Assembly (NCBI GenBank): GCA_029339505.1
Contig: JAQISU010000169.1
Location: 6,192,001 to 6,256,000, forward strand
Source: Unio delphinus
Lineage: Eukaryota > Mollusca > Bivalvia > Unionida > Unionidae
Reading direction: 5' to 3'
DNA length: 64,000 nt
A program made the translations under genes and the position numbers. Of the stretch, positions 1 to 64,000 are shown in pieces (position 1 is the stretch's first letter; the number at the start of each line of letters is the position of its first letter). The notes under the pieces are model-generated. The model did not search any database. It saw nothing but the letters and a program-made list of their open reading frames with translations, and had not been told where the DNA came from.

Positions 1-915
1 TATTTTCTCAACTTTGTAAGAGTTGTACATTGTTGAAGCTACAAAGTTACTAATCGACTATGTTTTTATCTTGTTTGTTGGCTGTAAAGCTAATTGTAAT
101 TATAGCTTTTGTAACTTTTTAACTTTGTATACTAAATATCTACTTATAAACAATATTGTTGGTCGCTAATTAATTTAATTATTAGTTTATAAACGTGGTT
201 TATACAAAATTTTAACTGTAACATTAACGTGAGACATTTTATTTTACACCTTATATCTGGTTGTACGTCAACAAAGATATGTTCTTGACTTTTGTTGCAG
301 TTGTTGTTGGGCTTTAACCCCATTTTCCAGCACAATATAGGCTATGCATGACGGCCAGTATTAATGATGGAGAAAGAATCCGGGAAAACCCCGGAAAGAA
401 CCATCGACCCACGAGAAGCTACTGGGAAGCTTTCTCACATACGCACATTGGCCGAATCCTATGCTCGAACAAACGCAGACAGAGATAAGATGGTAGTGAA
501 CCTTAAAGTAAAGAGCTTTTGACCACTCGGCCACGTGGTTTCAAAATTAAAGCTATTGTCGCAACTTTTGTTCTTCCATTAAAACACTTTGACCAACGAT
601 AGTTGCCATTTTATATGTATGTTTGCAGTTCTTTGACTTTATTTATCTAAAGATTCTGTACATGTATGATACTGACATTTATATGTCACTTGGTACATCA
701 GGTAGTATGAACAGAGGGATTTACACGTCTAATTTAAAAACTTCACCACAAGCTTCAGTATTATAAGCGATATATCTAAAAGGGGAGCACAAAAGCTATA
801 AACTTATAATTTACAAATTACCAGACTCACTGACTGGCCACTCCAGGTATTCAATACCACCTTTTCTTTATCATTTGCTGAGTAAAGAAGATAAAATAAT
901 TCATTTCGATTTCAG
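1..915. other. Intron or upstream sequence of receptor gene 1
   Basis: AT-rich sequence that I read as the intron before the first visible exon of receptor gene 1, because that exon opens in mid-domain and needs upstream coding exons. I looked for counterparts of the two upstream Cache exons seen in gene 2 and found none here, so they should lie left of the window. No other feature recognised. Confidence 0.5.
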
Positions 916-1086
916 GGTAAATAACTCGATCCTTCCAGAGATTACAGTTACAAAGCCCGTGGCTTTATTGAAGGATGGTCACTGGACATATCCGTATTTT
1001 GACTGCGGTGGTGGCGACATCTGGATGGTCACTTACACATCACCAATTTTCTTCATTGATCGCCAAAATGAAACTCCCCAGTTTAG
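916..1086 (+). CDS. Gene 1 exon: Cache-domain segment
   Basis: Opens after a ttcag acceptor and ends at GTAAAG; 171 nt, starting with one base of a split codon and ending with two. It reads through KDGHWTYPYFDCGGGDIW and then MVTYTSPIFF, a block nearly identical to the gene 2 exon at 50598-50768, which also has 171 nt and the same phase. The WTYPYFDCGGG block is typical of dCache-type small-molecule sensor ectodomains in this receptor family. No start codon is needed because the exon is internal. Confidence 0.85.
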
Positions 1087-1887
1087 GTAAAGGCACAGTT
1101 TCACATCTCTATATGCTTTAGTATTTGCCATGTCATTCCCAACATGTCAACATGTCATGAACATATGCAATGCTTCTTATTTTGAGCTGAGACGGATCCG
1201 CTCCATTCGCAAATATCGTTAATATGGTGCCACTAAAACATTTGTGTGTTAATTAGTATTTTCAAGACTGAGCTATTGTAATTCAATTATGTATGGCTGT
1301 CTCAATATCTACTCCAGAGACTTTAAAAGGTTCAAAACACAGCTTCTCCGATCATCTTTAGAGTACCACGATCAGATCACACCTCCCCGCTGCTCTCTAC
1401 TCTACTGGGCTATCCATGCAATCCAAAATCAAATACAAACTGTATTCTCTATGCCACGTTTCACTGGCGGAATCTAGTCTAACATATCCATTCGACCTCA
1501 CCCATGTGTACACACACTTACAAGATAATTACGGGCCCTGTTCTGACAATCCTACACTCATTACTCCCACAATGAAAACGAAGTCATATGGACAACGTTC
1601 TTTTGCATACGAGGACCCATCAACGTGGAACGAATTGTCCACTCAACTTAAACACAAAGACAGTGATCGTATTCAAGAGTGCTCTTAACACTCACCTAGT
1701 TCGACTGCAAGAACAAACTTAAGGACCTTATAATGTTTCCTACCTTAAATATTTTCAGCATGTTATGCTTTCTAACTTCATGGTGTTTGCTTTGTTATCA
1801 TATCAGTATATATGTTTTAATGTAATATGTGTTTTCCAATGTTGCTAAGCGCTTATAGCTTCTAGAGATTAGGTGTTATACACAATC

Positions 1888-1950
<63 letters not shown>

Positions 1951-2756
1951 TCCGGGTTCACTTCGGAGTTATTGTTATACCAATTAGTGTATACCTTATT
2001 GGTCTACTGACAGTTGTATCCACAATGTTATCACGTATACAAATCTGATTAAATATTACACAATCTGCAGTGAAAGGACGCATGGTTTGTAGCCACAACA
2101 TTCATAAGCTTTTAGATGCACGGTCTTCGTAGATACTAACGGCAATAATATGGTTAATAAATGGTGTAAACTCGTACATTACCAACAAAAACCCGAGGAG
2201 GCTGAACACCCATACATGCTGTAACGCAATGCGCAGGAAGATCAGCATCCATGCCGCTCGTACAGTATATTAATTATTAGACGTATATATTTTAATTTGT
2301 CTGCACTAAATGCAACGGCTTATCTGGTTCCACTCTGTTTAATTGTGTGAGAGCAGGATTATTGTGTTATGTGTCTTGAAACTTGTGGTTTGAAACAATT
2401 ATGAAATCCAGAAATATTCGTATGAAACAAAAATGTTTTAATTTACAGCAGTTGACTCTCTAAATTGTGCCAGCCTAGTAAAAACAAAAACTTTTTGATG
2501 AAATTAAACCTTACAAGAATATTTTAATATTGCAAGAAAATATTTTTTTATACGCCATGTCGTCCAAAATGTGTACCCATCCTACATTTCCATCTTTTCT
2601 TAAAATATGTCATTCTAGATTTGTATCCTTTTTTATCCTCCTCCATCCTATATTTCTTATACTATGACTTTTTACATTTGTATAATTTATTGTCACACGG
2701 CGTCGTGTCTGTTTTTCGATACTATTTTCTACAAAGTCGAAAATTACCTATTTCAG
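1087..2756 (+). other. Intron of gene 1 with LINE 3' fragment
   Basis: Intron between two phase-compatible exons. It holds a plus-strand LINE 3' fragment ending in an (ATT)n tail (listed separately). I see nothing else in 1951-2756 beyond AT-rich sequence. Confidence 0.7.
1145..1950 (+). mobile_element. LINE 3' fragment (CR1/L2/Jockey-type) with (ATT)20 tail
   Basis: Plus-strand translation in several frames matches the C-terminal end of a non-LTR reverse transcriptase. It has a degraded LSRLDYCNS-like block near 1265-1290 and a terminal block SYGQRSFAYEDPSTWNEL near 1590-1640. The same blocks occur in the minus-strand LINE at about 17 kb, so both are copies of one family. Stops and frame changes show it is dead and 5'-truncated. 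It ends in a (ATT)20 microsatellite at 1891-1950, which serves as the 3' tail. It is nested in a host intron in sense orientation. Confidence 0.75.
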
Positions 2757-2892
2757 AGGTCTGGCTGGTATTGATATCGATATGACCAATATAGACATCA
2801 ATCAGTGCGACACGGATCCTACCCATAATAAAACAGATAGCAATCAAATGGACTTGTTCAGGGGAACACATAAATGTGCGGCAACAACAAAG
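2757..2892 (+). CDS. Gene 1 exon: Cache/stalk segment (NQCD motif)
   Basis: Follows a tttcag acceptor and ends AAAG|GTGTGT; 136 nt with one leading split-codon base, ending in phase 0. It reads GIDIDMTNIDINQCD and then DLFRGTHKCAATTK. The gene 2 exon at 60851-60986 is the same length and phase and carries the parallel text IDIDMTNLDINQCD, supporting both models. The Cys residues belong to the Cys-rich stalk preceding TM1. Confidence 0.85.
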
Positions 2893-3534
2893 GTGTGTCA
2901 TCAAGTTAAATTATTGCGTTTATTTCGTAATCTTTGGTTACATTGGATAGCTTCATATTTTATAACTTCTACACTAATATCAAAATCAATAATGCATGTG
3001 CGCGTTTGTTTGTGAAACGAATACCTGAGTATTTTAAGTAGAATCTATATTTGCAAATATTTGAATAGAACATTTGCTTTTTAATATTTATTTTGCTTAC
3101 CATATGCGTTTTATGGCAATTTGCAACAGAAACAAACAATTCTAACGTAAAGCATGTAATGTTCAATTAATTAGTTTATAGTTTATAAGGACAACTTGAT
3201 AGAGTCTGCATCACCTAAGTGAAACCGACTTGCAAAGTAATCAAAATATAAACATTCTGAACAGTCAAATTGTTAAATATCTATTCAGTATACTCGTTAA
3301 TAGTCAATGAATACAATGCTTAAGTTGATAAGAACATGGACTACATTTGGGGCGATATCAAAGTCAACAAAATCTTATATATCAATGAACGTTTTGAAAA
3401 TTACTTAAATATTTGTTTGAACCTATGCACATAAAATTGAATGATCGGCTGCTAAACTTGGTGAGGCAGGAAATTAATGTCCTTGTATCTTGCTCTGGAG
3501 AAGTTTACATTTTTTGTCATTATCATAATTTCAG
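2893..3534 (+). other. Intron of gene 1
   Basis: AT-rich intron with no repeat or coding feature that I recognise. Confidence 0.7.
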
Positions 3535-3861
3535 TGTGTTCCAAAACGCGGACTTGGATTCAAAACGGGTGCATATGATTGTTTTTGCGAAGACGGGTAC
3601 TACTTTCCGCACGCAAACGTCGATGTCAAAGCATTTAACGGAACGGAGGTTGAAGAATACTTCCGGTATCAGAAAAATCTCGACCAAACCTTGTTTAAGT
3701 GCGTCAAGTGTGCGCCAGGATGTGACACATGTGTCGATGGTTCCCCATGTCTGTACAAGAGCAGCGAGGTCATACGTTTGTTAACGATGATGCTGATGGT
3801 ATTCACTATCGCCGCCATTTGTATTGTGTCCGGTATTACATTTGTGTACAGAAAACATCAG
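3535..3861 (+). CDS. Gene 1 exon: EGF-like stalk and TM1
   Basis: Phase-0 exon of 109 codons between ttcag and GTATGT. It starts CVPKRGLGFKTGAYDCFC and continues to KCVKCAPGCDTCVDGSPC, a dense Cys pattern of the EGF-like/Cys-rich type found just outside TM1 in GPR158-family receptors. A hydrophobic stretch of about 25 residues (LLTMMLMVFTIAAICIVSG) follows and is the first transmembrane helix; basic residues YRKHQ after it fit the cytoplasmic side. Confidence 0.88.
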
Positions 3862-3920
3862 GTATGTGACTACTGCTGACAAGTAAGATCCTGTACGTTG
3901 TTATCATTTCTATTAGCATT

Positions 3921-3921
3921 G

Positions 3922-3962
<41 letters not shown>
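3921..3962. repeat. (ATT)n microsatellite
   Basis: About 14 ATT units. The same motif ends the LINE fragment at 1891-1950, but no LINE coding sequence adjoins here, so I call it a plain microsatellite. Confidence 0.9.
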
Positions 3963-3965
<3 letters not shown>

Positions 3966-4072
3966 CAGGTCCCTTAATACATGTGTCAGTAGGTTTCAAT
4001 ATAATTATGATTGATATCTGATCTTCTCTCTTAGAACTAGATCTTTTCTCTTCTAAGCTCAATCTAAGTTAT

Positions 4073-4366
4073 GTTGAACTCGTCTAGCATGCCTACATTG
4101 TTGAACTCGTCTAGCATTTCTAAATTGTGTCTGCCACCAGTTTATGTGCGTTGGGATTCGACTACTTGGTCGCACGTTATTTTGGCACAGTTTTTTTTCC
4201 AGATTTTCGTAGTACACTTGTTGAACTCGTCTAGCATGCCTACATTGTTGAACTCGTCTAGCATTTCTAAATTGTGTCTGCCACCAGTTTATGTGCGTTG
4301 GGATTCGACTACTTGGTCGCACGTTATTTTGGCACAGTTTTTTTTCCAGATTTTCGTAGTACACTT
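4073..4366 (+). repeat. 147-bp tandem duplication
   Basis: Two essentially identical 147-bp units (4073-4219 and 4220-4366). Each contains an internal near-repeat of about 26 bp (TTGAACTCGTCTAGCA at 4074 and again at about 4100). The open frames across it on both strands are by-products of the repeat. Confidence 0.92.
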
Positions 4367-6577
4367 GCTGTCCATAATAATAACAGTCTTGCAATTCCTT
4401 CTCTTTGCATATTCGGTTTATTTTGGAGATTACATATACTTGTGTCGTGCATGCATTTTACTTTATATTCCTTTTGTTCCTAATGTTGATCTGTCGTCAG
4501 GAATATCGCTGTCGTCAGTTCCTTTTGCTGTAACCACTGCAACGTGAAAATCATTCCATTTTCATATGCACAGATGTACGAAGACTATAGTTATTGCTTT
4601 AGGAACTAACTTAAACACATATACAAACAAATTAGCATGGTTCTGTAATCATGTTCTTGGTAAGTTTCCAATTGAATGAAAGAACGAAAATTTAGTACAA
4701 AGGACCTTATGAAAACGGCAGAATCACATTTCTTAGAATTGTCAGCTTACGCTAATGTCACCAGGCTAAACTGAAGAAAAAATATATTTCAGTTTGGGAT
4801 TTAATGTATTATTTTGTTAAATGAAGGTAACGGTATTCACTGGTTATCAAATCTACAGGAAAAATCAGATAACGATGAATTTTCATAGGGAGTACAATAT
4901 GATACAGCAACAGCTCATTTGCTCAATTAGGCCTCAACTTTTAATTTTCTGGAGCCTGTGATTTGCTTGAAATAACGTTATGGGACCTAATTAGTTTGAA
5001 TAAAATAATCTTGTTCTAATTTGGGGAGAAAATAGTAGCTTGTCATATCCAGCATATTAGTTTTAAAATATCTTGATGTACAACAACTACAATATTCTGC
5101 TTGGAAAGGTAGTTACTTTCCTGCACCGATAATTATGATATTCCCCTTAATGAAGAAGGACCAAGCAAATGTCCTTCAGTTTCTTTGGGAAAGTGTTGTC
5201 TGCTTTTATAAAGATCTTGACCTGTTATTGTTTCTGTTTACATCGTCAGGTAATTATTGGTAAGTTAGTTATGCTGCTGTACTACTAATTGTTAAAACTT
5301 CATTTGATAGATGTAATTGAAACACTCTTTATGACTCTTTCTGACGGACACATGTTTACATTCGATTGGTAAATTCTTAAACCATCATCAAATCATAAAT
5401 TTTGTGTCGGTTTAACTTTTAACCATATTTTAATAGAAACTTGTAATCTTCACCGTCTTCTGTCAATTTTAAAATCTTGTTTCTTATGAGCTGAAAACCT
5501 TCTAATTGGATATAATAACAATAATTTGTTCTTACTTGAAACAGTCTTATACTTGTAAAACCCGAATTTAATTGGGATGTTACTGAAAAATGTTGTGTCT
5601 AAAACCGCTGGCACAATAAGTCCTTTTCTGACGAGTTTTGATCACAGAGCTTAAAATCTGTCAGTTATAGGAAACGATCGTTCTCTTCAGAGTTCGTGCA
5701 TAATTTAGTAGCCTACTGCATCACCTCAGGGTTTCTAGAGCAGAATCGTCACTATTACCACAATTGCAGATATACCAGGCAGATTTCCGTTTGATCCAGA
5801 CATCACTGACAGCGGGAATGGGAACATCGCTCCGCCATTTCGTCAGGAAGAGAAATTACATTGGATGCAGTTGGAGGAATACATATAAATATGACGGAAC
5901 TGGTGACTCGCCTCTTGCGAAGTGTGCCACGTATGAAAAGGCCGACAATGTTCCGGTTGTACCTCCTTCTGCCGCCAAATTATATCATGTGAACAAATAG
6001 TTCTCAATGTCAATGAACTACATCAAACGTTTTCTTTCTTGATTAATCAAACAAATTAACTTTAGTTTCGAACCATTTCAGTTTAAACATCTTCTGTAGA
6101 GCATCTATATTTGACAACAGTTATACCACTTACCTCCATTATAATCTGCTATTAGGGAAACCCCTTATATTACATGAGCATCGACAATTATATTTTAGAG
6201 ACATTACGACTTTTTTCACATTTTTTAAAAACATATTTTTGGTTTTGAAGCAAAAACAACTTGAAGTAGAATTTTTTTTTAAACTGGCTTATTTAAGTTG
6301 AATGACATGACTAGATTTTCAGGCTAATAAAGCCATTTAACAAGTTTTCTTAAGATGCAATTTTGTTTATTTGGACACTTAGACAATTTTTACAGCGTTA
6401 TTAGCATGAGTATGCAAAACCAGTTGAAGAAGATCAATGAAATTTAGTACGTTTTCTGAGATGCATATGTAGATATCATGTTTAGATTTTCAGTCTAATA
6501 CAGAGAGCTTTCAAAACAAAATTATAAAATATTGATTTTTTTTATAGTCTAGACACTAGTGGTCTCCACATCACTCA

Positions 6578-6659
6578 GCTAAGAATATTTTGGTGGGGAG
6601 CATACGTATTGTACAAATGCTAAGAATATTTTGGTGGGGAGCATACGTATTGTACAAAT
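6578..6659 (+). repeat. 41-bp tandem duplication
   Basis: Two adjacent copies of a 41-bp unit beginning GCTAAGAATATTTTGGTGGG. It lies about 110 bp before the next exon, so it does not disturb coding sequence. Confidence 0.9.
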
Positions 6660-6767
6660 GCATTTTATTCTTCGTCATATTTAGTCTAACATTTTATATG
6701 CTAATTGAAAATTAAACATCTCCTGTCAGTTTCTCCCAATTGTGACCTAAAATGATTTCTATTACAG

Positions 6768-6836
6768 GCTATTAAAACTGGAAGTCCACTCTTTCTTCAA
6801 CTGATGTGTTTAGGTGGAATACTTATGTGTTTTCAG
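6768..6836 (+). CDS. Gene 1 exon: TM2
   Basis: Short phase-0 exon of 23 codons between attacag and GTAGGT, too small to find without its neighbours. It reads AIKTGSPLFLQLMCLGGILM followed by CFQ, a hydrophobic helix in the position of TM2 (the family commonly has polar-S-P-L-F-L at the start of TM2). Phase joins both neighbours exactly. Confidence 0.82.
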
Positions 6837-8895
6837 GTAGGTAACCTAACTTGGCAAATATGCTTGCAGCTATTTTTAAGCTATAAACCTTTTCAGACAA
6901 AGTAGGTTGTTCATTTTACCCTCGCGTGAAAGGCCCCCCCAAAACGATTAACGTTTATTTTTAAACACTGTTAGTAATGATATACGCCTTGTAGAACTGT
7001 ACACATTCGATCGGAAATGATATACTCCTTGTAGAACTGTACACATTTGATCGGATCACACAAACAATCGATATCCTTCTAAGCAATAACATGAGTTCTG
7101 CATTTGAAGACCAGATTTGGTTAATTAATCTGAAGAAGTAAAAAGTATATGAAGTGATCGTTAAACATTACGAATGATGATTCTAGCTTGTGTTTCTGTT
7201 CTTCTTTTGCCATGTTCTCAAAGAAAATGTTTTTCTTTGCTCATGAGAGTAGACATTTTAAATATTACCTTTTAACAGCATTGAATGAAAAATGGTTGGT
7301 TTGTATTGGAAATGCAAGGCTTTATTTTTCTGTTTTCAAAAGAGTGACCGAAGAAATTAAAATTGGCCAGTGTGTAAAGGGTGGATGTTTACTTTAGTTT
7401 AATTTCAAGTTCATGTTTATATTTAATATCAATAATTCTGCATGATCCTTTAGAATGGTCTAAACCAGCGCTTTATGTTCCTTTGGCTACTTTGGCATTT
7501 TATACTTGCACAATTCTTTCAGCCGACTCAATATTTTCCAGTTTGAATTGCCCCTCTTTCAGAAATTTATTTTCCTCTTGTAAGACATTTAATTTTCACT
7601 TGAATATTTTATCTGATAAATCCTGAATTTTAATACGTTTGGTTGTATCTCTTCACTTCCTTTCACCTTTGAGACTTCCACCTCTGTTCTGTCAAAATAA
7701 AAAGAAACTCGTTTCCCAAAAGTATTGAAGTTGTTTGCTTTACTATGACTAAATTGTCTAAATATCAGGTTTTTAAATTAGGTCGACATATATAAGAATT
7801 AACTCATCAAGTAAACAGGCGCAAAATATAATATTTGTACAAATCGTTTAAATATATGTTTTGTGAGGACATTTCAAAATGTAATTGCGACAGGACGTAA
7901 ACAGTGTTAAGTTCACTAAACAAGAACATACGTTCTGAATCACAAAACGTTTTATACTTTAACGTTTAAAATTAATTTTTTTTCTAAATGTTAAGAAAAT
8001 CTATTATTGTCTGTTTATGTGAGCAGAAGAAAAATTACTTTTGAGAAATGCGTTTACTATGATATAAATTGGACAGGAAAAAAATTAAAGCAAAATTAAA
8101 CGTTCCTGTCATTTGTTAAGTTGAATAATTCAAGTTTTTCGGAAACAATGACATGATCAGTAGTAACATAAATGGTCCAAATTTCTCTTCCTCATTTGTG
8201 CCTTTGATTTGAATAAGTTATATCTAATGTAAATACAATATTAAAATAGACGTTATATCTCTTTTAAACCGTGCTTCTTTCTTTCTCCAGCCGTATTGGT
8301 AATAATTAATTTCAGTACCACGTGTATTTCAAATAGTCATGCATGCCTTTTTGCATGGACGACCCTGTTACACTCGCAAAATTCACGTGAGGAGAGATAA
8401 TAATTTAAATGTGTATTGATTTTAATTCATGCCTCAATCCCATTCTCTAGCATTAATTGTCACTGTCTGATATTGATTACCTCTTCTGTGTTTCCTAGTT
8501 AGGAATAATTCCGTCGTCTTTTATTTGACTTGTTAGTGAATTCAATTGCTTTTCGCTAATTTGCTGTTAGGTCGATTCTTGTCCAACAAATTAAAACTGT
8601 GATGTCGTTTTCTATGATTAAAATTGACCTTGTTTACGCAACCTTTTATGACAAAATCCTTTTACATAAGTATGACGTTTTAATTAAATAAACGTTTCAA
8701 ATGCTCGGATGGAACAAAATTCGACCACACATATGTGTGTTTGTAGATTATGTTTACTCTGTTTTTAACTGCAACCAAAATAAATGTTTTGTCGGGTCAG
8801 TATAGTACTTTGGAAGTAATATCGGTGCTATTTATTATACATAAACCTGAACATTTTCAACCGTATTTTTTGTACCATCAGTATTTATTTTGCAG
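6837..8895 (+). other. Intron of gene 1
   Basis: AT-rich intron. A 39-bp imperfect direct duplication (TTGTAGAACTGTACACAT present twice) lies near 6975-7055. No other feature seen. Confidence 0.65.
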
Positions 8896-9005
8896 TACTT
8901 CGCCCTTTTTCTGGACGTTTCGATTGTTGTATGCACGATTGGAATATGGCCACTAAATTTGGGTTTCTTCATCATGTATGGCTCTCTCATACTGAAGACG
9001 TGGAG
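8896..9005 (+). CDS. Gene 1 exon: TM2-TM3 region
   Basis: 110 nt between ttgcag and GTAAGA, entering in phase 0 and leaving two bases of an Arg codon. It reads YFALFLDVSIVVCTIGIW then NLGFFIMYGSLILKTWR. A membrane segment followed by a Y-G-S-L-x-L-K-T-x-R end of TM3 is a class C receptor hallmark; the family has an equivalent Y-G-T/S-x-x-L-K motif there. Confidence 0.87.
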
Positions 9006-9438
9006 GTAAGAGGAATTAAAAAGAATACATATTTAGAGTTATAACAAACTCGTATTCATTTGAACCTTGAACATGAATATTCTTCTGAACCATACCACAC
9101 CTCGAAACAAAATTAGGTTTCTGTAGTACGTTGTATTTTACTATTACAGTATCAGACCGTTTTTCCTCGACAGATTTGCGCAATTCATTTTTTCTTAACG
9201 TTATCCGTGGAATTGCATGCAACGATTCAGTACTGATTTTCGTGCTAAGCAGCTCTGCCTTATGTGTATTTGGTTTTTGAGTTTACATTCAACAGAACAT
9301 ATATCGTCCCAATACCAAATCTTGCGATTTTTTGAAAATGCATGAGACTTGGAATACAATGTCAAATACTATCTAATAAACATTCTTAAACTTAAATTTG
9401 AAACTCATACTTAGTTTTAGGATAAATTGATGACTTCC

Positions 9439-9472
<34 letters not shown>

Positions 9473-9956
9473 TGTATGTATGTATGTATGTATGTATGGA
9501 TGGATGGATGGATGGATGGATGGGGGCGTCGTCTGTGTCTGTCCATAAAATGTACACTTAGATGAAATTCATAATTCTAATGCAATCGGTATGTAGTATT
9601 TGAGAAATTTATTTTCGACTTTGTATCAGCTGATCTAGTATCTAACTGTTGGTTTTAAATTTGATTTCTCAACTATGATTGTTTGAAGAAAAAAAAATAA
9701 TAGAGACTTGCGATGTTTCTGAATACTGATCAACTTGAAGTTAAGAACGGTAAAACTTTCATTTACTATTCAATCTGAACCGGTATAACTCTGACAGATC
9801 ACTATTTATTAATGCTTCAAGCACCGTTGTAAGTTTGACCTATCTAATACACAATACATAACGTTCGATCCAATGTTGATGATTATGATGATGGTGTTTG
9901 AAACTAAAGACATCGTTAGATGTTCTGTAAAATTTCATGTCTTTTTTTCTCGCCAG
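9006..9956 (+). other. Intron of gene 1 with TATG/GATG tract
   Basis: Intron containing a compound (TATG)n-(GATG)n microsatellite at 9441-9522. Nothing else recognised. Confidence 0.7.
9441..9522. repeat. (TATG)n(GATG)n compound microsatellite
   Basis: About 14 TATG units passing directly into about 6 GATG units. Confidence 0.95.
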
Positions 9957-10171
9957 AATTTCTGTGATATTTTCGGTCGGAACCACTAAACGCATTCACC
10001 TTCCGGATCTGATTTTGATCCAACGGTTTTGTCTTATCGGCGTGCTTGTATTCTGTCTCCTAATGACATGGACCTTAGCCAGTCCTCCGACTATAGAAAC
10101 GATAAAAGCAGACGACAAATTAAAGGTTTACCTCTGCTCTTATGGAGTATGGGAATATGTTTCTACAGCAG
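9957..10171 (+). CDS. Gene 1 exon: ICL2, TM4 and ECL2
   Basis: 215 nt between cgccag and GTAAGT. The first base completes the Arg codon split with the preceding exon; one G is left for the next. It encodes a basic loop, a hydrophobic helix (CLIGVLVFCLLMTWTLA) that fits TM4, and a polar loop with LKVYLCSYGVWEYVS. The Cys and W in that loop are where family members carry the conserved extracellular Cys-x(n)-W-x-Y. Confidence 0.87.
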
Positions 10172-10974
10172 GTAAGTGCAATTTAGAAAGCCATTCTTTA
10201 GATCAGAAAACACTTTGTCTACAACAATCATCTTGGGAGTTATTAATAACCTTAGTATAAAAACGTGGTTGTGTCCCAACATGCTTTTTATGTACAGTCA
10301 TGAAATTGTTTTGGTGAGTTCCCACTTTCAATCATATCAGGTAGAATTCTTATCAAGGTAGAAGTAAGTGTACGTTTTAAACATGTACACGTCATTCTTC
10401 ATTGAATATATTTCTTTCATTTGCATGCAGCAGAGATTCACAGACCAGGTCATGTGTGTGTGATTATAAAACTTGACGTGTGCATTACTTTTCTGTAATG
10501 CGATTAAAAGCCTTAAAAGCTACATCGTTGGTGTACTAACATTCTTTACGTGCTTAAGTGGCTATGTTTAGTTTCTGAGTAACGTACCAGCAAAGCAGAC
10601 GAGACACAAAATTCTACATAATTTCTATTTAGCTGATTCTTTTATCTGTACCAAAACCCCTTTTCAGTAAATTTTCTACATAGACAAATACAAAGGATTA
10701 ATTAAATGCCTCTTCTATGACTAATAAAGATAGAGAAAAGGAAATACAAAGAACACAAGAAGGCGATAAACAACAAGTTGAGGAATCATGCTGAAAATGG
10801 AACCTATTACACATCTAGTTTTAAAAATTTTAATATCGACTGGTTTTATTGTGTCCCAACATACTTTTGTATAGTTATTTTCTTAGTATAGTAATAATTA
10901 TATGTCATGATTTTCACTTGCGTCTTGTATTGGTACTTTCGTGGCACTACATATATTTTTGTGTCCTTTCAAAG
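10172..10974 (+). other. Intron of gene 1
   Basis: AT-rich intron; no repeat or coding feature recognised. Confidence 0.7.
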
Positions 10975-11113
10975 TGGAGGTGTTGTTTCTTTTGTACGGT
11001 GGCTACTTGTGCTATACGGTTCGGAAAGCCCCAGCGCACTTTAACGAGAGTAAGCATATCACTTGGTCCATCTACAACGCCATCATCCTGGGAACCTTTA
11101 TGGCCCTCGTGAC
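10975..11113 (+). CDS. Gene 1 exon: TM5-TM6
   Basis: 139 nt between caaag and GTAAGT. The first two bases complete a Val codon. It reads VEVLFLLYGGYLCYTVRKAP, then AHFNESKHITWSIYN, then AIILGTFMALVT. The F-L-L-x-G-x-Y-L-C-Y-x-V-R-x-x-P signature at the end of TM5 is one of the clearest marks of GPR158/GPR179-like receptors. Other frames over this stretch are open but have no family support. Confidence 0.9.
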
Positions 11114-12856
11114 GTAAGTGAATGTAACACATTTATATGAATACTTTCTTCCTCTACGGTAAATACTATAAATAATACAGTAAACAAGGCTAAGAAACGA
11201 ACTATACATGAAAATGGGTCCGAAAATAGCAAAAATGATAAAAATGACTGCAATAGCAGCAATGCTACTTTATGTAGAAACAAAACAATGCGAAATATCT
11301 TTAAAAATAGTTAAGTCTCTTTGAGTGCCCCATAATAGTCATGAAACCATGTTAATGTTACAGTTATGAATTTTGGAATTTCAGGAAAATATATTAATTC
11401 TGGTTGTCTAGTATTCAAGGCATGAGAGGGAAAATATATCAATTTAAACGCATGCCATCTTCTCCACATAACAATGTATATTTGCTTGGCATATCAATAA
11501 CACAACTGAATGTAAGTCAAACTGATATTTTTCTCTACATTAATGGATATGATATGTATGTTAGCAGATACAGGTAGGCACGAGTTGGGGGATTACTAAA
11601 ACATGTTACAAATGGTATAGTGTACAAAAGACGGTTGGATATTGAATCCAATAAAACGCGGAATCAATATAGATTCTGATTAATCCTATCTAAAAGGTTC
11701 CATGTATATGAATTCATTTTCAATTGTTTAATGGAAAGAAGACTTTGAATCTCAAATAGAAAATAAAATAAATTAAAAGAAAGAAATCTACATATTAATT
11801 GTTATAAATAGGGACCTACTTAATGAACAAATAAAGATAAAGAAACATTGGTTTGATTTTGTTGACCTTTGCAATTTGAAGGAATTTGGGTATTTTCATG
11901 AACATTATAGGTATTGTTTGATTGTATTTAGTCAGATATACATAGGAATATTAGCCAAACATAGTCTCACAAAAGTTCGACAGGTTATTCGTTATCTTAT
12001 CATAGAGAGACTTCCGTTTGCACCTAAAATTACAAACTTGCGATCCCTAACTCTAACATTAATCCTAGTCATTTGATTACTATTACACCGTTACTTACAA
12101 AATTTCAATTTCTTTGACTCATTTTGAAATACACATATTTATGCATAATATATTCTATTTCCAAATTTATATATCTTGCAACGGAAATACTACTCTCATT
12201 TGTGAGTAGACAAACCTTGTCTACATTTGATTCGAAAATAATTGATCTAAATGGAATGAACTGATAAGTGAAAAAAATAACTGTTTACCTGTTGCTAGTA
12301 ATGTTTGGCTAATAAAGTGTAGGCTCGCAGTTTTATTAGTATGTATTGTTCGTGCGCAAATCAACATACAGTCCGACATTTAGATGACTATAAAGCAACT
12401 TCCGTCATTTCTTCCGATGCTCGAGGTCTTGGATTCGAACCCCGGCCGAGTCATACCAAACACATGGTACTAGCAGCTTCTTCGCTTGGTCGCTCAGCAT
12501 TAAGAGCTTAGTGTTAGGACTGGTCGGCCTGGTGTCAGGATAATGTAACTGATTGGAACATCATGCTACATGTCTGAGGCATGATTCTCTGGTGCTTGAC
12601 ATCACTATAAACAAAATACCACACTGCAGACATCATAGCGATATGCCTGAAAAACAAAGCACACATGCTTGTATATTGTAAGGTACCAATGTTTTCAAAC
12701 ATTTACTGAATGAAGACGTTTCTTCACCTAATAAAACGATCGTGAAAGGATACCTTTATTGTCAAAAGAGAGGAATGATCAAGATGGGTATAAAATGAAA
12801 CCTAAAAGCCACACTGATTTATTGAAAGATACATTTACCATATCATTTCATTTCAG
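11114..12856 (+). other. Intron of gene 1 with tRNA-derived SINE
   Basis: Intron. A SINE fragment lies at about 12,400-12,630 (listed separately). The rest is AT-rich with no recognised feature. Confidence 0.7.
12400..12630 (+). mobile_element. tRNA-derived SINE fragment
   Basis: Contains a good RNA polymerase III B box (GGATTCGAACCCCGG at about 12431) followed by a CTCAGCATTAAGAGC... and GACTGGTCGGCCTGGTGTCA block and a tail region. I associate this body with abundant molluscan tRNA-related SINEs (from memory, not searched). A degraded copy of the same body lies at 42,978-43,130. No intact cloverleaf or A box was found, so it is not a tRNA gene. Confidence 0.6.
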
Positions 12857-12962
12857 TCGTTTCATTCTGACTAGTTCAGGTCCTGACGTGTTATGCCTGT
12901 TAAATTTTATCCAGATTCAGGTGTATGTCACGGTGACCATGACTTTTATTTTTGCCCCGAAG
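12857..12962 (+). CDS. Gene 1 exon: TM7
   Basis: 106 nt between tttcag and GTAAGA. The first base completes a Thr codon. It reads RFILTSSGPDVLCLLNFIQI then QVYVTVTMTFIFAPK. A helix ending in T-x-T-x-x-x-x-F-x-P-K is the standard end of TM7 in class C receptors, so the seven-helix core is complete. It exits in phase 0. Confidence 0.88.
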
Positions 12963-13095
12963 GTAAGACTTTTTTTTAACGATTTATCAAGCATTTTCAT
13001 ATGATATGTATAAGCTTGTGGAGATTTGTTTTTCTCCAGCTTAGCACTTTAAAATGTCAGAAATTTCTTTTGATATTCGCTCTCACAAACTGAAG

Positions 13096-13630
13096 TAAAT
13101 TGTATAAAGTAAATTGTATAAAAGTAAATTGTATTAAAGTATGTGTATAAAAATATATTGCATAAAAGTAAATTGTATGAAGTAAATTGTATAAAAGTAA
13201 ATTGTATAAAGTAAATTGTATAAAAGTAAATTGTATAAAGGTAAGTGCATAGAAGTAAATTGTATAAAAGTAAGTGCATAAAATTAAATTGTATAAAAGT
13301 AAATTGTATAAAAGTAAGTGTATCAAAGTAAATTATATAAAAGTAAATTGTATAAAAGTAAGTGTATAAAAGTAAGTGCATAAAAGTAAATTGTATAAAA
13401 GTAAATTGTATAAAAGTAAATTGCATAAAATTAAATTGTATAAAAGTAAATTGTATAAAAGTAAGTGTATCAAAGTAAATTATATAAAAGTAAATTGTAT
13501 AAAAGTAAGTGTATAAAAGTAAGTGCATAAAAGTAAATTGTATAAAAGTGAATTGTATAAAAGTAAATTGCATAAAATTAAATTGTATAAAAGTAAATTG
13601 TATAAAAGTAAATTGTATGAAAGTAAAAGT
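13096..13630. repeat. 15-bp minisatellite (GTATAAAAGTAAATT family)
   Basis: About 35 variant copies of a 14-15 bp unit, roughly GTATAAAAGTAAATT, with blocks of GTGCATAAAAGTAAATT variants arranged in a longer higher-order pattern. Confidence 0.93.
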
Positions 13631-14116
13631 ATACAAATGGATGGTCTATTGATGCAGATTGAGGAAGAAGAATTATCTGAAAATCCTTTTTCTTTCTTTC
13701 TTTTTTTTTTCCTGCTTCCATTCTCTTTTGTGTCAAACCCTCCACGCGAAACTATGTGAATCAAATGACTGGAATAATTGTAGTTTCATGTAGGTTTATA
13801 TGTATGTATTTTTTATGTGCGTGCGTACGTATGTTGGCGTACGTGTGTTAATGTGACAACTCAATTTTAAAAAATAATTTGATAACCAGTGTCATAACAA
13901 ATGAGAAAAATGTGATTGTTTCTAATTTAAAACAAAGATTTGGCTAAAATCATTTTAAACTTCTGATAAATTTGCGAATAAATGTGTATTATGTTAAGAA
14001 GTTATGGTATTATCTAGCCGATACGGTCATGTTAGATCTTGTATGTCCACGTGCTTATCTTTTATTCAAAATCAAACGAGCCCATTAACAACTATTTTCG
14101 CTCTTTATATGTTTTG

Positions 14117-14117
<1 letters not shown>

Positions 14118-14149
<32 letters not shown>

Positions 14150-14153
14150 CTAG

Positions 14154-14200
<47 letters not shown>
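14118..14200. repeat. (GATA)n microsatellite
   Basis: About 20 GATA units, interrupted once by ACTAGT near 14,149. Confidence 0.95.
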
Positions 14201-14548
14201 GGCGCACCTAACTGAGAATATTATTGACCCAAACCTAATGTCACATTACAAGCGGGCAGATGATTTTTAATCAGCAGCGTAGATTCTTTGATCCTGTGGT
14301 TCGTTATGTGAAGGTTGTTTGCACTGGTGTAGGTATTATAATGGGGTATATGTAGATTTCTAGTGATGTGGGAGCGCCTAGGAACGGTGTTTCCTTAAAT
14401 ACATTTTGCGCTCGCCATTTCGCCTCCCGCCGCACCTAATGTTACATGCGTTTCTTCACTTCTGAAATGCGTTTATATAGCACTACACCACTGGGTATAA
14501 ACGGTTATAGTTCTTCCTTGTTTTAATTTTTTTTTTCGTTTCTACAAG

Positions 14549-14716
14549 TTCTGGGCCGTTTACAAGAAAGTGGACATTGGTGAAACATCACAGTCATCCA
14601 TTATCGTCACGCAAACCATAACGGGCTGGTTGAGACGAACAAAAGTGTTTCCACAGCTGGAGAAGTCAGACTGCAAGCAAACCACGACAACTGGTACCCA
14701 GACAAACTTTATCTAA
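14549..14716 (+). CDS. Gene 1 last exon: cytoplasmic tail and stop
   Basis: Follows a ctacaag acceptor in phase 0 and reads FWAVYKKVDIGETSQSS... to TAA at 14,714-14,716, 55 codons plus stop. The FWxVY start continues directly from the TM7 P-K. The tail is short and Thr-rich at its end, with no extended VCPWE-type repeats like those of vertebrate GPR158. Confidence 0.83.
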   Translation, partial: FWAVYKKVDIGETSQSSIIVTQTITGWLRRTKVFPQLEKSDCKQTTTTGTQTNFI

Positions 14717-14736
14717 TCCCGATTATGTTAAAATGC

Positions 14737-14742
14737 AATAAA
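14737..14742 (+). promoter_or_regulatory. Polyadenylation signal AATAAA of gene 1
   Basis: AATAAA 21 nt after the stop codon of receptor gene 1, the first such hexamer downstream. It implies a very short 3' UTR; a later site could also be used. Confidence 0.55.
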
Positions 14743-15713
14743 AGAAAAACCATTTGCTTTTAAGTAGAGTAGTATTCAAGACTGTGTATAAATCCTTTTA
14801 TTTGTTAAATACATGTACATGGTTTCATTTTTGTTTACAATAATACCCTAGGGTATCGTTATATATATAATACATTATACAGTCTACATTAAGGACTTGC
14901 ACATCTTCAGCTGTAGAGCTGACCAGAGAGAATAGTGATTAGAGTGATCGGAGTTGACGTGGTATGAACTGACCAGCTAACTATGATGTCGACCAACCAT
15001 ATTAGCTGTAAAACAGAACCATAGCAGCCGTAGTGCTGAATAGTGTTGCTGGTCGAGTAGCAGGTGATCGGGCGTTGCTGAACGAGATTGGTGAACGTTT
15101 ATTGCTTGATTGACCAGTCTGGAATACATACGGCTTGATTGGCCAGTGTGACTGGTTGCCGAGTGTATTGGTGACGGAGTGTATAACTAAAATACATGTA
15201 ATCTTTCAGCCGTGGTCTAATTTTTGGGGTTCGTAAATCCCAGTGTGTTTTTGAGATTGTCGAGATAATTTGTATATCTGTTCCTTTTTGTTTACATAAT
15301 TTTACTATTTATGTGAATACATTTTACAGTTTTACTATATAAGTAAAGTAAAATGCTACATTGTTGTACTGTTTGAGTAATACGCAACATTCCTTTTGTG
15401 CTGAAATCACGGTGAATCATTAACCCCTTGTCCTTGTACCATGCAATGTCATTTATTTGTACTTTTATTTTTTAAGTCCGTGCGTTTTATGTTAATTGAT
15501 CCAATATTTGGATTGTATACATAATTCAATTTTCATTCAAATAATTTGTCATTAAACATTGTAATTGTATCACCATCAAATGTGTTGTGTTGTAAATCCG
15601 AAATCACACCCGGTTATCCTGTTACAGACTGAGCTTCATGATTCTTTACGAAAACATGTATTTTCGAGCCTCACATATAACATTCGGCAACCTGACTGTT
15701 AGAAATGATACAA
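14743..15713. other. Intergenic, nothing recognised
   Basis: AT-rich sequence downstream of receptor gene 1. No coding, RNA or repeat feature that I can support. Confidence 0.6.
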
Positions 15714-15908
15714 CAGCGGTTCTCATCCTGTGGGTCGCGACCCCGTCAAGGGTCGAACAACGATTTGCCTGGGGTCGCTTACGACCATCGGAAATATACA
15801 TTTTTACAGTTATGAACGAAAATAATTTTACGGTTGTGTCGCCACAACATTTGGAATTGCATTAAAAGGGTCGCGTCACTAGAAAGGTTGAGAACCGCTG
15901 TGATACAA
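15706..15908 (+). mobile_element. SPIN-like hAT MITE with 8-bp TSD
   Basis: A 187-bp element at 15,714-15,900 begins CAGCGGTTCTCATCCTGTGG and ends AAGGTTGAGAACCGCTG, so the terminal inverted repeats are CAGCGGTTCTCA-like. It is flanked by a perfect 8-bp duplication TGATACAA (15,706-15,713 and 15,901-15,908), the size expected of hAT transposases. Internal text such as GGGTCGCTTACGACCATCGG and ACGAAAATAATTTTACGG agrees with what I recall of the horizontally transferred SPIN family MITEs. It has no coding capacity and would depend on a hAT transposase in trans. Confidence 0.85.
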
Positions 15909-16956
15909 CAATGCTTTGAACACTTCATTAATGTCAGCGGTGAAATACAACGGGGCAGCTCATTTGAGGTTAAGGACTGGATTGAATTCATATTTACATC
16001 AAAGGTTTCTCGAGATATTTATTTATATACGCCTAGCGAAGAAGGCATCTCATGACTACCCAATTAGAGAAATAAAAAATACAGTTTTATTGAAACTGTA
16101 TTTCCAAATCTTTGAAACTTGAATTATGGAATGCCCATAAATAAAAGTGATCAATACTGCAGCTATCTCTGGAGACAATTATAGAACGAAAATGAACTTT
16201 TATTATCAGCATGCGCGGTATATTACTTGCATTGAAACGACGTGAGGATTTTATTGCATTCTAAACATTGAAGATGAAGTAAGTTACTCTAATTTTACTC
16301 ACGTTACCTTCGTTAGAAGAATTTGAATAAAAACGCCAATTTCATTCGTAGATGGTCATTGATTGTACTATACTCGCAGAATTAATAATACAACTTTTAG
16401 CTACAAAGGTTTTTTTTTTTTGTTGTTGTCTTTTTAGGTAAAGGAGGTGCATGTACAAGTAAACAAATATTGTTTTTTTGTGGAATACAAAATGATAATT
16501 TAATAAACACTTACAGTATTCTGAAATAAATCCTCAAAAAAGTCTAAATGTCTTATCATTGTTCAATAATATAGCATGTTCTAAATGATTTCCTGTAGTA
16601 TTCTGTCATAATGTGTAAATAGTTTGAATGTCCTGACATACCTAAATTATGCAGTCCAGAATGTCTTTAAAAATGTTCTCAATAATTCCAAATGATGCAT
16701 TAATCCAAACGTCAAAGATGATTTTGCCACTACAATGATTAAGTTAAATAAATTATTTTCCTACCTAATAGCTGAAATCAAATCAAAGTAATTCCAGGCT
16801 AGTTATATTAAAGTTTTGCTGTCCGTTTTCATTTTACTTGGACTTAAATTCTAAAAAAAACATTTTACTAGTATTTACCACTACCAATCAAGACAGAAGT
16901 ATTGTATGCAAAAACCTTTTCAAAGCCCTCAATCATGGACGAGAGTAACAAATTAC

Positions 16957-16957
<1 letters not shown>
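15909..16957. other. Intergenic, nothing recognised
   Basis: AT-rich; short overlapping open frames near 15.9-16.1 kb are fragmentary and partly derive from the MITE. Confidence 0.6.
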
Positions 16958-17014
<57 letters not shown>

Positions 17015-17032
17015 TCAATAATATTAATAATA
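16958..17032. repeat. (AAT)n tract, 3' tail of minus-strand LINE
   Basis: About 20 AAT units on the plus strand, i.e. (ATT)n on the LINE strand. It abuts the 3' end of the LINE relic, as the (ATT)20 tail does at 1.9 kb. Confidence 0.9.
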
Positions 17033-19420
17033 AGGACTTTGTGTAGAGTCTTGTATTTATAAGCTCTAAGTACTTTACAACATATATAATGATAGAAATA
17101 CAAAAACAACAACAACAAAAGACACACTATGATATTGGAAAACAAAAAATTCTGATAAAGGTGAGTTTTAAGAGCACTCTTGAAAGGGATCAATGTATTT
17201 GTGTCTAATTTCAATGGGCAATACATTCCACGTTCCTGGGTCCATGTATGCAAAAGAACGTTGTCCATATGACTTTGGTTTTTTCTCATAGTGGGAATAA
17301 TGAGTATACGATTGTCGAAGAGGAGCGTAAGTATTTTGTTGGTGTGTACACATGGGTAAGGCCGAATAGGTATGCTAGACTGGTGTCCATCAGTGAAACG
17401 TAGCACAGAAAACAAATTTTGTGCTTGAGTCTGGATAGAATAGATACCCAGTGTATGGTACAGAGCAGTGGGGAGGTGTGCTCTGATCATGGTACTCTAA
17501 GGATGATCCGAGCAGCTGTGCTTTGAAATTTTTGAAGTTTCTGGAATAGATATCGAGATGAACCAGACAGAATTGAGTTACAATAGTCCAGTCTTGAAAG
17601 TACTAATGAACACACAAGTGTTTTAGTGGCATCAACTGAATGATGTTTGTGAATGGAGCTGATGCATCTTAGCTCAAGATATGCAGCCTTGCATATGTTC
17701 ATGACATGTTGGTGCAATGTGAGAGTACTGTCTATAATAACACATAGGTTATGTACTGACTATGTTAATGTAATGATGATGTTGCTGATGTTTATTGTTT
17801 GCGGTAAAGGATAAGAATGAGAAAGTCTTTGTGGCCTCAGTTTTATCATCATTCTTCTGCAGCTTGTTACAGGTCATCCATGATTTCACATCAGAAATGA
17901 GATAGACATATTGGGTTAGAGCAAGTTTTTCTAAGATTTTTTTATATGAACGGGAGATTAGAAACTGGGCGGTAGTTCTTTAAATCGTTATGGTCAAGTG
18001 TTGGTTTCTTCAGCAGTGGCTTTACAATGGCAGTTTTGAAAAATGATGGGAATTACCCTGATGAGAGAGATATATTAATAACATCAGTTAGTGAAGGCAA
18101 TATTGGGCCTAAGCACTCAAGCAGCAGTGTTGCTGGAAATGGATCAAGTTTACAAGACTTTGGTGCACTCTTAATCACGATTATCTGTACTAAATCCATA
18201 GAGACAGGTTCAAATGCTCCTAATGGTTGTCGCTGAAATTCAGTATCAAAACTGTTTGGTGACGACGAGTCAATTGAAATTGTTTTGTCAATCGTATCAA
18301 TAGTTTGTACTTTGTCATGGAAGAAATTCACAAATAGATCTGGAAGGCCTAGTGGAGAGAAGTCAGTTGGAAGTGGTGTACATTTATCTGTTCCTTGACA
18401 TTAGTTTGTTAGTTATCTCGAAGAGCTCCTTGCTGCTGAAACTCTCCGTGATCTTAGTACTATAGTGGGGTAATTTGGTTATGGTTGTGACGTTTTTCTT
18501 AGCAGCTTCATAGATTTCTTTATGAATAGCGAGTCTGGTGAAAAAGCCTAAGCCTCACTGCTTTACGGCGGTGTCGTTTAGAAGTGCGAAATTGGTCCCT
18601 AACGCTGCTATACCACGTAGAGCACTTTTTAATTGATACTTTGCACTTAGTGTCTGGGGCATGTTTTTCAAGCAATAAATGCAGGCAGTTATCGAGTTGT
18701 TATGCTGTTGGAGTTAAGAAATATGTTAGGTTTTCTATGATGTCATGCATTAATTTGGTTCTATTTATCATACGAAGGTTTCTATTAGTAGTAAATAAAG
18801 GTGGATGGTTAGGGACTGATACGTTGAGATGGCATATAATGCAGAGGTGATCGGATGCAATTTCGTGGGATACAAAGGTGGATCGCAGAATAATATCATC
18901 AGGTCTATGAAGAATCCAGTCTAAAATGTGACCAAATGTATGGGTGGGTTGGTTAACTGACTGTTTAAGGTTGACAACATTAATGGAATCTGGGAGTTTT
19001 TACGTGTATTCCAGGACAGTCAAAGTGAAAGTTGAAATCTCCAAGAATGATAAGGTTGCCACTTATTTAATTTCCATACTCCAGAGGATTCGGAAATTAC
19101 TCCAAAATGGGAGACTCGGTCAGCTTTTATTTTCTACTATGAGGAGGGCGGTAGAGACAGAAAAAATGGACTGACATTTGTTCCAGTGTGAGTGTTATTT
19201 GGACTAGTTCAATTTTTTTTTGATTACAGCAATTCCACGTCCGTGAGAGTGCAGGGGAACGATTTGATGCAGTAAGCAGTGAGTGATAAATCAGCGCACT
19301 TGCGCTCATCGCCTGATGTTTTTAATCATAATCTGGTCGTTGATGAAATTAACTATTTCTGTACACTTTTCCGGTGGTCCTACTGATTAGGGGTTGAATA
19401 ATGCAATACACAGTGGTATA
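17033..19420 (-). mobile_element. CR1/L2/Jockey-type LINE relic (EN and RT pieces)
   Basis: Reading the minus strand from 19.4 kb down. First come endonuclease remnants (about 19.13-19.31 kb; QITLTLEQMSVHFFCLYRPP). Next is the segment before the RT core (about 18.05-18.33 kb; SAPKSCKLDPFPATLLLECL), then the RT C-terminal part (17.49-17.72 kb; LVCSLVLSRLDYCNSILSG). Last is the tail (17.17-17.35 kb; SYGQRSFAYMDPGTWNVLP) before the (ATT)n tail. Many stops and frame changes are present. Compared with the copy at 44.9-47.2 kb, the RT core of about 500 bp is missing near 17.85-17.90 kb. An inactive relic. Confidence 0.8.
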
Positions 19421-22400
19421 CTGTTGTGTTTATTTAAGTTAATTGTCTGTTAGCTTTAATTTGCTTTATTTCATTACATGTTATTGTATAATTCAGTTTA
19501 TTTCTGCTTCATCTGATTGACTTTTTCAATTTTTTTTATTTCATTTATGTACACAACTAAAATAGCTTCATTATACAGTATGCGTATAACCTTACTAACC
19601 AAATTATTATTCAGGTAAAAAAATAAGTGGTCAAGGATTTTCCCGTTAGGTAATGGTTGTTTTTAGAAAATGATAATGTGACCAGAGGTCAATCAAAGAA
19701 TTATATTATCCTGGGACTGTGAAGATTTCTTACCAGTTGTGTTTTATCATCTAGCACTTTAATTTATATTATGTAGTGTCCAGTTTGGGATGAATTTTAT
19801 TTTCTTCAAAGAATTGTATTCAAATGATTATTTTCTCCGGAAATAAAAAGGTGCTCTGACAAAATTCTTGGATAATGCCATTCAATGGAATTTAAACTGA
19901 ATTCTAACTTTGAATACTATTTGTGTGATTTAACATCAGATTGTTGATACTTCAACAATTCGCTGACCATAACAGACACGTCAATGGCTTCAATTTTGGT
20001 CTCATCGCGACTTTTAATTCTTGATTTAGATTTAATTTGCATTACAGTAAGTTCTTTTTCCTCATTTTACACTTTGTATTCTCGGGGAAAAATTATTTGT
20101 TAAATTTTACAAAAGCTAGTTGTCTTTGCTCATTATTGTTATTTATTGTAAAAGAATATATTCGTAACAATATATAGCAATATATACAGAATTACATTTT
20201 CTAAGAATATAAAATATTTACGTTTTTGTTGTTTTTAACTATAATTGAAGCTATTATTGTACATTTATCTTTATTTGTGTCTCGTGGTATTATCAATATT
20301 TTCTATGAATTGTCTTTTCTTTACGAAAAGTGGATTCTGTTCATCGTGTTTCGTTAAAACGATATATTGTTTTCAGAGGAATATATTTGTTGAACGTGTG
20401 ATTTTCGAGGTTTAATGATGTTTGTGGTGTTCTGTTTAAATCGCTGTTGTCGGTCCAACATCATTTGTGTTTTGTGGTGTATTATTCTCTGAAATATTCA
20501 ATGATATTATATTTTCATTGAAGACCAAATTATCTCGAATATAGAGAAAATAAATCATGTTGAAATGAATATAGTAATTTGTGTTTTGCATATTCTGAGA
20601 CTGACGTGTTCTCTTCTTGAAGATCTGATATTATGTCAGTAGCATGTCTTGCAAAATTGAAGAAATTTCCAATTTTTTCGTACTGATCACTATATCCGAA
20701 ATATCTTCTCAACTTGACGGAAAGGCCGTGGAATTTCTTTTGTTCTTCTGTCTGTGTTGATTTAAATTCAGAACACACCCATCTAACTTGCATAATCGAT
20801 AACTCACTTGAGTTTCAAAATTAGGTGATTGTTACCTACTTTTGTGATAGAGGTACCCATCTAGGAATATGTACTATTCAACGATTGCTAGATAGGATTA
20901 AAAAAGCGGTCACTTGGAATCTCGTACATGTCATACAAATGTAGTCCAACGAATATAAGCTCTTAAGTGTTTTTTCGTCCTTCGTCAAAGTAATTATGAA
21001 TCCTGGAAGTATCCAATCACAATATGTTTTAAAAATCTAAATGTATCTCTTTCTATCACCTACCTTTCCAGCTGGATCTATAAATGTTCCGATGTTTCTG
21101 AGCAGACACTATAAAATAAATGATAGTATATAAGTATGCTTGCGGACATAGTGTGTAAAAATAGATCTTACCAATCGCTGGAATACCATACTTTAGAGAT
21201 AAATATAAACCGATGTTTTTGCCGACCTTGGTTGTTTTTTTAAAGATATATTTAATAAACAGTATATATTCTGTATAAAGTGGATATCGCTAAAGTTTGA
21301 AGGTTAGTAAATACAAAACGTGTCCTTTAAACCATGTCTTAATCAAGATTTACGTCTAAAATATAATTCTCAGAAAATTTTAATTTTGGTTGACTCAGTA
21401 TTTTGTTGAAAATGTATGGAACATAATTATTAACGAAAGGCATCTGAACACTCTATACAAATAGAAATTTGACAAGCCTGAATGCGGAAAGTATCTACGT
21501 TTTGTGACAAGACTCTTCTGCGAAAACTTCGTGTCTTTTGCGAGGACTTCTGTTATACTAGAGAAACCTTCTACATAAGAGAATATATTGATACATTTCC
21601 ATCAGTGAATATGGAAGAACCACAACGGATGACACTTCTGGTCAGAGGTTTACAAAGGGACATTCTAAAATACACTTTCGACACGAACTTTGGCGAAGCT
21701 ATGCCCCAGAATGTTCACAGCTTCAAAGAAAAGTGGCCCATGAAAGAAGAGAGAAACAAACATTACACATGTTATCATTATCAACAGAATAGATTTTGGC
21801 CCCCCCCCCCCAAAAAAAAGAAAAAACATTTTTAAAAAAAAGAAAAGAGAGAATGGATAATATTTATGATTAGAAGGCAAAACAATATAAGATATAATTC
21901 CAGTAGAGATATTTTAGGCAAAAATAAGGAAAGAAAAAGCAGAAGAATCCATTCAAGCAAAGAACGCAAATAACCAAAACAGTTAAACAGAGATAAAGTT
22001 GAGGTGTTGATCTCATACCTACCTATGCACATCCGTCCCGCTGTCTGACCTTCCTATCTTCCCATATAAATACATACATACATACATACATACATACATA
22101 CATACATACATACATACATACATACATACATACATACATACATTCATACATACATACATACATACATACATACATACATACATACATACATACATACATA
22201 CATACATACATACATACATACATACATACATACTGAAAGACGGTCTAACTTTAATGAGTGTCTCATATGAATAATTTAAAAGTAGGTATTGGTCTTTCAA
22301 AGTATCTGATAAATCTATGGATCTTTCCCGTTAATGGTCATTAGGCGCCACTATATTAAATCTTCCATAGGGACCATTTTGCCATTCTTATGTTAAATTC

Positions 22401-22470
22401 TCATTGTCAGCAAATAGTCTACATATGCTACAAATATGGACATTTTTACCACCGCATAAATCCCACTATG
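19421..22470. other. Intergenic; possible gag-like scrap and CATA tract
   Basis: Mostly AT-rich. An open frame at 21,482-21,835 (+) includes EEPQRMTLLVRGLQRDILKY, vaguely like the capsid region of gypsy-type Gag proteins (LVRGL followed by a FxEA-type block). There is no pol, LTR or zinc knuckle nearby, so I do not call it a gene. A (CATA)n tract is listed separately. Confidence 0.4.
22069..22233. repeat. (CATA)n microsatellite
   Basis: About 40 CATA units with one CATT change near 22,141. The MYVC-repeat open frames on the minus strand here are translation of the repeat, not genes. Confidence 0.96.
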
Positions 22471-22473
22471 TTC

Positions 22474-23700
22474 CTGGGTACTAAGTGTTATTTCATATTT
22501 GCTTATGTTTAGAAATTATAGAAAATGGCTACTATCCACACAAACTTTGTTTTTGTGACCAGGACAGTGATATTTTGAAATTTACCTATTTCCAATGAGA
22601 AAATGGGCGAACTAATGTATTTTCGTTCACCTAAAGTCAGACAAACAACGCATGAATCGAAATTAACATATATGTATACAAAAGTAATACCAAAAAACGC
22701 ATGGGTTTCTCTCCTTAACCCCACATCTGAAATTGTCATCTGAATCTACAACGTCTTCCTTTCTCTTTGACTCTCTGCTCTCTTTTAAAGATGTCCGCCT
22801 TCTCTTAGAATTGGGTACAATTTTGCACAGGGGCGATGGATGAAGGAGGGTCTGGATTTGTGAAAGCAGGTGCATTCTTGCTAGTCCGACATTTTGAATA
22901 ACCATGCAGAAGTTGAAGCTGCTTGAGTGCTCAGCGGGTTCCCACCAAATTCTTGGGATAGCGAACTTCATGGTTCTCTTTTCTCCTCTGTACCATCCTA
23001 TAAAAATGCATTTATTTCACCTATGACTAATGTGCGAGAAATTCTCTCAACATATTTCATATATGTTATATTTATTTCAATAACATTTAAAAATATAAAA
23101 CATTTTAAAATTATAAACTTTTACAATATAATTTTAAAAATAAAATTATAACTAAATTCTGAGTAGCACTTGTCCATGAAATGAGGTACCCAGCCTTTGT
23201 TGTGATCCCCTACAGGCATGCTAAAATATGCCTTGTAGGTCTCACACGTCTTAGCAGATGCTTGCATGCCTAAATATGCATTGTAGGCCTCACACGTCTT
23301 AGCAGATGCTTTCAAGGAATACTTGTTCGCTCCTGTCTTGACACATTGGCCGCAGACATAGCAAATGGGTCTGCCGGATGCTTGCAGTCTCTTGATGCCA
23401 TCTCCCGAAAAATGCAGATATGTATCCACTTAGGTAGATAGAACTAAACTGAACTAGTGGGCTTAAGGCCTCTGTATTTATACTATTATTTATATTACTG
23501 GAAAGTTTTAGAAAGTTTTAGAAGTTAATCCAAGTTTACTCAGCACTGAATCTATCTGAATGTTCTAGAAAATAGGTAAATTTCAAAATATCACTGTATT
23601 GGTCACAAACGCAAAGTTTGTGGGGGGAATAATAGTCATTTTTAAAAATTCTTTTGAGGCACAACCAATTAGGAAATAACACTTACTACCCATTAACAGC
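22474..23700 (-). mobile_element. TIR element carrying a 'CYVCG' family gene relic
   Basis: Two long imperfect inverted repeats bound this piece. The left is about 22,474-22,600 and the right about 23,570-23,700; they share blocks such as AAATTTCAAAATATCACTGT on the right, its complement on the left, and TAAGTGTTATTT. Between them on the minus strand lies a broken protein gene (next entry). The arrangement, a gene flanked by about 125-bp TIRs, is that of a DNA-type mobile element or processed fold-back copy. I could not identify a transposase or a clean target-site duplication. Confidence 0.55.
22663..23429 (-). pseudogene. Relic of multicopy 'CYVCG' zinc-type gene family
   Basis: The minus strand from 23,429 reads ASGRPICYVCGQCVKTGANK, then tandemly duplicated ASAKTCE-YxAYxxM units (a 57-nt internal duplication) and GWVPHFMDKC. 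After an AT-rich insertion at about 22,985-23,150 it resumes with MKFAIPRIWWEPAEHSSS... down to KRKEDVVDSDDNFRCGVKERNP. I know this as a multicopy, uncharacterised invertebrate gene family, with a CxxC pair at the N terminus and an FAxPRIWREPxxHSSxxxFC block. The copy has stops and an insertion and is not functional. A second relic of the family is at 44,380-44,855. Confidence 0.6.
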
Positions 23701-23714
23701 GACCTGTTAGCAAT

Positions 23715-23719
<5 letters not shown>

Positions 23720-23786
<67 letters not shown>
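23720..23786. repeat. (TA)n microsatellite
   Basis: About 33 TA units. Confidence 0.96.
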
Positions 23787-23789
<3 letters not shown>

Positions 23790-26540
23790 AACATAACAGA
23801 AAACAGCTTGTAATTTTCAATTTCTAAAAAAACATTATAAGGATGGGGGCTGGATAGAAGATAGCCAAACATATATTTGAAATATGGGTCCATAGTTATA
23901 TTCAAAGTGCAAACTTTGTTTGAAATACAACGTTTTGAGAGCATGTGGCAATATTAAGGAAAATCTTATAATAAGTGTATCCAAAAAATTCAAAACTCAT
24001 CCTCTTGAGCTTCATACATGGTTTATAAAAGATAAACCTATGCTATTTTTACAAACGATTTCCTCTTGTATCTATAAACACACAAATGGTGGCCTAATGT
24101 TAATTTCTCAATGTAGCTATAATGCAAGGAAACAATAAGAATAAGAAAAACACTCATAAAAACAACAGCGGTCTAGTGTTAATATCCCTTTAGACACTAT
24201 AATCGACAGACCCTTTTTTACACAGGATTCCAGTTTAGCTCTCCAGTGCCATTACTATGTAAAGTTCCCTTTAGATTTTTGAGTTAACATTTACTATGTT
24301 AAATTTTTGTTTGAGGCTAGTATATCCGTGCCCCTTTAACCATATGATTCATGGATCCAACGATGACCTTTTATACTACTTACCACCATTTGCCCATAAA
24401 ATGATAGCTGACGGTGTTCTTTTATCAAATACACAGGAAAAAGTGTATATTGGTACGTTAATTTATTATTTGCGGAACACAAGTATCGATACTTCATCGG
24501 AATTCCAGACTGTGCAGCCGATTTACAGCAGATTATACAATCTTAAATGATTTCCAACATTTCATATACTTTTCGCTCAATGTATAATATTTGTTTCACA
24601 AGAGTATTATTCTTGTTATTTAGATTATTTGAAAATAAAGAACAAATGTCTCAACGCAGTCTATTTCTTTTGCTTGGAGCGCTGTGACACATTAAGGTTG
24701 CACGTGCCGTGATATCGATGATACTGTAAAGAAATGATCACGACAGCAACAACATAATTTAAAAACGCGTCTTAATCAATTAATCGGAAGAACTTAAACG
24801 AGCTCAGCAAAAGACAGAGGCTAGATTTCTGTATTAAATCACTGATTATAACGGCATTGTCACAAAATGAGAACGTCAAATAAAGCTATCGATTATATAT
24901 ATCGAGCTATATTCAGAGATGAAGCTCTAATCTAATTAGAAACAAACTTTCTTTTCATCGTAGTGTTGTTTATCGCAAATAATTACGGTATTGTCTTAGT
25001 ATGCTCAAGTTCGAGAAACTAAAAAGAAAACAAAATGACGTACGGTGTAAGCGTGCGTGTGTGTGTGTGTGTGTGTGTGTGTCAGGACTTCTAACTCCTA
25101 GTTTGGGGGGTTTAGCAAATTATTTTCAAAAGATCTTAATCTGCATTGAGAAAAATTTGCTGTATCTGTTACTAATAAATAAGGTTTGGTTATATCACCC
25201 GAATGTTAAAGAGCAAAAAATCAAATTAATATAAGGACAAACTTAACAACTTTTGAATAATACTTTTGCTAAGTTATTATTATGTTGTGTAATGTATCTT
25301 TGACTCGTATTTTGACCCTAAATACTGTGAGATTAGTATAGATAGGATCATTACGTGGGATATATTGGAGGTGTCTGTAGTAACGAGACAAGCTGCAGTT
25401 TTAATCCTAACATCGAAAAGGTAAGAAAAACCAAATGATGTCTGTAACAGTACTTGTTTTGGATCTAAATAATATTCGTGATGATTCTTCATCCAAAAGT
25501 ATGCTTGTTATACATCTTGTATGGGACTTCCCAACTGAATACATGAACAGGAAAAGTGTACATTACAAACAGTATTAAACGTGTTTTTTTTTTCTCTTAC
25601 CAGGATAGCAATCGGTCTTGCTTGTTAAACTATGCCTTTTGTGATTTAAATTGTGTAAATTTTTTATTTTGGTGGTGGTTCATATTTTAATATTTCTGGG
25701 TACCTAAATATTCCACAACTTCAAATTACGTTCTAAACAAGGTCTGCAATATATTTACATGGAAAATGATGTTGCTTTTTCTGTTTATTTTGTACACATA
25801 TTTTGACTACTTTAGGCTGTTTTAATTTGGCATTAAACAAATGTACGCATTTGCATCAAAGGATGAAGCCGTTGTAAGTCAACCGTTTTATACGTATTAC
25901 ATTCGTACTTAAAATATGTCCTACACTTTGAACACCTTAGGAAAAATCTTGTTGATGCTTTGAACTAATTTTTATCACACAATTAATTTGCGCTACGAAA
26001 ATAATATATGCTACTGCTTCGAACAACTAATGTGTTTTTTGAGCGGTATCAGATCAATACAAATCAGCGACAGCGTGGCTTTCTCCTAATGAAGATAAGA
26101 TGTATCATTTTACTTAATTAGATAAAGCATTTTGCGATTGGCTTAGGTTGTTGTATCGATGACTTTGTAGAACATCTGCTGTCGAACTCTGCCTTAGTGT
26201 CTTATCCCAATATTAATAATGGAATACCCGGATGCTATACGTATTTAAACTTTCTATCGCAAGTAACAAAGAGATGATATTATTTTATGATATGGATGGC
26301 GGTTGCTTAATTATTCTGATTTTCTTACAGGGGTGCAGTGCTGAAGGTAAGTCTATTTTGTGTTGTATGTCAGTTGAACAAATGCGTCAAAGGCTGAGAT
26401 CGTCTCTGTCGTTCTCGTTTTTAAAGCATGCATGCAGAAATTATATCTACCTTTTTCCTATTTTCCTCTAATAAAGTTATGTTACAGCTAAGAAGAAAGT
26501 AATATAATGAATGATGAGTATAAACAAACACACACACATA

Positions 26541-26609
<69 letters not shown>

Positions 26610-27940
26610 GTTATGTGTTTATGAACTAGTAGCACAGAAAAAGTGAAAATAACAAGCTTTTGTTAAAATTTAACAAATAATTTATTTCCCTCGAAAATAT
26701 TTTAAAAATGGAAAACATAATTAGTTTTAAGAATCAAATTAAAAAATAATTTAAGAATAATCAACGAATTAAATTACAAAGGTCCTAGTAAAGCATGTTC
26801 TAATATATTCAAGATCGAGTACTGTTGGAAAATCCAAGATGGAAGACGATGACGTATGCTGAAGTTTGTTTTGTGTTCATATATAGTTCCTTGCAGAATC
26901 ACAAGTTTTCACACTCCGGTGTTGGAAATCTGAATAAGATTTTGAAAAACTGTCTTTGTCCAAGAATTTTGCATAAGCACACATAAATATTTTCTAGATT
27001 TACGAATTAATCTTCTAAATTCAAACTGGTCTGAAAAAAGTTAATATGGATTCAAATATTGGTTCCAACAAAAGAAAATAACAACGTCAGATGTAAAAGC
27101 ACAAAACTAACTTTATTTCGCTAAAATAAAGATTATATCGTATTCTAATACGCAGTTTTGAGAAAATCTCCTTATTACGAAATCACAAAGAGGGAATGGA
27201 AGGGTAAGGAATCCCGTGATCGTTTATATCACGAACTCCTAAAATTACCCTGGTGAGGTCCAATCATTTTTACTTTAAGAATAAAAAGTTGTTTCTTTCT
27301 TAATTCACTAGTGCCATCTTGACTTTGACAACAACTAATCATTTTAAAATAAAACTAAAATATGTTTACGTAGGTGCCACTAACCCTAAATCAAGGTCAG
27401 AATCTTAGTCAACATTAACTGTTTACCCAAAAATATTCAGGTCAACCGATTTTCTGAAAAGAAATCATCTTTAGTTAATAAATTTATTTTCCAATAGCAT
27501 GTAATGAAAAACAAATAATTTCAAACTGACAAACAACTAAATTTAAAACACACGCACACACACAGACACGCACACAAACACAGACACAGACAGACACACA
27601 CACACACACATGTTCTAAAACCGAATAGTTAACAAGTTTGTAAGACCAGTTATCATAATGTATAGTATATAGTGGATTTCGTTATAGCATTAAAAAGTTT
27701 CGTAAAATGGACCAAAATCGATTCCAATCTCAACTCAAATTTCTAGAAACAATATACATACAATTGTTATGAATTTCAGTTGTATAGTGATATTTAAGCA
27801 ATATAGTTTTTCTACTTGAAAGAAATATAATTACAAGGAACATGGACGTGTGCTTGACTCTATTACATCACTTCATGGGGTCATTATTTTCGTCAAGAAA
27901 GTAATATTTTGTTTTATTTCTTATTTGTTGTCAATGGGTT
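23787..27940. other. Intergenic left flank of the viral element
   Basis: AT-rich, with a (GT)n tract at about 25,056-25,082, a (CA)/(TA)n tract at 26,528-26,604 and a CA-rich stretch at 27,546-27,611. Short open frames (for example 24,296-24,550 and 26,232-26,471) have no recognisable domains. The last five bases, GGGTT at 27,936-27,940, are the left copy of the presumed target-site duplication. Confidence 0.6.
26528..26604. repeat. (CA)n/(TA)n microsatellite
   Basis: Short CA run followed by about 33 TA units. Confidence 0.93.
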
Positions 27941-28105
27941 AGCAGCAGAGAGGGTGAACAGACCACGATTTCAAGCAAAAATAATGCTTCCTCCGAAATC
28001 TTATTTTAACCAAAAAAAATAAGTCTCCATTTAGCAAACGGAGACTTTACGATTTTTTAATCAATTTTGGTCGCAACGATGTGGTCATCCACCCTCTCTG
28101 CTGCT
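27941..28105 (+). repeat. Left terminal palindrome (T-shaped hairpin)
   Basis: The terminal 16 bases AGCAGCAGAGAGGGTG recur as their complement at 28,090-28,105, extended by GACCAC (27,961-27,966) against GTGGTC (28,081-28,086). Inside that stem are two adjacent small hairpins: CTTATTTT/AAAATAAG at 28,000-28,023, and AAGTCTCC/GGAGACTT at 28,021-28,047 with an 11-nt loop. The layout, one stem with two side arms, resembles a parvovirus-type terminal hairpin. Whether it forms, or acts as an origin, is inference. Confidence 0.75.
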
Positions 28106-28146
28106 TAGTGATTTCAGTTCTGGGTTAACAAAAATAATAAATGATT

Positions 28147-28818
28147 TCAACCAAATATTTGATCGAGTCCGATACGATATCGTGTCCGAGGATCATGTAA
28201 ATTTATTGTTACAAATCCATGCGGGGTTGACTGAGCATGACTAAAGAAATTTTTAAATTGATTGAAGTCCATATCGGAACACCATGTCTGCCAAATATTT
28301 CGTAGCGTATGTGTATCAACGCCGTTAAACACAGCAAGAATATTACAGTTATCTCTGATCACTTTTGGAATCTGAGTGTAGCGTTGAGTGACATATATCA
28401 CATCAGTGTTTTTGTGACGCCCCCGGGAAAATATTCTAGCTGGGTTTTTTTGATTGTCTAACATCACATCGTCGTATACGACTAAATTGTTAATACTCCC
28501 ATCAAGGACATCCACGGATGGCGCCTCGTCAATATCAGTTATAAAATCAATGGTATTCTCACCTTTAATTTCTGATGCATTCTCGTTAAAATCTTTTAAC
28601 ACTTCATAACATCGTTGATCATCTACGCTAGGGGCAATTAAATACAACTTATCCCACTTCATCCATCTCATTATTAAATTGAGCAACAATTGCGTTTTAC
28701 CGGATCCAGATGGCCCGATTATAATTGCACGGATAGAGTTTGGTAGCGCTGCATGATGCTTAACTGGTTCTCTTATTTTAGTCGCTGAAAAATCAATTAT
28801 ATTCATATCTCTATACAT
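28147..28818 (-). CDS. A32/FtsK-HerA-type DNA-packaging ATPase (left arm, intact)
   Basis: 223 residues, reading toward the element end. Walker A GPSGSGKT is at 35-42, Walker B NLVVYDDV at 111-118, and the sensor/arginine region VIYVTQRYTQIPKVIRDN at 140-157. The layout fits the genome-packaging ATPases of Polintons, adintoviruses and nucleocytoplasmic viruses, which pump DNA into capsids using ATP. The length is typical of the short Polinton form. The ATG at 28,818 lies five bases from the divergent ATG at 28,824, so the two genes must share a tight bidirectional promoter or be read from longer transcripts. The right-arm copy is broken by a stop at codon 55. Confidence 0.9.
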   Translation of the reverse strand: MYRDMNIIDFSATKIREPVKHHAALPNSIRAIIIGPSGSGKTQLLLNLIMRWMKWDKLYLIAPSVDDQRCYEVLKDFNENASEIKGENTIDFITDIDEAPSVDVLDGSINNLVVYDDVMLDNQKNPARIFSRGRHKNTDVIYVTQRYTQIPKVIRDNCNILAVFNGVDTHTLRNIWQTWCSDMDFNQFKNFFSHAQSTPHGFVTINLHDPRTRYRIGLDQIFG

Positions 28819-28823
28819 AAATT

Positions 28824-29117
28824 ATGGATCTATATTGTGTGAAGTGTAAAACGCGTACTAGCACAAATGATGTGACGACGGTTACAACTAAAAATAACAG
28901 ATCAGCACTAACTGGTAGATGTGCAACATGTGGTATAAAAAAGTTTAGATTTATTTCTACAAAATCAAAGATTTTACAATCCGGAGATGTTTTAAAAAAA
29001 AACGAGGAGGTGATATCGCAGCCAAATTGGCAAAGCTCCCTGGAACCCCATGGGCAAAGTACCCCGGAGAAAAGCACCTTCCAGGATATAGCTACTGTGG
29101 TCCCGGAACACGATTAG
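28824..29117 (+). CDS. Zinc-ribbon ORF (DUF5679-like), 0-frame part
   Basis: 97 residues in the 0 frame. It starts MDLYCVKCKTRTSTNDV with CVKC at 5-8 and a second pair CATC at about 33-36 in LTGRCATCGIKKFRFIS, the two-knuckle pattern of the small DUF5679-type zinc ribbons of large DNA viruses and Polinton relatives. After residue 56 the frame meets a run of nine A (28,994-29,002, codons TTA AAA AAA AAC). Beyond that the 0 frame gives unremarkable sequence ending at 29,117, while the -1 frame enters a phospholipase domain that has no start codon of its own. The natural product is probably the frameshifted fusion; the role of the ribbon is unknown. Confidence 0.7.
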   Translation: MDLYCVKCKTRTSTNDVTTVTTKNNRSALTGRCATCGIKKFRFISTKSKILQSGDVLKKNEEVISQPNWQSSLEPHGQSTPEKSTFQDIATVVPEHD

Positions 29118-29362
29118 ATATCAGACTTGATGATCAAAATCAACCCCGATCCGGCGAGTATCCGATAAACGCTATTGATAAGGCGTGTCATGCTCATGAT
29201 GTTGCATATAAAAGCAGCAATCTGCAAAACAGGCATCTCGCGAATGTGAAATTAATTCATGCGTTAAATGCTATTCCTGATAAATCTTTTAAAGAAAAGT
29301 TGGCTTCGTGGTTGGTAAAATCAGCTATGAAAGGCAAATTGATGATGGGTGCTGGTAATTAA
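29003..29362 (+). CDS. Parvovirus-like phospholipase A2 domain (left arm)
   Basis: Open from the A9 run to TAA at 29,360-29,362, with no ATG in frame. Key features: the calcium-loop motif YCGPGT at 29,093-29,110, and the catalytic helix block AIDKACHAHDVAY, with the His-Asp dyad at about 29,195-29,200. These are the signatures of the secreted-type PLA2 domain in parvovirus VP1 and some adintovirus-like elements, where it breaches endosomal membranes during entry. It follows the zinc-ribbon ORF in the -1 frame, so it is probably its C-terminal half. The ending lysines and MMGAGN are unusual and may mark the start of a lost downstream region. Both arms carry the same text. Confidence 0.85.
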   Translation, partial: RGGDIAAKLAKLPGTPWAKYPGEKHLPGYSYCGPGTRLDIRLDDQNQPRSGEYPINAIDKACHAHDVAYKSSNLQNRHLANVKLIHALNAIPDKSFKEKLASWLVKSAMKGKLMMGAGN

Positions 29363-29366
29363 TAAT

Positions 29367-30329
29367 ATGGAATCAATTTATTATTCCCCAAGAGGATACT
29401 GGAGGGGTAAATCAGCAGTACATAAACTCGCTAGCGCTGCAAAAGTGAAAAAAACTACAGCGGCGGATTGGTCATCCAAACAGGCACTATGGCAAATTTA
29501 TCTACCACCACCTAAACAAATTCAATTCTCGCATTTTGATGTGACTGCTCCTAATGAAGTTCATCAGGCTGATATATTATTTCTGCCACATGATCGTGGT
29601 TACAAATACGCGTTAACCGTAGTTGATATTGCAAGTCGATACAAAGAAGCAGAACCGTTAAAAACAAAATCAGCCACTGAAGTTGCTTCTGCATTTGAAA
29701 GGATTTATCGACGAGGTCCTCTGCACTGGCCGAATCTATTGCAGGTTGATCCTGGCAAGGAATTTCAGGGTGCAGTGTTATCTACAATGAAACATCATAA
29801 TGTCACCATACGACGAGGGCATACTGCGCTACATCGCGATCAGGCCATTGTAGAACGATTTAATCGGACGATTGCTGAGCGGTTATTTGGATATCAATAC
29901 GCAAAAGAATTCATTCAAGAAAAGCGATCCAGTGAATGGGTTAAAAGATTACCATCTGTGATTACTGCACTGAATAACGAGATTACTAGAACAATCAACA
30001 TGAAACCTATCAACGCGATTAAAAAGAAGTCAATACCCGTACAACCACAAAAAGATTTCCCTAGAAACGCTAGCGTTTCCCAACCAATTCTTGGTAGTAG
30101 TGTCATTGTGAGGTACTTATACGAACCAGGAGAGCTTGAAGGGGGTAGAAAAATGGCTACTGATCCTATTTGGAGCGTCACTACGCATAAGATATCTAGT
30201 ATAACACGATCAACTGGTAGACCAGCAATCTATAAACTGGATTCAACTGCTCCTCAGCGAGGATTTACTCGACAACAACTACAGGTAATTCCCGAGGATA
30301 CTCAATTGCCACCGCATGGTCTTAACTAG
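29367..30329 (+). CDS. Retrovirus-like DDE integrase (left arm)
   Basis: I choose the ATG at 29,367 (MESIYYSPRG...), just past the PLA2 stop, over an in-frame GTG 18 nt upstream. Numbering from that GTG, the rve core has D75 (HQADILFLP), D134 (LQVDPGKEF) and E169 (AIVERFNRT), 34 residues separating the last two. A basic C-terminal part with a chromo/SH3-like stretch follows (VRYLYEPGELEGG...). It would insert linear element DNA into the host genome by strand transfer, producing short target duplications such as the GGGTT seen here. A perfect palindrome GAAACGCTAGCGTTTC lies inside the gene at 30,064-30,079. The stop overlaps the convergent helicase gene by 8 bp. The right-arm copy is identical in translation. 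Confidence 0.92.
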   Translation: MESIYYSPRGYWRGKSAVHKLASAAKVKKTTAADWSSKQALWQIYLPPPKQIQFSHFDVTAPNEVHQADILFLPHDRGYKYALTVVDIASRYKEAEPLKTKSATEVASAFERIYRRGPLHWPNLLQVDPGKEFQGAVLSTMKHHNVTIRRGHTALHRDQAIVERFNRTIAERLFGYQYAKEFIQEKRSSEWVKRLPSVITALNNEITRTINMKPINAIKKKSIPVQPQKDFPRNASVSQPILGSSVIVRYLYEPGELEGGRKMATDPIWSVTTHKISSITRSTGRPAIYKLDSTAPQRGFTRQQLQVIPEDTQLPPHGLN

Positions 30330-31407
30330 CACCCAAGGTGCTGGCACCCCGGCGTCTATTGCACTCAAGACAAGTCAACATCACATTATTTCTGACATGA
30401 CCGAGATTGTTATTTTTTCTGTCTACGGTGAATTGGCGAGGATCCTTATCCGAATACTGCCAACGCATTATACAATTGCAACTCGCGCAGTGATTATTCT
30501 GTTGTTTCTTCAAAGTGATTATTAATTCAGCATCAATATCAAATTCTCGTTGTTTTTTTTTTGTCCTGTTGTTTGTAACCGGAGAGTTTTTTTTATTAAT
30601 GATGCTAACATCAATATCACTTATTGTTGTGTCATTATCATCGCCTGACTCTGTCAGGACAACTCTTCGAAGCTGATTTATTCTTCGTACTCTGGATACT
30701 GCGAGATAGACTAAATTCGACCATTCGATGTGATTATCCACCATCCAAACAATTGTATCCGATATAGTTAATCCCTGTGAAGAATGTATCGTCGCTGCGT
30801 ATCCTAGCGTCCATGGGGATTTATTAGCACGCAATGCATTTTCGACGACTCTGATATCAACCAGCACAATATCATTTAATACGAGAATTTGTTTTTCACT
30901 CTGTCCTGGAATATCAACTTCAATATTCTGCTTTCGTGTATCCGAAGGCCAATAACACAACTGTACTGGAAGTGTTGCAAATTTCTCTTTATGCGTTTCA
31001 AATAACTTCATCTGAAGTGTGTCTCTGACTATTTTTCTACTTGCTACTATCAAATCATTTGGTCTCCACGTTTCCCAGAAATCATTCATGGGAGTTTCTG
31101 AAATTATTTCACGTGCTATTTCGCATTGGATTTTATCCGGTTGTAATCTAATCAGTGCTTTGAACTCGCGTAATTGTTCATCAAGTGATCTATGGTCGGT
31201 ATTAATTTCTTCATAATAGTCTACAGAACCCTTGAGCCATTCATGTGGAGATGCACCGACAAATGGTGGTGGTTGGCCGTGATCCCCGCACATGACGACT
31301 TTTGTGTTTTTGTTTAACAACCACTCAAGAAATGTTTTTAATACATCTAATGACACTGTGCATATTTCATCCCAAATTATGATTTCAGGAATGAATTTAT
31401 CACCCAT
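30322..31407 (-). CDS. SF1 helicase with HNH-like zinc tail (left arm)
   Basis: 361 residues from ATG 31,407, but this start is internal to the family. Walker A lies upstream in the polymerase reading frame, while this part opens with Walker B (IIIWDEIC, D13-E14), motif III GDHGQPPP (41-48), motif V-like GYAATIHSSQGLTISD (202-217) and motif VI NLVYLAVSRVRR (231-242). These make it a RecD/Pif1-like superfamily 1 helicase. The tail has CASC (307-310), TVDRKNNNLGH and CLECN, an HNH/zinc-finger-like end. It is cut from its Walker A part by an in-frame TGA at 31,435-31,437. It differs from the right-arm copy at residues 149 (Q here, P there) and 153 (W here, R there). Confidence 0.85.
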   Translation of the reverse strand: MGDKFIPEIIIWDEICTVSLDVLKTFLEWLLNKNTKVVMCGDHGQPPPFVGASPHEWLKGSVDYYEEINTDHRSLDEQLREFKALIRLQPDKIQCEIAREIISETPMNDFWETWRPNDLIVASRKIVRDTLQMKLFETHKEKFATLPVQLCYWPSDTRKQNIEVDIPGQSEKQILVLNDIVLVDIRVVENALRANKSPWTLGYAATIHSSQGLTISDTIVWMVDNHIEWSNLVYLAVSRVRRINQLRRVVLTESGDDNDTTISDIDVSIINKKNSPVTNNRTKKKQREFDIDAELIITLKKQQNNHCASCNCIMRWQYSDKDPRQFTVDRKNNNLGHVRNNVMLTCLECNRRRGASTLGAS

Positions 31408-31434
31408 ACGCTCAGGAGTCCATTTGTCACCTTT

Positions 31435-31827
31435 TCATCGAAAAAAACTGTGATAAGTGCAAGCATTTACCCCTCGTTGTATCATCTCTCTGGCGAGTCT
31501 GTGAGTCGGTGTTAGTACAATCATGTTAGAAACGCTAGCGTTTCCACGACGAAATAATTCAATTGCACGAGTTGTCTTTCCTGACCCACCACAACCGTTT
31601 AAATAAACTGTCTTGTATCTACATACTGGATCAGATACCGGTGGTGCATTAGAAAATTCTGATTGAATTTCAATACGGTTACAACAAAGATATTTATCAT
31701 CCATGGCAACGTCTGCGGATTCACAATACTCATATAGCATCTCCTTTTTAAATCGCCAACGCCCCCACGCTTCCTCCGGATCTGTGAATGCCGCTACAGC
31801 TGATTTGTACTTATTGTGTATATACAT
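31435..31827 (-). pseudogene. Left-arm polymerase C-terminus with helicase Walker A (frame-broken)
   Basis: After an 11-nt deletion at about 31,815-31,830, the polymerase frame resumes here without its catalytic motif C. The piece holds the polymerase C-terminal region and then the helicase Walker A GCGGSGKTT and HSFF. It ends at a TGA immediately followed, in the same frame, by the helicase ORF. A seven-T run precedes the TGA (six in the right arm). Together with its two neighbours it is the remains of one polymerase-helicase fusion gene. Confidence 0.8.
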
Positions 31828-34129
31828 CGACTCTAACCGCGGTATTAGGAAATCTATTTATCATCGAAAATAGATTAATAGAAGCATAGGCTAGCATTGA
31901 ACTTCTCAAATGTGTGTACTGGGAATTATATCCATCACAGTAGGTAACAACCGTACCTAATTTCTCACCATTGGATAGAAAAGCATCCTTACGGGATACA
32001 AGTTTTCCCTGTTTCATTAAATCCGCTACAATAAAATCGTATTCAGCGACATCTATGATCAACCGCGAAGAGTATTTTGCGTTGTCGTATCGTCCACCCT
32101 GGGTAAATTTACCGATTATTCTTCTTCCGAGATCTTTTGCTTGTTCTTTTTTAATTTCAAATAACTTCTTAGACCAATTCATGATTTGTTCTTCTGGAAA
32201 CTGTTTTCGTAGTTCGCTGATTATACGATCTAGATCGGGTTGTGGTAGCCAAACTTCTTTCTGAGCTCGATAGCATATAATAGCTTCGGAAACAATCAAC
32301 GATATCAGCATGCCACAATCAATCATATATCTCAATAGCACTATTGGCATCCAGTGTTTTTCAGATAGGTGTCTACCGAGCCAAACATAACTACACGGAT
32401 GTAACCCTGTAGCGAGTTCAAATGATATCACACGAGCGAATCCGGTTAAATCAAAATCAGGCAATGGTCCATTAATCGCAACACGAGTCATTTCATGCGT
32501 GGGGTGTCCAAATCGTTTGAAGTATTCAGCGCATTCCCCATACCCGAGAAAACTTCCAGGATAACACGCGGATATATCAATTGAAATCATACCGTCACGA
32601 TGGTATTTTGTATTCCACAGTCCTCCATGACCAAATTCGATGCAACTCAATTTAACGTCCTCGAGAAAATCACTTCGTGTTGGACGCCATGAGTTTTTTT
32701 CTCTTGCGAAGTGAGCTACCACTGATGGAATAGTAAAACTATCCGTCAATAGTTTTTCATGGGAACTCTCCGGTGAAAAATCATTAGCGATTTTTCTCAT
32801 TCTGTTATCTAATTCTTCAACGCGATATAATTCACCATTTGGTCTTACAAATTGATCAAATCCTGATTCGGAACCAGCACTACTAAGTAACCACACTGAC
32901 ACAGGATCATCTTTACACAACGCATGAATAGCATCAAATAATTTCTCTTCATAGAAAACATCCCCGGAAAATTCCCCGGAAAATTTCCGGGGGATATATC
33001 TTACGGTTCTATCTCGTGGAAATATTGTTACTGCAGGTGTCCACGCGTGTTCGTTATGATCAATAATTTGTATTGGAGCCCCTCGCGATTGATATTTCGG
33101 TTCGTATAATACTTCTCCGGTTATTGTTGTTACTGATATTGGGAATTTTAATGATGCTTCTAATTTAGCTATATCAGAAATCTTTGCACCGTGCTGTTTC
33201 ACTGTCAGTTCCCATTCGGTTATTTTCCTACGTCGCAGATCAGTTAGTTTATTTCCTCGGGATGCATTTGTGAAGTGTTCCATTACCCGTGTTGCTACAC
33301 AATTGAGCCTTGACGAAGTCAACGGTGAATATTTCATAGGAGCTAGTTTTGCAATATCGGGTTTATCATTTAACGGATATATCCCATAAACCATTGCTGT
33401 TACGGGATAAGATCTTTCGTAGTATGGTTTGTCAATTCCAGTTAGAATTCCTGGTTTGGAATCTTTACTTACAATGACAGTTTTTTTATCCTTGAGGATT
33501 GGTTCAAATTTATCCCTAATAATCCATTTGCCTTCGACTTCGATAATGAATTTTATTCTGAAAAAATACTTCTGATTGGAATTGCTTTGCTTGAAATCCT
33601 TTGGATTTCCACCTTTGGATTTTCCACCTTTGGATGGAAATTGCTTTGCTTGAAATCCTTTGGATGGAAATTGCTTTGCAATTTCACCAAGGTGTGAAAT
33701 TATCTCAGCTGCTCTTTTATCGTTCATAGTAGCATCGATGATGGGTACATTGACATCTTCATCAATAATTTGAAATGTCGACCAACAGTATGCTGCACCG
33801 TCTCGGTAGAATTCATTAAAACACTCCCTGATTTTACCGAGTATAGTTCTATCACCGATTAGACGTTTTGGTGTATCAGAGACTCTATCGAGATTGAATT
33901 TAGTATTTCTCCAAGGCTTAATTTTCGATAATCTTTGGAACTCCCTATCAAGATTGAATTTAGTATTTTTCCAAGGTTTGATTTTCGATAATCTTTGGAA
34001 CTCCCTATCAAGATTGAATTTAGTATTTTTCCAAGGTTTGATTTTCGATAATCTTTGGAACTCCCTATCAAGATTGAATTTAGTATTTTTCCAGGGCTTA
34101 ATTTTCGATAATCTCTTGAACTCCTCCAT
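31811..34129 (-). pseudogene. Protein-primed-type family B DNA polymerase (left arm, motif C lost)
   Basis: ATG at 34,129 (MEEFKRLSKIKPW); in-frame GTG codons further up overlap the divergent small gene and are unlikely starts. It opens with four 20-residue tandem repeats (EFQRLSKIKPWKNTKFNLDR), continues through a Ser/Lys/Gly-rich linker, and reaches polymerase motif A SIDISACYPGSF and the motif B region DLGRRIIGKFTQ. It then runs off frame at an 11-nt deletion that removes exactly the motif C Thr-Asp-Ser codons. The catalytic Asp is therefore absent and this copy should be dead as a polymerase. The right-arm copy keeps motif C. Confidence 0.87.
33881..34120 (-). repeat. Four 60-bp in-frame tandem repeats (left arm)
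   Basis: Four exact-length 60-bp units encoding a 20-residue repeat at the polymerase N terminus; the outer units vary slightly (KPWKNT versus KPWRNT). Mirror copy at 35,335-35,574. Confidence 0.95.
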
Positions 34130-34171
34130 GTTATAATTAAAACAAGTATTTAAATAGAAAAATATAGTATA
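34130..34171. promoter_or_regulatory. Compact bidirectional promoter candidate (left arm)
   Basis: Only 42 bp separate the divergent starts of the polymerase (34,129, minus) and the Cys-rich gene (34,172, plus). The interval holds the palindromic TATTTAAATA at 34,147-34,156 and a TATA-like AAATATAGTATAAT. A shared early promoter is the natural reading, but untested. Confidence 0.5.
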
Positions 34172-34498
34172 ATGAATCACTGCAAGTGGCTAATGATTGG
34201 ATCTACAACCCCGTGTAACAAATCATGCAGAAGTGAATTCTGTGGGTATCATATGCAAAGCGTGAGAAACGGTTCAAAAGGCCCTCTCCCATGCCTCCAA
34301 TGTGGGGTGGGTGTTAGAGGAAAATCGCAGTTGTGTCTTGCTTGTGGGGGTAAACGATACAGGGAACTAAAACGCTACTATGACAAACGAATCAATGACT
34401 CCGTCATCCTTGATAAAATCAAGGACAAAGTCATAAAAACCCCTCAAGATTATATCCAGAGATTTATAATTAAAGCAGATAATAAATTAGACAAGTAG
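34172..34498 (+). CDS. Cys-rich zinc-finger-like protein (left arm)
   Basis: 108 residues. Two Cys clusters: CKWLMIGSTTPCNKSCRSEFC with GYH after it (4-27), and PCLQCGVGVRGKSQLCLACG (40-59), each able to bind zinc. A basic and then charged helical C terminus follows (YYDKRINDSVILDKIKDK). I do not recognise a named family. It is identical in both arms and sits between the polymerase promoter and the HNH gene, pointing at the latter. A DNA-binding or regulatory role is only inference. Confidence 0.7.
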   Translation: MNHCKWLMIGSTTPCNKSCRSEFCGYHMQSVRNGSKGPLPCLQCGVGVRGKSQLCLACGGKRYRELKRYYDKRINDSVILDKIKDKVIKTPQDYIQRFIIKADNKLDK

Positions 34499-34511
34499 TA
34501 TTATTATACAA

Positions 34512-34985
34512 ATGAGCCAAGATTTCAGACCTCACCCAGTGCTTGCTAATTACGAAGCTTCTAGTGATGGTGTTGTCAGGCACCGCAGACTCAAAGAACC
34601 GGTTGGATATCTGAATAATATGGGATATTTGATGTTTTCAGCTGGGAGGAAGAAGTATCTCTGTCACAGAGCCATCTATGAAGCATTTTACGGATTAATC
34701 GAAGACGGCCTTGTGATTGATCACATAAATGGCGTGAAGACTGATAATTGTCTTGGGAATCTTCAAGCCGTCTCGCAGCGCGATAACCTTTTAAAAAGCA
34801 ACGCTGGTAGGCACGCAAAACATCAAATATCCCATATTATTCAGATATCCAACCGGTTCTTTGAGTCTGCGGTGCCTGACAACACCATCACTAGAAGCTT
34901 CGTAATTAGCAAGCACTGGGTGAGGTCTGAAATCTTGGCTCATTTGTATAATAATACTACTTGTCTAATTTATTATCTGCTTTAA
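34512..34985 (+). CDS. HNH homing-type endonuclease, chimeric at the palindrome loop
   Basis: 157 codons from ATG 34,512, 14 bp after the Cys-rich gene. Residues 1-42 lie in the left arm (a NUMOD4-like start, NYEASSDGVVRHRR...). Residues 43-102 lie in the unique 178-bp loop and contain the HNH core: H52 in CHRAIYEAFYG, then VIDHINGVKTDNCLGNLQAV with the D70-H71 pair and the following Asn residues. From residue 103 the frame runs into the reverse complement of the gene's own start, so the tail is meaningless. The core looks intact, hence some activity is possible, but the normal C terminus is lost. Such enzymes are common selfish nucleases in phages and large DNA viruses. Confidence 0.8.
   Translation: MSQDFRPHPVLANYEASSDGVVRHRRLKEPVGYLNNMGYLMFSAGRKKYLCHRAIYEAFYGLIEDGLVIDHINGVKTDNCLGNLQAVSQRDNLLKSNAGRHAKHQISHIIQISNRFFESAVPDNTITRSFVISKHWVRSEILAHLYNNTTCLIYYLL
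34639..34816 (+). other. 178-bp unique loop of the giant palindrome
   Basis: The arms are complementary up to ...GATGTTTT at 34,638 and from AAAACATC at 34,817. The 178 bp between have no inverted partner and encode the HNH catalytic core. This is the fold-back junction. Confidence 0.93.
34791..34943 (-). pseudogene. Truncated HNH gene copy (right arm)
   Basis: Starts with the same 42 residues as the plus-strand HNH gene, then crosses into the antisense of the loop, adds eight unrelated residues and stops at 34,791. It lacks the whole catalytic core. It shows directly that the right arm was copied from the left-arm sequence only as far as the loop. Confidence 0.85.
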
Positions 34986-35283
34986 TTATAAATCTCTGGA
35001 TATAATCTTGAGGGGTTTTTATGACTTTGTCCTTGATTTTATCAAGGATGACGGAGTCATTGATTCGTTTGTCATAGTAGCGTTTTAGTTCCCTGTATCG
35101 TTTACCCCCACAAGCAAGACACAACTGCGATTTTCCTCTAACACCCACCCCACATTGGAGGCATGGGAGAGGGCCTTTTGAACCGTTTCTCACGCTTTGC
35201 ATATGATACCCACAGAATTCACTTCTGCATGATTTGTTACACGGGGTTGTAGATCCAATCATTAGCCACTTGCAGTGATTCAT
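34957..35283 (-). CDS. Cys-rich zinc-finger-like protein (right arm)
   Basis: Exact mirror of the left-arm gene at 34,172-34,498, with identical 108-residue translation and the same two Cys clusters. Divergent from the polymerase across the 42-bp interval. Confidence 0.7.
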   Translation of the reverse strand: MNHCKWLMIGSTTPCNKSCRSEFCGYHMQSVRNGSKGPLPCLQCGVGVRGKSQLCLACGGKRYRELKRYYDKRINDSVILDKIKDKVIKTPQDYIQRFIIKADNKLDK

Positions 35284-35325
35284 TATACTATATTTTTCTA
35301 TTTAAATACTTGTTTTAATTATAAC
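35284..35325. promoter_or_regulatory. Compact bidirectional promoter candidate (right arm)
   Basis: Mirror of 34,130-34,171, with TATTTAAATA at 35,299-35,308 between the divergent starts at 35,283 and 35,326. Confidence 0.5.
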
Positions 35326-38088
35326 ATGGAGGAGTTCAAGAGATTATCGAAAATTAAGCCCTGGAAAAATACTAAATTCAATCTTGATAGGGAGTTCCAA
35401 AGATTATCGAAAATCAAACCTTGGAAAAATACTAAATTCAATCTTGATAGGGAGTTCCAAAGATTATCGAAAATCAAACCTTGGAAAAATACTAAATTCA
35501 ATCTTGATAGGGAGTTCCAAAGATTATCGAAAATTAAGCCTTGGAGAAATACTAAATTCAATCTCGATAGAGTCTCTGATACACCAAAACGTCTAATCGG
35601 TGATAGAACTATACTCGGTAAAATCAGGGAGTGTTTTAATGAATTCTACCGAGACGGTGCAGCATACTGTTGGTCGACATTTCAAATTATTGATGAAGAT
35701 GTCAATGTACCCATCATCGATGCTACTATGAACGATAAAAGAGCAGCTGAGATAATTTCACACCTTGGTGAAATTGCAAAGCAATTTCCATCCAAAGGAT
35801 TTCAAGCAAAGCAATTTCCATCCAAAGGTGGAAAATCCAAAGGTGGAAATCCAAAGGATTTCAAGCAAAGCAATTCCAATCAGAAGTATTTTTTCAGAAT
35901 AAAATTCATTATCGAAGTCGAAGGCAAATGGATTATTAGGGATAAATTTGAACCAATCCTCAAGGATAAAAAAACTGTCATTGTAAGTAAAGATTCCAAA
36001 CCAGGAATTCTAACTGGAATTGACAAACCATACTACGAAAGATCTTATCCCGTAACAGCAATGGTTTATGGGATATATCCGTTAAATGATAAACCCGATA
36101 TTGCAAAACTAGCTCCTATGAAATATTCACCGTTGACTTCGTCAAGGCTCAATTGTGTAGCAACACGGGTAATGGAACACTTCACAAATGCATCCCGAGG
36201 AAATAAACTAACTGATCTGCGACGTAGGAAAATAACCGAATGGGAACTGACAGTGAAACAGCACGGTGCAAAGATTTCTGATATAGCTAAATTAGAAGCA
36301 TCATTAAAATTCCCAATATCAGTAACAACAATAACCGGAGAAGTATTATACGAACCGAAATATCAATCGCGAGGGGCTCCAATACAAATTATTGATCATA
36401 ACGAACACGCGTGGACACCTGCAGTAACAATATTTCCACGAGATAGAACCGTAAGATATATCCCCCGGAAATTTTCCGGGGAATTTTCCGGGGATGTTTT
36501 CTATGAAGAGAAATTATTTGATGCTATTCATGCGTTGTGTAAAGATGATCCTGTGTCAGTGTGGTTACTTAGTAGTGCTGGTTCCGAATCAGGATTTGAT
36601 CAATTTGTAAGACCAAATGGTGAATTATATCGCGTTGAAGAATTAGATAACAGAATGAGAAAAATCGCTAATGATTTTTCACCGGAGAGTTCCCATGAAA
36701 AACTATTGACGGATAGTTTTACTATTCCATCAGTGGTAGCTCACTTCGCAAGAGAAAAAAACTCATGGCGTCCAACACGAAGTGATTTTCTCGAGGACGT
36801 TAAATTGAGTTGCATCGAATTTGGTCATGGAGGACTGTGGAATACAAAATACCATCGTGACGGTATGATTTCAATTGATATATCCGCGTGTTATCCTGGA
36901 AGTTTTCTCGGGTATGGGGAATGCGCTGAATACTTCAAACGATTTGGACACCCCACGCATGAAATGACTCGTGTTGCGATTAATGGACCATTGCCTGATT
37001 TTGATTTAACCGGATTCGCTCGTGTGATATCATTTGAACTCGCTACAGGGTTACATCCGTGTAGTTATGTTTGGCTCGGTAGACACCTATCTGAAAAACA
37101 CTGGATGCCAATAGTGCTATTGAGATATATGATTGATTGTGGCATGCTGATATCGTTGATTGTTTCCGAAGCTATTATATGCTATCGAGCTCAGAAAGAA
37201 GTTTGGCTACCACAACCCGATCTAGATCGTATAATCAGCGAACTACGAAAACAGTTTCCAGAAGAACAAATCATGAATTGGTCTAAGAAGTTATTTGAAA
37301 TTAAAAAAGAACAAGCAAAAGATCTCGGAAGAAGAATAATCGGTAAATTTACCCAGGGTGGACGATACGACAACGCAAAATACTCTTCGCGGTTGATCAT
37401 AGATGTCGCTGAATACGATTTTATTGTAGCGGATTTAATGAAACAGGGAAAACTTGTATCCCGTAAGGATGCTTTTCTATCCAATGGTGAGAAATTAGGT
37501 ACGGTTGTTACCTACTGTGATGGATATAATTCCCAGTACACACATTTGAGAAGTTCAATGCTAGCCTATGCTTCTATTAATCTATTTTCGATGATAAATA
37601 GATTTCCTAATACCGCGGTTAGAGTAGCCACTGATTCGATGTATATACACAATAAGTACAAATCAGCTGTAGCGGCATTCACAGATCCGGAGGAAGCGTG
37701 GGGGCGTTGGCGATTTAAAAAGGAGATGCTATATGAGTATTGTGAATCCGCAGACGTTGCCATGGATGATAAATATCTTTGTTGTAACCGTATTGAAATT
37801 CAATCAGAATTTTCTAATGCACCACCGGTATCTGATCCAGTATGTAGATACAAGACAGTTTATTTAAACGGTTGTGGTGGGTCAGGAAAGACAACTCGTG
37901 CAATTGAATTATTTCGTCGTGGAAACGCTAGCGTTTCTAACATGATTGTACTAACACCGACTCACAGACTCGCCAGAGAGATGATACAACGAGGGGTAAA
38001 TGCTTGCACTTATCACAGTTTTTTCGATGAAAAGGTGACAAATGGACTCCTGAGCGTATGGGTGATAAATTCATTCCTGAAATCATAA
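35326..38088 (+). CDS. Family B DNA polymerase running into helicase Walker A (right arm, polymerase intact)
   Basis: ATG 35,326 gives 920 residues; numbering below is from an upstream GTG at 35,275. The N terminus has four 20-residue repeats and a KQFPSKG-rich linker. Polymerase motif A SIDISACYPGSF has D535 and Y540-P541, the motif B region DLGRRIIGKFTQ is near 683-694, and motif C VATDSMY has D787. Helicase Walker A GCGGSGKTT follows at 867-874. I see no clear 3'-5' exonuclease motifs. The frame then leaves the helicase frame after a six-T run at about 38,020 (seven in the left arm) and stops at 38,088. The polymerase part looks complete and presumably copies the linear genome, perhaps by protein priming as in Polintons. 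The fusion to an SF1 helicase is unusual for that group. Confidence 0.9.
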   Translation: MEEFKRLSKIKPWKNTKFNLDREFQRLSKIKPWKNTKFNLDREFQRLSKIKPWKNTKFNLDREFQRLSKIKPWRNTKFNLDRVSDTPKRLIGDRTILGKIRECFNEFYRDGAAYCWSTFQIIDEDVNVPIIDATMNDKRAAEIISHLGEIAKQFPSKGFQAKQFPSKGGKSKGGNPKDFKQSNSNQKYFFRIKFIIEVEGKWIIRDKFEPILKDKKTVIVSKDSKPGILTGIDKPYYERSYPVTAMVYGIYPLNDKPDIAKLAPMKYSPLTSSRLNCVATRVMEHFTNASRGNKLTDLRRRKITEWELTVKQHGAKISDIAKLEASLKFPISVTTITGEVLYEPKYQSRGAPIQIIDHNEHAWTPAVTIFPRDRTVRYIPRKFSGEFSGDVFYEEKLFDAIHALCKDDPVSVWLLSSAGSESGFDQFVRPNGELYRVEELDNRMRKIANDFSPESSHEKLLTDSFTIPSVVAHFAREKNSWRPTRSDFLEDVKLSCIEFGHGGLWNTKYHRDGMISIDISACYPGSFLGYGECAEYFKRFGHPTHEMTRVAINGPLPDFDLTGFARVISFELATGLHPCSYVWLGRHLSEKHWMPIVLLRYMIDCGMLISLIVSEAIICYRAQKEVWLPQPDLDRIISELRKQFPEEQIMNWSKKLFEIKKEQAKDLGRRIIGKFTQGGRYDNAKYSSRLIIDVAEYDFIVADLMKQGKLVSRKDAFLSNGEKLGTVVTYCDGYNSQYTHLRSSMLAYASINLFSMINRFPNTAVRVATDSMYIHNKYKSAVAAFTDPEEAWGRWRFKKEMLYEYCESADVAMDDKYLCCNRIEIQSEFSNAPPVSDPVCRYKTVYLNGCGGSGKTTRAIELFRRGNASVSNMIVLTPTHRLAREMIQRGVNACTYHSFFDEKVTNGLLSVWVINSFLKS
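35335..35574 (+). repeat. Four 60-bp in-frame tandem repeats (right arm)
   Basis: Units beginning near 35,341, 35,401, 35,461 and 35,521, each exactly 60 bp; mirror of 33,881-34,120. Confidence 0.95.
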
Positions 38089-39143
38089 TTTGGGATGAAA
38101 TATGCACAGTGTCATTAGATGTATTAAAAACATTTCTTGAGTGGTTGTTAAACAAAAACACAAAAGTCGTCATGTGCGGGGATCACGGCCAACCACCACC
38201 ATTTGTCGGTGCATCTCCACATGAATGGCTCAAGGGTTCTGTAGACTATTATGAAGAAATTAATACCGACCATAGATCACTTGATGAACAATTACGCGAG
38301 TTCAAAGCACTGATTAGATTACAACCGGATAAAATCCAATGCGAAATAGCACGTGAAATAATTTCAGAAACTCCCATGAATGATTTCTGGGAAACGTGGA
38401 GACCAAATGATTTGATAGTAGCAAGTAGAAAAATAGTCAGAGACACACTTCAGATGAAGTTATTTGAAACGCATAAAGAGAAATTTGCAACACTTCCAGT
38501 ACCGTTGTGTTATAGGCCTTCGGATACACGAAAGCAGAATATTGAAGTTGATATTCCAGGACAGAGTGAAAAACAAATTCTCGTATTAAATGATATTGTG
38601 CTGGTTGATATCAGAGTCGTCGAAAATGCATTGCGTGCTAATAAATCCCCATGGACGCTAGGATACGCAGCGACGATACATTCTTCACAGGGATTAACTA
38701 TATCGGATACAATTGTTTGGATGGTGGATAATCACATCGAATGGTCGAATTTAGTCTATCTCGCAGTATCCAGAGTACGAAGAATAAATCAGCTTCGAAG
38801 AGTTGTCCTGACAGAGTCAGGCGATGATAATGACACAACAATAAGTGATATTGATGTTAGCATCATTAATAAAAAAAACTCTCCGGTTACAAACAACAGG
38901 ACAAAAAAAAAACAACGAGAATTTGATATTGATGCTGAATTAATAATCACTTTGAAGAAACAACAGAATAATCACTGCGCGAGTTGCAATTGTATAATGC
39001 GTTGGCAGTATTCGGATAAGGATCCTCGCCAATTCACCGTAGACAGAAAAAATAACAATCTCGGTCATGTCAGAAATAATGTGATGTTGACTTGTCTTGA
39101 GTGCAATAGACGCCGGGGTGCCAGCACCTTGGGTGCTAGTTAA
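38058..39143 (+). CDS. SF1 helicase with HNH-like zinc tail (right arm)
   Basis: 361 residues overlapping the end of the polymerase frame by 31 nt in another frame. It has the same motifs as the left copy: IIIWDEIC, GDHGQPPP, TIHSSQGLTISD, NLVYLAVSRVRR, then CASC and CLECN at the tail. It lacks its own Walker A, which is encoded at the end of the upstream polymerase ORF, so a working enzyme needs the two frames joined. The same TGA present in the left arm lies in this frame, upstream of the ATG. The stop overlaps the convergent integrase gene by 8 bp. Confidence 0.83.
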   Translation: MGDKFIPEIIIWDEICTVSLDVLKTFLEWLLNKNTKVVMCGDHGQPPPFVGASPHEWLKGSVDYYEEINTDHRSLDEQLREFKALIRLQPDKIQCEIAREIISETPMNDFWETWRPNDLIVASRKIVRDTLQMKLFETHKEKFATLPVPLCYRPSDTRKQNIEVDIPGQSEKQILVLNDIVLVDIRVVENALRANKSPWTLGYAATIHSSQGLTISDTIVWMVDNHIEWSNLVYLAVSRVRRINQLRRVVLTESGDDNDTTISDIDVSIINKKNSPVTNNRTKKKQREFDIDAELIITLKKQQNNHCASCNCIMRWQYSDKDPRQFTVDRKNNNLGHVRNNVMLTCLECNRRRGASTLGAS

Positions 39144-40098
39144 GACCATGCGGTGGCAATTGAGTATCCTCGGGAATTACCTGTAGTTGTTGTCGAGTAA
39201 ATCCTCGCTGAGGAGCAGTTGAATCCAGTTTATAGATTGCTGGTCTACCAGTTGATCGTGTTATACTAGATATCTTATGCGTAGTGACGCTCCAAATAGG
39301 ATCAGTAGCCATTTTTCTACCCCCTTCAAGCTCTCCTGGTTCGTATAAGTACCTCACAATGACACTACTACCAAGAATTGGTTGGGAAACGCTAGCGTTT
39401 CTAGGGAAATCTTTTTGTGGTTGTACGGGTATTGACTTCTTTTTAATCGCGTTGATAGGTTTCATGTTGATTGTTCTAGTAATCTCGTTATTCAGTGCAG
39501 TAATCACAGATGGTAATCTTTTAACCCATTCACTGGATCGCTTTTCTTGAATGAATTCTTTTGCGTATTGATATCCAAATAACCGCTCAGCAATCGTCCG
39601 ATTAAATCGTTCTACAATGGCCTGATCGCGATGTAGCGCAGTATGCCCTCGTCGTATGGTGACATTATGATGTTTCATTGTAGATAACACTGCACCCTGA
39701 AATTCCTTGCCAGGATCAACCTGCAATAGATTCGGCCAGTGCAGAGGACCTCGTCGATAAATCCTTTCAAATGCAGAAGCAACTTCAGTGGCTGATTTTG
39801 TTTTTAACGGTTCTGCTTCTTTGTATCGACTTGCAATATCAACTACGGTTAACGCGTATTTGTAACCACGATCATGTGGCAGAAATAATATATCAGCCTG
39901 ATGAACTTCATTAGGAGCAGTCACATCAAAATGCGAGAATTGAATTTGTTTAGGTGGTGGTAGATAAATTTGCCATAGTGCCTGTTTGGATGACCAATCC
40001 GCCGCTGTAGTTTTTTTCACTTTTGCAGCGCTAGCGAGTTTATGTACTGCTGATTTACCCCTCCAGTATCCTCTTGGGGAATAATAAATTGATTCCAT
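39136..40098 (-). CDS. Retrovirus-like DDE integrase (right arm)
   Basis: Mirror of the left-arm integrase with identical translation, including D75, D134 and E169 (numbered from the in-frame GTG at 40,116) and the palindrome at 39,386-39,401. ATG chosen at 40,098. No break was seen, so the element carries two intact integrase genes. Confidence 0.92.
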   Translation of the reverse strand: MESIYYSPRGYWRGKSAVHKLASAAKVKKTTAADWSSKQALWQIYLPPPKQIQFSHFDVTAPNEVHQADILFLPHDRGYKYALTVVDIASRYKEAEPLKTKSATEVASAFERIYRRGPLHWPNLLQVDPGKEFQGAVLSTMKHHNVTIRRGHTALHRDQAIVERFNRTIAERLFGYQYAKEFIQEKRSSEWVKRLPSVITALNNEITRTINMKPINAIKKKSIPVQPQKDFPRNASVSQPILGSSVIVRYLYEPGELEGGRKMATDPIWSVTTHKISSITRSTGRPAIYKLDSTAPQRGFTRQQLQVIPEDTQLPPHGLN

Positions 40099-40102
40099 AT
40101 TA

Positions 40103-40462
40103 TTAATTACCAGCACCCATCATCAATTTGCCTTTCATAGCTGATTTTACCAACCACGAAGCCAACTTTTCTTTAAAAGATTTATCAGGAATAGCATTTA
40201 ACGCATGAATTAATTTCACATTCGCGAGATGCCTGTTTTGCAGATTGCTGCTTTTATATGCAACATCATGAGCATGACACGCCTTATCAATAGCGTTTAT
40301 CGGATACTCGCCGGATCGGGGTTGATTTTGATCATCAAGTCTGATATCTAATCGTGTTCCGGGACCACAGTAGCTATATCCTGGAAGGTGCTTTTCTCCG
40401 GGGTACTTTGCCCATGGGGTTCCAGGGAGCTTTGCCAATTTGGCTGCGATATCACCTCCTCG
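40103..40462 (-). CDS. Parvovirus-like phospholipase A2 domain (right arm)
   Basis: Mirror of the left-arm domain with the same YCGPGT loop and CHAHD dyad. It again lacks an ATG and is again reached by a -1 step at a nine-A run (nine T on the plus strand at about 40,463-40,471). Confidence 0.85.
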   Translation of the reverse strand, partial: RGGDIAAKLAKLPGTPWAKYPGEKHLPGYSYCGPGTRLDIRLDDQNQPRSGEYPINAIDKACHAHDVAYKSSNLQNRHLANVKLIHALNAIPDKSFKEKLASWLVKSAMKGKLMMGAGN

Positions 40463-40641
40463 TTTTTTTTTAAAACATCTCCGGATTGTAAAATCTTTGA
40501 TTTTGTAGAAATAAATCTAAACTTTTTTATACCACATGTTGCACATCTACCAGTTAGTGCTGATCTGTTATTTTTAGTTGTAACCGTCGTCACATCATTT
40601 GTGCTAGTACGCGTTTTACACTTCACACAATATAGATCCAT
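40348..40641 (-). CDS. Zinc-ribbon ORF (DUF5679-like), right arm
   Basis: Identical in translation to the left-arm ORF at 28,824-29,117, with the same CVKC and CATC pairs and the same slippery A run leading to the PLA2 frame. Divergent from the ATPase copy, starts five bases apart. Confidence 0.7.
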   Translation of the reverse strand: MDLYCVKCKTRTSTNDVTTVTTKNNRSALTGRCATCGIKKFRFISTKSKILQSGDVLKKNEEVISQPNWQSSLEPHGQSTPEKSTFQDIATVVPEHD

Positions 40642-40646
40642 AATTT

Positions 40647-41318
40647 ATGTATAGAGATATGAATATAATTGATTTTTCAGCGACTAAAATAAGAGAACCA
40701 GTTAAGCATCATGCAGCGCTACCAAACTCTATCCGTGCAATTATAATCGGGCCATCTGGATCCGGTAAAACGCAATTGTTGCTCAATTTAATAATGAGAT
40801 GGATGAAGTAGGATAAGTTGTATTTAATTGCCCCTAGCGTAGATGATCAACGATGTTATGAAGTGTTAAAAGATTTTAACGAGAATGCATCAGAAATTAA
40901 AGGTGAGAATACCATTGATTTTATAACTGATATTGACGAGGCGCCATCCGTGGATGACCTTGATGGGAGTATTAACAATTTAGTCGTATACGACGATGTG
41001 ATGTTAGACAATCAAAAAAACCCAGCTAGAATATTTTCCCGGGGGCGTCACAAAAACACTGATGTGATATATGTCACTCAACGCTACACTCAGATTCCAA
41101 AAGTGATCAGAGATAACTGTAATATTCTTGCTGTGTTTAACGGCGTTGATACACATACGCTACGAAATATTTGGCAGACATGGTGTTCCGATATGGACTT
41201 CAATCAATTTAAAAATTTCTTTAGTCATGCTCAGTCAACCCCGCATGGATTTGTAACAATAAATTTACATGATCCTCGGACACGATATCGTATCGGACTC
41301 GATCAAATATTTGGTTGA
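40647..41318 (+). pseudogene. A32-type packaging ATPase (right arm, nonsense at codon 55)
   Basis: Same 223-codon gene as the left arm, but TAG at 40,809-40,811 replaces Trp55, just after Walker A (GPSGSGKT). Codon 104 also differs (Asp here, Val in the left arm). The part after the stop keeps Walker B, but without Walker A it cannot bind ATP properly. The left-arm copy is intact. Confidence 0.9.
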
Positions 41319-41359
41319 AATCATTTATTATTTTTGTTAACCCAGAACTGAAATCACTA

Positions 41360-41524
41360 AGCAGCAGAGAGGGTGGATGACCACATCGTTGCGACCAAAA
41401 TTGATTAAAAAATCGTAAAGTCTCCGTTTGCTAAATGGAGACTTATTTTTTTTGGTTAAAATAAGATTTCGGAGGAAGCATTATTTTTGCTTGAAATCGT
41501 GGTCTGTTCACCCTCTCTGCTGCT
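41360..41524 (-). repeat. Right terminal palindrome (T-shaped hairpin)
   Basis: Exact mirror of 27,941-28,105, bounded by AGCAGCAGAGAGGGTG at 41,360-41,375 and its complement at 41,509-41,524, with the same two internal side hairpins. Confidence 0.75.
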
Positions 41525-41529
41525 GGGTT

Positions 41530-42977
41530 AGATAAGGTGTTTTTAATAAAGCATATTGATGTCGATAGTAAATTAATTTGTATCGATCATTTATCCAAAA
41601 ATTACGGATGGAATTAACAATAGTACATTTTATTGATCGTGTTATCTCTGCATCTTTGCTAATAAAGACAAAAAAAATTATTTTACTTATAATAGGATAG
41701 GAAAGTTACATAATTCGTTTACATCGCTTGGAACGATGTTTTGCTGCCGGTCACTTGCTTTGGTGCTATCGATAACTACCGTAAAGGAGATGGAGGAGAT
41801 GGAGTTAGGTTGTGTCTTTCTTCAGATCTTTTAAACATGATACTTCGTATAGCAAACGTTTCTAGTTACTTTTTTTAAATAATTAATGAACGAGTCAAGT
41901 CTGACTTATGTGTCATATTTTCCTCTCGTTTCTACATGAAATAAATAAAACAAAGTCTACATCATTCAAAATGACAGAGAAAGCAAAGAAACTGTATTTG
42001 AAGTTGCTTTTCCAAGTAAGAATGTATTCTAACAGGGAAATGAATGCACCTCGAGAGATTTGGTTCATCTTATCATAGACGTAAGTTTACATTCTATTAA
42101 GATGAGACTTCTCTGAGATAGTGATGGCAATAGATTTTAAAATATCTTCTAACATATGATTACTTACCGCTGAAATGAAAAGAAAGTACAAAAATTATAT
42201 TTGGACCGATTTTATGATGCTATGATGGGATATATATATATATATACTTAAGTTGTTGCAATTTGGTTTTGGTTTCTTGAAATAAGGAGAACTTGCAAAA
42301 CTTAAAAAAGGAAATTATTCAGTCATTGTAATGTTTTTGATATATTAAAAGAATAAAGATTATATTTATCGATTTGTGAAAATTCGATTAGCTTTAAAGA
42401 AAGCTGCAAAGACATGATGTGCAATAACTTTAAAGTACATTTGTAAGTCTCTGACATTACTTGTTTGCTTTATAAGACGTGTTATCATGAAAACTTTCGA
42501 TAGTGTTTCTTGTTTAATATTTTGTATGTGTCATATTATATTACTTTCTGTGAATCCGATTAGTCCAAAGAAGACCATGAAATTATTGCACAGTATTTTC
42601 ATACTGGTTGACTACGACCAAAGGAATCTTCCTTGCATAGCCTTCTATAGCTATTTTTTAAAAAAAATATTATAATGAACAAAATGGCGACTGTATTTAC
42701 AATTCATAGCCCAGTGGACAATTGAAACAAAACGCATCATTTTTAGTGGAAATGCTGTAAATAGTTCCATCAAAATCCACTTGTACTCATTTAAAAACGA
42801 AATTCATGAAATGAGTCAAATAATCTTTAGCAAGTCTTGGCTAACAAAAGAGTAAACTTACTTGATGTTTGTTATACATTTCGTTTGTCACTCGACAAAA
42901 CATACTGCGTCGTTTAAAAGTCTTTGAAATCCATTGTTTGCAATATGTATTAGATAGAGGTGGAATGTTATTATAAA
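41530..42977. other. Intergenic right flank of the viral element
   Basis: AT-rich, unrelated to the left flank. No feature that I can support. Confidence 0.6.
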
Positions 42978-43130
42978 CATGGTACTATCAGATGTCTTTC
43001 TTGGCGCTCAGCTTTAATAGATTAATGATATGACTAGATGTCCGGGTGTGAACATAATATGACCAGATGGGACATTGTGCTACATGTCTACGGCACGATG
43101 CCCCAGTGCCAGACATTGCTATAAACTTGA
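42978..43130 (+). mobile_element. Degraded tRNA-related SINE body
   Basis: Shares with the fragment at 12.4-12.6 kb the order ATGGTACTA..., GGCGCTCAGC, a TGTCCGGGTGTGA-like block, CATTGTGCTACATGTCTACGG and TATAAACTTGAT. The B-box head is missing. Confidence 0.55.
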
Positions 43131-44379
43131 TCCTAATTTTATAAGATTTTATAAACGATTTCTGTTTTGCGGTAATTATTAATTAAGACGATGTGAGAGT
43201 TTTCAGAAAAGGTTATTACGACATAGGTCAAGCGGAAATGTATGTGGCGATGTATATAAGGTTTTATTTTTCCTATCAGAATTTATTTTATTAATATTTA
43301 ACATAGGTCAGTTGAAATTAGTCTTTTAGTTGTATTCAGTTATAATTTGAGATGATTTGTCGAATTAAATTACTAACTGGTCTGATGATGTGGATTATCT
43401 GCGTTAGGTAAATTAAATTAAATTAATTATAGAACGGGCTTAGAAATTCATACCAGATAAATATCTATCGCATTATTTATCAAACAGATTAATACCGGCT
43501 TCGAGCATTTTACCGGCTTTTTATATTTACATTGTATTTGCCAAATTTAGATAATTAAGACCCACATACATGCTTAAAAAAGCAAAAAGAAACATTGTTA
43601 AGAATAGAAAATCACGCATGATGCTTACATTATCCATTTCTTAAAAAGCGACATGTTTGAAGCCATTGTACAAATTTGTTAGGATTAGTTTCTTAAAACT
43701 TACACAAACTTTCTTTAATTATTGTTTTGAAATATGTAAGTTAACTGCGTTACTTTGCTAATTAGAGATTCATTGACATACATCTCTAGACATGGAAAAA
43801 TGAGTGTTGATCATGCTTGATACAAATTATTTAAAACAGATAATCTACTTCTTACAATTCATATTACAAGAAACGCATGAAATCTTTAGTTACGTAATTC
43901 TTATAACACTGATCACTGAAACGTTACTAATTTTGCATCACAGAGAACGAAAATGATTCTAAAAATTGTTGATTGGCTCTAGTTTTAAAGATATGATTCT
44001 AGGTCAGTATATACGACTATTGTCATGGAAATGGCGAAGGATAACTATAAAGGGATGGGATCTCAATTTAAACAAGAAATGACTGGAATACATCTTTGGC
44101 TGGATCTCTGAATAAATATATGACCGGGTTTGGACAGTACATGCTTTTAGGCAAAATAATGAATGGTGCAATCTGAAGCTGGTAATGGGTCAGCTATGAT
44201 ATGAATCGCAACATGTTCTTAACAGAAATCATAGATGATGCAATTATAAATACGCGTACATCACTCTGATCAACAAATTGCCCTATTTCAGCTTTAATAA
44301 CCGTACAGTATGGTACACTCTTATTATCAGTGTTTGATATTGCACAAGACACGTTTCTGTTTTGCCAAAATAAGCAGAG
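43131..44379. other. Intergenic, nothing recognised
   Basis: AT-rich sequence without a supported feature. Confidence 0.6.
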
Positions 44380-44855
44380 ATGCCTCGTACTTGTGTAAAC
44401 AATGCAGATAACTACTCCTATGTTTGTGGTGAAGTGACTTTTGCATCAAAAAAGCGCAGTATGATCACTTTGGTCACAAAAGCCAATCACTATTATTTTG
44501 TTTTCAAAATTGGAGATCAGAACAAGAGTGCACACCACATTTATGCTGCAACACTTTTGCAACAAATCTTGGCCAGTGGTTGAACAGCAAAAGAAAATCT
44601 ATGCATTTTGCAGTGCTAATGATTTGGAGAGATCCGACATATCATATCAGCAATTTTTACAACTGCATAGTGCCTCCAGTTCGTACAAGTGTGTCGAAGA
44701 AGAAAACGTGGACTTTACATTATCCAAACATTCCATACGATATACGCCCAATAATCCACAGAGAAGGACATCCAGTTTCTGATGCACCAGATTCATTCTC
44801 ACTTGAGTCAGGTGAGGGAGCAAAAATTGAAATTTCTCTAAACAACACATCATAA
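44380..44855 (+). pseudogene. Second relic of the 'CYVCG'-type gene family
   Basis: Starts MPRTCVNNADNYSYVCGEVT, continues FKIGDQNKSAHHIYAATLL, then after a stop and frame change HFAVLMIWRDPTYHISNFYNC, LHYPNIPYDIRPIIHREGHP and VSDAPDSF. The block order (YVCG, GDQxKSxxxH, FAVxMIWRDPxxHxSxxYxC, YPNIPYxIRP) is that of the uncharacterised multicopy family also found at 22.7-23.4 kb. At least two frameshifts make it inactive. I saw no flanking TIRs here. Confidence 0.6.
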
Positions 44856-44917
44856 CACAAGGTGAACTGACTTACCTTGTCAGAGATTTGGAACTATCCA
44901 AGAGTAAAGCAAAACAA

Positions 44918-47200
44918 TTTTATCATCATTCATCTGCAGCTTGTTACACGTCATTCATGATTTCACATCAGAAATGCGCCTCTCTACTCCTTGGATGGTA
45001 GCATCAACTTCAGTTGGGTGGCTAGACTTGTATTTGGGTGTCATCAGCGTACAATTGGTGAGACACTGGGTGATGATCTATGACACTTGAGAGCGGCTGA
45101 GTGTATAAAATGAAGCGAACAGGCCCTAGAACATACCTTTATGAAACACCACAACATAGATTAACTGGGCTAGAGTGTATTCCATTTGCAGATACAATTT
45201 GTGTCCTGTTGACTAAGTAGGGTTTGAACCACTGTAAGACTGTATTGTGAATGCCAAATACATGCTGGAGACGGTGAGGTAATATATCATGGTCTATTGT
45301 ATCAAATGCTGCAAAAAAAATCAAGGAGGGTAAGGACTGTAATTTTTCCACTATACAAAGCAGAGAAAATGTTATTAAATACTTTCAAAATCAATAAAGT
45401 AGTTTCAGTACTGTAGTATGGGCGATATGCAGACTGTACATTGCTAAACGACTGTTTGAATTCAAATGAGATATAAGTTGGGTTAGAACAACTTTTTCTA
45501 AGATTTTTTTATATGAACGGGAGATTAGAAACTGGGCGGTAGTTCTTTAAATCGTTATGGTCAAGTGTTGGTTTCTTCAGCAGAGGCTTTACGATGGCAG
45601 TTTTGAAAAATGATGGGAATTTCCCAGATGAGAGAAAGGTATTAATAACATCAGTTAGTGAAGGCAATATTGGGTCCAACTACTCAAGCAGCATTAATGT
45701 TGGAACTGGATAACGTTCTATTGACTTTGGTACAATCTTCATCACGAGTGTCCGTACTAAATCCATAGAGACAAGTTCCTATGTTCCTAATGGTTGTCGC
45801 TGAAATTCTGTATCGTAACTGTATGGTGACGACGAGTCAAATTAAATTGTGTTGTCAACCGTGCGTATGGTTTGTAATTTGTCACGGAAGAAATTTGCAA
45901 ATAGGTCAGGAAAGTCTACTGGAGAGAAGGTAGTTGGAAGTGGTGTGCATTTGTTCCTTGACATTAGTTTGTTAGTTATCTCGACGATGTCTTTGCAGGT
46001 GGAACTAACCGTGATCTTAGTACTGTAGTGGGATAATTTGTCTAAATGGAATATGCTTTAGACGTTCTTCTTAGCAGCTATACCACAGAGAACATGTTTT
46101 TAATTAATAATCTGCACTTGGTGGCTGGGGCATGTTTTCAAGCAAATAAACGCAGGCAGTTATCGAGGTGTTCTGAGGTTTTCTTGGATGTCAGGCATTA
46201 GTTTGGTTATATTTATCATACGGAGATTTCTTTTAGTAGCAAATACAGATGTAGGGTTAGAGATACGTCGATATGGCATATAATGCAGTGGTCATCTGAT
46301 GCAAGTTCGTGTGATAAAAGGATGGACTATGAAGAATCCAGTCCAAAATGTGACCAAATGTAAGGGTGTGTTGGTTTGCTGACTATTTAAGGTTGAAATT
46401 ATAAACGGAATCTAAGAGTTTTGACGTGTAGGAGTTTCCAGGACAGTCAAACTGAAAGTTGAAATCTCCAAGAATAATTAGGTTGCCACCTATCGAATTT
46501 GCCTACTCCAGAAAATTCGGAATCTGCTCATACAAGATTCAGTCAGCTTGTTTTCTCAACTAGGAGAAGGGCAGTAGAGGCAGAAAAAATGGACTGATCT
46601 TCGTTCCATTGTGAGTGTTGTTTGGACTAGTTCAAACGATGTATGGCAGAAATTGAAGATTGTGTTGAACTTAAGACATTTTATTATGGAATTCTTTGTG
46701 ATGACAGTAATTCCACCTCCGCGAGAGTGGCGGGGGAATGACTTGATGCAGTAAGCGTTAAATCCGCGCACTTGCGCTCATCGCCTTAAGTTTTTATCCA
46801 TGTTTATGTCAGGAAGAAGACGCAGATATTCTGATCTTTGATAAAATGAACTATTTCTGTGCGCTTTTCCGGTGGTCCTACTGATTTGGCATTGACTAAT
46901 GCAGTACGCAGTGGTATCTCTGGACCAGTTGACACAACGGTTGACGATGCAACATAGATTTGCACCATGTTATCAAAATTAACGTACGAATTTTTAAATT
47001 GCATAGCTGGAAAGGGCGTAAGGAAGATAATTGTAATTCTTCTTCCTGTTCTACGCACTGAAACAACGTTTCTTTTTTCGTTCTGTTTACATTTAAGTAA
47101 TGATGAATGTACTCCCAGTTTGTTTAGTCTTGCGCACATTGTAGTATCAAGCGCTAAGGAGTGGTCATTTACAACAATTAATGAGGGTCCATCATAGCAT
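44918..47200 (-). mobile_element. CR1/L2/Jockey-type LINE relic, second minus-strand copy
   Basis: On the minus strand: endonuclease N-terminal part near 47.14-46.80 kb (LVNAKSVGPPEKRTEIVHFI then DQNICVFFLT), further endonuclease blocks near 46.77-46.56 kb, and the RT core with motif A text FAAFDTIDHDILPHRL near 45.3 kb. Its plus-strand sequence at 45.46-46.0 kb is closely parallel to 17.9-18.45 kb, so it is the same family as the relic at 17-19.4 kb. It retains the RT segment deleted there. It has stops throughout and no (ATT)n tail; the 3' end appears lost at 44.92 kb. Confidence 0.8.
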
Positions 47201-48235
47201 AAATGGGTTGACTAGCGATCACGTGAAGGTGATTTATTTAAAAACAAAGGACATTTTAACAGTGGAACAAGATAGAAAATTCTAATTTTTCTCGTTTTTA
47301 AAAGGAGATGAAGAAACTGATACGAACTGAACAGCCAATGCATGATGAAACACAATAATGTAGACGAAGATAGACAACAAGCACATATATCATGGAAAAC
47401 AGCACAACAACGGAAGAGCTGCGTCAAGCAGGTTAAGCGATAGAGGTCATCTTTCCGGAAGTCCAGCGCAACAAAGTCCATAGTAAAAAACACATTTTTC
47501 ACTGAAGCTACGACTTTTAAAAAAATGTACACATTCAGGACAAATAAATTAATTCTCACAATATGAGTTAGAGTAATGCATGACATTCCTACCCTACATT
47601 CCGTTACATTGAAACAAATAAATGTACGATTGTTTCTGCACACAATAAAAAGTTGAAGTATAAATTTAAAAAGAATAAATTCAACAAATAATTGCAAACT
47701 TAATCAATGCCTATTGTATGTGATTGAGACAATACATTTGAACTTCTCGAGCCCTTACTCGCTTATCATCAGAGAATCCTCCGTTACTTCTCTTGTTTTT
47801 CCGAGACTCTCCAATTTCCAGACGCCATGTCCCTTGGATGATTTATTTAACGCGAATAGTAATTTCTACTGGTCTCTGAGCTAGCTTCTCCTTTAGAAAG
47901 AAACACTCGGACTGTTTAAAATGTCGTTGTATGATACTTGTACCATGCAATTTTGTCTGGCGAATACACCATATCCTCTGTCTGACTGTTATCGAATGGG
48001 CTCCAATTAAAGTACACATATGCCTCCAATAGAGCATATCCTTTCATTGGCATACATAAATTTATAACAAGCATAGCCCTTATATATGTACTGCACATGT
48101 GCGTCTAAGAATTTGTTTTACTAAAATTATCGAAGTGATAAAAAGTAACCCTTGTTTGACACGTATCACGTTATCTTTATGTACGTATCAGCTAATCAAT
48201 GTGTAATTCTGTTCATGCTTAAGAATAAAGTTCCC
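47201..48235. other. Intergenic before receptor gene 2
   Basis: AT-rich. A minus-strand open frame at 47,212-47,697 is hydrophobic but has no recognisable domain and I do not call it. Signal-peptide exons of gene 2 could lie here but I could not pick them out. Confidence 0.5.
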
Positions 48236-48592
48236 GTTAAAATGGTTGAAATATTAAGCAGTTTCCCCATTAAAATGGTTGAAACATTAAGCAGTTCCTC
48301 CATTAAAATGGTTGAAATATATAGCAGTTTCCCCATTAAATTGGTTGAAACATTAAACAGCTTCCCCATTAAATTGGTTGAAACAATAAGCAGTTTCCCC
48401 ATTAAAATGGTTGATACATCAAGAATTTTTCCCATTAAAATTTAAATATTAAGCAGTTTCCCCATTAAAATGGTTGAAATATTAAGCAGTTTCCCCATTA
48501 AAATGGTTGAAACATTAAGCAGTTTTCCCATTAAAATGGTTGAAACATTAAGCAGTTTCCCCATTAAAATGGTTGAAACATTAAGCAATTTC
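48236..48592. repeat. 33-bp minisatellite
   Basis: About 11 variant copies of a unit like CCATTAAAATGGTTGAAACA followed by TTAAGCAGTTTCC. One unit near 48,440 is partly deleted. It ends about 320 bp before the first visible exon of receptor gene 2. Confidence 0.94.
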
Positions 48593-48916
48593 TCTTTTAG
48601 CTATGTATAGAGACTATATAAATCTGTCTGAAAATGTATATGTATATAAGAAAATATCATTTTCATATATTCTGATACTGAAAACTCAACGTGATGCAGC
48701 AATCAAGATCAAATTACTATTATATATGTCTCTCCCACCATAAGTCCATATTTGATAAAGAAGTTGTCGCTTTTAAGGTTTCAAACTGAGCATTGATCAT
48801 AAATTCAGTAGTCTTTATCTGCAAAAGGGTCATAAATATTTGTAAATACATTTCGACCAATAAGTATAAAAGTCAGGTTATTCGTTCTAATTTTTTTATG
48901 AATCCACTAATTTCAG
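48593..48916. other. Intron or upstream sequence of receptor gene 2
   Basis: AT-rich; no feature seen except the tttcag acceptor at its end. Confidence 0.5.
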
Positions 48917-49214
48917 TTTCTAATGACGTCGTCATACAGGCATTGCGATATGTTCAACGTGTTAGAAAAGATAATTGTGCTCATTCCAGTAGTTCAGAGA
49001 ACGTGTTACATTTGGACTTTGATCACAGTCTGTGGACTCCATCAACAGATCCAGCAATTCGGACTGCCAATTTTATGTCCAAGCTTCTAGCAAATGCAAA
49101 GGGCTCCTTGGACGCGTTCCCGGACGAGTTATTCTACGCGTTGGTCAGAAATAATGTTCATGGCAATACATCAATTTTCGGGTCAGCCATTGCGTTTGAA
49201 CCGGAAGTCTTCGG
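48917..49214 (+). CDS. Gene 2 exon: Cache-domain N-terminal part
   Basis: 298 nt between tttcag and GTAAGT, with two leading and two trailing split-codon bases. It reads VIQALRYVQRVRKDNCAH, then DHSLWTPSTDPAIRTANFMS and a helical stretch LLANAKGSLDAFPDELFYAL. A helix followed by a SLWTPS-like segment is consistent with the N-terminal part of a Cache ectodomain. The gene 1 counterpart lies outside the window. Confidence 0.72.
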
Positions 49215-49782
49215 GTAAGTTTTGTTCCAAATGTAAATTGACTTGTTGTTGCCTTTCGTTAAACGCTTTTTATTGAGTTGACTAGATTATCAACATGATT
49301 TTGATTGTTATAGTGATATCGGTATGCGTCAGACATTTTTAAAGTGTTTGAGATGACAAAAACCTGTATATTTTTGGTATGTAATCCAATTCTTCTGTTG
49401 TCTATAACCACATTCCGCTGTGTAAGATATAACTTAACACGATCTTTTCGTCCAACGAAACATCAGAATAGCTCTAATCCCAGTCTGGATAATTTATAAA
49501 AATATTTTGTTTAACGTCTGCTGTTGGCAGCAATCGTCACATTAAAGTTCACAAGCATATGAGTCCTCGTTACTACGTCATAACAACTTAACTGATCAAA
49601 ACCGAGATCACCTACTTAGCGGATATGCGACAGACATCTCCAAAAGTTTATGTTCTGGTGACCTTTGTAATTTACTGGTCACTAATATGATCAGCATGCG
49701 TCATCTTTAAATAACATATTTTGGTATATAAGAGGATACGAACCAAATACCAGAGAAAATGTAGTCCGCTGCTTTTTTCCAG
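49215..49782 (+). other. Intron of gene 2
   Basis: 568-bp intron, nothing else recognised. Confidence 0.7.
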
Positions 49783-49944
49783 CAACCACAGACTTTTTGG
49801 ACCTTACGCATGGAAGAAGAATGGTAGCATCAACGCTATTGATTTGGCCACGAATTACAACTATACGAACCCTACCTCCGAGTGGTACTACATCCCGAAG
49901 ACCACTCTGCGGACGAATATCTCTATTCTGACGGATATTCTTAT
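49783..49944 (+). CDS. Gene 2 exon: Cache-domain segment
   Basis: 162 nt after ttttttccag, reading HRLFGPYAWKKNGSINAIDL, then NYTNPTSEWYYIPKTT. The F-x-P-Y-A/W and E-W-Y-Y-x-P blocks are standard dCache text. I set the donor at GTACAG (49,945), which is weak, because it gives the phase (two trailing bases) required by the next exon; other downstream GTs do not fit as well. Confidence 0.7.
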
Positions 49945-50597
49945 GTACAGATCTATATTTCGCTCTTTCTGCGTCTTTCTCTGTAGATATATCTTTATAT
50001 TTAGTTCATTTCTGTCCTAGGAATAAATAAATATATTGATAACCGTTTAATATTAGCAAAGACTGACATAGCCATTTTCATACACATTTTCGTAATTTCT
50101 TTAGTACTTCATTATATCTATTGGAAACGAAATGGAATGTTTGTTTTTGACTACTTACATATTCTTCATTCTGATTGTATGGAATATCTTTTGGTTTATG
50201 ATTTAAATCGTGGACGTGAACTGTACACATCAAAACTCGAAAGAAAGAAAGAAAAAGAAAACAACAACAGAAATTACGGCGCTGATTCTTAATAATTTTG
50301 TCAATAATGGGATTTAACACTGCTTAGACATTATTCGTCTTTCAGAGTGTATGCTCTTCGTTATCTCACAAGGCTCTCTTAACTAGAAATCTTCATTAAC
50401 CATACGTGTTATGAAAGAGCGAAAAACAAAATAAACATTAGAATGCATGCATCAAGTGGAAAATTCGTGGCAATGATTAAATAATATTTTGCCACATCGA
50501 TAAAAGTTGGTGATTAGATTTTTGGCCTTAGAATTTATTTTCAAGTTATAAAGACTGCATTCCAAACTTTTAAGTACCTTAATTTTATTTTATGTAG
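49945..50597 (+). other. Intron of gene 2
   Basis: AT-rich intron without recognised features. Confidence 0.65.
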
Positions 50598-50768
50598 AGG
50601 AAATAATCCTATTCAACTTGAAACATTCGTGTCACAGCCAGTGGTGTCATTGATTGATGGATATTGGACCTATCCCTACTACGACTGTGGAGGAGGAGAA
50701 ATTTGGATGGTCACCTATTCATCTCCGATATTCTTTCGCAGCTTTGACAACGATTCTATTGCATTCAA
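50598..50768 (+). CDS. Gene 2 exon: Cache-domain C-terminal segment
   Basis: 171 nt between tatgtag and GTAATT. It reads VSLIDGYWTYPYYDCGGG then EIWMVTYSSPIFF, parallel to gene 1 exon 916-1086. A (CT)n tract starts only 35 bp into the following intron. Confidence 0.85.
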
Positions 50769-50799
50769 GTAATTCTTTCTGTCTGTATGACTGTCTGTC

Positions 50800-50800
50800 A

Positions 50801-50860
<60 letters not shown>
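50800..50860. repeat. (CT)n microsatellite
   Basis: About 28 CT units, close to the donor site of the preceding exon. Confidence 0.95.
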
Positions 50861-50861
<1 letters not shown>

Positions 50862-51840
50862 GTCATGGTCATTGTTATGAATTAGGATGAAGTTCTGTAA
50901 ATTGGTATGCTGATTGTTATGAGACCTTGAAAGCCAACATTCAGCATTATTCTAAGATTGTTAATTTTCATGTAATGAACACTGAATCAACAAAACTGTC
51001 ACATCGATTCACTGACAGTTTAACGTTTAGTTAAGAAATATGATGAACAGTTAGGAGTGATACAAAGGTTACCCCACCCACCCTTATGATCTGGTTACAG
51101 TATTTTGGAAAATTGTATTAAGGGACAATGTATCGATTGGTTATATGTTTCAAATGAAGTCATGCAAACATTTGTTTCTTAGTGTTCTTTCAAATATACG
51201 ACAAGTGTGGGTGGGGCAGTGAGTTTTGTAGTCTTTCACAAGGACCTGAAATAAATGGAAAAAATATCTACACGCCCATTAAATGGAATGTCAAGTTGCC
51301 AACACCAAATCGAAATAAAGGAACAATAAATGTTTTTAATAATTATTTCCATTTCAAAATATAAACGAGAATAGAGTCTTACATTTCTCTCTTGGTCTCT
51401 GGTATCAAAGGATATTTACCTTAAACAAATTGTATTTAAAACTGTTTAGTTTAGCTTAGAAGATGTGCACTGTTGAAGGTAATGTATTGGAACGAAAGAC
51501 AGTGGCAGATGATGTTCTTCTCTTTTGAATACATGAGCTGACATTTTTTGTGTATTACCCTTCATGGTCGAAACATCAGTCCAGGCTGACTTGGATGACG
51601 TCAAGTTTTTCACAGCCCGTTTTATACTTGACTAAAAAAAAGAATGAAAAATCTTAAAAGGCATATAAAAATAACTTTTTTATCTGAGTCAGTAGACAAC
51701 AAATAATTACTGAATTTATCTGACAATAAGCTCATGCTTAACGATAACCCCACCCCTTTTTAAACTGTTGCTAAATATAGACAGTCAATATCTTTTGTGA
51801 ATATAAAGCTCACCTGGTACTTTTTAACAAATTTATCATG

Positions 51841-51843
<3 letters not shown>

Positions 51844-51880
<37 letters not shown>
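51844..51880. repeat. (CA)n microsatellite
   Basis: About 18 CA units. Confidence 0.95.
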
Positions 51881-51881
<1 letters not shown>

Positions 51882-52076
51882 TTTCAAGGCAGAAACAATG
51901 TACATTAGTCTCCCAATTAGGTGTTCATAATATTGTTCTTAGAAGTGAAATGTTTATTATAAAGTGTCCATCGTAAATACATATAAAAGTCATCTCCCTT
52001 GTCAGACATTGCTCAATCCAGCCAGACAATGGTTTTTCCTCCTCTTTATTTAATTTCTATATCTCCTAAACAGCTG

Positions 52077-52078
<2 letters not shown>

Positions 52079-52145
<67 letters not shown>
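52079..52145. repeat. (TA)n microsatellite
   Basis: About 33 TA units. Confidence 0.95.
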
Positions 52146-52149
<4 letters not shown>

Positions 52150-52204
52150 ATAAGTCGGATGCAATAGAACCCCAATAACAGAAATTTAAAATCTTGAATG
52201 TTAT

Positions 52205-52305
52205 AATTCTAGTTGTGATATCATAGTGTTCGGGGCCGTGGTATATGACGTATTTATAGTATATATATATACGGCCCCGAACACTATGACATCACAACTA
52301 GAATT
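52205..52305. repeat. 35-bp inverted repeat with 31-nt loop
   Basis: AATTCTAGTTGTGATATCAT... at 52,205-52,239 is repeated in inverted orientation at 52,271-52,305 with a single mismatch. The GC-rich inner end is CGGGGCCGT. It could be a small fold-back (MITE-like) insertion; no clear target duplication was found. Confidence 0.85.
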
Positions 52306-52608
52306 AGAGAATGCTAAACTCAAGAGATAGTGTTCGGGAATTATTACTAGACGTGTAGGAATGTTTAAGATCATCATACATCTATCACAACTTAAATATG
52401 GAAGACCTATCTATATAGAAATGGTTTTACATATATCGTTTTTATTTGTTGTTTTTCATCTGTTGTGCTTTAATTTCTGTTTATATTTATTCCTTACTCC
52501 TCTATTCGTCGTCGCCAGTCTTTAAAAAAATGTATTAATGAAATGTAGGTTGGGTTGCAAGAATAGTTATGGTGGCAACTTGTTTGTTTCTTCGTCAACT
52601 TCTGGCAG

Positions 52609-53427
52609 TTACATATAAAATATCGTTGACACTGCTGACATGAGTATGTTATATCGTTCTAGTTACATATAAAATATCGTTGACACTGCTGACATGAGTA
52701 TGTTATATCGTTCTAGTTACATATAAAATATCGCTGACACTGCTGACATCAGTATGTTATATCGTTTTAGTTACATATAAAATATCGTTGACACTGCTGA
52801 CATGAGTATGTTATATCGTTCTAGTTACATATAAAATATCGTTGACACTGCTGACATCAGTATGTTATATCGTTCTTATTTAGATATAAAATATCGTTGA
52901 CACTGCTGACATCAGTATGTTATGTCGTTCTAATTTACATATAAAATATCGTTGACACTGCTGACATCAGTATATTATATCGTTTTAGTTACATATAAAA
53001 TATCGTTGACACTGCTGACATGATTATGTTATATCGTTCTAGTTACATATAAAATATCGTTGACACTGCTGACATCAGTATGTTATATCGTTCTTATTTA
53101 GATATAAAATATCGTTGACACTGCTGACATCAGTATGTTATGTCGTTCTAATTTACATATAAAATATCGTTGACACTGCTGACATCAGTATGTTATATCG
53201 TTTTAGTTACATATAAAATATCGTTGACACTGCTGACATGAGTATGTTATATCGTTCTAGTTACATATAAAATATCGTTGACACTGCTGACATCAGTATG
53301 TTATATCGTTCTAGTTACATATAAAATATCGTTGACACTGCTGACATCAGTATGTTATATCGTTCTAATTACATATAAAATATCGTTGACACTGCTGACA
53401 TCAGTATGTTATATCGTTCTAATTTAC
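52609..53427. repeat. 54-bp minisatellite, about 15 copies
   Basis: Unit close to AGTTACATATAAAATATCGT followed by TGACACTGCTGACATGAGTATGTTATATCGTTCT. Variants (GACATCAG versus GACATGAG, ATTTAGAT versus AGTTACAT) recur in a fixed order, suggesting a higher-order unit of several copies. Confidence 0.95.
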
Positions 53428-55589
53428 ATTTTCGCTACTGACTGGGTTCATGGTCTAAACGATGTGATTGTACATACCACTACTTCTATGTTGTCTGAAG
53501 TGCTCAAGCCCACACTGATTTCATATGCCTGCAGTTTAATTGGTACCTCTAGACGTGCTCTAGCAAACAACTTCTATTAAATTAATATCATTTTCAATTT
53601 TTTCTCGTGAATACTGTACATTATAACGTCTGCTCCTAATAGTATAATTACTGGCTTTTAGAAATATAATCTAATAGTAAAGCTATAAACGGAGACGTCG
53701 ATACAGACATGTTTATTGACATTATTCACACCTCCGGAAGTCATTCGTCCCCGACTGATCACAAACGTTGATTTATCCCATTAATCAAGAAACAGCTAGA
53801 TTCTTAATTCCCAAACATGATTACAGATCTGAATCAATTGATTTGATCCATAATGATCACTGACCTTTAGAACTGGAGTGTTTGATCTACGCATGATGAT
53901 AGCAATAGTAGAGTTTTACTTATTCTATGTTGGTATCCAATAGTTTTTGAATTAACTGTAGCTAAAGCCTCTCAACAAGAAGGTCTCTAACATGTCAAGA
54001 ACACGGCCTCAATCTACATAACCATAATGAATCACAGATAGAAAGATCACGCATCCAACAGGACAAAGCATCCTCACCAAAGTCAGAAGTTGCTCAGCCT
54101 CAAACCGGCTCTTCCAATATTCGTAACTCTTGTCTCACAATCAACTGTTCGAACGTGATTTCAAATACTATCACGTCGTTTTGTAAGATAAACGTCACGT
54201 TGCCCTTCCCGCTATTGCGTTAAGTCAGGGGAACAAAAAATATGGTTAGCAGTCATGTGCAAATGTTAGACAACGCGGCTATAGCGGGTCCTTTTCGTAA
54301 GAGTACGATAACCCAACCTTTTGAGGTGTGCAAACTCGCACGTGGACGTTTAAAGCTTTGTTCAAGAACAAAGGACTCTTATATGTGTCGTAAATCTAAC
54401 CACGTTGACAGACGGCCTGGATGCATTGTCTGCTTAATTGGTAAGAACAGGGTATAATCGACATCCAATCGAAAGTGAGGGAGGGTGTGGTCACCATTTC
54501 AGTCCGAATTTAATTTAGTATTTTCGAACTAGGAACTTACTAATTGCCAAAACATCGTGCTGGAAGGTTATAATGCAATACTCAGGTAAACCCACTCGTA
54601 ATTTGGCGGGGAAACGTTGGAAATTCTAAGAAAGACAGAGCTTCGTAAAGGTCAGTAAATATGTGCTCGATTGTTTCAGAATATAATTACATTGGTAATT
54701 GTAATTATGTTCAGTATGTACACTTCATTACTATATTCGTTAGAAAGTAGAATTAACTTTGTAGTGTTTAATAAACATGCGTATTTGAGAACAAAAATAT
54801 TATGATGTAAGGAATTATGTAGCTTGCTAGTCTGTGGTCAGAACTAATATTGTAGTTCCTTATTTGGTTACTTCATAATAAACTAGTGCATATATTAATG
54901 TGATATTCTAGATTTTACAACTGTTAAATATAATTTTAACTTTGAAAAATTATTGCAGTGTGCAGAATTAGTTACTATGGATGTAAGGATATATCGGAGC
55001 ATGGATATTTGAATATTTGTGTACACTTAGTAGAGTGTAATTTTCAGAAATGCGTCTGCGTGTTGTGATATTTTTCAGTATAATGAGATTAAGAATATAT
55101 AAATACTGATGTTAGGCAATTTACTGATGTCGTATGATAAGTAGTTGATTTCGTGTTTCTTATTACCAAGATGTTTTCCATACAAAAACGTAATGGCATT
55201 TCGATGTGCACGAATCTTGACCGAAAAATGTAATGATTTTTATCTGACGATAACAACCCTTGGTACCCACAGAAAATCTAGAGATGGGTTCCCTAAGGCG
55301 ACTTGGCATTGTTTTCAGTGGCATCTCGTCAATACCTACGACACAGCTGGTGCCATGACGTATCGATTTGTCCTTTCCCTTCGATCTGCATGGACACCAA
55401 CTGATTCTCCATATCACCCTGCCAAGGCTTGTGCCCTGGAGAGGACATTTCAGCTTCGCTACACAGCGTTGACACAACACGGGACGAAGCAGTTTACAAG
55501 TTATAAGTCACCACTCGATTGGCGTAGAGTCAGACGCCAGAGGTTGCTTCTGTCAGTGGGAGAGACCAACAGATCTCACTGGACAGGTA

Positions 55590-58050
55590 CCGCCCGTCTC
55601 AAGCTGGGCAACCCCCAAACAAAAAGGTGCCGTCCTGCCACAGTTCGTCTGCCTTACTGGGTCAGTACACTGCAACTATTGCACCAAGTAATAACAAACG
55701 AAAACCAACAATAAATCTCCGATCATCAAGCTAGGTACCTAAACTTTCCAGACCATACTGACTAGTCTCTCAGATGATTTCCAGGCAATCAGTGATGTTC
55801 AAAATGACTTCAGTCATCAACGACGAACTTGCAAGACTCCAGGTCGACATCGCCGCACTACAGGAGACACGGATGCCAGATTTCGGGTCCTTTTAGATAA
55901 GAGACCTACACGTTCTTCTGGCAAGGAAAGAGCGCTGACAAAGCCAGAAAGTTTGGTATTGTATTCGCCGTCAGAAACTCTCTGCTGCGAATAATATAAC
56001 TGTCAAGTTACTCGCGGGTTATGAGCGTTATTTGTATAATATTGTACAAGCCCCATCTGTCAAAGGGTAAGTGTTAAGTCCCACTTGTCAAGGGGTATTG
56101 TACAACATATAATAATAATAACTATAACCCACTCCCTTTTGATACTCCCTATCTAAGAGATGACCGCCCTCGATATAATTGCCCGGTTTGAGTATGAGAA
56201 TTGTTATAGTAAACTGAGCAGGTATATTAAACAAACAACTCCGAGCCCCCGTAAAGATAAACAAACATTTTATTCAATTGCATACACAATTATGAAACTT
56301 CCTTTCATTAGGAATACACGTTGTTTAGAAATACAACTTTCACCGTATTACAATAAGATTTGAAATGGAATTAAACAAATTAGCCGTTATATTACTTATA
56401 GTTTTAAATCATCATAGGATCGAGTGGTACAATCGAAGTCAGTGACTTGTTCAATTTTTATAACCTGTTATTCTCGGTCCTCGTTCACTGTTCAATCAAT
56501 GTCGCTTCAACTAAGAATTAAGGTAAGAATTCCAGTTCATAATTCAAAAGCACATTATTATACAAATGTATCAAATGAATTCATGCAAGTACTTCCGATT
56601 CATAATACAAAACACATTATTATACAAATGTATACAATTAAATCAATTATACAAATATATCAAACGAAATCATGCAGACCTGTAAACTAAGCAAACATCA
56701 TATAAATTGCATCAACAATATACATGGAATTGTGACAGTACCTTTGTGTGTTTTTGGTGTGTCACGCAACCGTTGGTTTTTGGCCGTTTTCGACCACGCT
56801 TCCTTACGAATGTATTTCTTTCAAATAACATCCGGAGTCCTTATTAAATAATTCTACCTCTGGCTTCCTCTCTTGCAGAGAAATTTTCAAGACTGGCTTC
56901 TAATTTAGCTAGTGCGATATTATGTTCTAAAGATCTTCGGGTGAAAACACACCCCTTATTTAACCGTGACCAATCATAATCAAATGTATTTTCTCCCGCT
57001 TTCCTCTAAAAGTCGCTTACGTCATGGTCAATATGACATGCTTGGTTTTAAAGTAACAGAATCTCTGCATTTTCTCAATTCTGACACCTTTCGTGAGAAA
57101 TTAAACTTTAAAATGTCGCCAGCAGTCAGTCGGCTGCTGAATCAACGACGTTTAATTAGTACAACGGTCACATCCTACTATACAGATCCGTCTCTTTGGC
57201 ACGACGTGTCTTATAAATCTAACTAATTGTTATCTGGTCCCACCCAATGGTTTATTAATAGATCTACTGAAATTTGGCACTTCACAAGAACCCTGCCAAC
57301 AAATAAACAAAAGATTGGTATCCCTCTATCTGCAAACTGGACTTAATCATTACGAGACGAACTGCCATGATGGGTGTTGAATCTTACCTGTTCCTTCCAC
57401 CGTTATGGGAAAGAGAGTAAACCACGCATTGACGTGAGCAATGCGTCATATCCAGACAAGGTCGATGAAATCATTTATGTTCACTCCTAGACTTTTGTAT
57501 CAGAACTTTCAACGGCAGTGCCAAAGAGACATGGGATGACATCAGCGAGACTGTGTACAGCACAGCAAAACAAATCTTATTAAGAAGCAGTCAAAGAACA
57601 ACGACTGGTTTGAGGCTAACTCGACCACAGTCAAGCCAGTCATAGAAGAGCGTCGCAGTACTCACCGGGCATACAAAATGATCCCCCCTGTTGGATGACT
57701 CTACAGGCATACAGTTCTACCAAGAGCAAAGTGCAGAGGTTAGCACAACAGTTAGCCAATGAATAATGGCTTCAGCTCTGTCAGAGAATCTAGTCAGCAG
57801 CAGATATCGAAAAGATCAGACACATGTACTATGGCATAAACAAGCAATGTGTCCCACAAAGAAAGTGATACCACCACTGAAGTCTCCTGCACTACTGTCC
57901 ACGACAAGGGCAAGCAGATCGAGCATTGGGTGGAGTGCTACTCTAAACTGCAATCCAGACAGATCCACGTGACCAACGATGAAAACCTCCCACTCATGGC
58001 CGAACTAGACGAGAAACTTACTGTGGAAGAACTAATGTTTTTTATGTTTC
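55590..58050 (+). mobile_element. RTE-type LINE relic, interrupted
   Basis: Plus-strand pieces of an RTE/BovB-like non-LTR element. The apurinic-endonuclease start is at about 55,803-55,985 (MTSVINDELARLQVDIAALQ, ETRMPDFGSF, FGIVFAVRNSLL), the end of the endonuclease near 57,334-57,380 (KLDLIITRRTAMMGV), and the segment before the RT core at about 57,860-58,040 (DKGKQIEHWVECYSKLQSRQ, LMAELDEKLTVEEL). The coding sequence is broken by stops and by about 1.3 kb of unrelated sequence (about 56.0-57.3 kb). The RT core itself is absent. Inactive. Confidence 0.72.
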
Positions 58051-58465
58051 ATAAATTGTGCCAAAACGGAGGCCTTGTCGTCTACATGTTACCGTCGATT
58101 TAACAAAATAAAATCTATAAAAATCTCAGACACTTTAGTTATGTCTCAGAAAGCGTCATCATAACGTTCCTGTTAAATCAAGTTGTGCCTTGTACGGTAT
58201 CAGTCGCGAAAAAATTCCAAACGTACGTGCTCATGTCCTAGAAGCCAGTTTCAAAGAAGTCTTACGATGACTAAGGTGACAGTACGTCAATTGCTGTTTT
58301 ATGAGACTTTTATGAGATGTTTAGCTGGAATGTTCTATAGTCCGATCTCATAAACACATGTTAGGAACTCAGGAAGATAGGAAGAAGAAAAAGGATGAGT
58401 CCCCAGATAAAGAATGTCACCCGATGATGGAATGTCAAGGGAATCAGGTACGGCATCGTGACTGG

Positions 58466-59106
58466 AAAGAGAAGTCAGACATCTATTGTCTGCTGATATG
58501 AAGAACTTTATTTAAATAATCAACACACATATATCACTACATTCTAAAAACACATCTAAAAACTTTATAATAAAAATTCATGAAATACATATTACATTTT
58601 CCTTATTAAGCTTTCCAACTTCATTTATTCGTATAACTTCTGCATTTTAGAATATTATACAAATAGTTAATTCTCAATCAATTTCAAGATAGCCAAAGTA
58701 TAAAATGTAATAACTGTAATTAATGCAACAATTAATTTAAAGAAATGTATTTTACTTATTTTAAAATAGAATATTGATTTAGAATATATTGCTAGATATT
58801 ATTCTTTCTTACTTAAAGAATACTTTATTTCAACATTAAATCTAAACATGAAGTTGGTAGCAAATTCAACCTTTACAATAAAAATTACATAGATATAATT
58901 AAATATGAATTCTTTAAAACATTTAAACATTCCATTACAATATATTATAAATAAAGGAATTCAGTAGCAATGTTGCAAACAAAACAATTTTACCATTAAA
59001 ATCTCATTCATTAAAAATATTTATTCCTAAAAGAAGTTACGACATATACAGTTTTCTTACCTTAAAAGCAAAGTCAGACATCTATTTTCTGCTGATATGA
59101 AGAACT
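58466..59106 (+). repeat. About 40-bp direct repeats flanking a 560-bp AT-rich block
   Basis: GTCAGACATCTATTGTCTGC at about 58,474 and GTCAGACATCTATTTTCTGC at about 59,072 are each followed by TGATATGAAGAACT. They bracket very AT-rich DNA. The nature of the block is unknown: perhaps an insertion, or a local duplication. Confidence 0.7.
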
Positions 59107-60505
59107 AATCTGACCCGATTGCGCATCTGTATTTATACACATTCGGCCAGATTCAGGGTTAGACACGGTCATACCCTTCATGTACCAGTCAGAAAAATGC
59201 TGACTCTCTCTCCCAAGCAATAACCGGTTCCAACAGGTGGAAACCAATTTGTTTTACGTCATAAGACTTAGTCTAGTGGTTTATTTATATTCGTTTGACG
59301 ACGTTACGCCAAATATGGGTATCCGTTGTTGGAAGCCATTTTGTTTTGTGTCGTCTAGAAGTTTCTTAGAGAGAGGTTACTCCACTTTTATTAACCGAAT
59401 TCGATTTTCGACAATGTCTAGGTTACAGAATAAATATTTTTACTAATGGAACCTACAGATGGTAGCTGAGTCGGCAAATTATGTTTTTCGTTATATATTT
59501 CCACTCAACACTGTACATTAACAAAGCTCTAGTTATTTTTACTGGTGTTATGCAGTATGGTTATATACATTGCCTTTTTTTTCACTTGCTCAGCAACAAT
59601 TTCTAGTCTATATAATTGTGCTACAAAAACAAATGAAATTACCTTTAATATATTTTAAAATATAAACAAATAAAACATTACTTTAATACAATTCAAAGAA
59701 AATGGCAATCTTATTAATTTTACTAAAAATTATGTCCTAACAGCTGCATGGAATCATTCACATTGCACATCAAACCAAACGCATTTTTAGAGAAACAATG
59801 TAACCTTGACGCAACTGGCCGAATTATCTCAGCGACATTCAAACCAAAAATCAAATCTTTTTTAAACCTAGAGGCAGCGGTTCTCTATGAGATGTCATCA
59901 TTCGTTCCCGCTTAAAAGTTTATCCCAATGCCCCCAAAGTCCTCCCTAAGAAGAAAAAGACCATTCCTCGACGTCCCCATAAAAAAGAAAACGAGCAACA
60001 GTGTCAAGACCAGGTCACAGCCTCAGAAAAAGAAAATTCCCAAATTCCCAAGAAAAGACCCCATAATACAGCTTCTACCTGGAAGAGAAGCATTATATAT
60101 AACACATACATTAAAAATGACATGACATTTAAAGTGTTGCTATTAAGCAAATTGTGATCCACCCATTTCGCAATAATACGAATATATAAACATTCTTTCA
60201 ACCGCAGGCATATAGATCAATGATGAATTTCTCCTCATTCATTAATTATAAATGTCATATGAAAACAACGATAAAAGTATTAATAGTCCCTGTTTTCTAA
60301 ATGATATTAAAATTGTACACAATTTCATCGGGATCCTTTGTTTTCTTCCATTCTTCTATCGTGTAAATGACAATAACAACAAAAAGAAATAAAAAAATTA
60401 AAACACAAATCTAGAGTGAGAGAAACAAACATAATGCTGAACTTGCACCAAGTAACCTACAATAATCTGGTCCATCATAATGGTATGTTTACGCTTTTGG
60501 GAGAT

Positions 60506-60506
<1 letters not shown>

Positions 60507-60598
<92 letters not shown>
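60507..60598. repeat. (GA)n microsatellite
   Basis: About 46 GA units. The RERERE and SLSLSL open frames here are translations of the repeat. Confidence 0.96.
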
Positions 60599-60600
<2 letters not shown>

Positions 60601-60850
60601 TTTTCTGTCAACCCTATTTTGAGTGAAGCAGGAAATTTACTGCTTTTTGCGTATATATAACTGCAATTCTTTTTCAGTTGCATGGCTACAATCTACACTA
60701 CTTACTTGAAACTGTAAATGTCTCTATTTCGTGGGGGTGGGGGTGGGACATGTCTACAATTGATACTATTTGCTTAAAGCTGTGTCTGTCTCCTTTGCAT
60801 GGGAGTGGCTTAATCGACATTATTTGAGGCTGTGATTGTCTACTTTTCAG

Positions 60851-60986
60851 GGGCGTGGCTACGATCGATATCGATATGACTAATCTTGATATTAATCAGT
60901 GTGATGAAGATTCCGCAACAGGCGACAACTACCAAACAAAAGTGGACCTTTTTCGTGGCACTCATTTATGTCAAGAAACAACCAAG
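60851..60986 (+). CDS. Gene 2 exon: Cache/stalk segment (NQCD motif)
   Basis: 136 nt between ttttcag and GTACGC, with one leading base. It reads VATIDIDMTNLDINQCDEDS, then KVDLFRGTHLCQETTK. Same length, phase and motif as gene 1 exon 2757-2892. The following exon (EGF-like stalk and TM1) is not present before the window ends. Confidence 0.86.
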
Positions 60987-62032
<1,046 letters not shown>

Positions 62033-62215
62033 CTAATATATAAAACTGAATGTTTGTTTGTTTGTGTCGTATGCGTTCCTATACCGTTAATCCGATTGCG
62101 ATAAAACTTTGGTGAGTTGTTCTGCGCACGCCCGCGAAGGTTTCTGAATTAGTACAACCATTAAAATTGTAACAATTAACAAATGTGTTTTTACGACATT
62201 TACCGTGTGTTCGCT

Positions 62216-62575
62216 GTGAACTGTAGGCGCCTTTAGATACGTCACGTGATCGAACAGTAGGCGCCTTTAGATACGTCACGTGATCGAACAATAGGTGCCT
62301 TTAGATACGTCACGTGATCGAACAGTAGGCGCCTTATATACGTCACGTGATCGAACAGTAGGAGCCTTAGATACGTCACGTGATCGAACACGGTCTGTAG
62401 CGATACCTAATTTCGCGTGTCTTCGGTGTGAACTGTAGGCGCCTTAGATACGTCATGTTTACTTAGTTACGTTTGGTTCGCGCCTTGGTTACGTCAAACA
62501 ATCGTGGTGTGAATTTGTACGTCACGTGATCGAACAGTAGGCGCCTTAAATACGTCACGTGATCGAACACGGTCT
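62216..62575 (+). repeat. Helitron subterminal tandem repeats (TACGTCACGTGATCG)
   Basis: Five to six copies of a roughly 37-bp unit containing GTAGGCGCCTTTAGATACG followed by TCACGTGATCGAACA, at 62,216-62,395 and again at about 62,515-62,575. Each unit joins a CRE-like TACGTCA to an E-box CACGTG and a GGCGCC palindrome. Probably the element's promoter or a transposase-binding array. Confidence 0.85.
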
Positions 62576-62743
62576 GGATTGGCTGAAACTATGATGACGT
62601 AAATCAACAGCTGTATGAAATTCATAATCGGTGTACGTCATGTTTACTTAGTTACGTTTGGTTCGCGCCTTGGTTACGTCAAACAATCGCGGTGTGATTT
62701 GTAATAGTCGTAACAAAGCATTACTTTCGCTGTCTAATCAATT

Positions 62744-63967
62744 ATGCCACCTAAACGAAAAGCTATTGGTCGATCTACACCTCAAGCACGAAAGATAAAG
62801 GCATCACGAGCTTCAGAAACAGACGAGCAACGGAAAGTAAGATTGGAAAGCGTTCGAGTTTGCACTGCTCAAGCCCGATCATCTGAAACAGACGAGCAAC
62901 GGAAAGCAAGATTAGAAACCGTTCGAGTTCGCACTGCTCAAACCCGATCATCTGAAACAGACGAGCAACGGGAAGCAAGGTTGCAAACCGTTCGAGTTCG
63001 CACCGCTCAATCCAGACGAACAATGCACGCTGATTTAAATCTTAGTGCATTCCATTATAATGCAAATTATGATTACAGTCTTCATCCAAGTGTGCTTATT
63101 GGAAAAATGGATAAATCATGCGTGTATTGCAATGTCCTCAAATTTAAGAATGAAACACCACGAATGTGCTGCGCGGGTGGAAAAGTGAAATTGCCAGAAT
63201 TACATTCACCACCTGAACCATTATCAACGTTGGTATCAGGTGACACAAGCCAATCGAAACATTTCTTGGCAAACATACGGAAGTACAATTCATGTTTCCA
63301 AATGACATCGTTCGGTGCAACAAATATCGTGCGCGAGAATTACATGCCAACATTTAAAGTGCAAGGTCAAATTTACCATCGTGCAGGATCACTACTACCA
63401 CTACCGAACGCAGATCACAAATTTCTTCAAATTTATTTCATGGGAAACACTCATGAACAAATCGATCAACGTTGTCAATTCAATACTGGCACTAAACGAG
63501 AAATAGTCGCTGCATTACAAACTTTATTCGATCAACACAACGAATTAATTCGATTGTTCAGAACTGCCCTTGAACAAATGCCAACTGATGACTACAAAGT
63601 CGTAGTTAGAGCAGACAAAACACCTGTCGGCCAACACGAAAGACAGTACAATGCACCAACAATTGATGAAGTGGCGATCGTTATAGTTGGCGAAGAATTT
63701 AACTCGCGTGATATAATTCTTCATCGCACAAATGGTGATGTTCAGCGAGTCTCAGAAACTCATCGCTCATACGACGGATTGCAATATCCGATTTTATTTT
63801 GGCAAGAAGAAGATGGATATCATTTCAACATCTTAATGAGAAACCCACAAACAAATGAGGAAACGAATAAGAAAGTCAGTGCCATGAAATACTATTCATA
63901 TCGATTGATGATTCGTAAAAACGCTGAAAATCATATCTTGAAATGTCGACAATTGTTCCATCAATAA
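62744..63967 (+). pseudogene. Helitron Rep/Hel protein N-terminal part with premature stop
   Basis: ATG 62,744 gives 407 residues. It opens MPPKRKAIGRSTPQARK, then three SETDEQRxARLxxVRVRTAQ repeats (about 25-100), then the Helitron N-terminal region with a Cys cluster (KSCVYCNVLKFKNETPRMCC) and the Helitron helicase-like domain ending in MIRKNAENHILKCRQLFHQ. A TAA follows at 63,965-63,967, yet the same frame continues with YIVDMYAKIET, text usual for the family. The stop is therefore a nonsense mutation and not the natural end. The catalytic Rep HUH motif and helicase domain would lie further right. Confidence 0.83.
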
Positions 63968-64000
63968 TACATTGTCGATATGTATGCGAAAATCGAAACC

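What the first reader, a model, noticed from the sequence alone, without database searches (positions are those of the whole stretch)
27941..41524. Giant palindromic viral element: a snap-back genome caught in a chromosome
Seen: two 6.7-kb arms of virus-like genes mirror each other almost perfectly around a 178-bp unique loop, and the junction cuts an HNH gene. Known: linear dsDNA genomes such as adenovirus can yield fold-back deletion derivatives in which one genome end is duplicated inversely and the rest is lost. Inference: a replicating Polinton/adintovirus-like genome folded back at 34,638/34,817, gave a defective head-to-head molecule with two copies of its replication, packaging and integration genes and none of its capsid genes, and this molecule was then integrated. 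I know of no integrated Polinton-like element described in this form.
Basis: partly seen in the sequence, partly recalled or inferred. Interest (0 to 1): 0.95.

Follow-up and report, generated by a model that had tools for sequence, protein, structure and literature searches.

The report
Integrated snap-back genome of Polinton-like virus
In what looks like an animal chromosome sits a mirror-image, capsid-less derivative of a virus-like element that also has normal copies elsewhere in the same genome, best explained by its DNA having folded back on itself during replication and then being inserted the way normal copies are.

Summary
The palindrome is real: two arms (27,941-34,638; 34,817-41,524; 99.76% identical) flank a 178-bp loop. 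It lies in a 2.5-Gb assembly, probably of an animal. Pieces of six other copies were examined: all six run collinearly through the end of the arm and the loop, then enter unique DNA instead of the mirror. Four had both ends located: 16.88-16.91 kb, ~195-bp TIRs, 5-bp TSDs (one imperfect). The one right half scanned carries a full HNH gene and a double-jelly-roll capsid gene, cut or missing in the palindrome. At the breakpoint the normal copies have an 8-bp inverted repeat, GATGTTTT...AAAACATC, exact in five of six: where a truncated strand's 3' end would snap back and self-prime. The palindrome has the family's kind of TSD (GGGTT), so it was probably integrated as a linear molecule. Its junction occurs once in the assembly. 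The element is a Tlr1-type Polinton-like virus (pPolB-SF1 helicase-HNH replicase) rather than a shown adintovirus; all eleven ends examined have a terminal hairpin. The replicase is broken in both arms; integrase frames are open.

The parts
27936..27940 (.). Left target-site duplication GGGTT
   Evidence: 5-bp rule of the family from other copies
27941..34638 (+). Left arm, matches the left part of normal 16.9-kb copies
27941..28135 (+). Left terminal inverted repeat, about 195 bp (limit taken from left/right comparison in other copies)
27941..28105 (+). Terminal hairpin: 16-bp perfect outer stem from the first base; DNA fold -39.6 kcal/mol, z -9.35
28147..28818 (-). A32-like packaging ATPase, left arm
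   Evidence: Pox_A32 3.3e-11
28824..29117 (+). DUF5679 protein
   Evidence: 9.3e-13
29027..29362 (+). Phospholipase A2-like domain (PF08398)
   Evidence: 1.8e-10
29349..30329 (+). Retrovirus-like (rve) integrase, frame open
   Evidence: 5.5e-9
30322..31407 (-). C-terminal piece of the replicase: SF1 helicase C part plus endonuclease VII/HNH-like tail
31435..31827 (-). SF1 helicase N piece, left arm; ends at an in-frame stop that both arms have; a change private to both arms, absent from the six other copies, lies in it
31811..34180 (-). pPolB piece of the replicase, left arm, cut by an 11-bp deletion found only in this arm
   Evidence: fold from relative P0001
33885..34124 (-). Four tandem 60-bp units at the replicase N-terminus
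34172..34498 (+). Small Cys-rich ORF, no family found
34512..34985 (+). HNH_3 homing-endonuclease-like gene cut by the fold-back (normal copies: 166 aa)
34631..34638 (+). GATGTTTT, left half of the 8-bp inverted repeat at the fold-back
34639..34816 (+). Single-copy 178-bp loop (HNH core)
34817..34824 (+). AAAACATC, second half of the inverted repeat; last bases shared with normal copies
34817..41524 (-). Right arm, inverted copy of the left arm
34957..35283 (-). Small Cys-rich ORF, right arm
35275..38088 (+). pPolB and start of the SF1 helicase, right arm; 1-bp indel in a homopolymer run found only in this arm shifts the frame
38058..39143 (+). C-terminal replicase piece, right arm
39136..40116 (-). 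rve integrase, right arm, frame open
40103..40438 (-). Phospholipase A2-like domain, right arm
40348..40641 (-). DUF5679 protein, right arm
40818..41318 (+). Packaging ATPase, right arm; open frame shortened at its N-terminus by a change found only in this arm
41360..41524 (-). Right terminal hairpin (copy of the left one)
41525..41529 (.). Right target-site duplication GGGTT

Best explanation
A linear genome of an endogenous Polinton-like virus (16.9 kb, ~195-bp TIRs) was being copied outside the chromosome. A strand that began at the left end and stopped in the HNH gene folded back: its 3' AAAACATC paired with GATGTTTT 178 nt upstream and primed synthesis back to the left terminus. After one more round this became a double-stranded palindrome with a left terminus at both sides and without the right-hand ~10 kb, capsid gene included. 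An rve integrase (its own or one supplied in trans) inserted it with a 5-bp TSD. It then decayed in place. Shown: palindrome, normal copies, inverted repeat at the breakpoint, TSD, loss of the capsid half, arm-specific changes. Inferred: extrachromosomal state, self-priming by a strand end (a template switch at the same repeat would look the same), origins in the ends, integrase action.
For: Inverted arms with 178-bp loop. Six of six normal copies examined match through window 34,824 and are then unique. The 8-bp inverted repeat is exact in five of six of them and one base off in the sixth. Both ends of the palindrome are the family terminus AGCAGC...GCTGCT with a 5-bp TSD; of four copies with both ends located three have a perfect 5-bp TSD and the fourth matches 4 of 5. 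Right half of L011: DJR capsid protein at 4.6e-20 and a 166-aa HNH. The junction string occurs once in the assembly, up to 2 mismatches. Arm-specific changes: left 3 substitutions and an 11-bp deletion, right 1 substitution and a 1-bp indel. Snap-back genomes, symmetric or with a loop, are one of four major molecule categories in AAV (PMC8235507, passages).
Against: No reads or free DNA were seen; only one such locus was found, and the genome-wide left-tag count did not complete. The arm plus loop holds 70 pairs of complementary 8-mers 20-400 nt apart, overlaps and the terminal stem counted, so such repeats are common, although one lying exactly at the breakpoint is not expected. TIRs within a copy are nearly identical for ~195 bp, so a later exchange inside a TIR leaves no mark; two changes inside the TIR are shared by both window ends and by none of nine other ends, which fits either view. 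Twelve private changes are shared by both arms; they fit mutations before the fold-back but also later gene conversion between the arms.
Confidence: 0.76

Rival explanations
1. Post-integration change: a normal copy inserted here, later suffered a fold-back inversion at the 8-bp repeat during chromosomal replication or repair, and the broken end was resolved by recombination between the copied left TIR and the original right TIR.
For: Short inverted repeats can seed chromosomal fold-backs (recalled). TIRs are nearly identical within a copy for ~195 bp, so resolution inside them would be invisible and would keep the original TSD.
Against: Needs two events, the second ending exactly in a 195-bp target; the pre-integration route needs a single fold-back and ordinary insertion.
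Confidence: 0.1
2. Two truncated linear molecules were joined tail to tail by end joining before integration, at the same positions.
For: Gives the same anatomy; microhomology-mediated joining could use the same 8 bases.
Against: The 8-bp inverted repeat at the exact breakpoint fits intrastrand snap-back directly. Arms share 12 private changes against 6 arm-specific ones, as expected of one template, though sister molecules would share them too.
Confidence: 0.1
3. Assembly artefact.
For: Long inverted repeats are difficult to assemble; no reads could be checked.
Against: Unrelated flanks, a 5-bp TSD that follows the family rule, arm-specific differences including an 11-bp deletion, inside an 8-Mb contig.
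Confidence: 0.03
4. The palindrome is the normal form of the element.
For: None found.
Against: Six of six other copies examined are not palindromic; of the 40 scored matches (6,541 candidates) only the window's two lie close together; the junction string occurs once.
Confidence: 0.01

Closest known systems
AAV snap-back genomes (asymmetric SBG), PMC8235507 (passages)
   Same: Self-complementary molecule holding one genome part twice around a loop; the other part is lost; hairpin-forming ends (recalled for AAV); replicates with help in trans.
   Different: AAV is a small parvovirus with a Rep protein; those genomes were read from virions. Here it is a derivative of a ~17-kb DJR-capsid element with its own polymerase, fixed in a chromosome with a TSD.
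Adenovirus head-to-head fold-back defective genomes (recalled, no call)
   Same: Linear dsDNA genome, one end duplicated inversely, capsid genes lost.
   Different: Adenoviruses have no integrase (PMC11071308 passages) and their ends are not known to me to form such hairpins.
Tlr1-type Polinton-like viruses and transpovirons (PMC11071308, PMC12721341; passages)
   Same: pPolB fused to a C-terminal SF1 helicase with a C-terminal homing nuclease (HNH or GIY-YIG), polymerase motif C lacking the first Asp; for Tlr1 also rve integrase, packaging ATPase and capsid genes.
   Different: Here probably in an animal, with about a thousand right-end tags in the genome, a PLA2 gene and terminal hairpins; this copy is palindromic and capsid-less.
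Polintons/Mavericks and adintoviruses
   Same: rve integrase, packaging ATPase, DJR capsid, TIR, short TSD. PLA2-type lipases are reported in some Polintons (PMC4642659 passages).
   Different: Their PolB is not the helicase-fused kind; the adintovirus-defining N-terminal OTU domain and hexon similarity were not tested.

Membership tests
Snap-back defective genome | One genome end present twice in inverted order around a loop, rest lost | tested here: met
Snap-back defective genome | Full-length parent genomes exist | tested here: met
   Four copies with both ends located, 16.88-16.91 kb by coordinates; whether any works was not examined
Snap-back defective genome | Breakpoint at a short inverted repeat in the parent | tested here: met
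   exact in 5 of 6 copies, one base off in 1
Snap-back defective genome | Replicates as free DNA and interferes with the parent | not testable with these tools
   no reads or experiments
Tlr1-type Polinton-like virus | pPolB-SF1 helicase fusion | tested here: met
Tlr1-type Polinton-like virus | Motif C without the first Asp | tested here: met
   A-T-D-S in the right-arm ORF and in most relatives that cover it; P0001 has A-I-D-S. Criterion from PMC11071308 passages
Tlr1-type Polinton-like virus | DJR major capsid protein | tested here: met
   PF21738 4.6e-20 in normal copy L011; no significant PHROG or PDB sequence match; absent from the palindrome
Polinton/Maverick | rve integrase, A32 ATPase, TIR, short TSD | tested here: met
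   TSD is 5 bp
Polinton/Maverick | Adenain-like protease | tested here: inconclusive
   Peptidase_C5 E 0.007, below the cut-off
Polinton/Maverick | PolB not fused to a helicase | tested here: not met
Adintovirus | PolB with N-terminal OTU and hexon recognisable by BLASTP | not tested
   no reference sequences in session; definition from PMC11071296 section 16
Parvovirus | Terminal hairpin | tested here: met
   predicted fold only; outer stem in 11 of 11 ends
Parvovirus | HUH/SF3 Rep | tested here: inconclusive
   no such Pfam hit in the 10 references or the 10 ORFs of L011; shorter ORFs and the last ~2 kb before the right end were not scanned

The most novel reading that the evidence does not exclude
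Animals carry a Polinton-like virus with parvovirus-style terminal hairpins whose replication yields self-complementary snap-back genomes as a regular defective class. Its integrase can install these in the germ line, where read-through of the centre would give a long hairpin RNA (467-bp stem over 34,172-34,638 / 34,817-35,283, 178-nt loop) that could feed small-RNA silencing of the many normal copies: an endogenous defective-interfering genome.
Probability: 0.12. Interest if true: 0.93.

Novelty: new variant of a known kind. Interest (0 to 1): 0.77.

Why it matters
Polintons and their kin are mostly known from integrated copies; how and where their DNA replicates is largely inferred (my recall of the field). 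A snap-back genome is a product expected of a linear, end-initiated, strand-displacing replication cycle, and here one is preserved next to its parents with the breakpoint readable to the base. If right, defective genomes of this virus type arise and can reach the germ line, and scanning genomes for such palindromes would count replication errors. The terminal hairpin adds a testable feature of how the ends may be copied.

Tried and rejected
Rejected: native palindrome; two nested insertions (no element end or second TSD at the junction); a palindrome made by an HNH insertion into a palindromic centre (the first 42 HNH codons lie inside both arms). My first reading of the junction as having no microhomology was wrong: only comparison with the normal copies showed the 8-bp repeat.

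Led nowhere: IMG/VR scans with integrase, replicase, ATPase and the terminal hairpin gave no relatives (one search used a gap range that excluded the real 133-nt spacing and was repeated). Phage records had no ATPase relative; for P0001 the 20 of 32 records listed gave only its helicase part against Dda-like helicases, and for the HNH piece there were 516 records, each under 60% identity. PDB sequence searches with the left-arm pol piece, the integrase and the capsid protein found nothing. Best Foldseek viral match of the P0001 model is an unnamed entry, H6WBE3, at low TM-score. Rfam: none at gathering; one weak match on the TIR below gathering, taken as chance. The host species could not be named. 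Genome-wide searches for the HNH piece and the TIR, and counts of the left tag and of the normal junction, did not complete.

Literature: 'Polinton' with 'palindrom' gave 44 papers, of which I saw the listing of 20; 'Maverick / inverted duplication / endogenous viral element / head-to-head' gave one paper, in whose abstract and passages I saw no such palindrome; some searches were seen as listings. That none is in print is only as strong as these searches. Krupovic 2016 (PMC5499653) and Starrett 2021 (PMC8502044) are not held.

Full report
Observation. One long BLASTN match in the window joins 27,941-34,638 to 41,524-34,817 in inverted order at 99.762%. The arms differ by four substitutions, a 1-bp indel and an 11-bp indel; the loop is 178 bp. 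The flanks are unrelated. The element starts AGCAGC and ends GCTGCT, and GGGTT stands on both sides; the longest direct repeat across the two edges is TGGGTTAG, 8 bp. The host is probably an animal: the assembly has 2.5 Gb, and three ORFs of the window match the GPR158/179 extracellular domain, though below Pfam's cut-off (E 2.4e-5 to 8.9e-5); two of them also match a bacterial-type PDC sensor domain above its cut-off. I recall that the GPR158 ectodomain is of that fold.

Normal copies. The genome search first answered: 40 of 6,541 candidates for window 30,000-32,000 were scored, 95-100% identical, some over part of the query. Only the window's own two matches lie close together; the next nearest pair on one contig is 810 kb apart. 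I fetched pieces of six of the 38 other places, the ones ranked best. In all six the piece follows the window through the end of the arm and the loop to 34,824 and then continues in sequence that the window lacks. Five of these right-hand pieces align with the sixth (L011) for the rest of their 9 kb, 97.6-99.1% over the main blocks, with the last ~0.6 kb of L014 at 82%. The left end falls at window 27,939-27,941 in five of six; the sixth (C256) matches at only 81% from 27,987 and its end was not resolved. Right ends were fetched for four of six, and all four have the TIR. From these coordinates I reckon 16,911, 16,880, 16,892 and 16,894 bp. Left and right TIRs agree for about 195 bp. TSDs are GTTTA, AGTGT and AGATA, perfect, and TAACC/TAACT with one mismatch. 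The right half of L011 holds a 166-aa HNH gene with a NUMOD1 match just below cut-off, a DJR capsid protein (PF21738, 4.6e-20, residues 205-390), and a weak adenovirus-protease match (0.007, below cut-off). L013 also has the 166-aa HNH, but the frame at the place of the capsid gene is split in two there; the others were not scanned. A 30-nt tag next to the right end occurs 1,021 times with up to three mismatches, against none for the reversed control, so the family is abundant.

The breakpoint. Five of six normal copies read AAAACATC directly after the loop, the sixth GAAACATC; all six read GATGTTTT before the loop; the spacing is 178 nt in five and 177 in one. In the window, AAAACATC is followed not by the parent's CCAAGGG but by the mirror of the arm. 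The two words are an 8-bp inverted repeat in the parent. This is what a strand copied rightwards from the left end would leave if its 3' end paired with its own sequence 178 nt back and was extended to the left terminus. Pairs of complementary 8-mers with 20-400 nt between them number 70 in this stretch, overlaps and the terminal stem counted, so they are available; what speaks for the mechanism is that one lies exactly at the junction. The junction string occurs once in the assembly with up to two mismatches.

The ends. The first 165 nt fold on themselves: a perfect 16-bp stem from the very first base, with inner arms, -39.6 kcal/mol against -13.5 (sd 2.8) for shuffles, none of 200 reaching it. 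Four of 1,161 scanned windows fold at least as well, the left end itself among them; two of the four are the element's ends and two lie at a hairpin near 52.2 kb. The 16-bp stem is perfect in all eleven ends examined, nine from other copies and the two here; the predicted inner arms vary somewhat. This resembles a parvovirus ITR; that it acts as one is not shown.

Decay and age. Over 5,023 alignment columns, the left arm alone has 3 substitutions and the 11-bp deletion, the right arm alone 1 substitution and a 1-bp indel, and both arms share 11 substitutions and one indel that none of six other copies has. One of the shared changes lies at 31,435, in the in-frame stop of the helicase part. So the parent strand was already damaged before it was doubled, in which case its replication needed help in trans, or the change was spread by gene conversion between the arms. 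I cannot tell these apart. The palindrome looks young within the family: four arm-specific substitutions over the two arms in this stretch, against 8-24 private substitutions in five of the other copies and 122 in L009; gene conversion between the arms could also keep them alike.

Interpretation. Pre-integration snap-back followed by ordinary integration explains these facts with the fewest steps. The main rivals are an inversion of a resident copy resolved inside the TIR, which the TIRs are too alike to exclude, and end joining of two truncated molecules. What it works like: AAV snap-back genomes (PMC8235507, passages) and, from recall, adenovirus fold-back genomes. What it is: a defective derivative of a Tlr1-type Polinton-like virus, probably of an animal; adintovirus membership was not tested. 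Novelty: the kind (snap-back defective genome) is known; an integrated one of this virus type, with its parents and breakpoint in view, I did not find in my searches.

Noticed in passing
27941-28105 and 41360-41524: Terminal hairpin with a 16-bp stem, present in all eleven ends of the family that were examined; parvovirus-ITR-like ends on an element that also has a DJR capsid gene and a PLA2-like gene.
   Followed up: partly
33885-34124 and 35331-35570: Four tandem 60-bp units repeat the first ~20 codons of the replicase.
   Followed up: no
genome G000: A tag beside the right end of the family occurs 1,021 times: a large family with many copies at 95-99% identity in one arm segment.
   Followed up: partly
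L001:673-2805: A 3,152-bp contig filed under a Diapherotrites archaeon MAG encodes a replicase relative (41%); perhaps a misbinned element.
   Followed up: no
proteins P0021, P0028, P0033, P0042: Arbuscular mycorrhizal fungi encode relatives of this pPolB-helicase; they form one clade in the tree.
   Followed up: partly
951-1053 and 50633-50735: Two related exon-like stretches, 74% alike, on either side of the element, in ORFs with weak GPR158/179 domain matches: tandem paralogues or duplicated exons.
   Followed up: no
62738-63964: ORF with STPR peptide repeats (PF21107 8.3e-13), perhaps from a mobile element.
   Followed up: no
52204-52306: Imperfect inverted repeat with a 19-bp perfect arm, one of the strongest hairpins of the window besides the element ends.
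   Followed up: no
17895-19419 and 45464-46917: Two copies of a repeat, 71-85% alike, with fragments that look retrotransposon-like by eye only.
   Followed up: no
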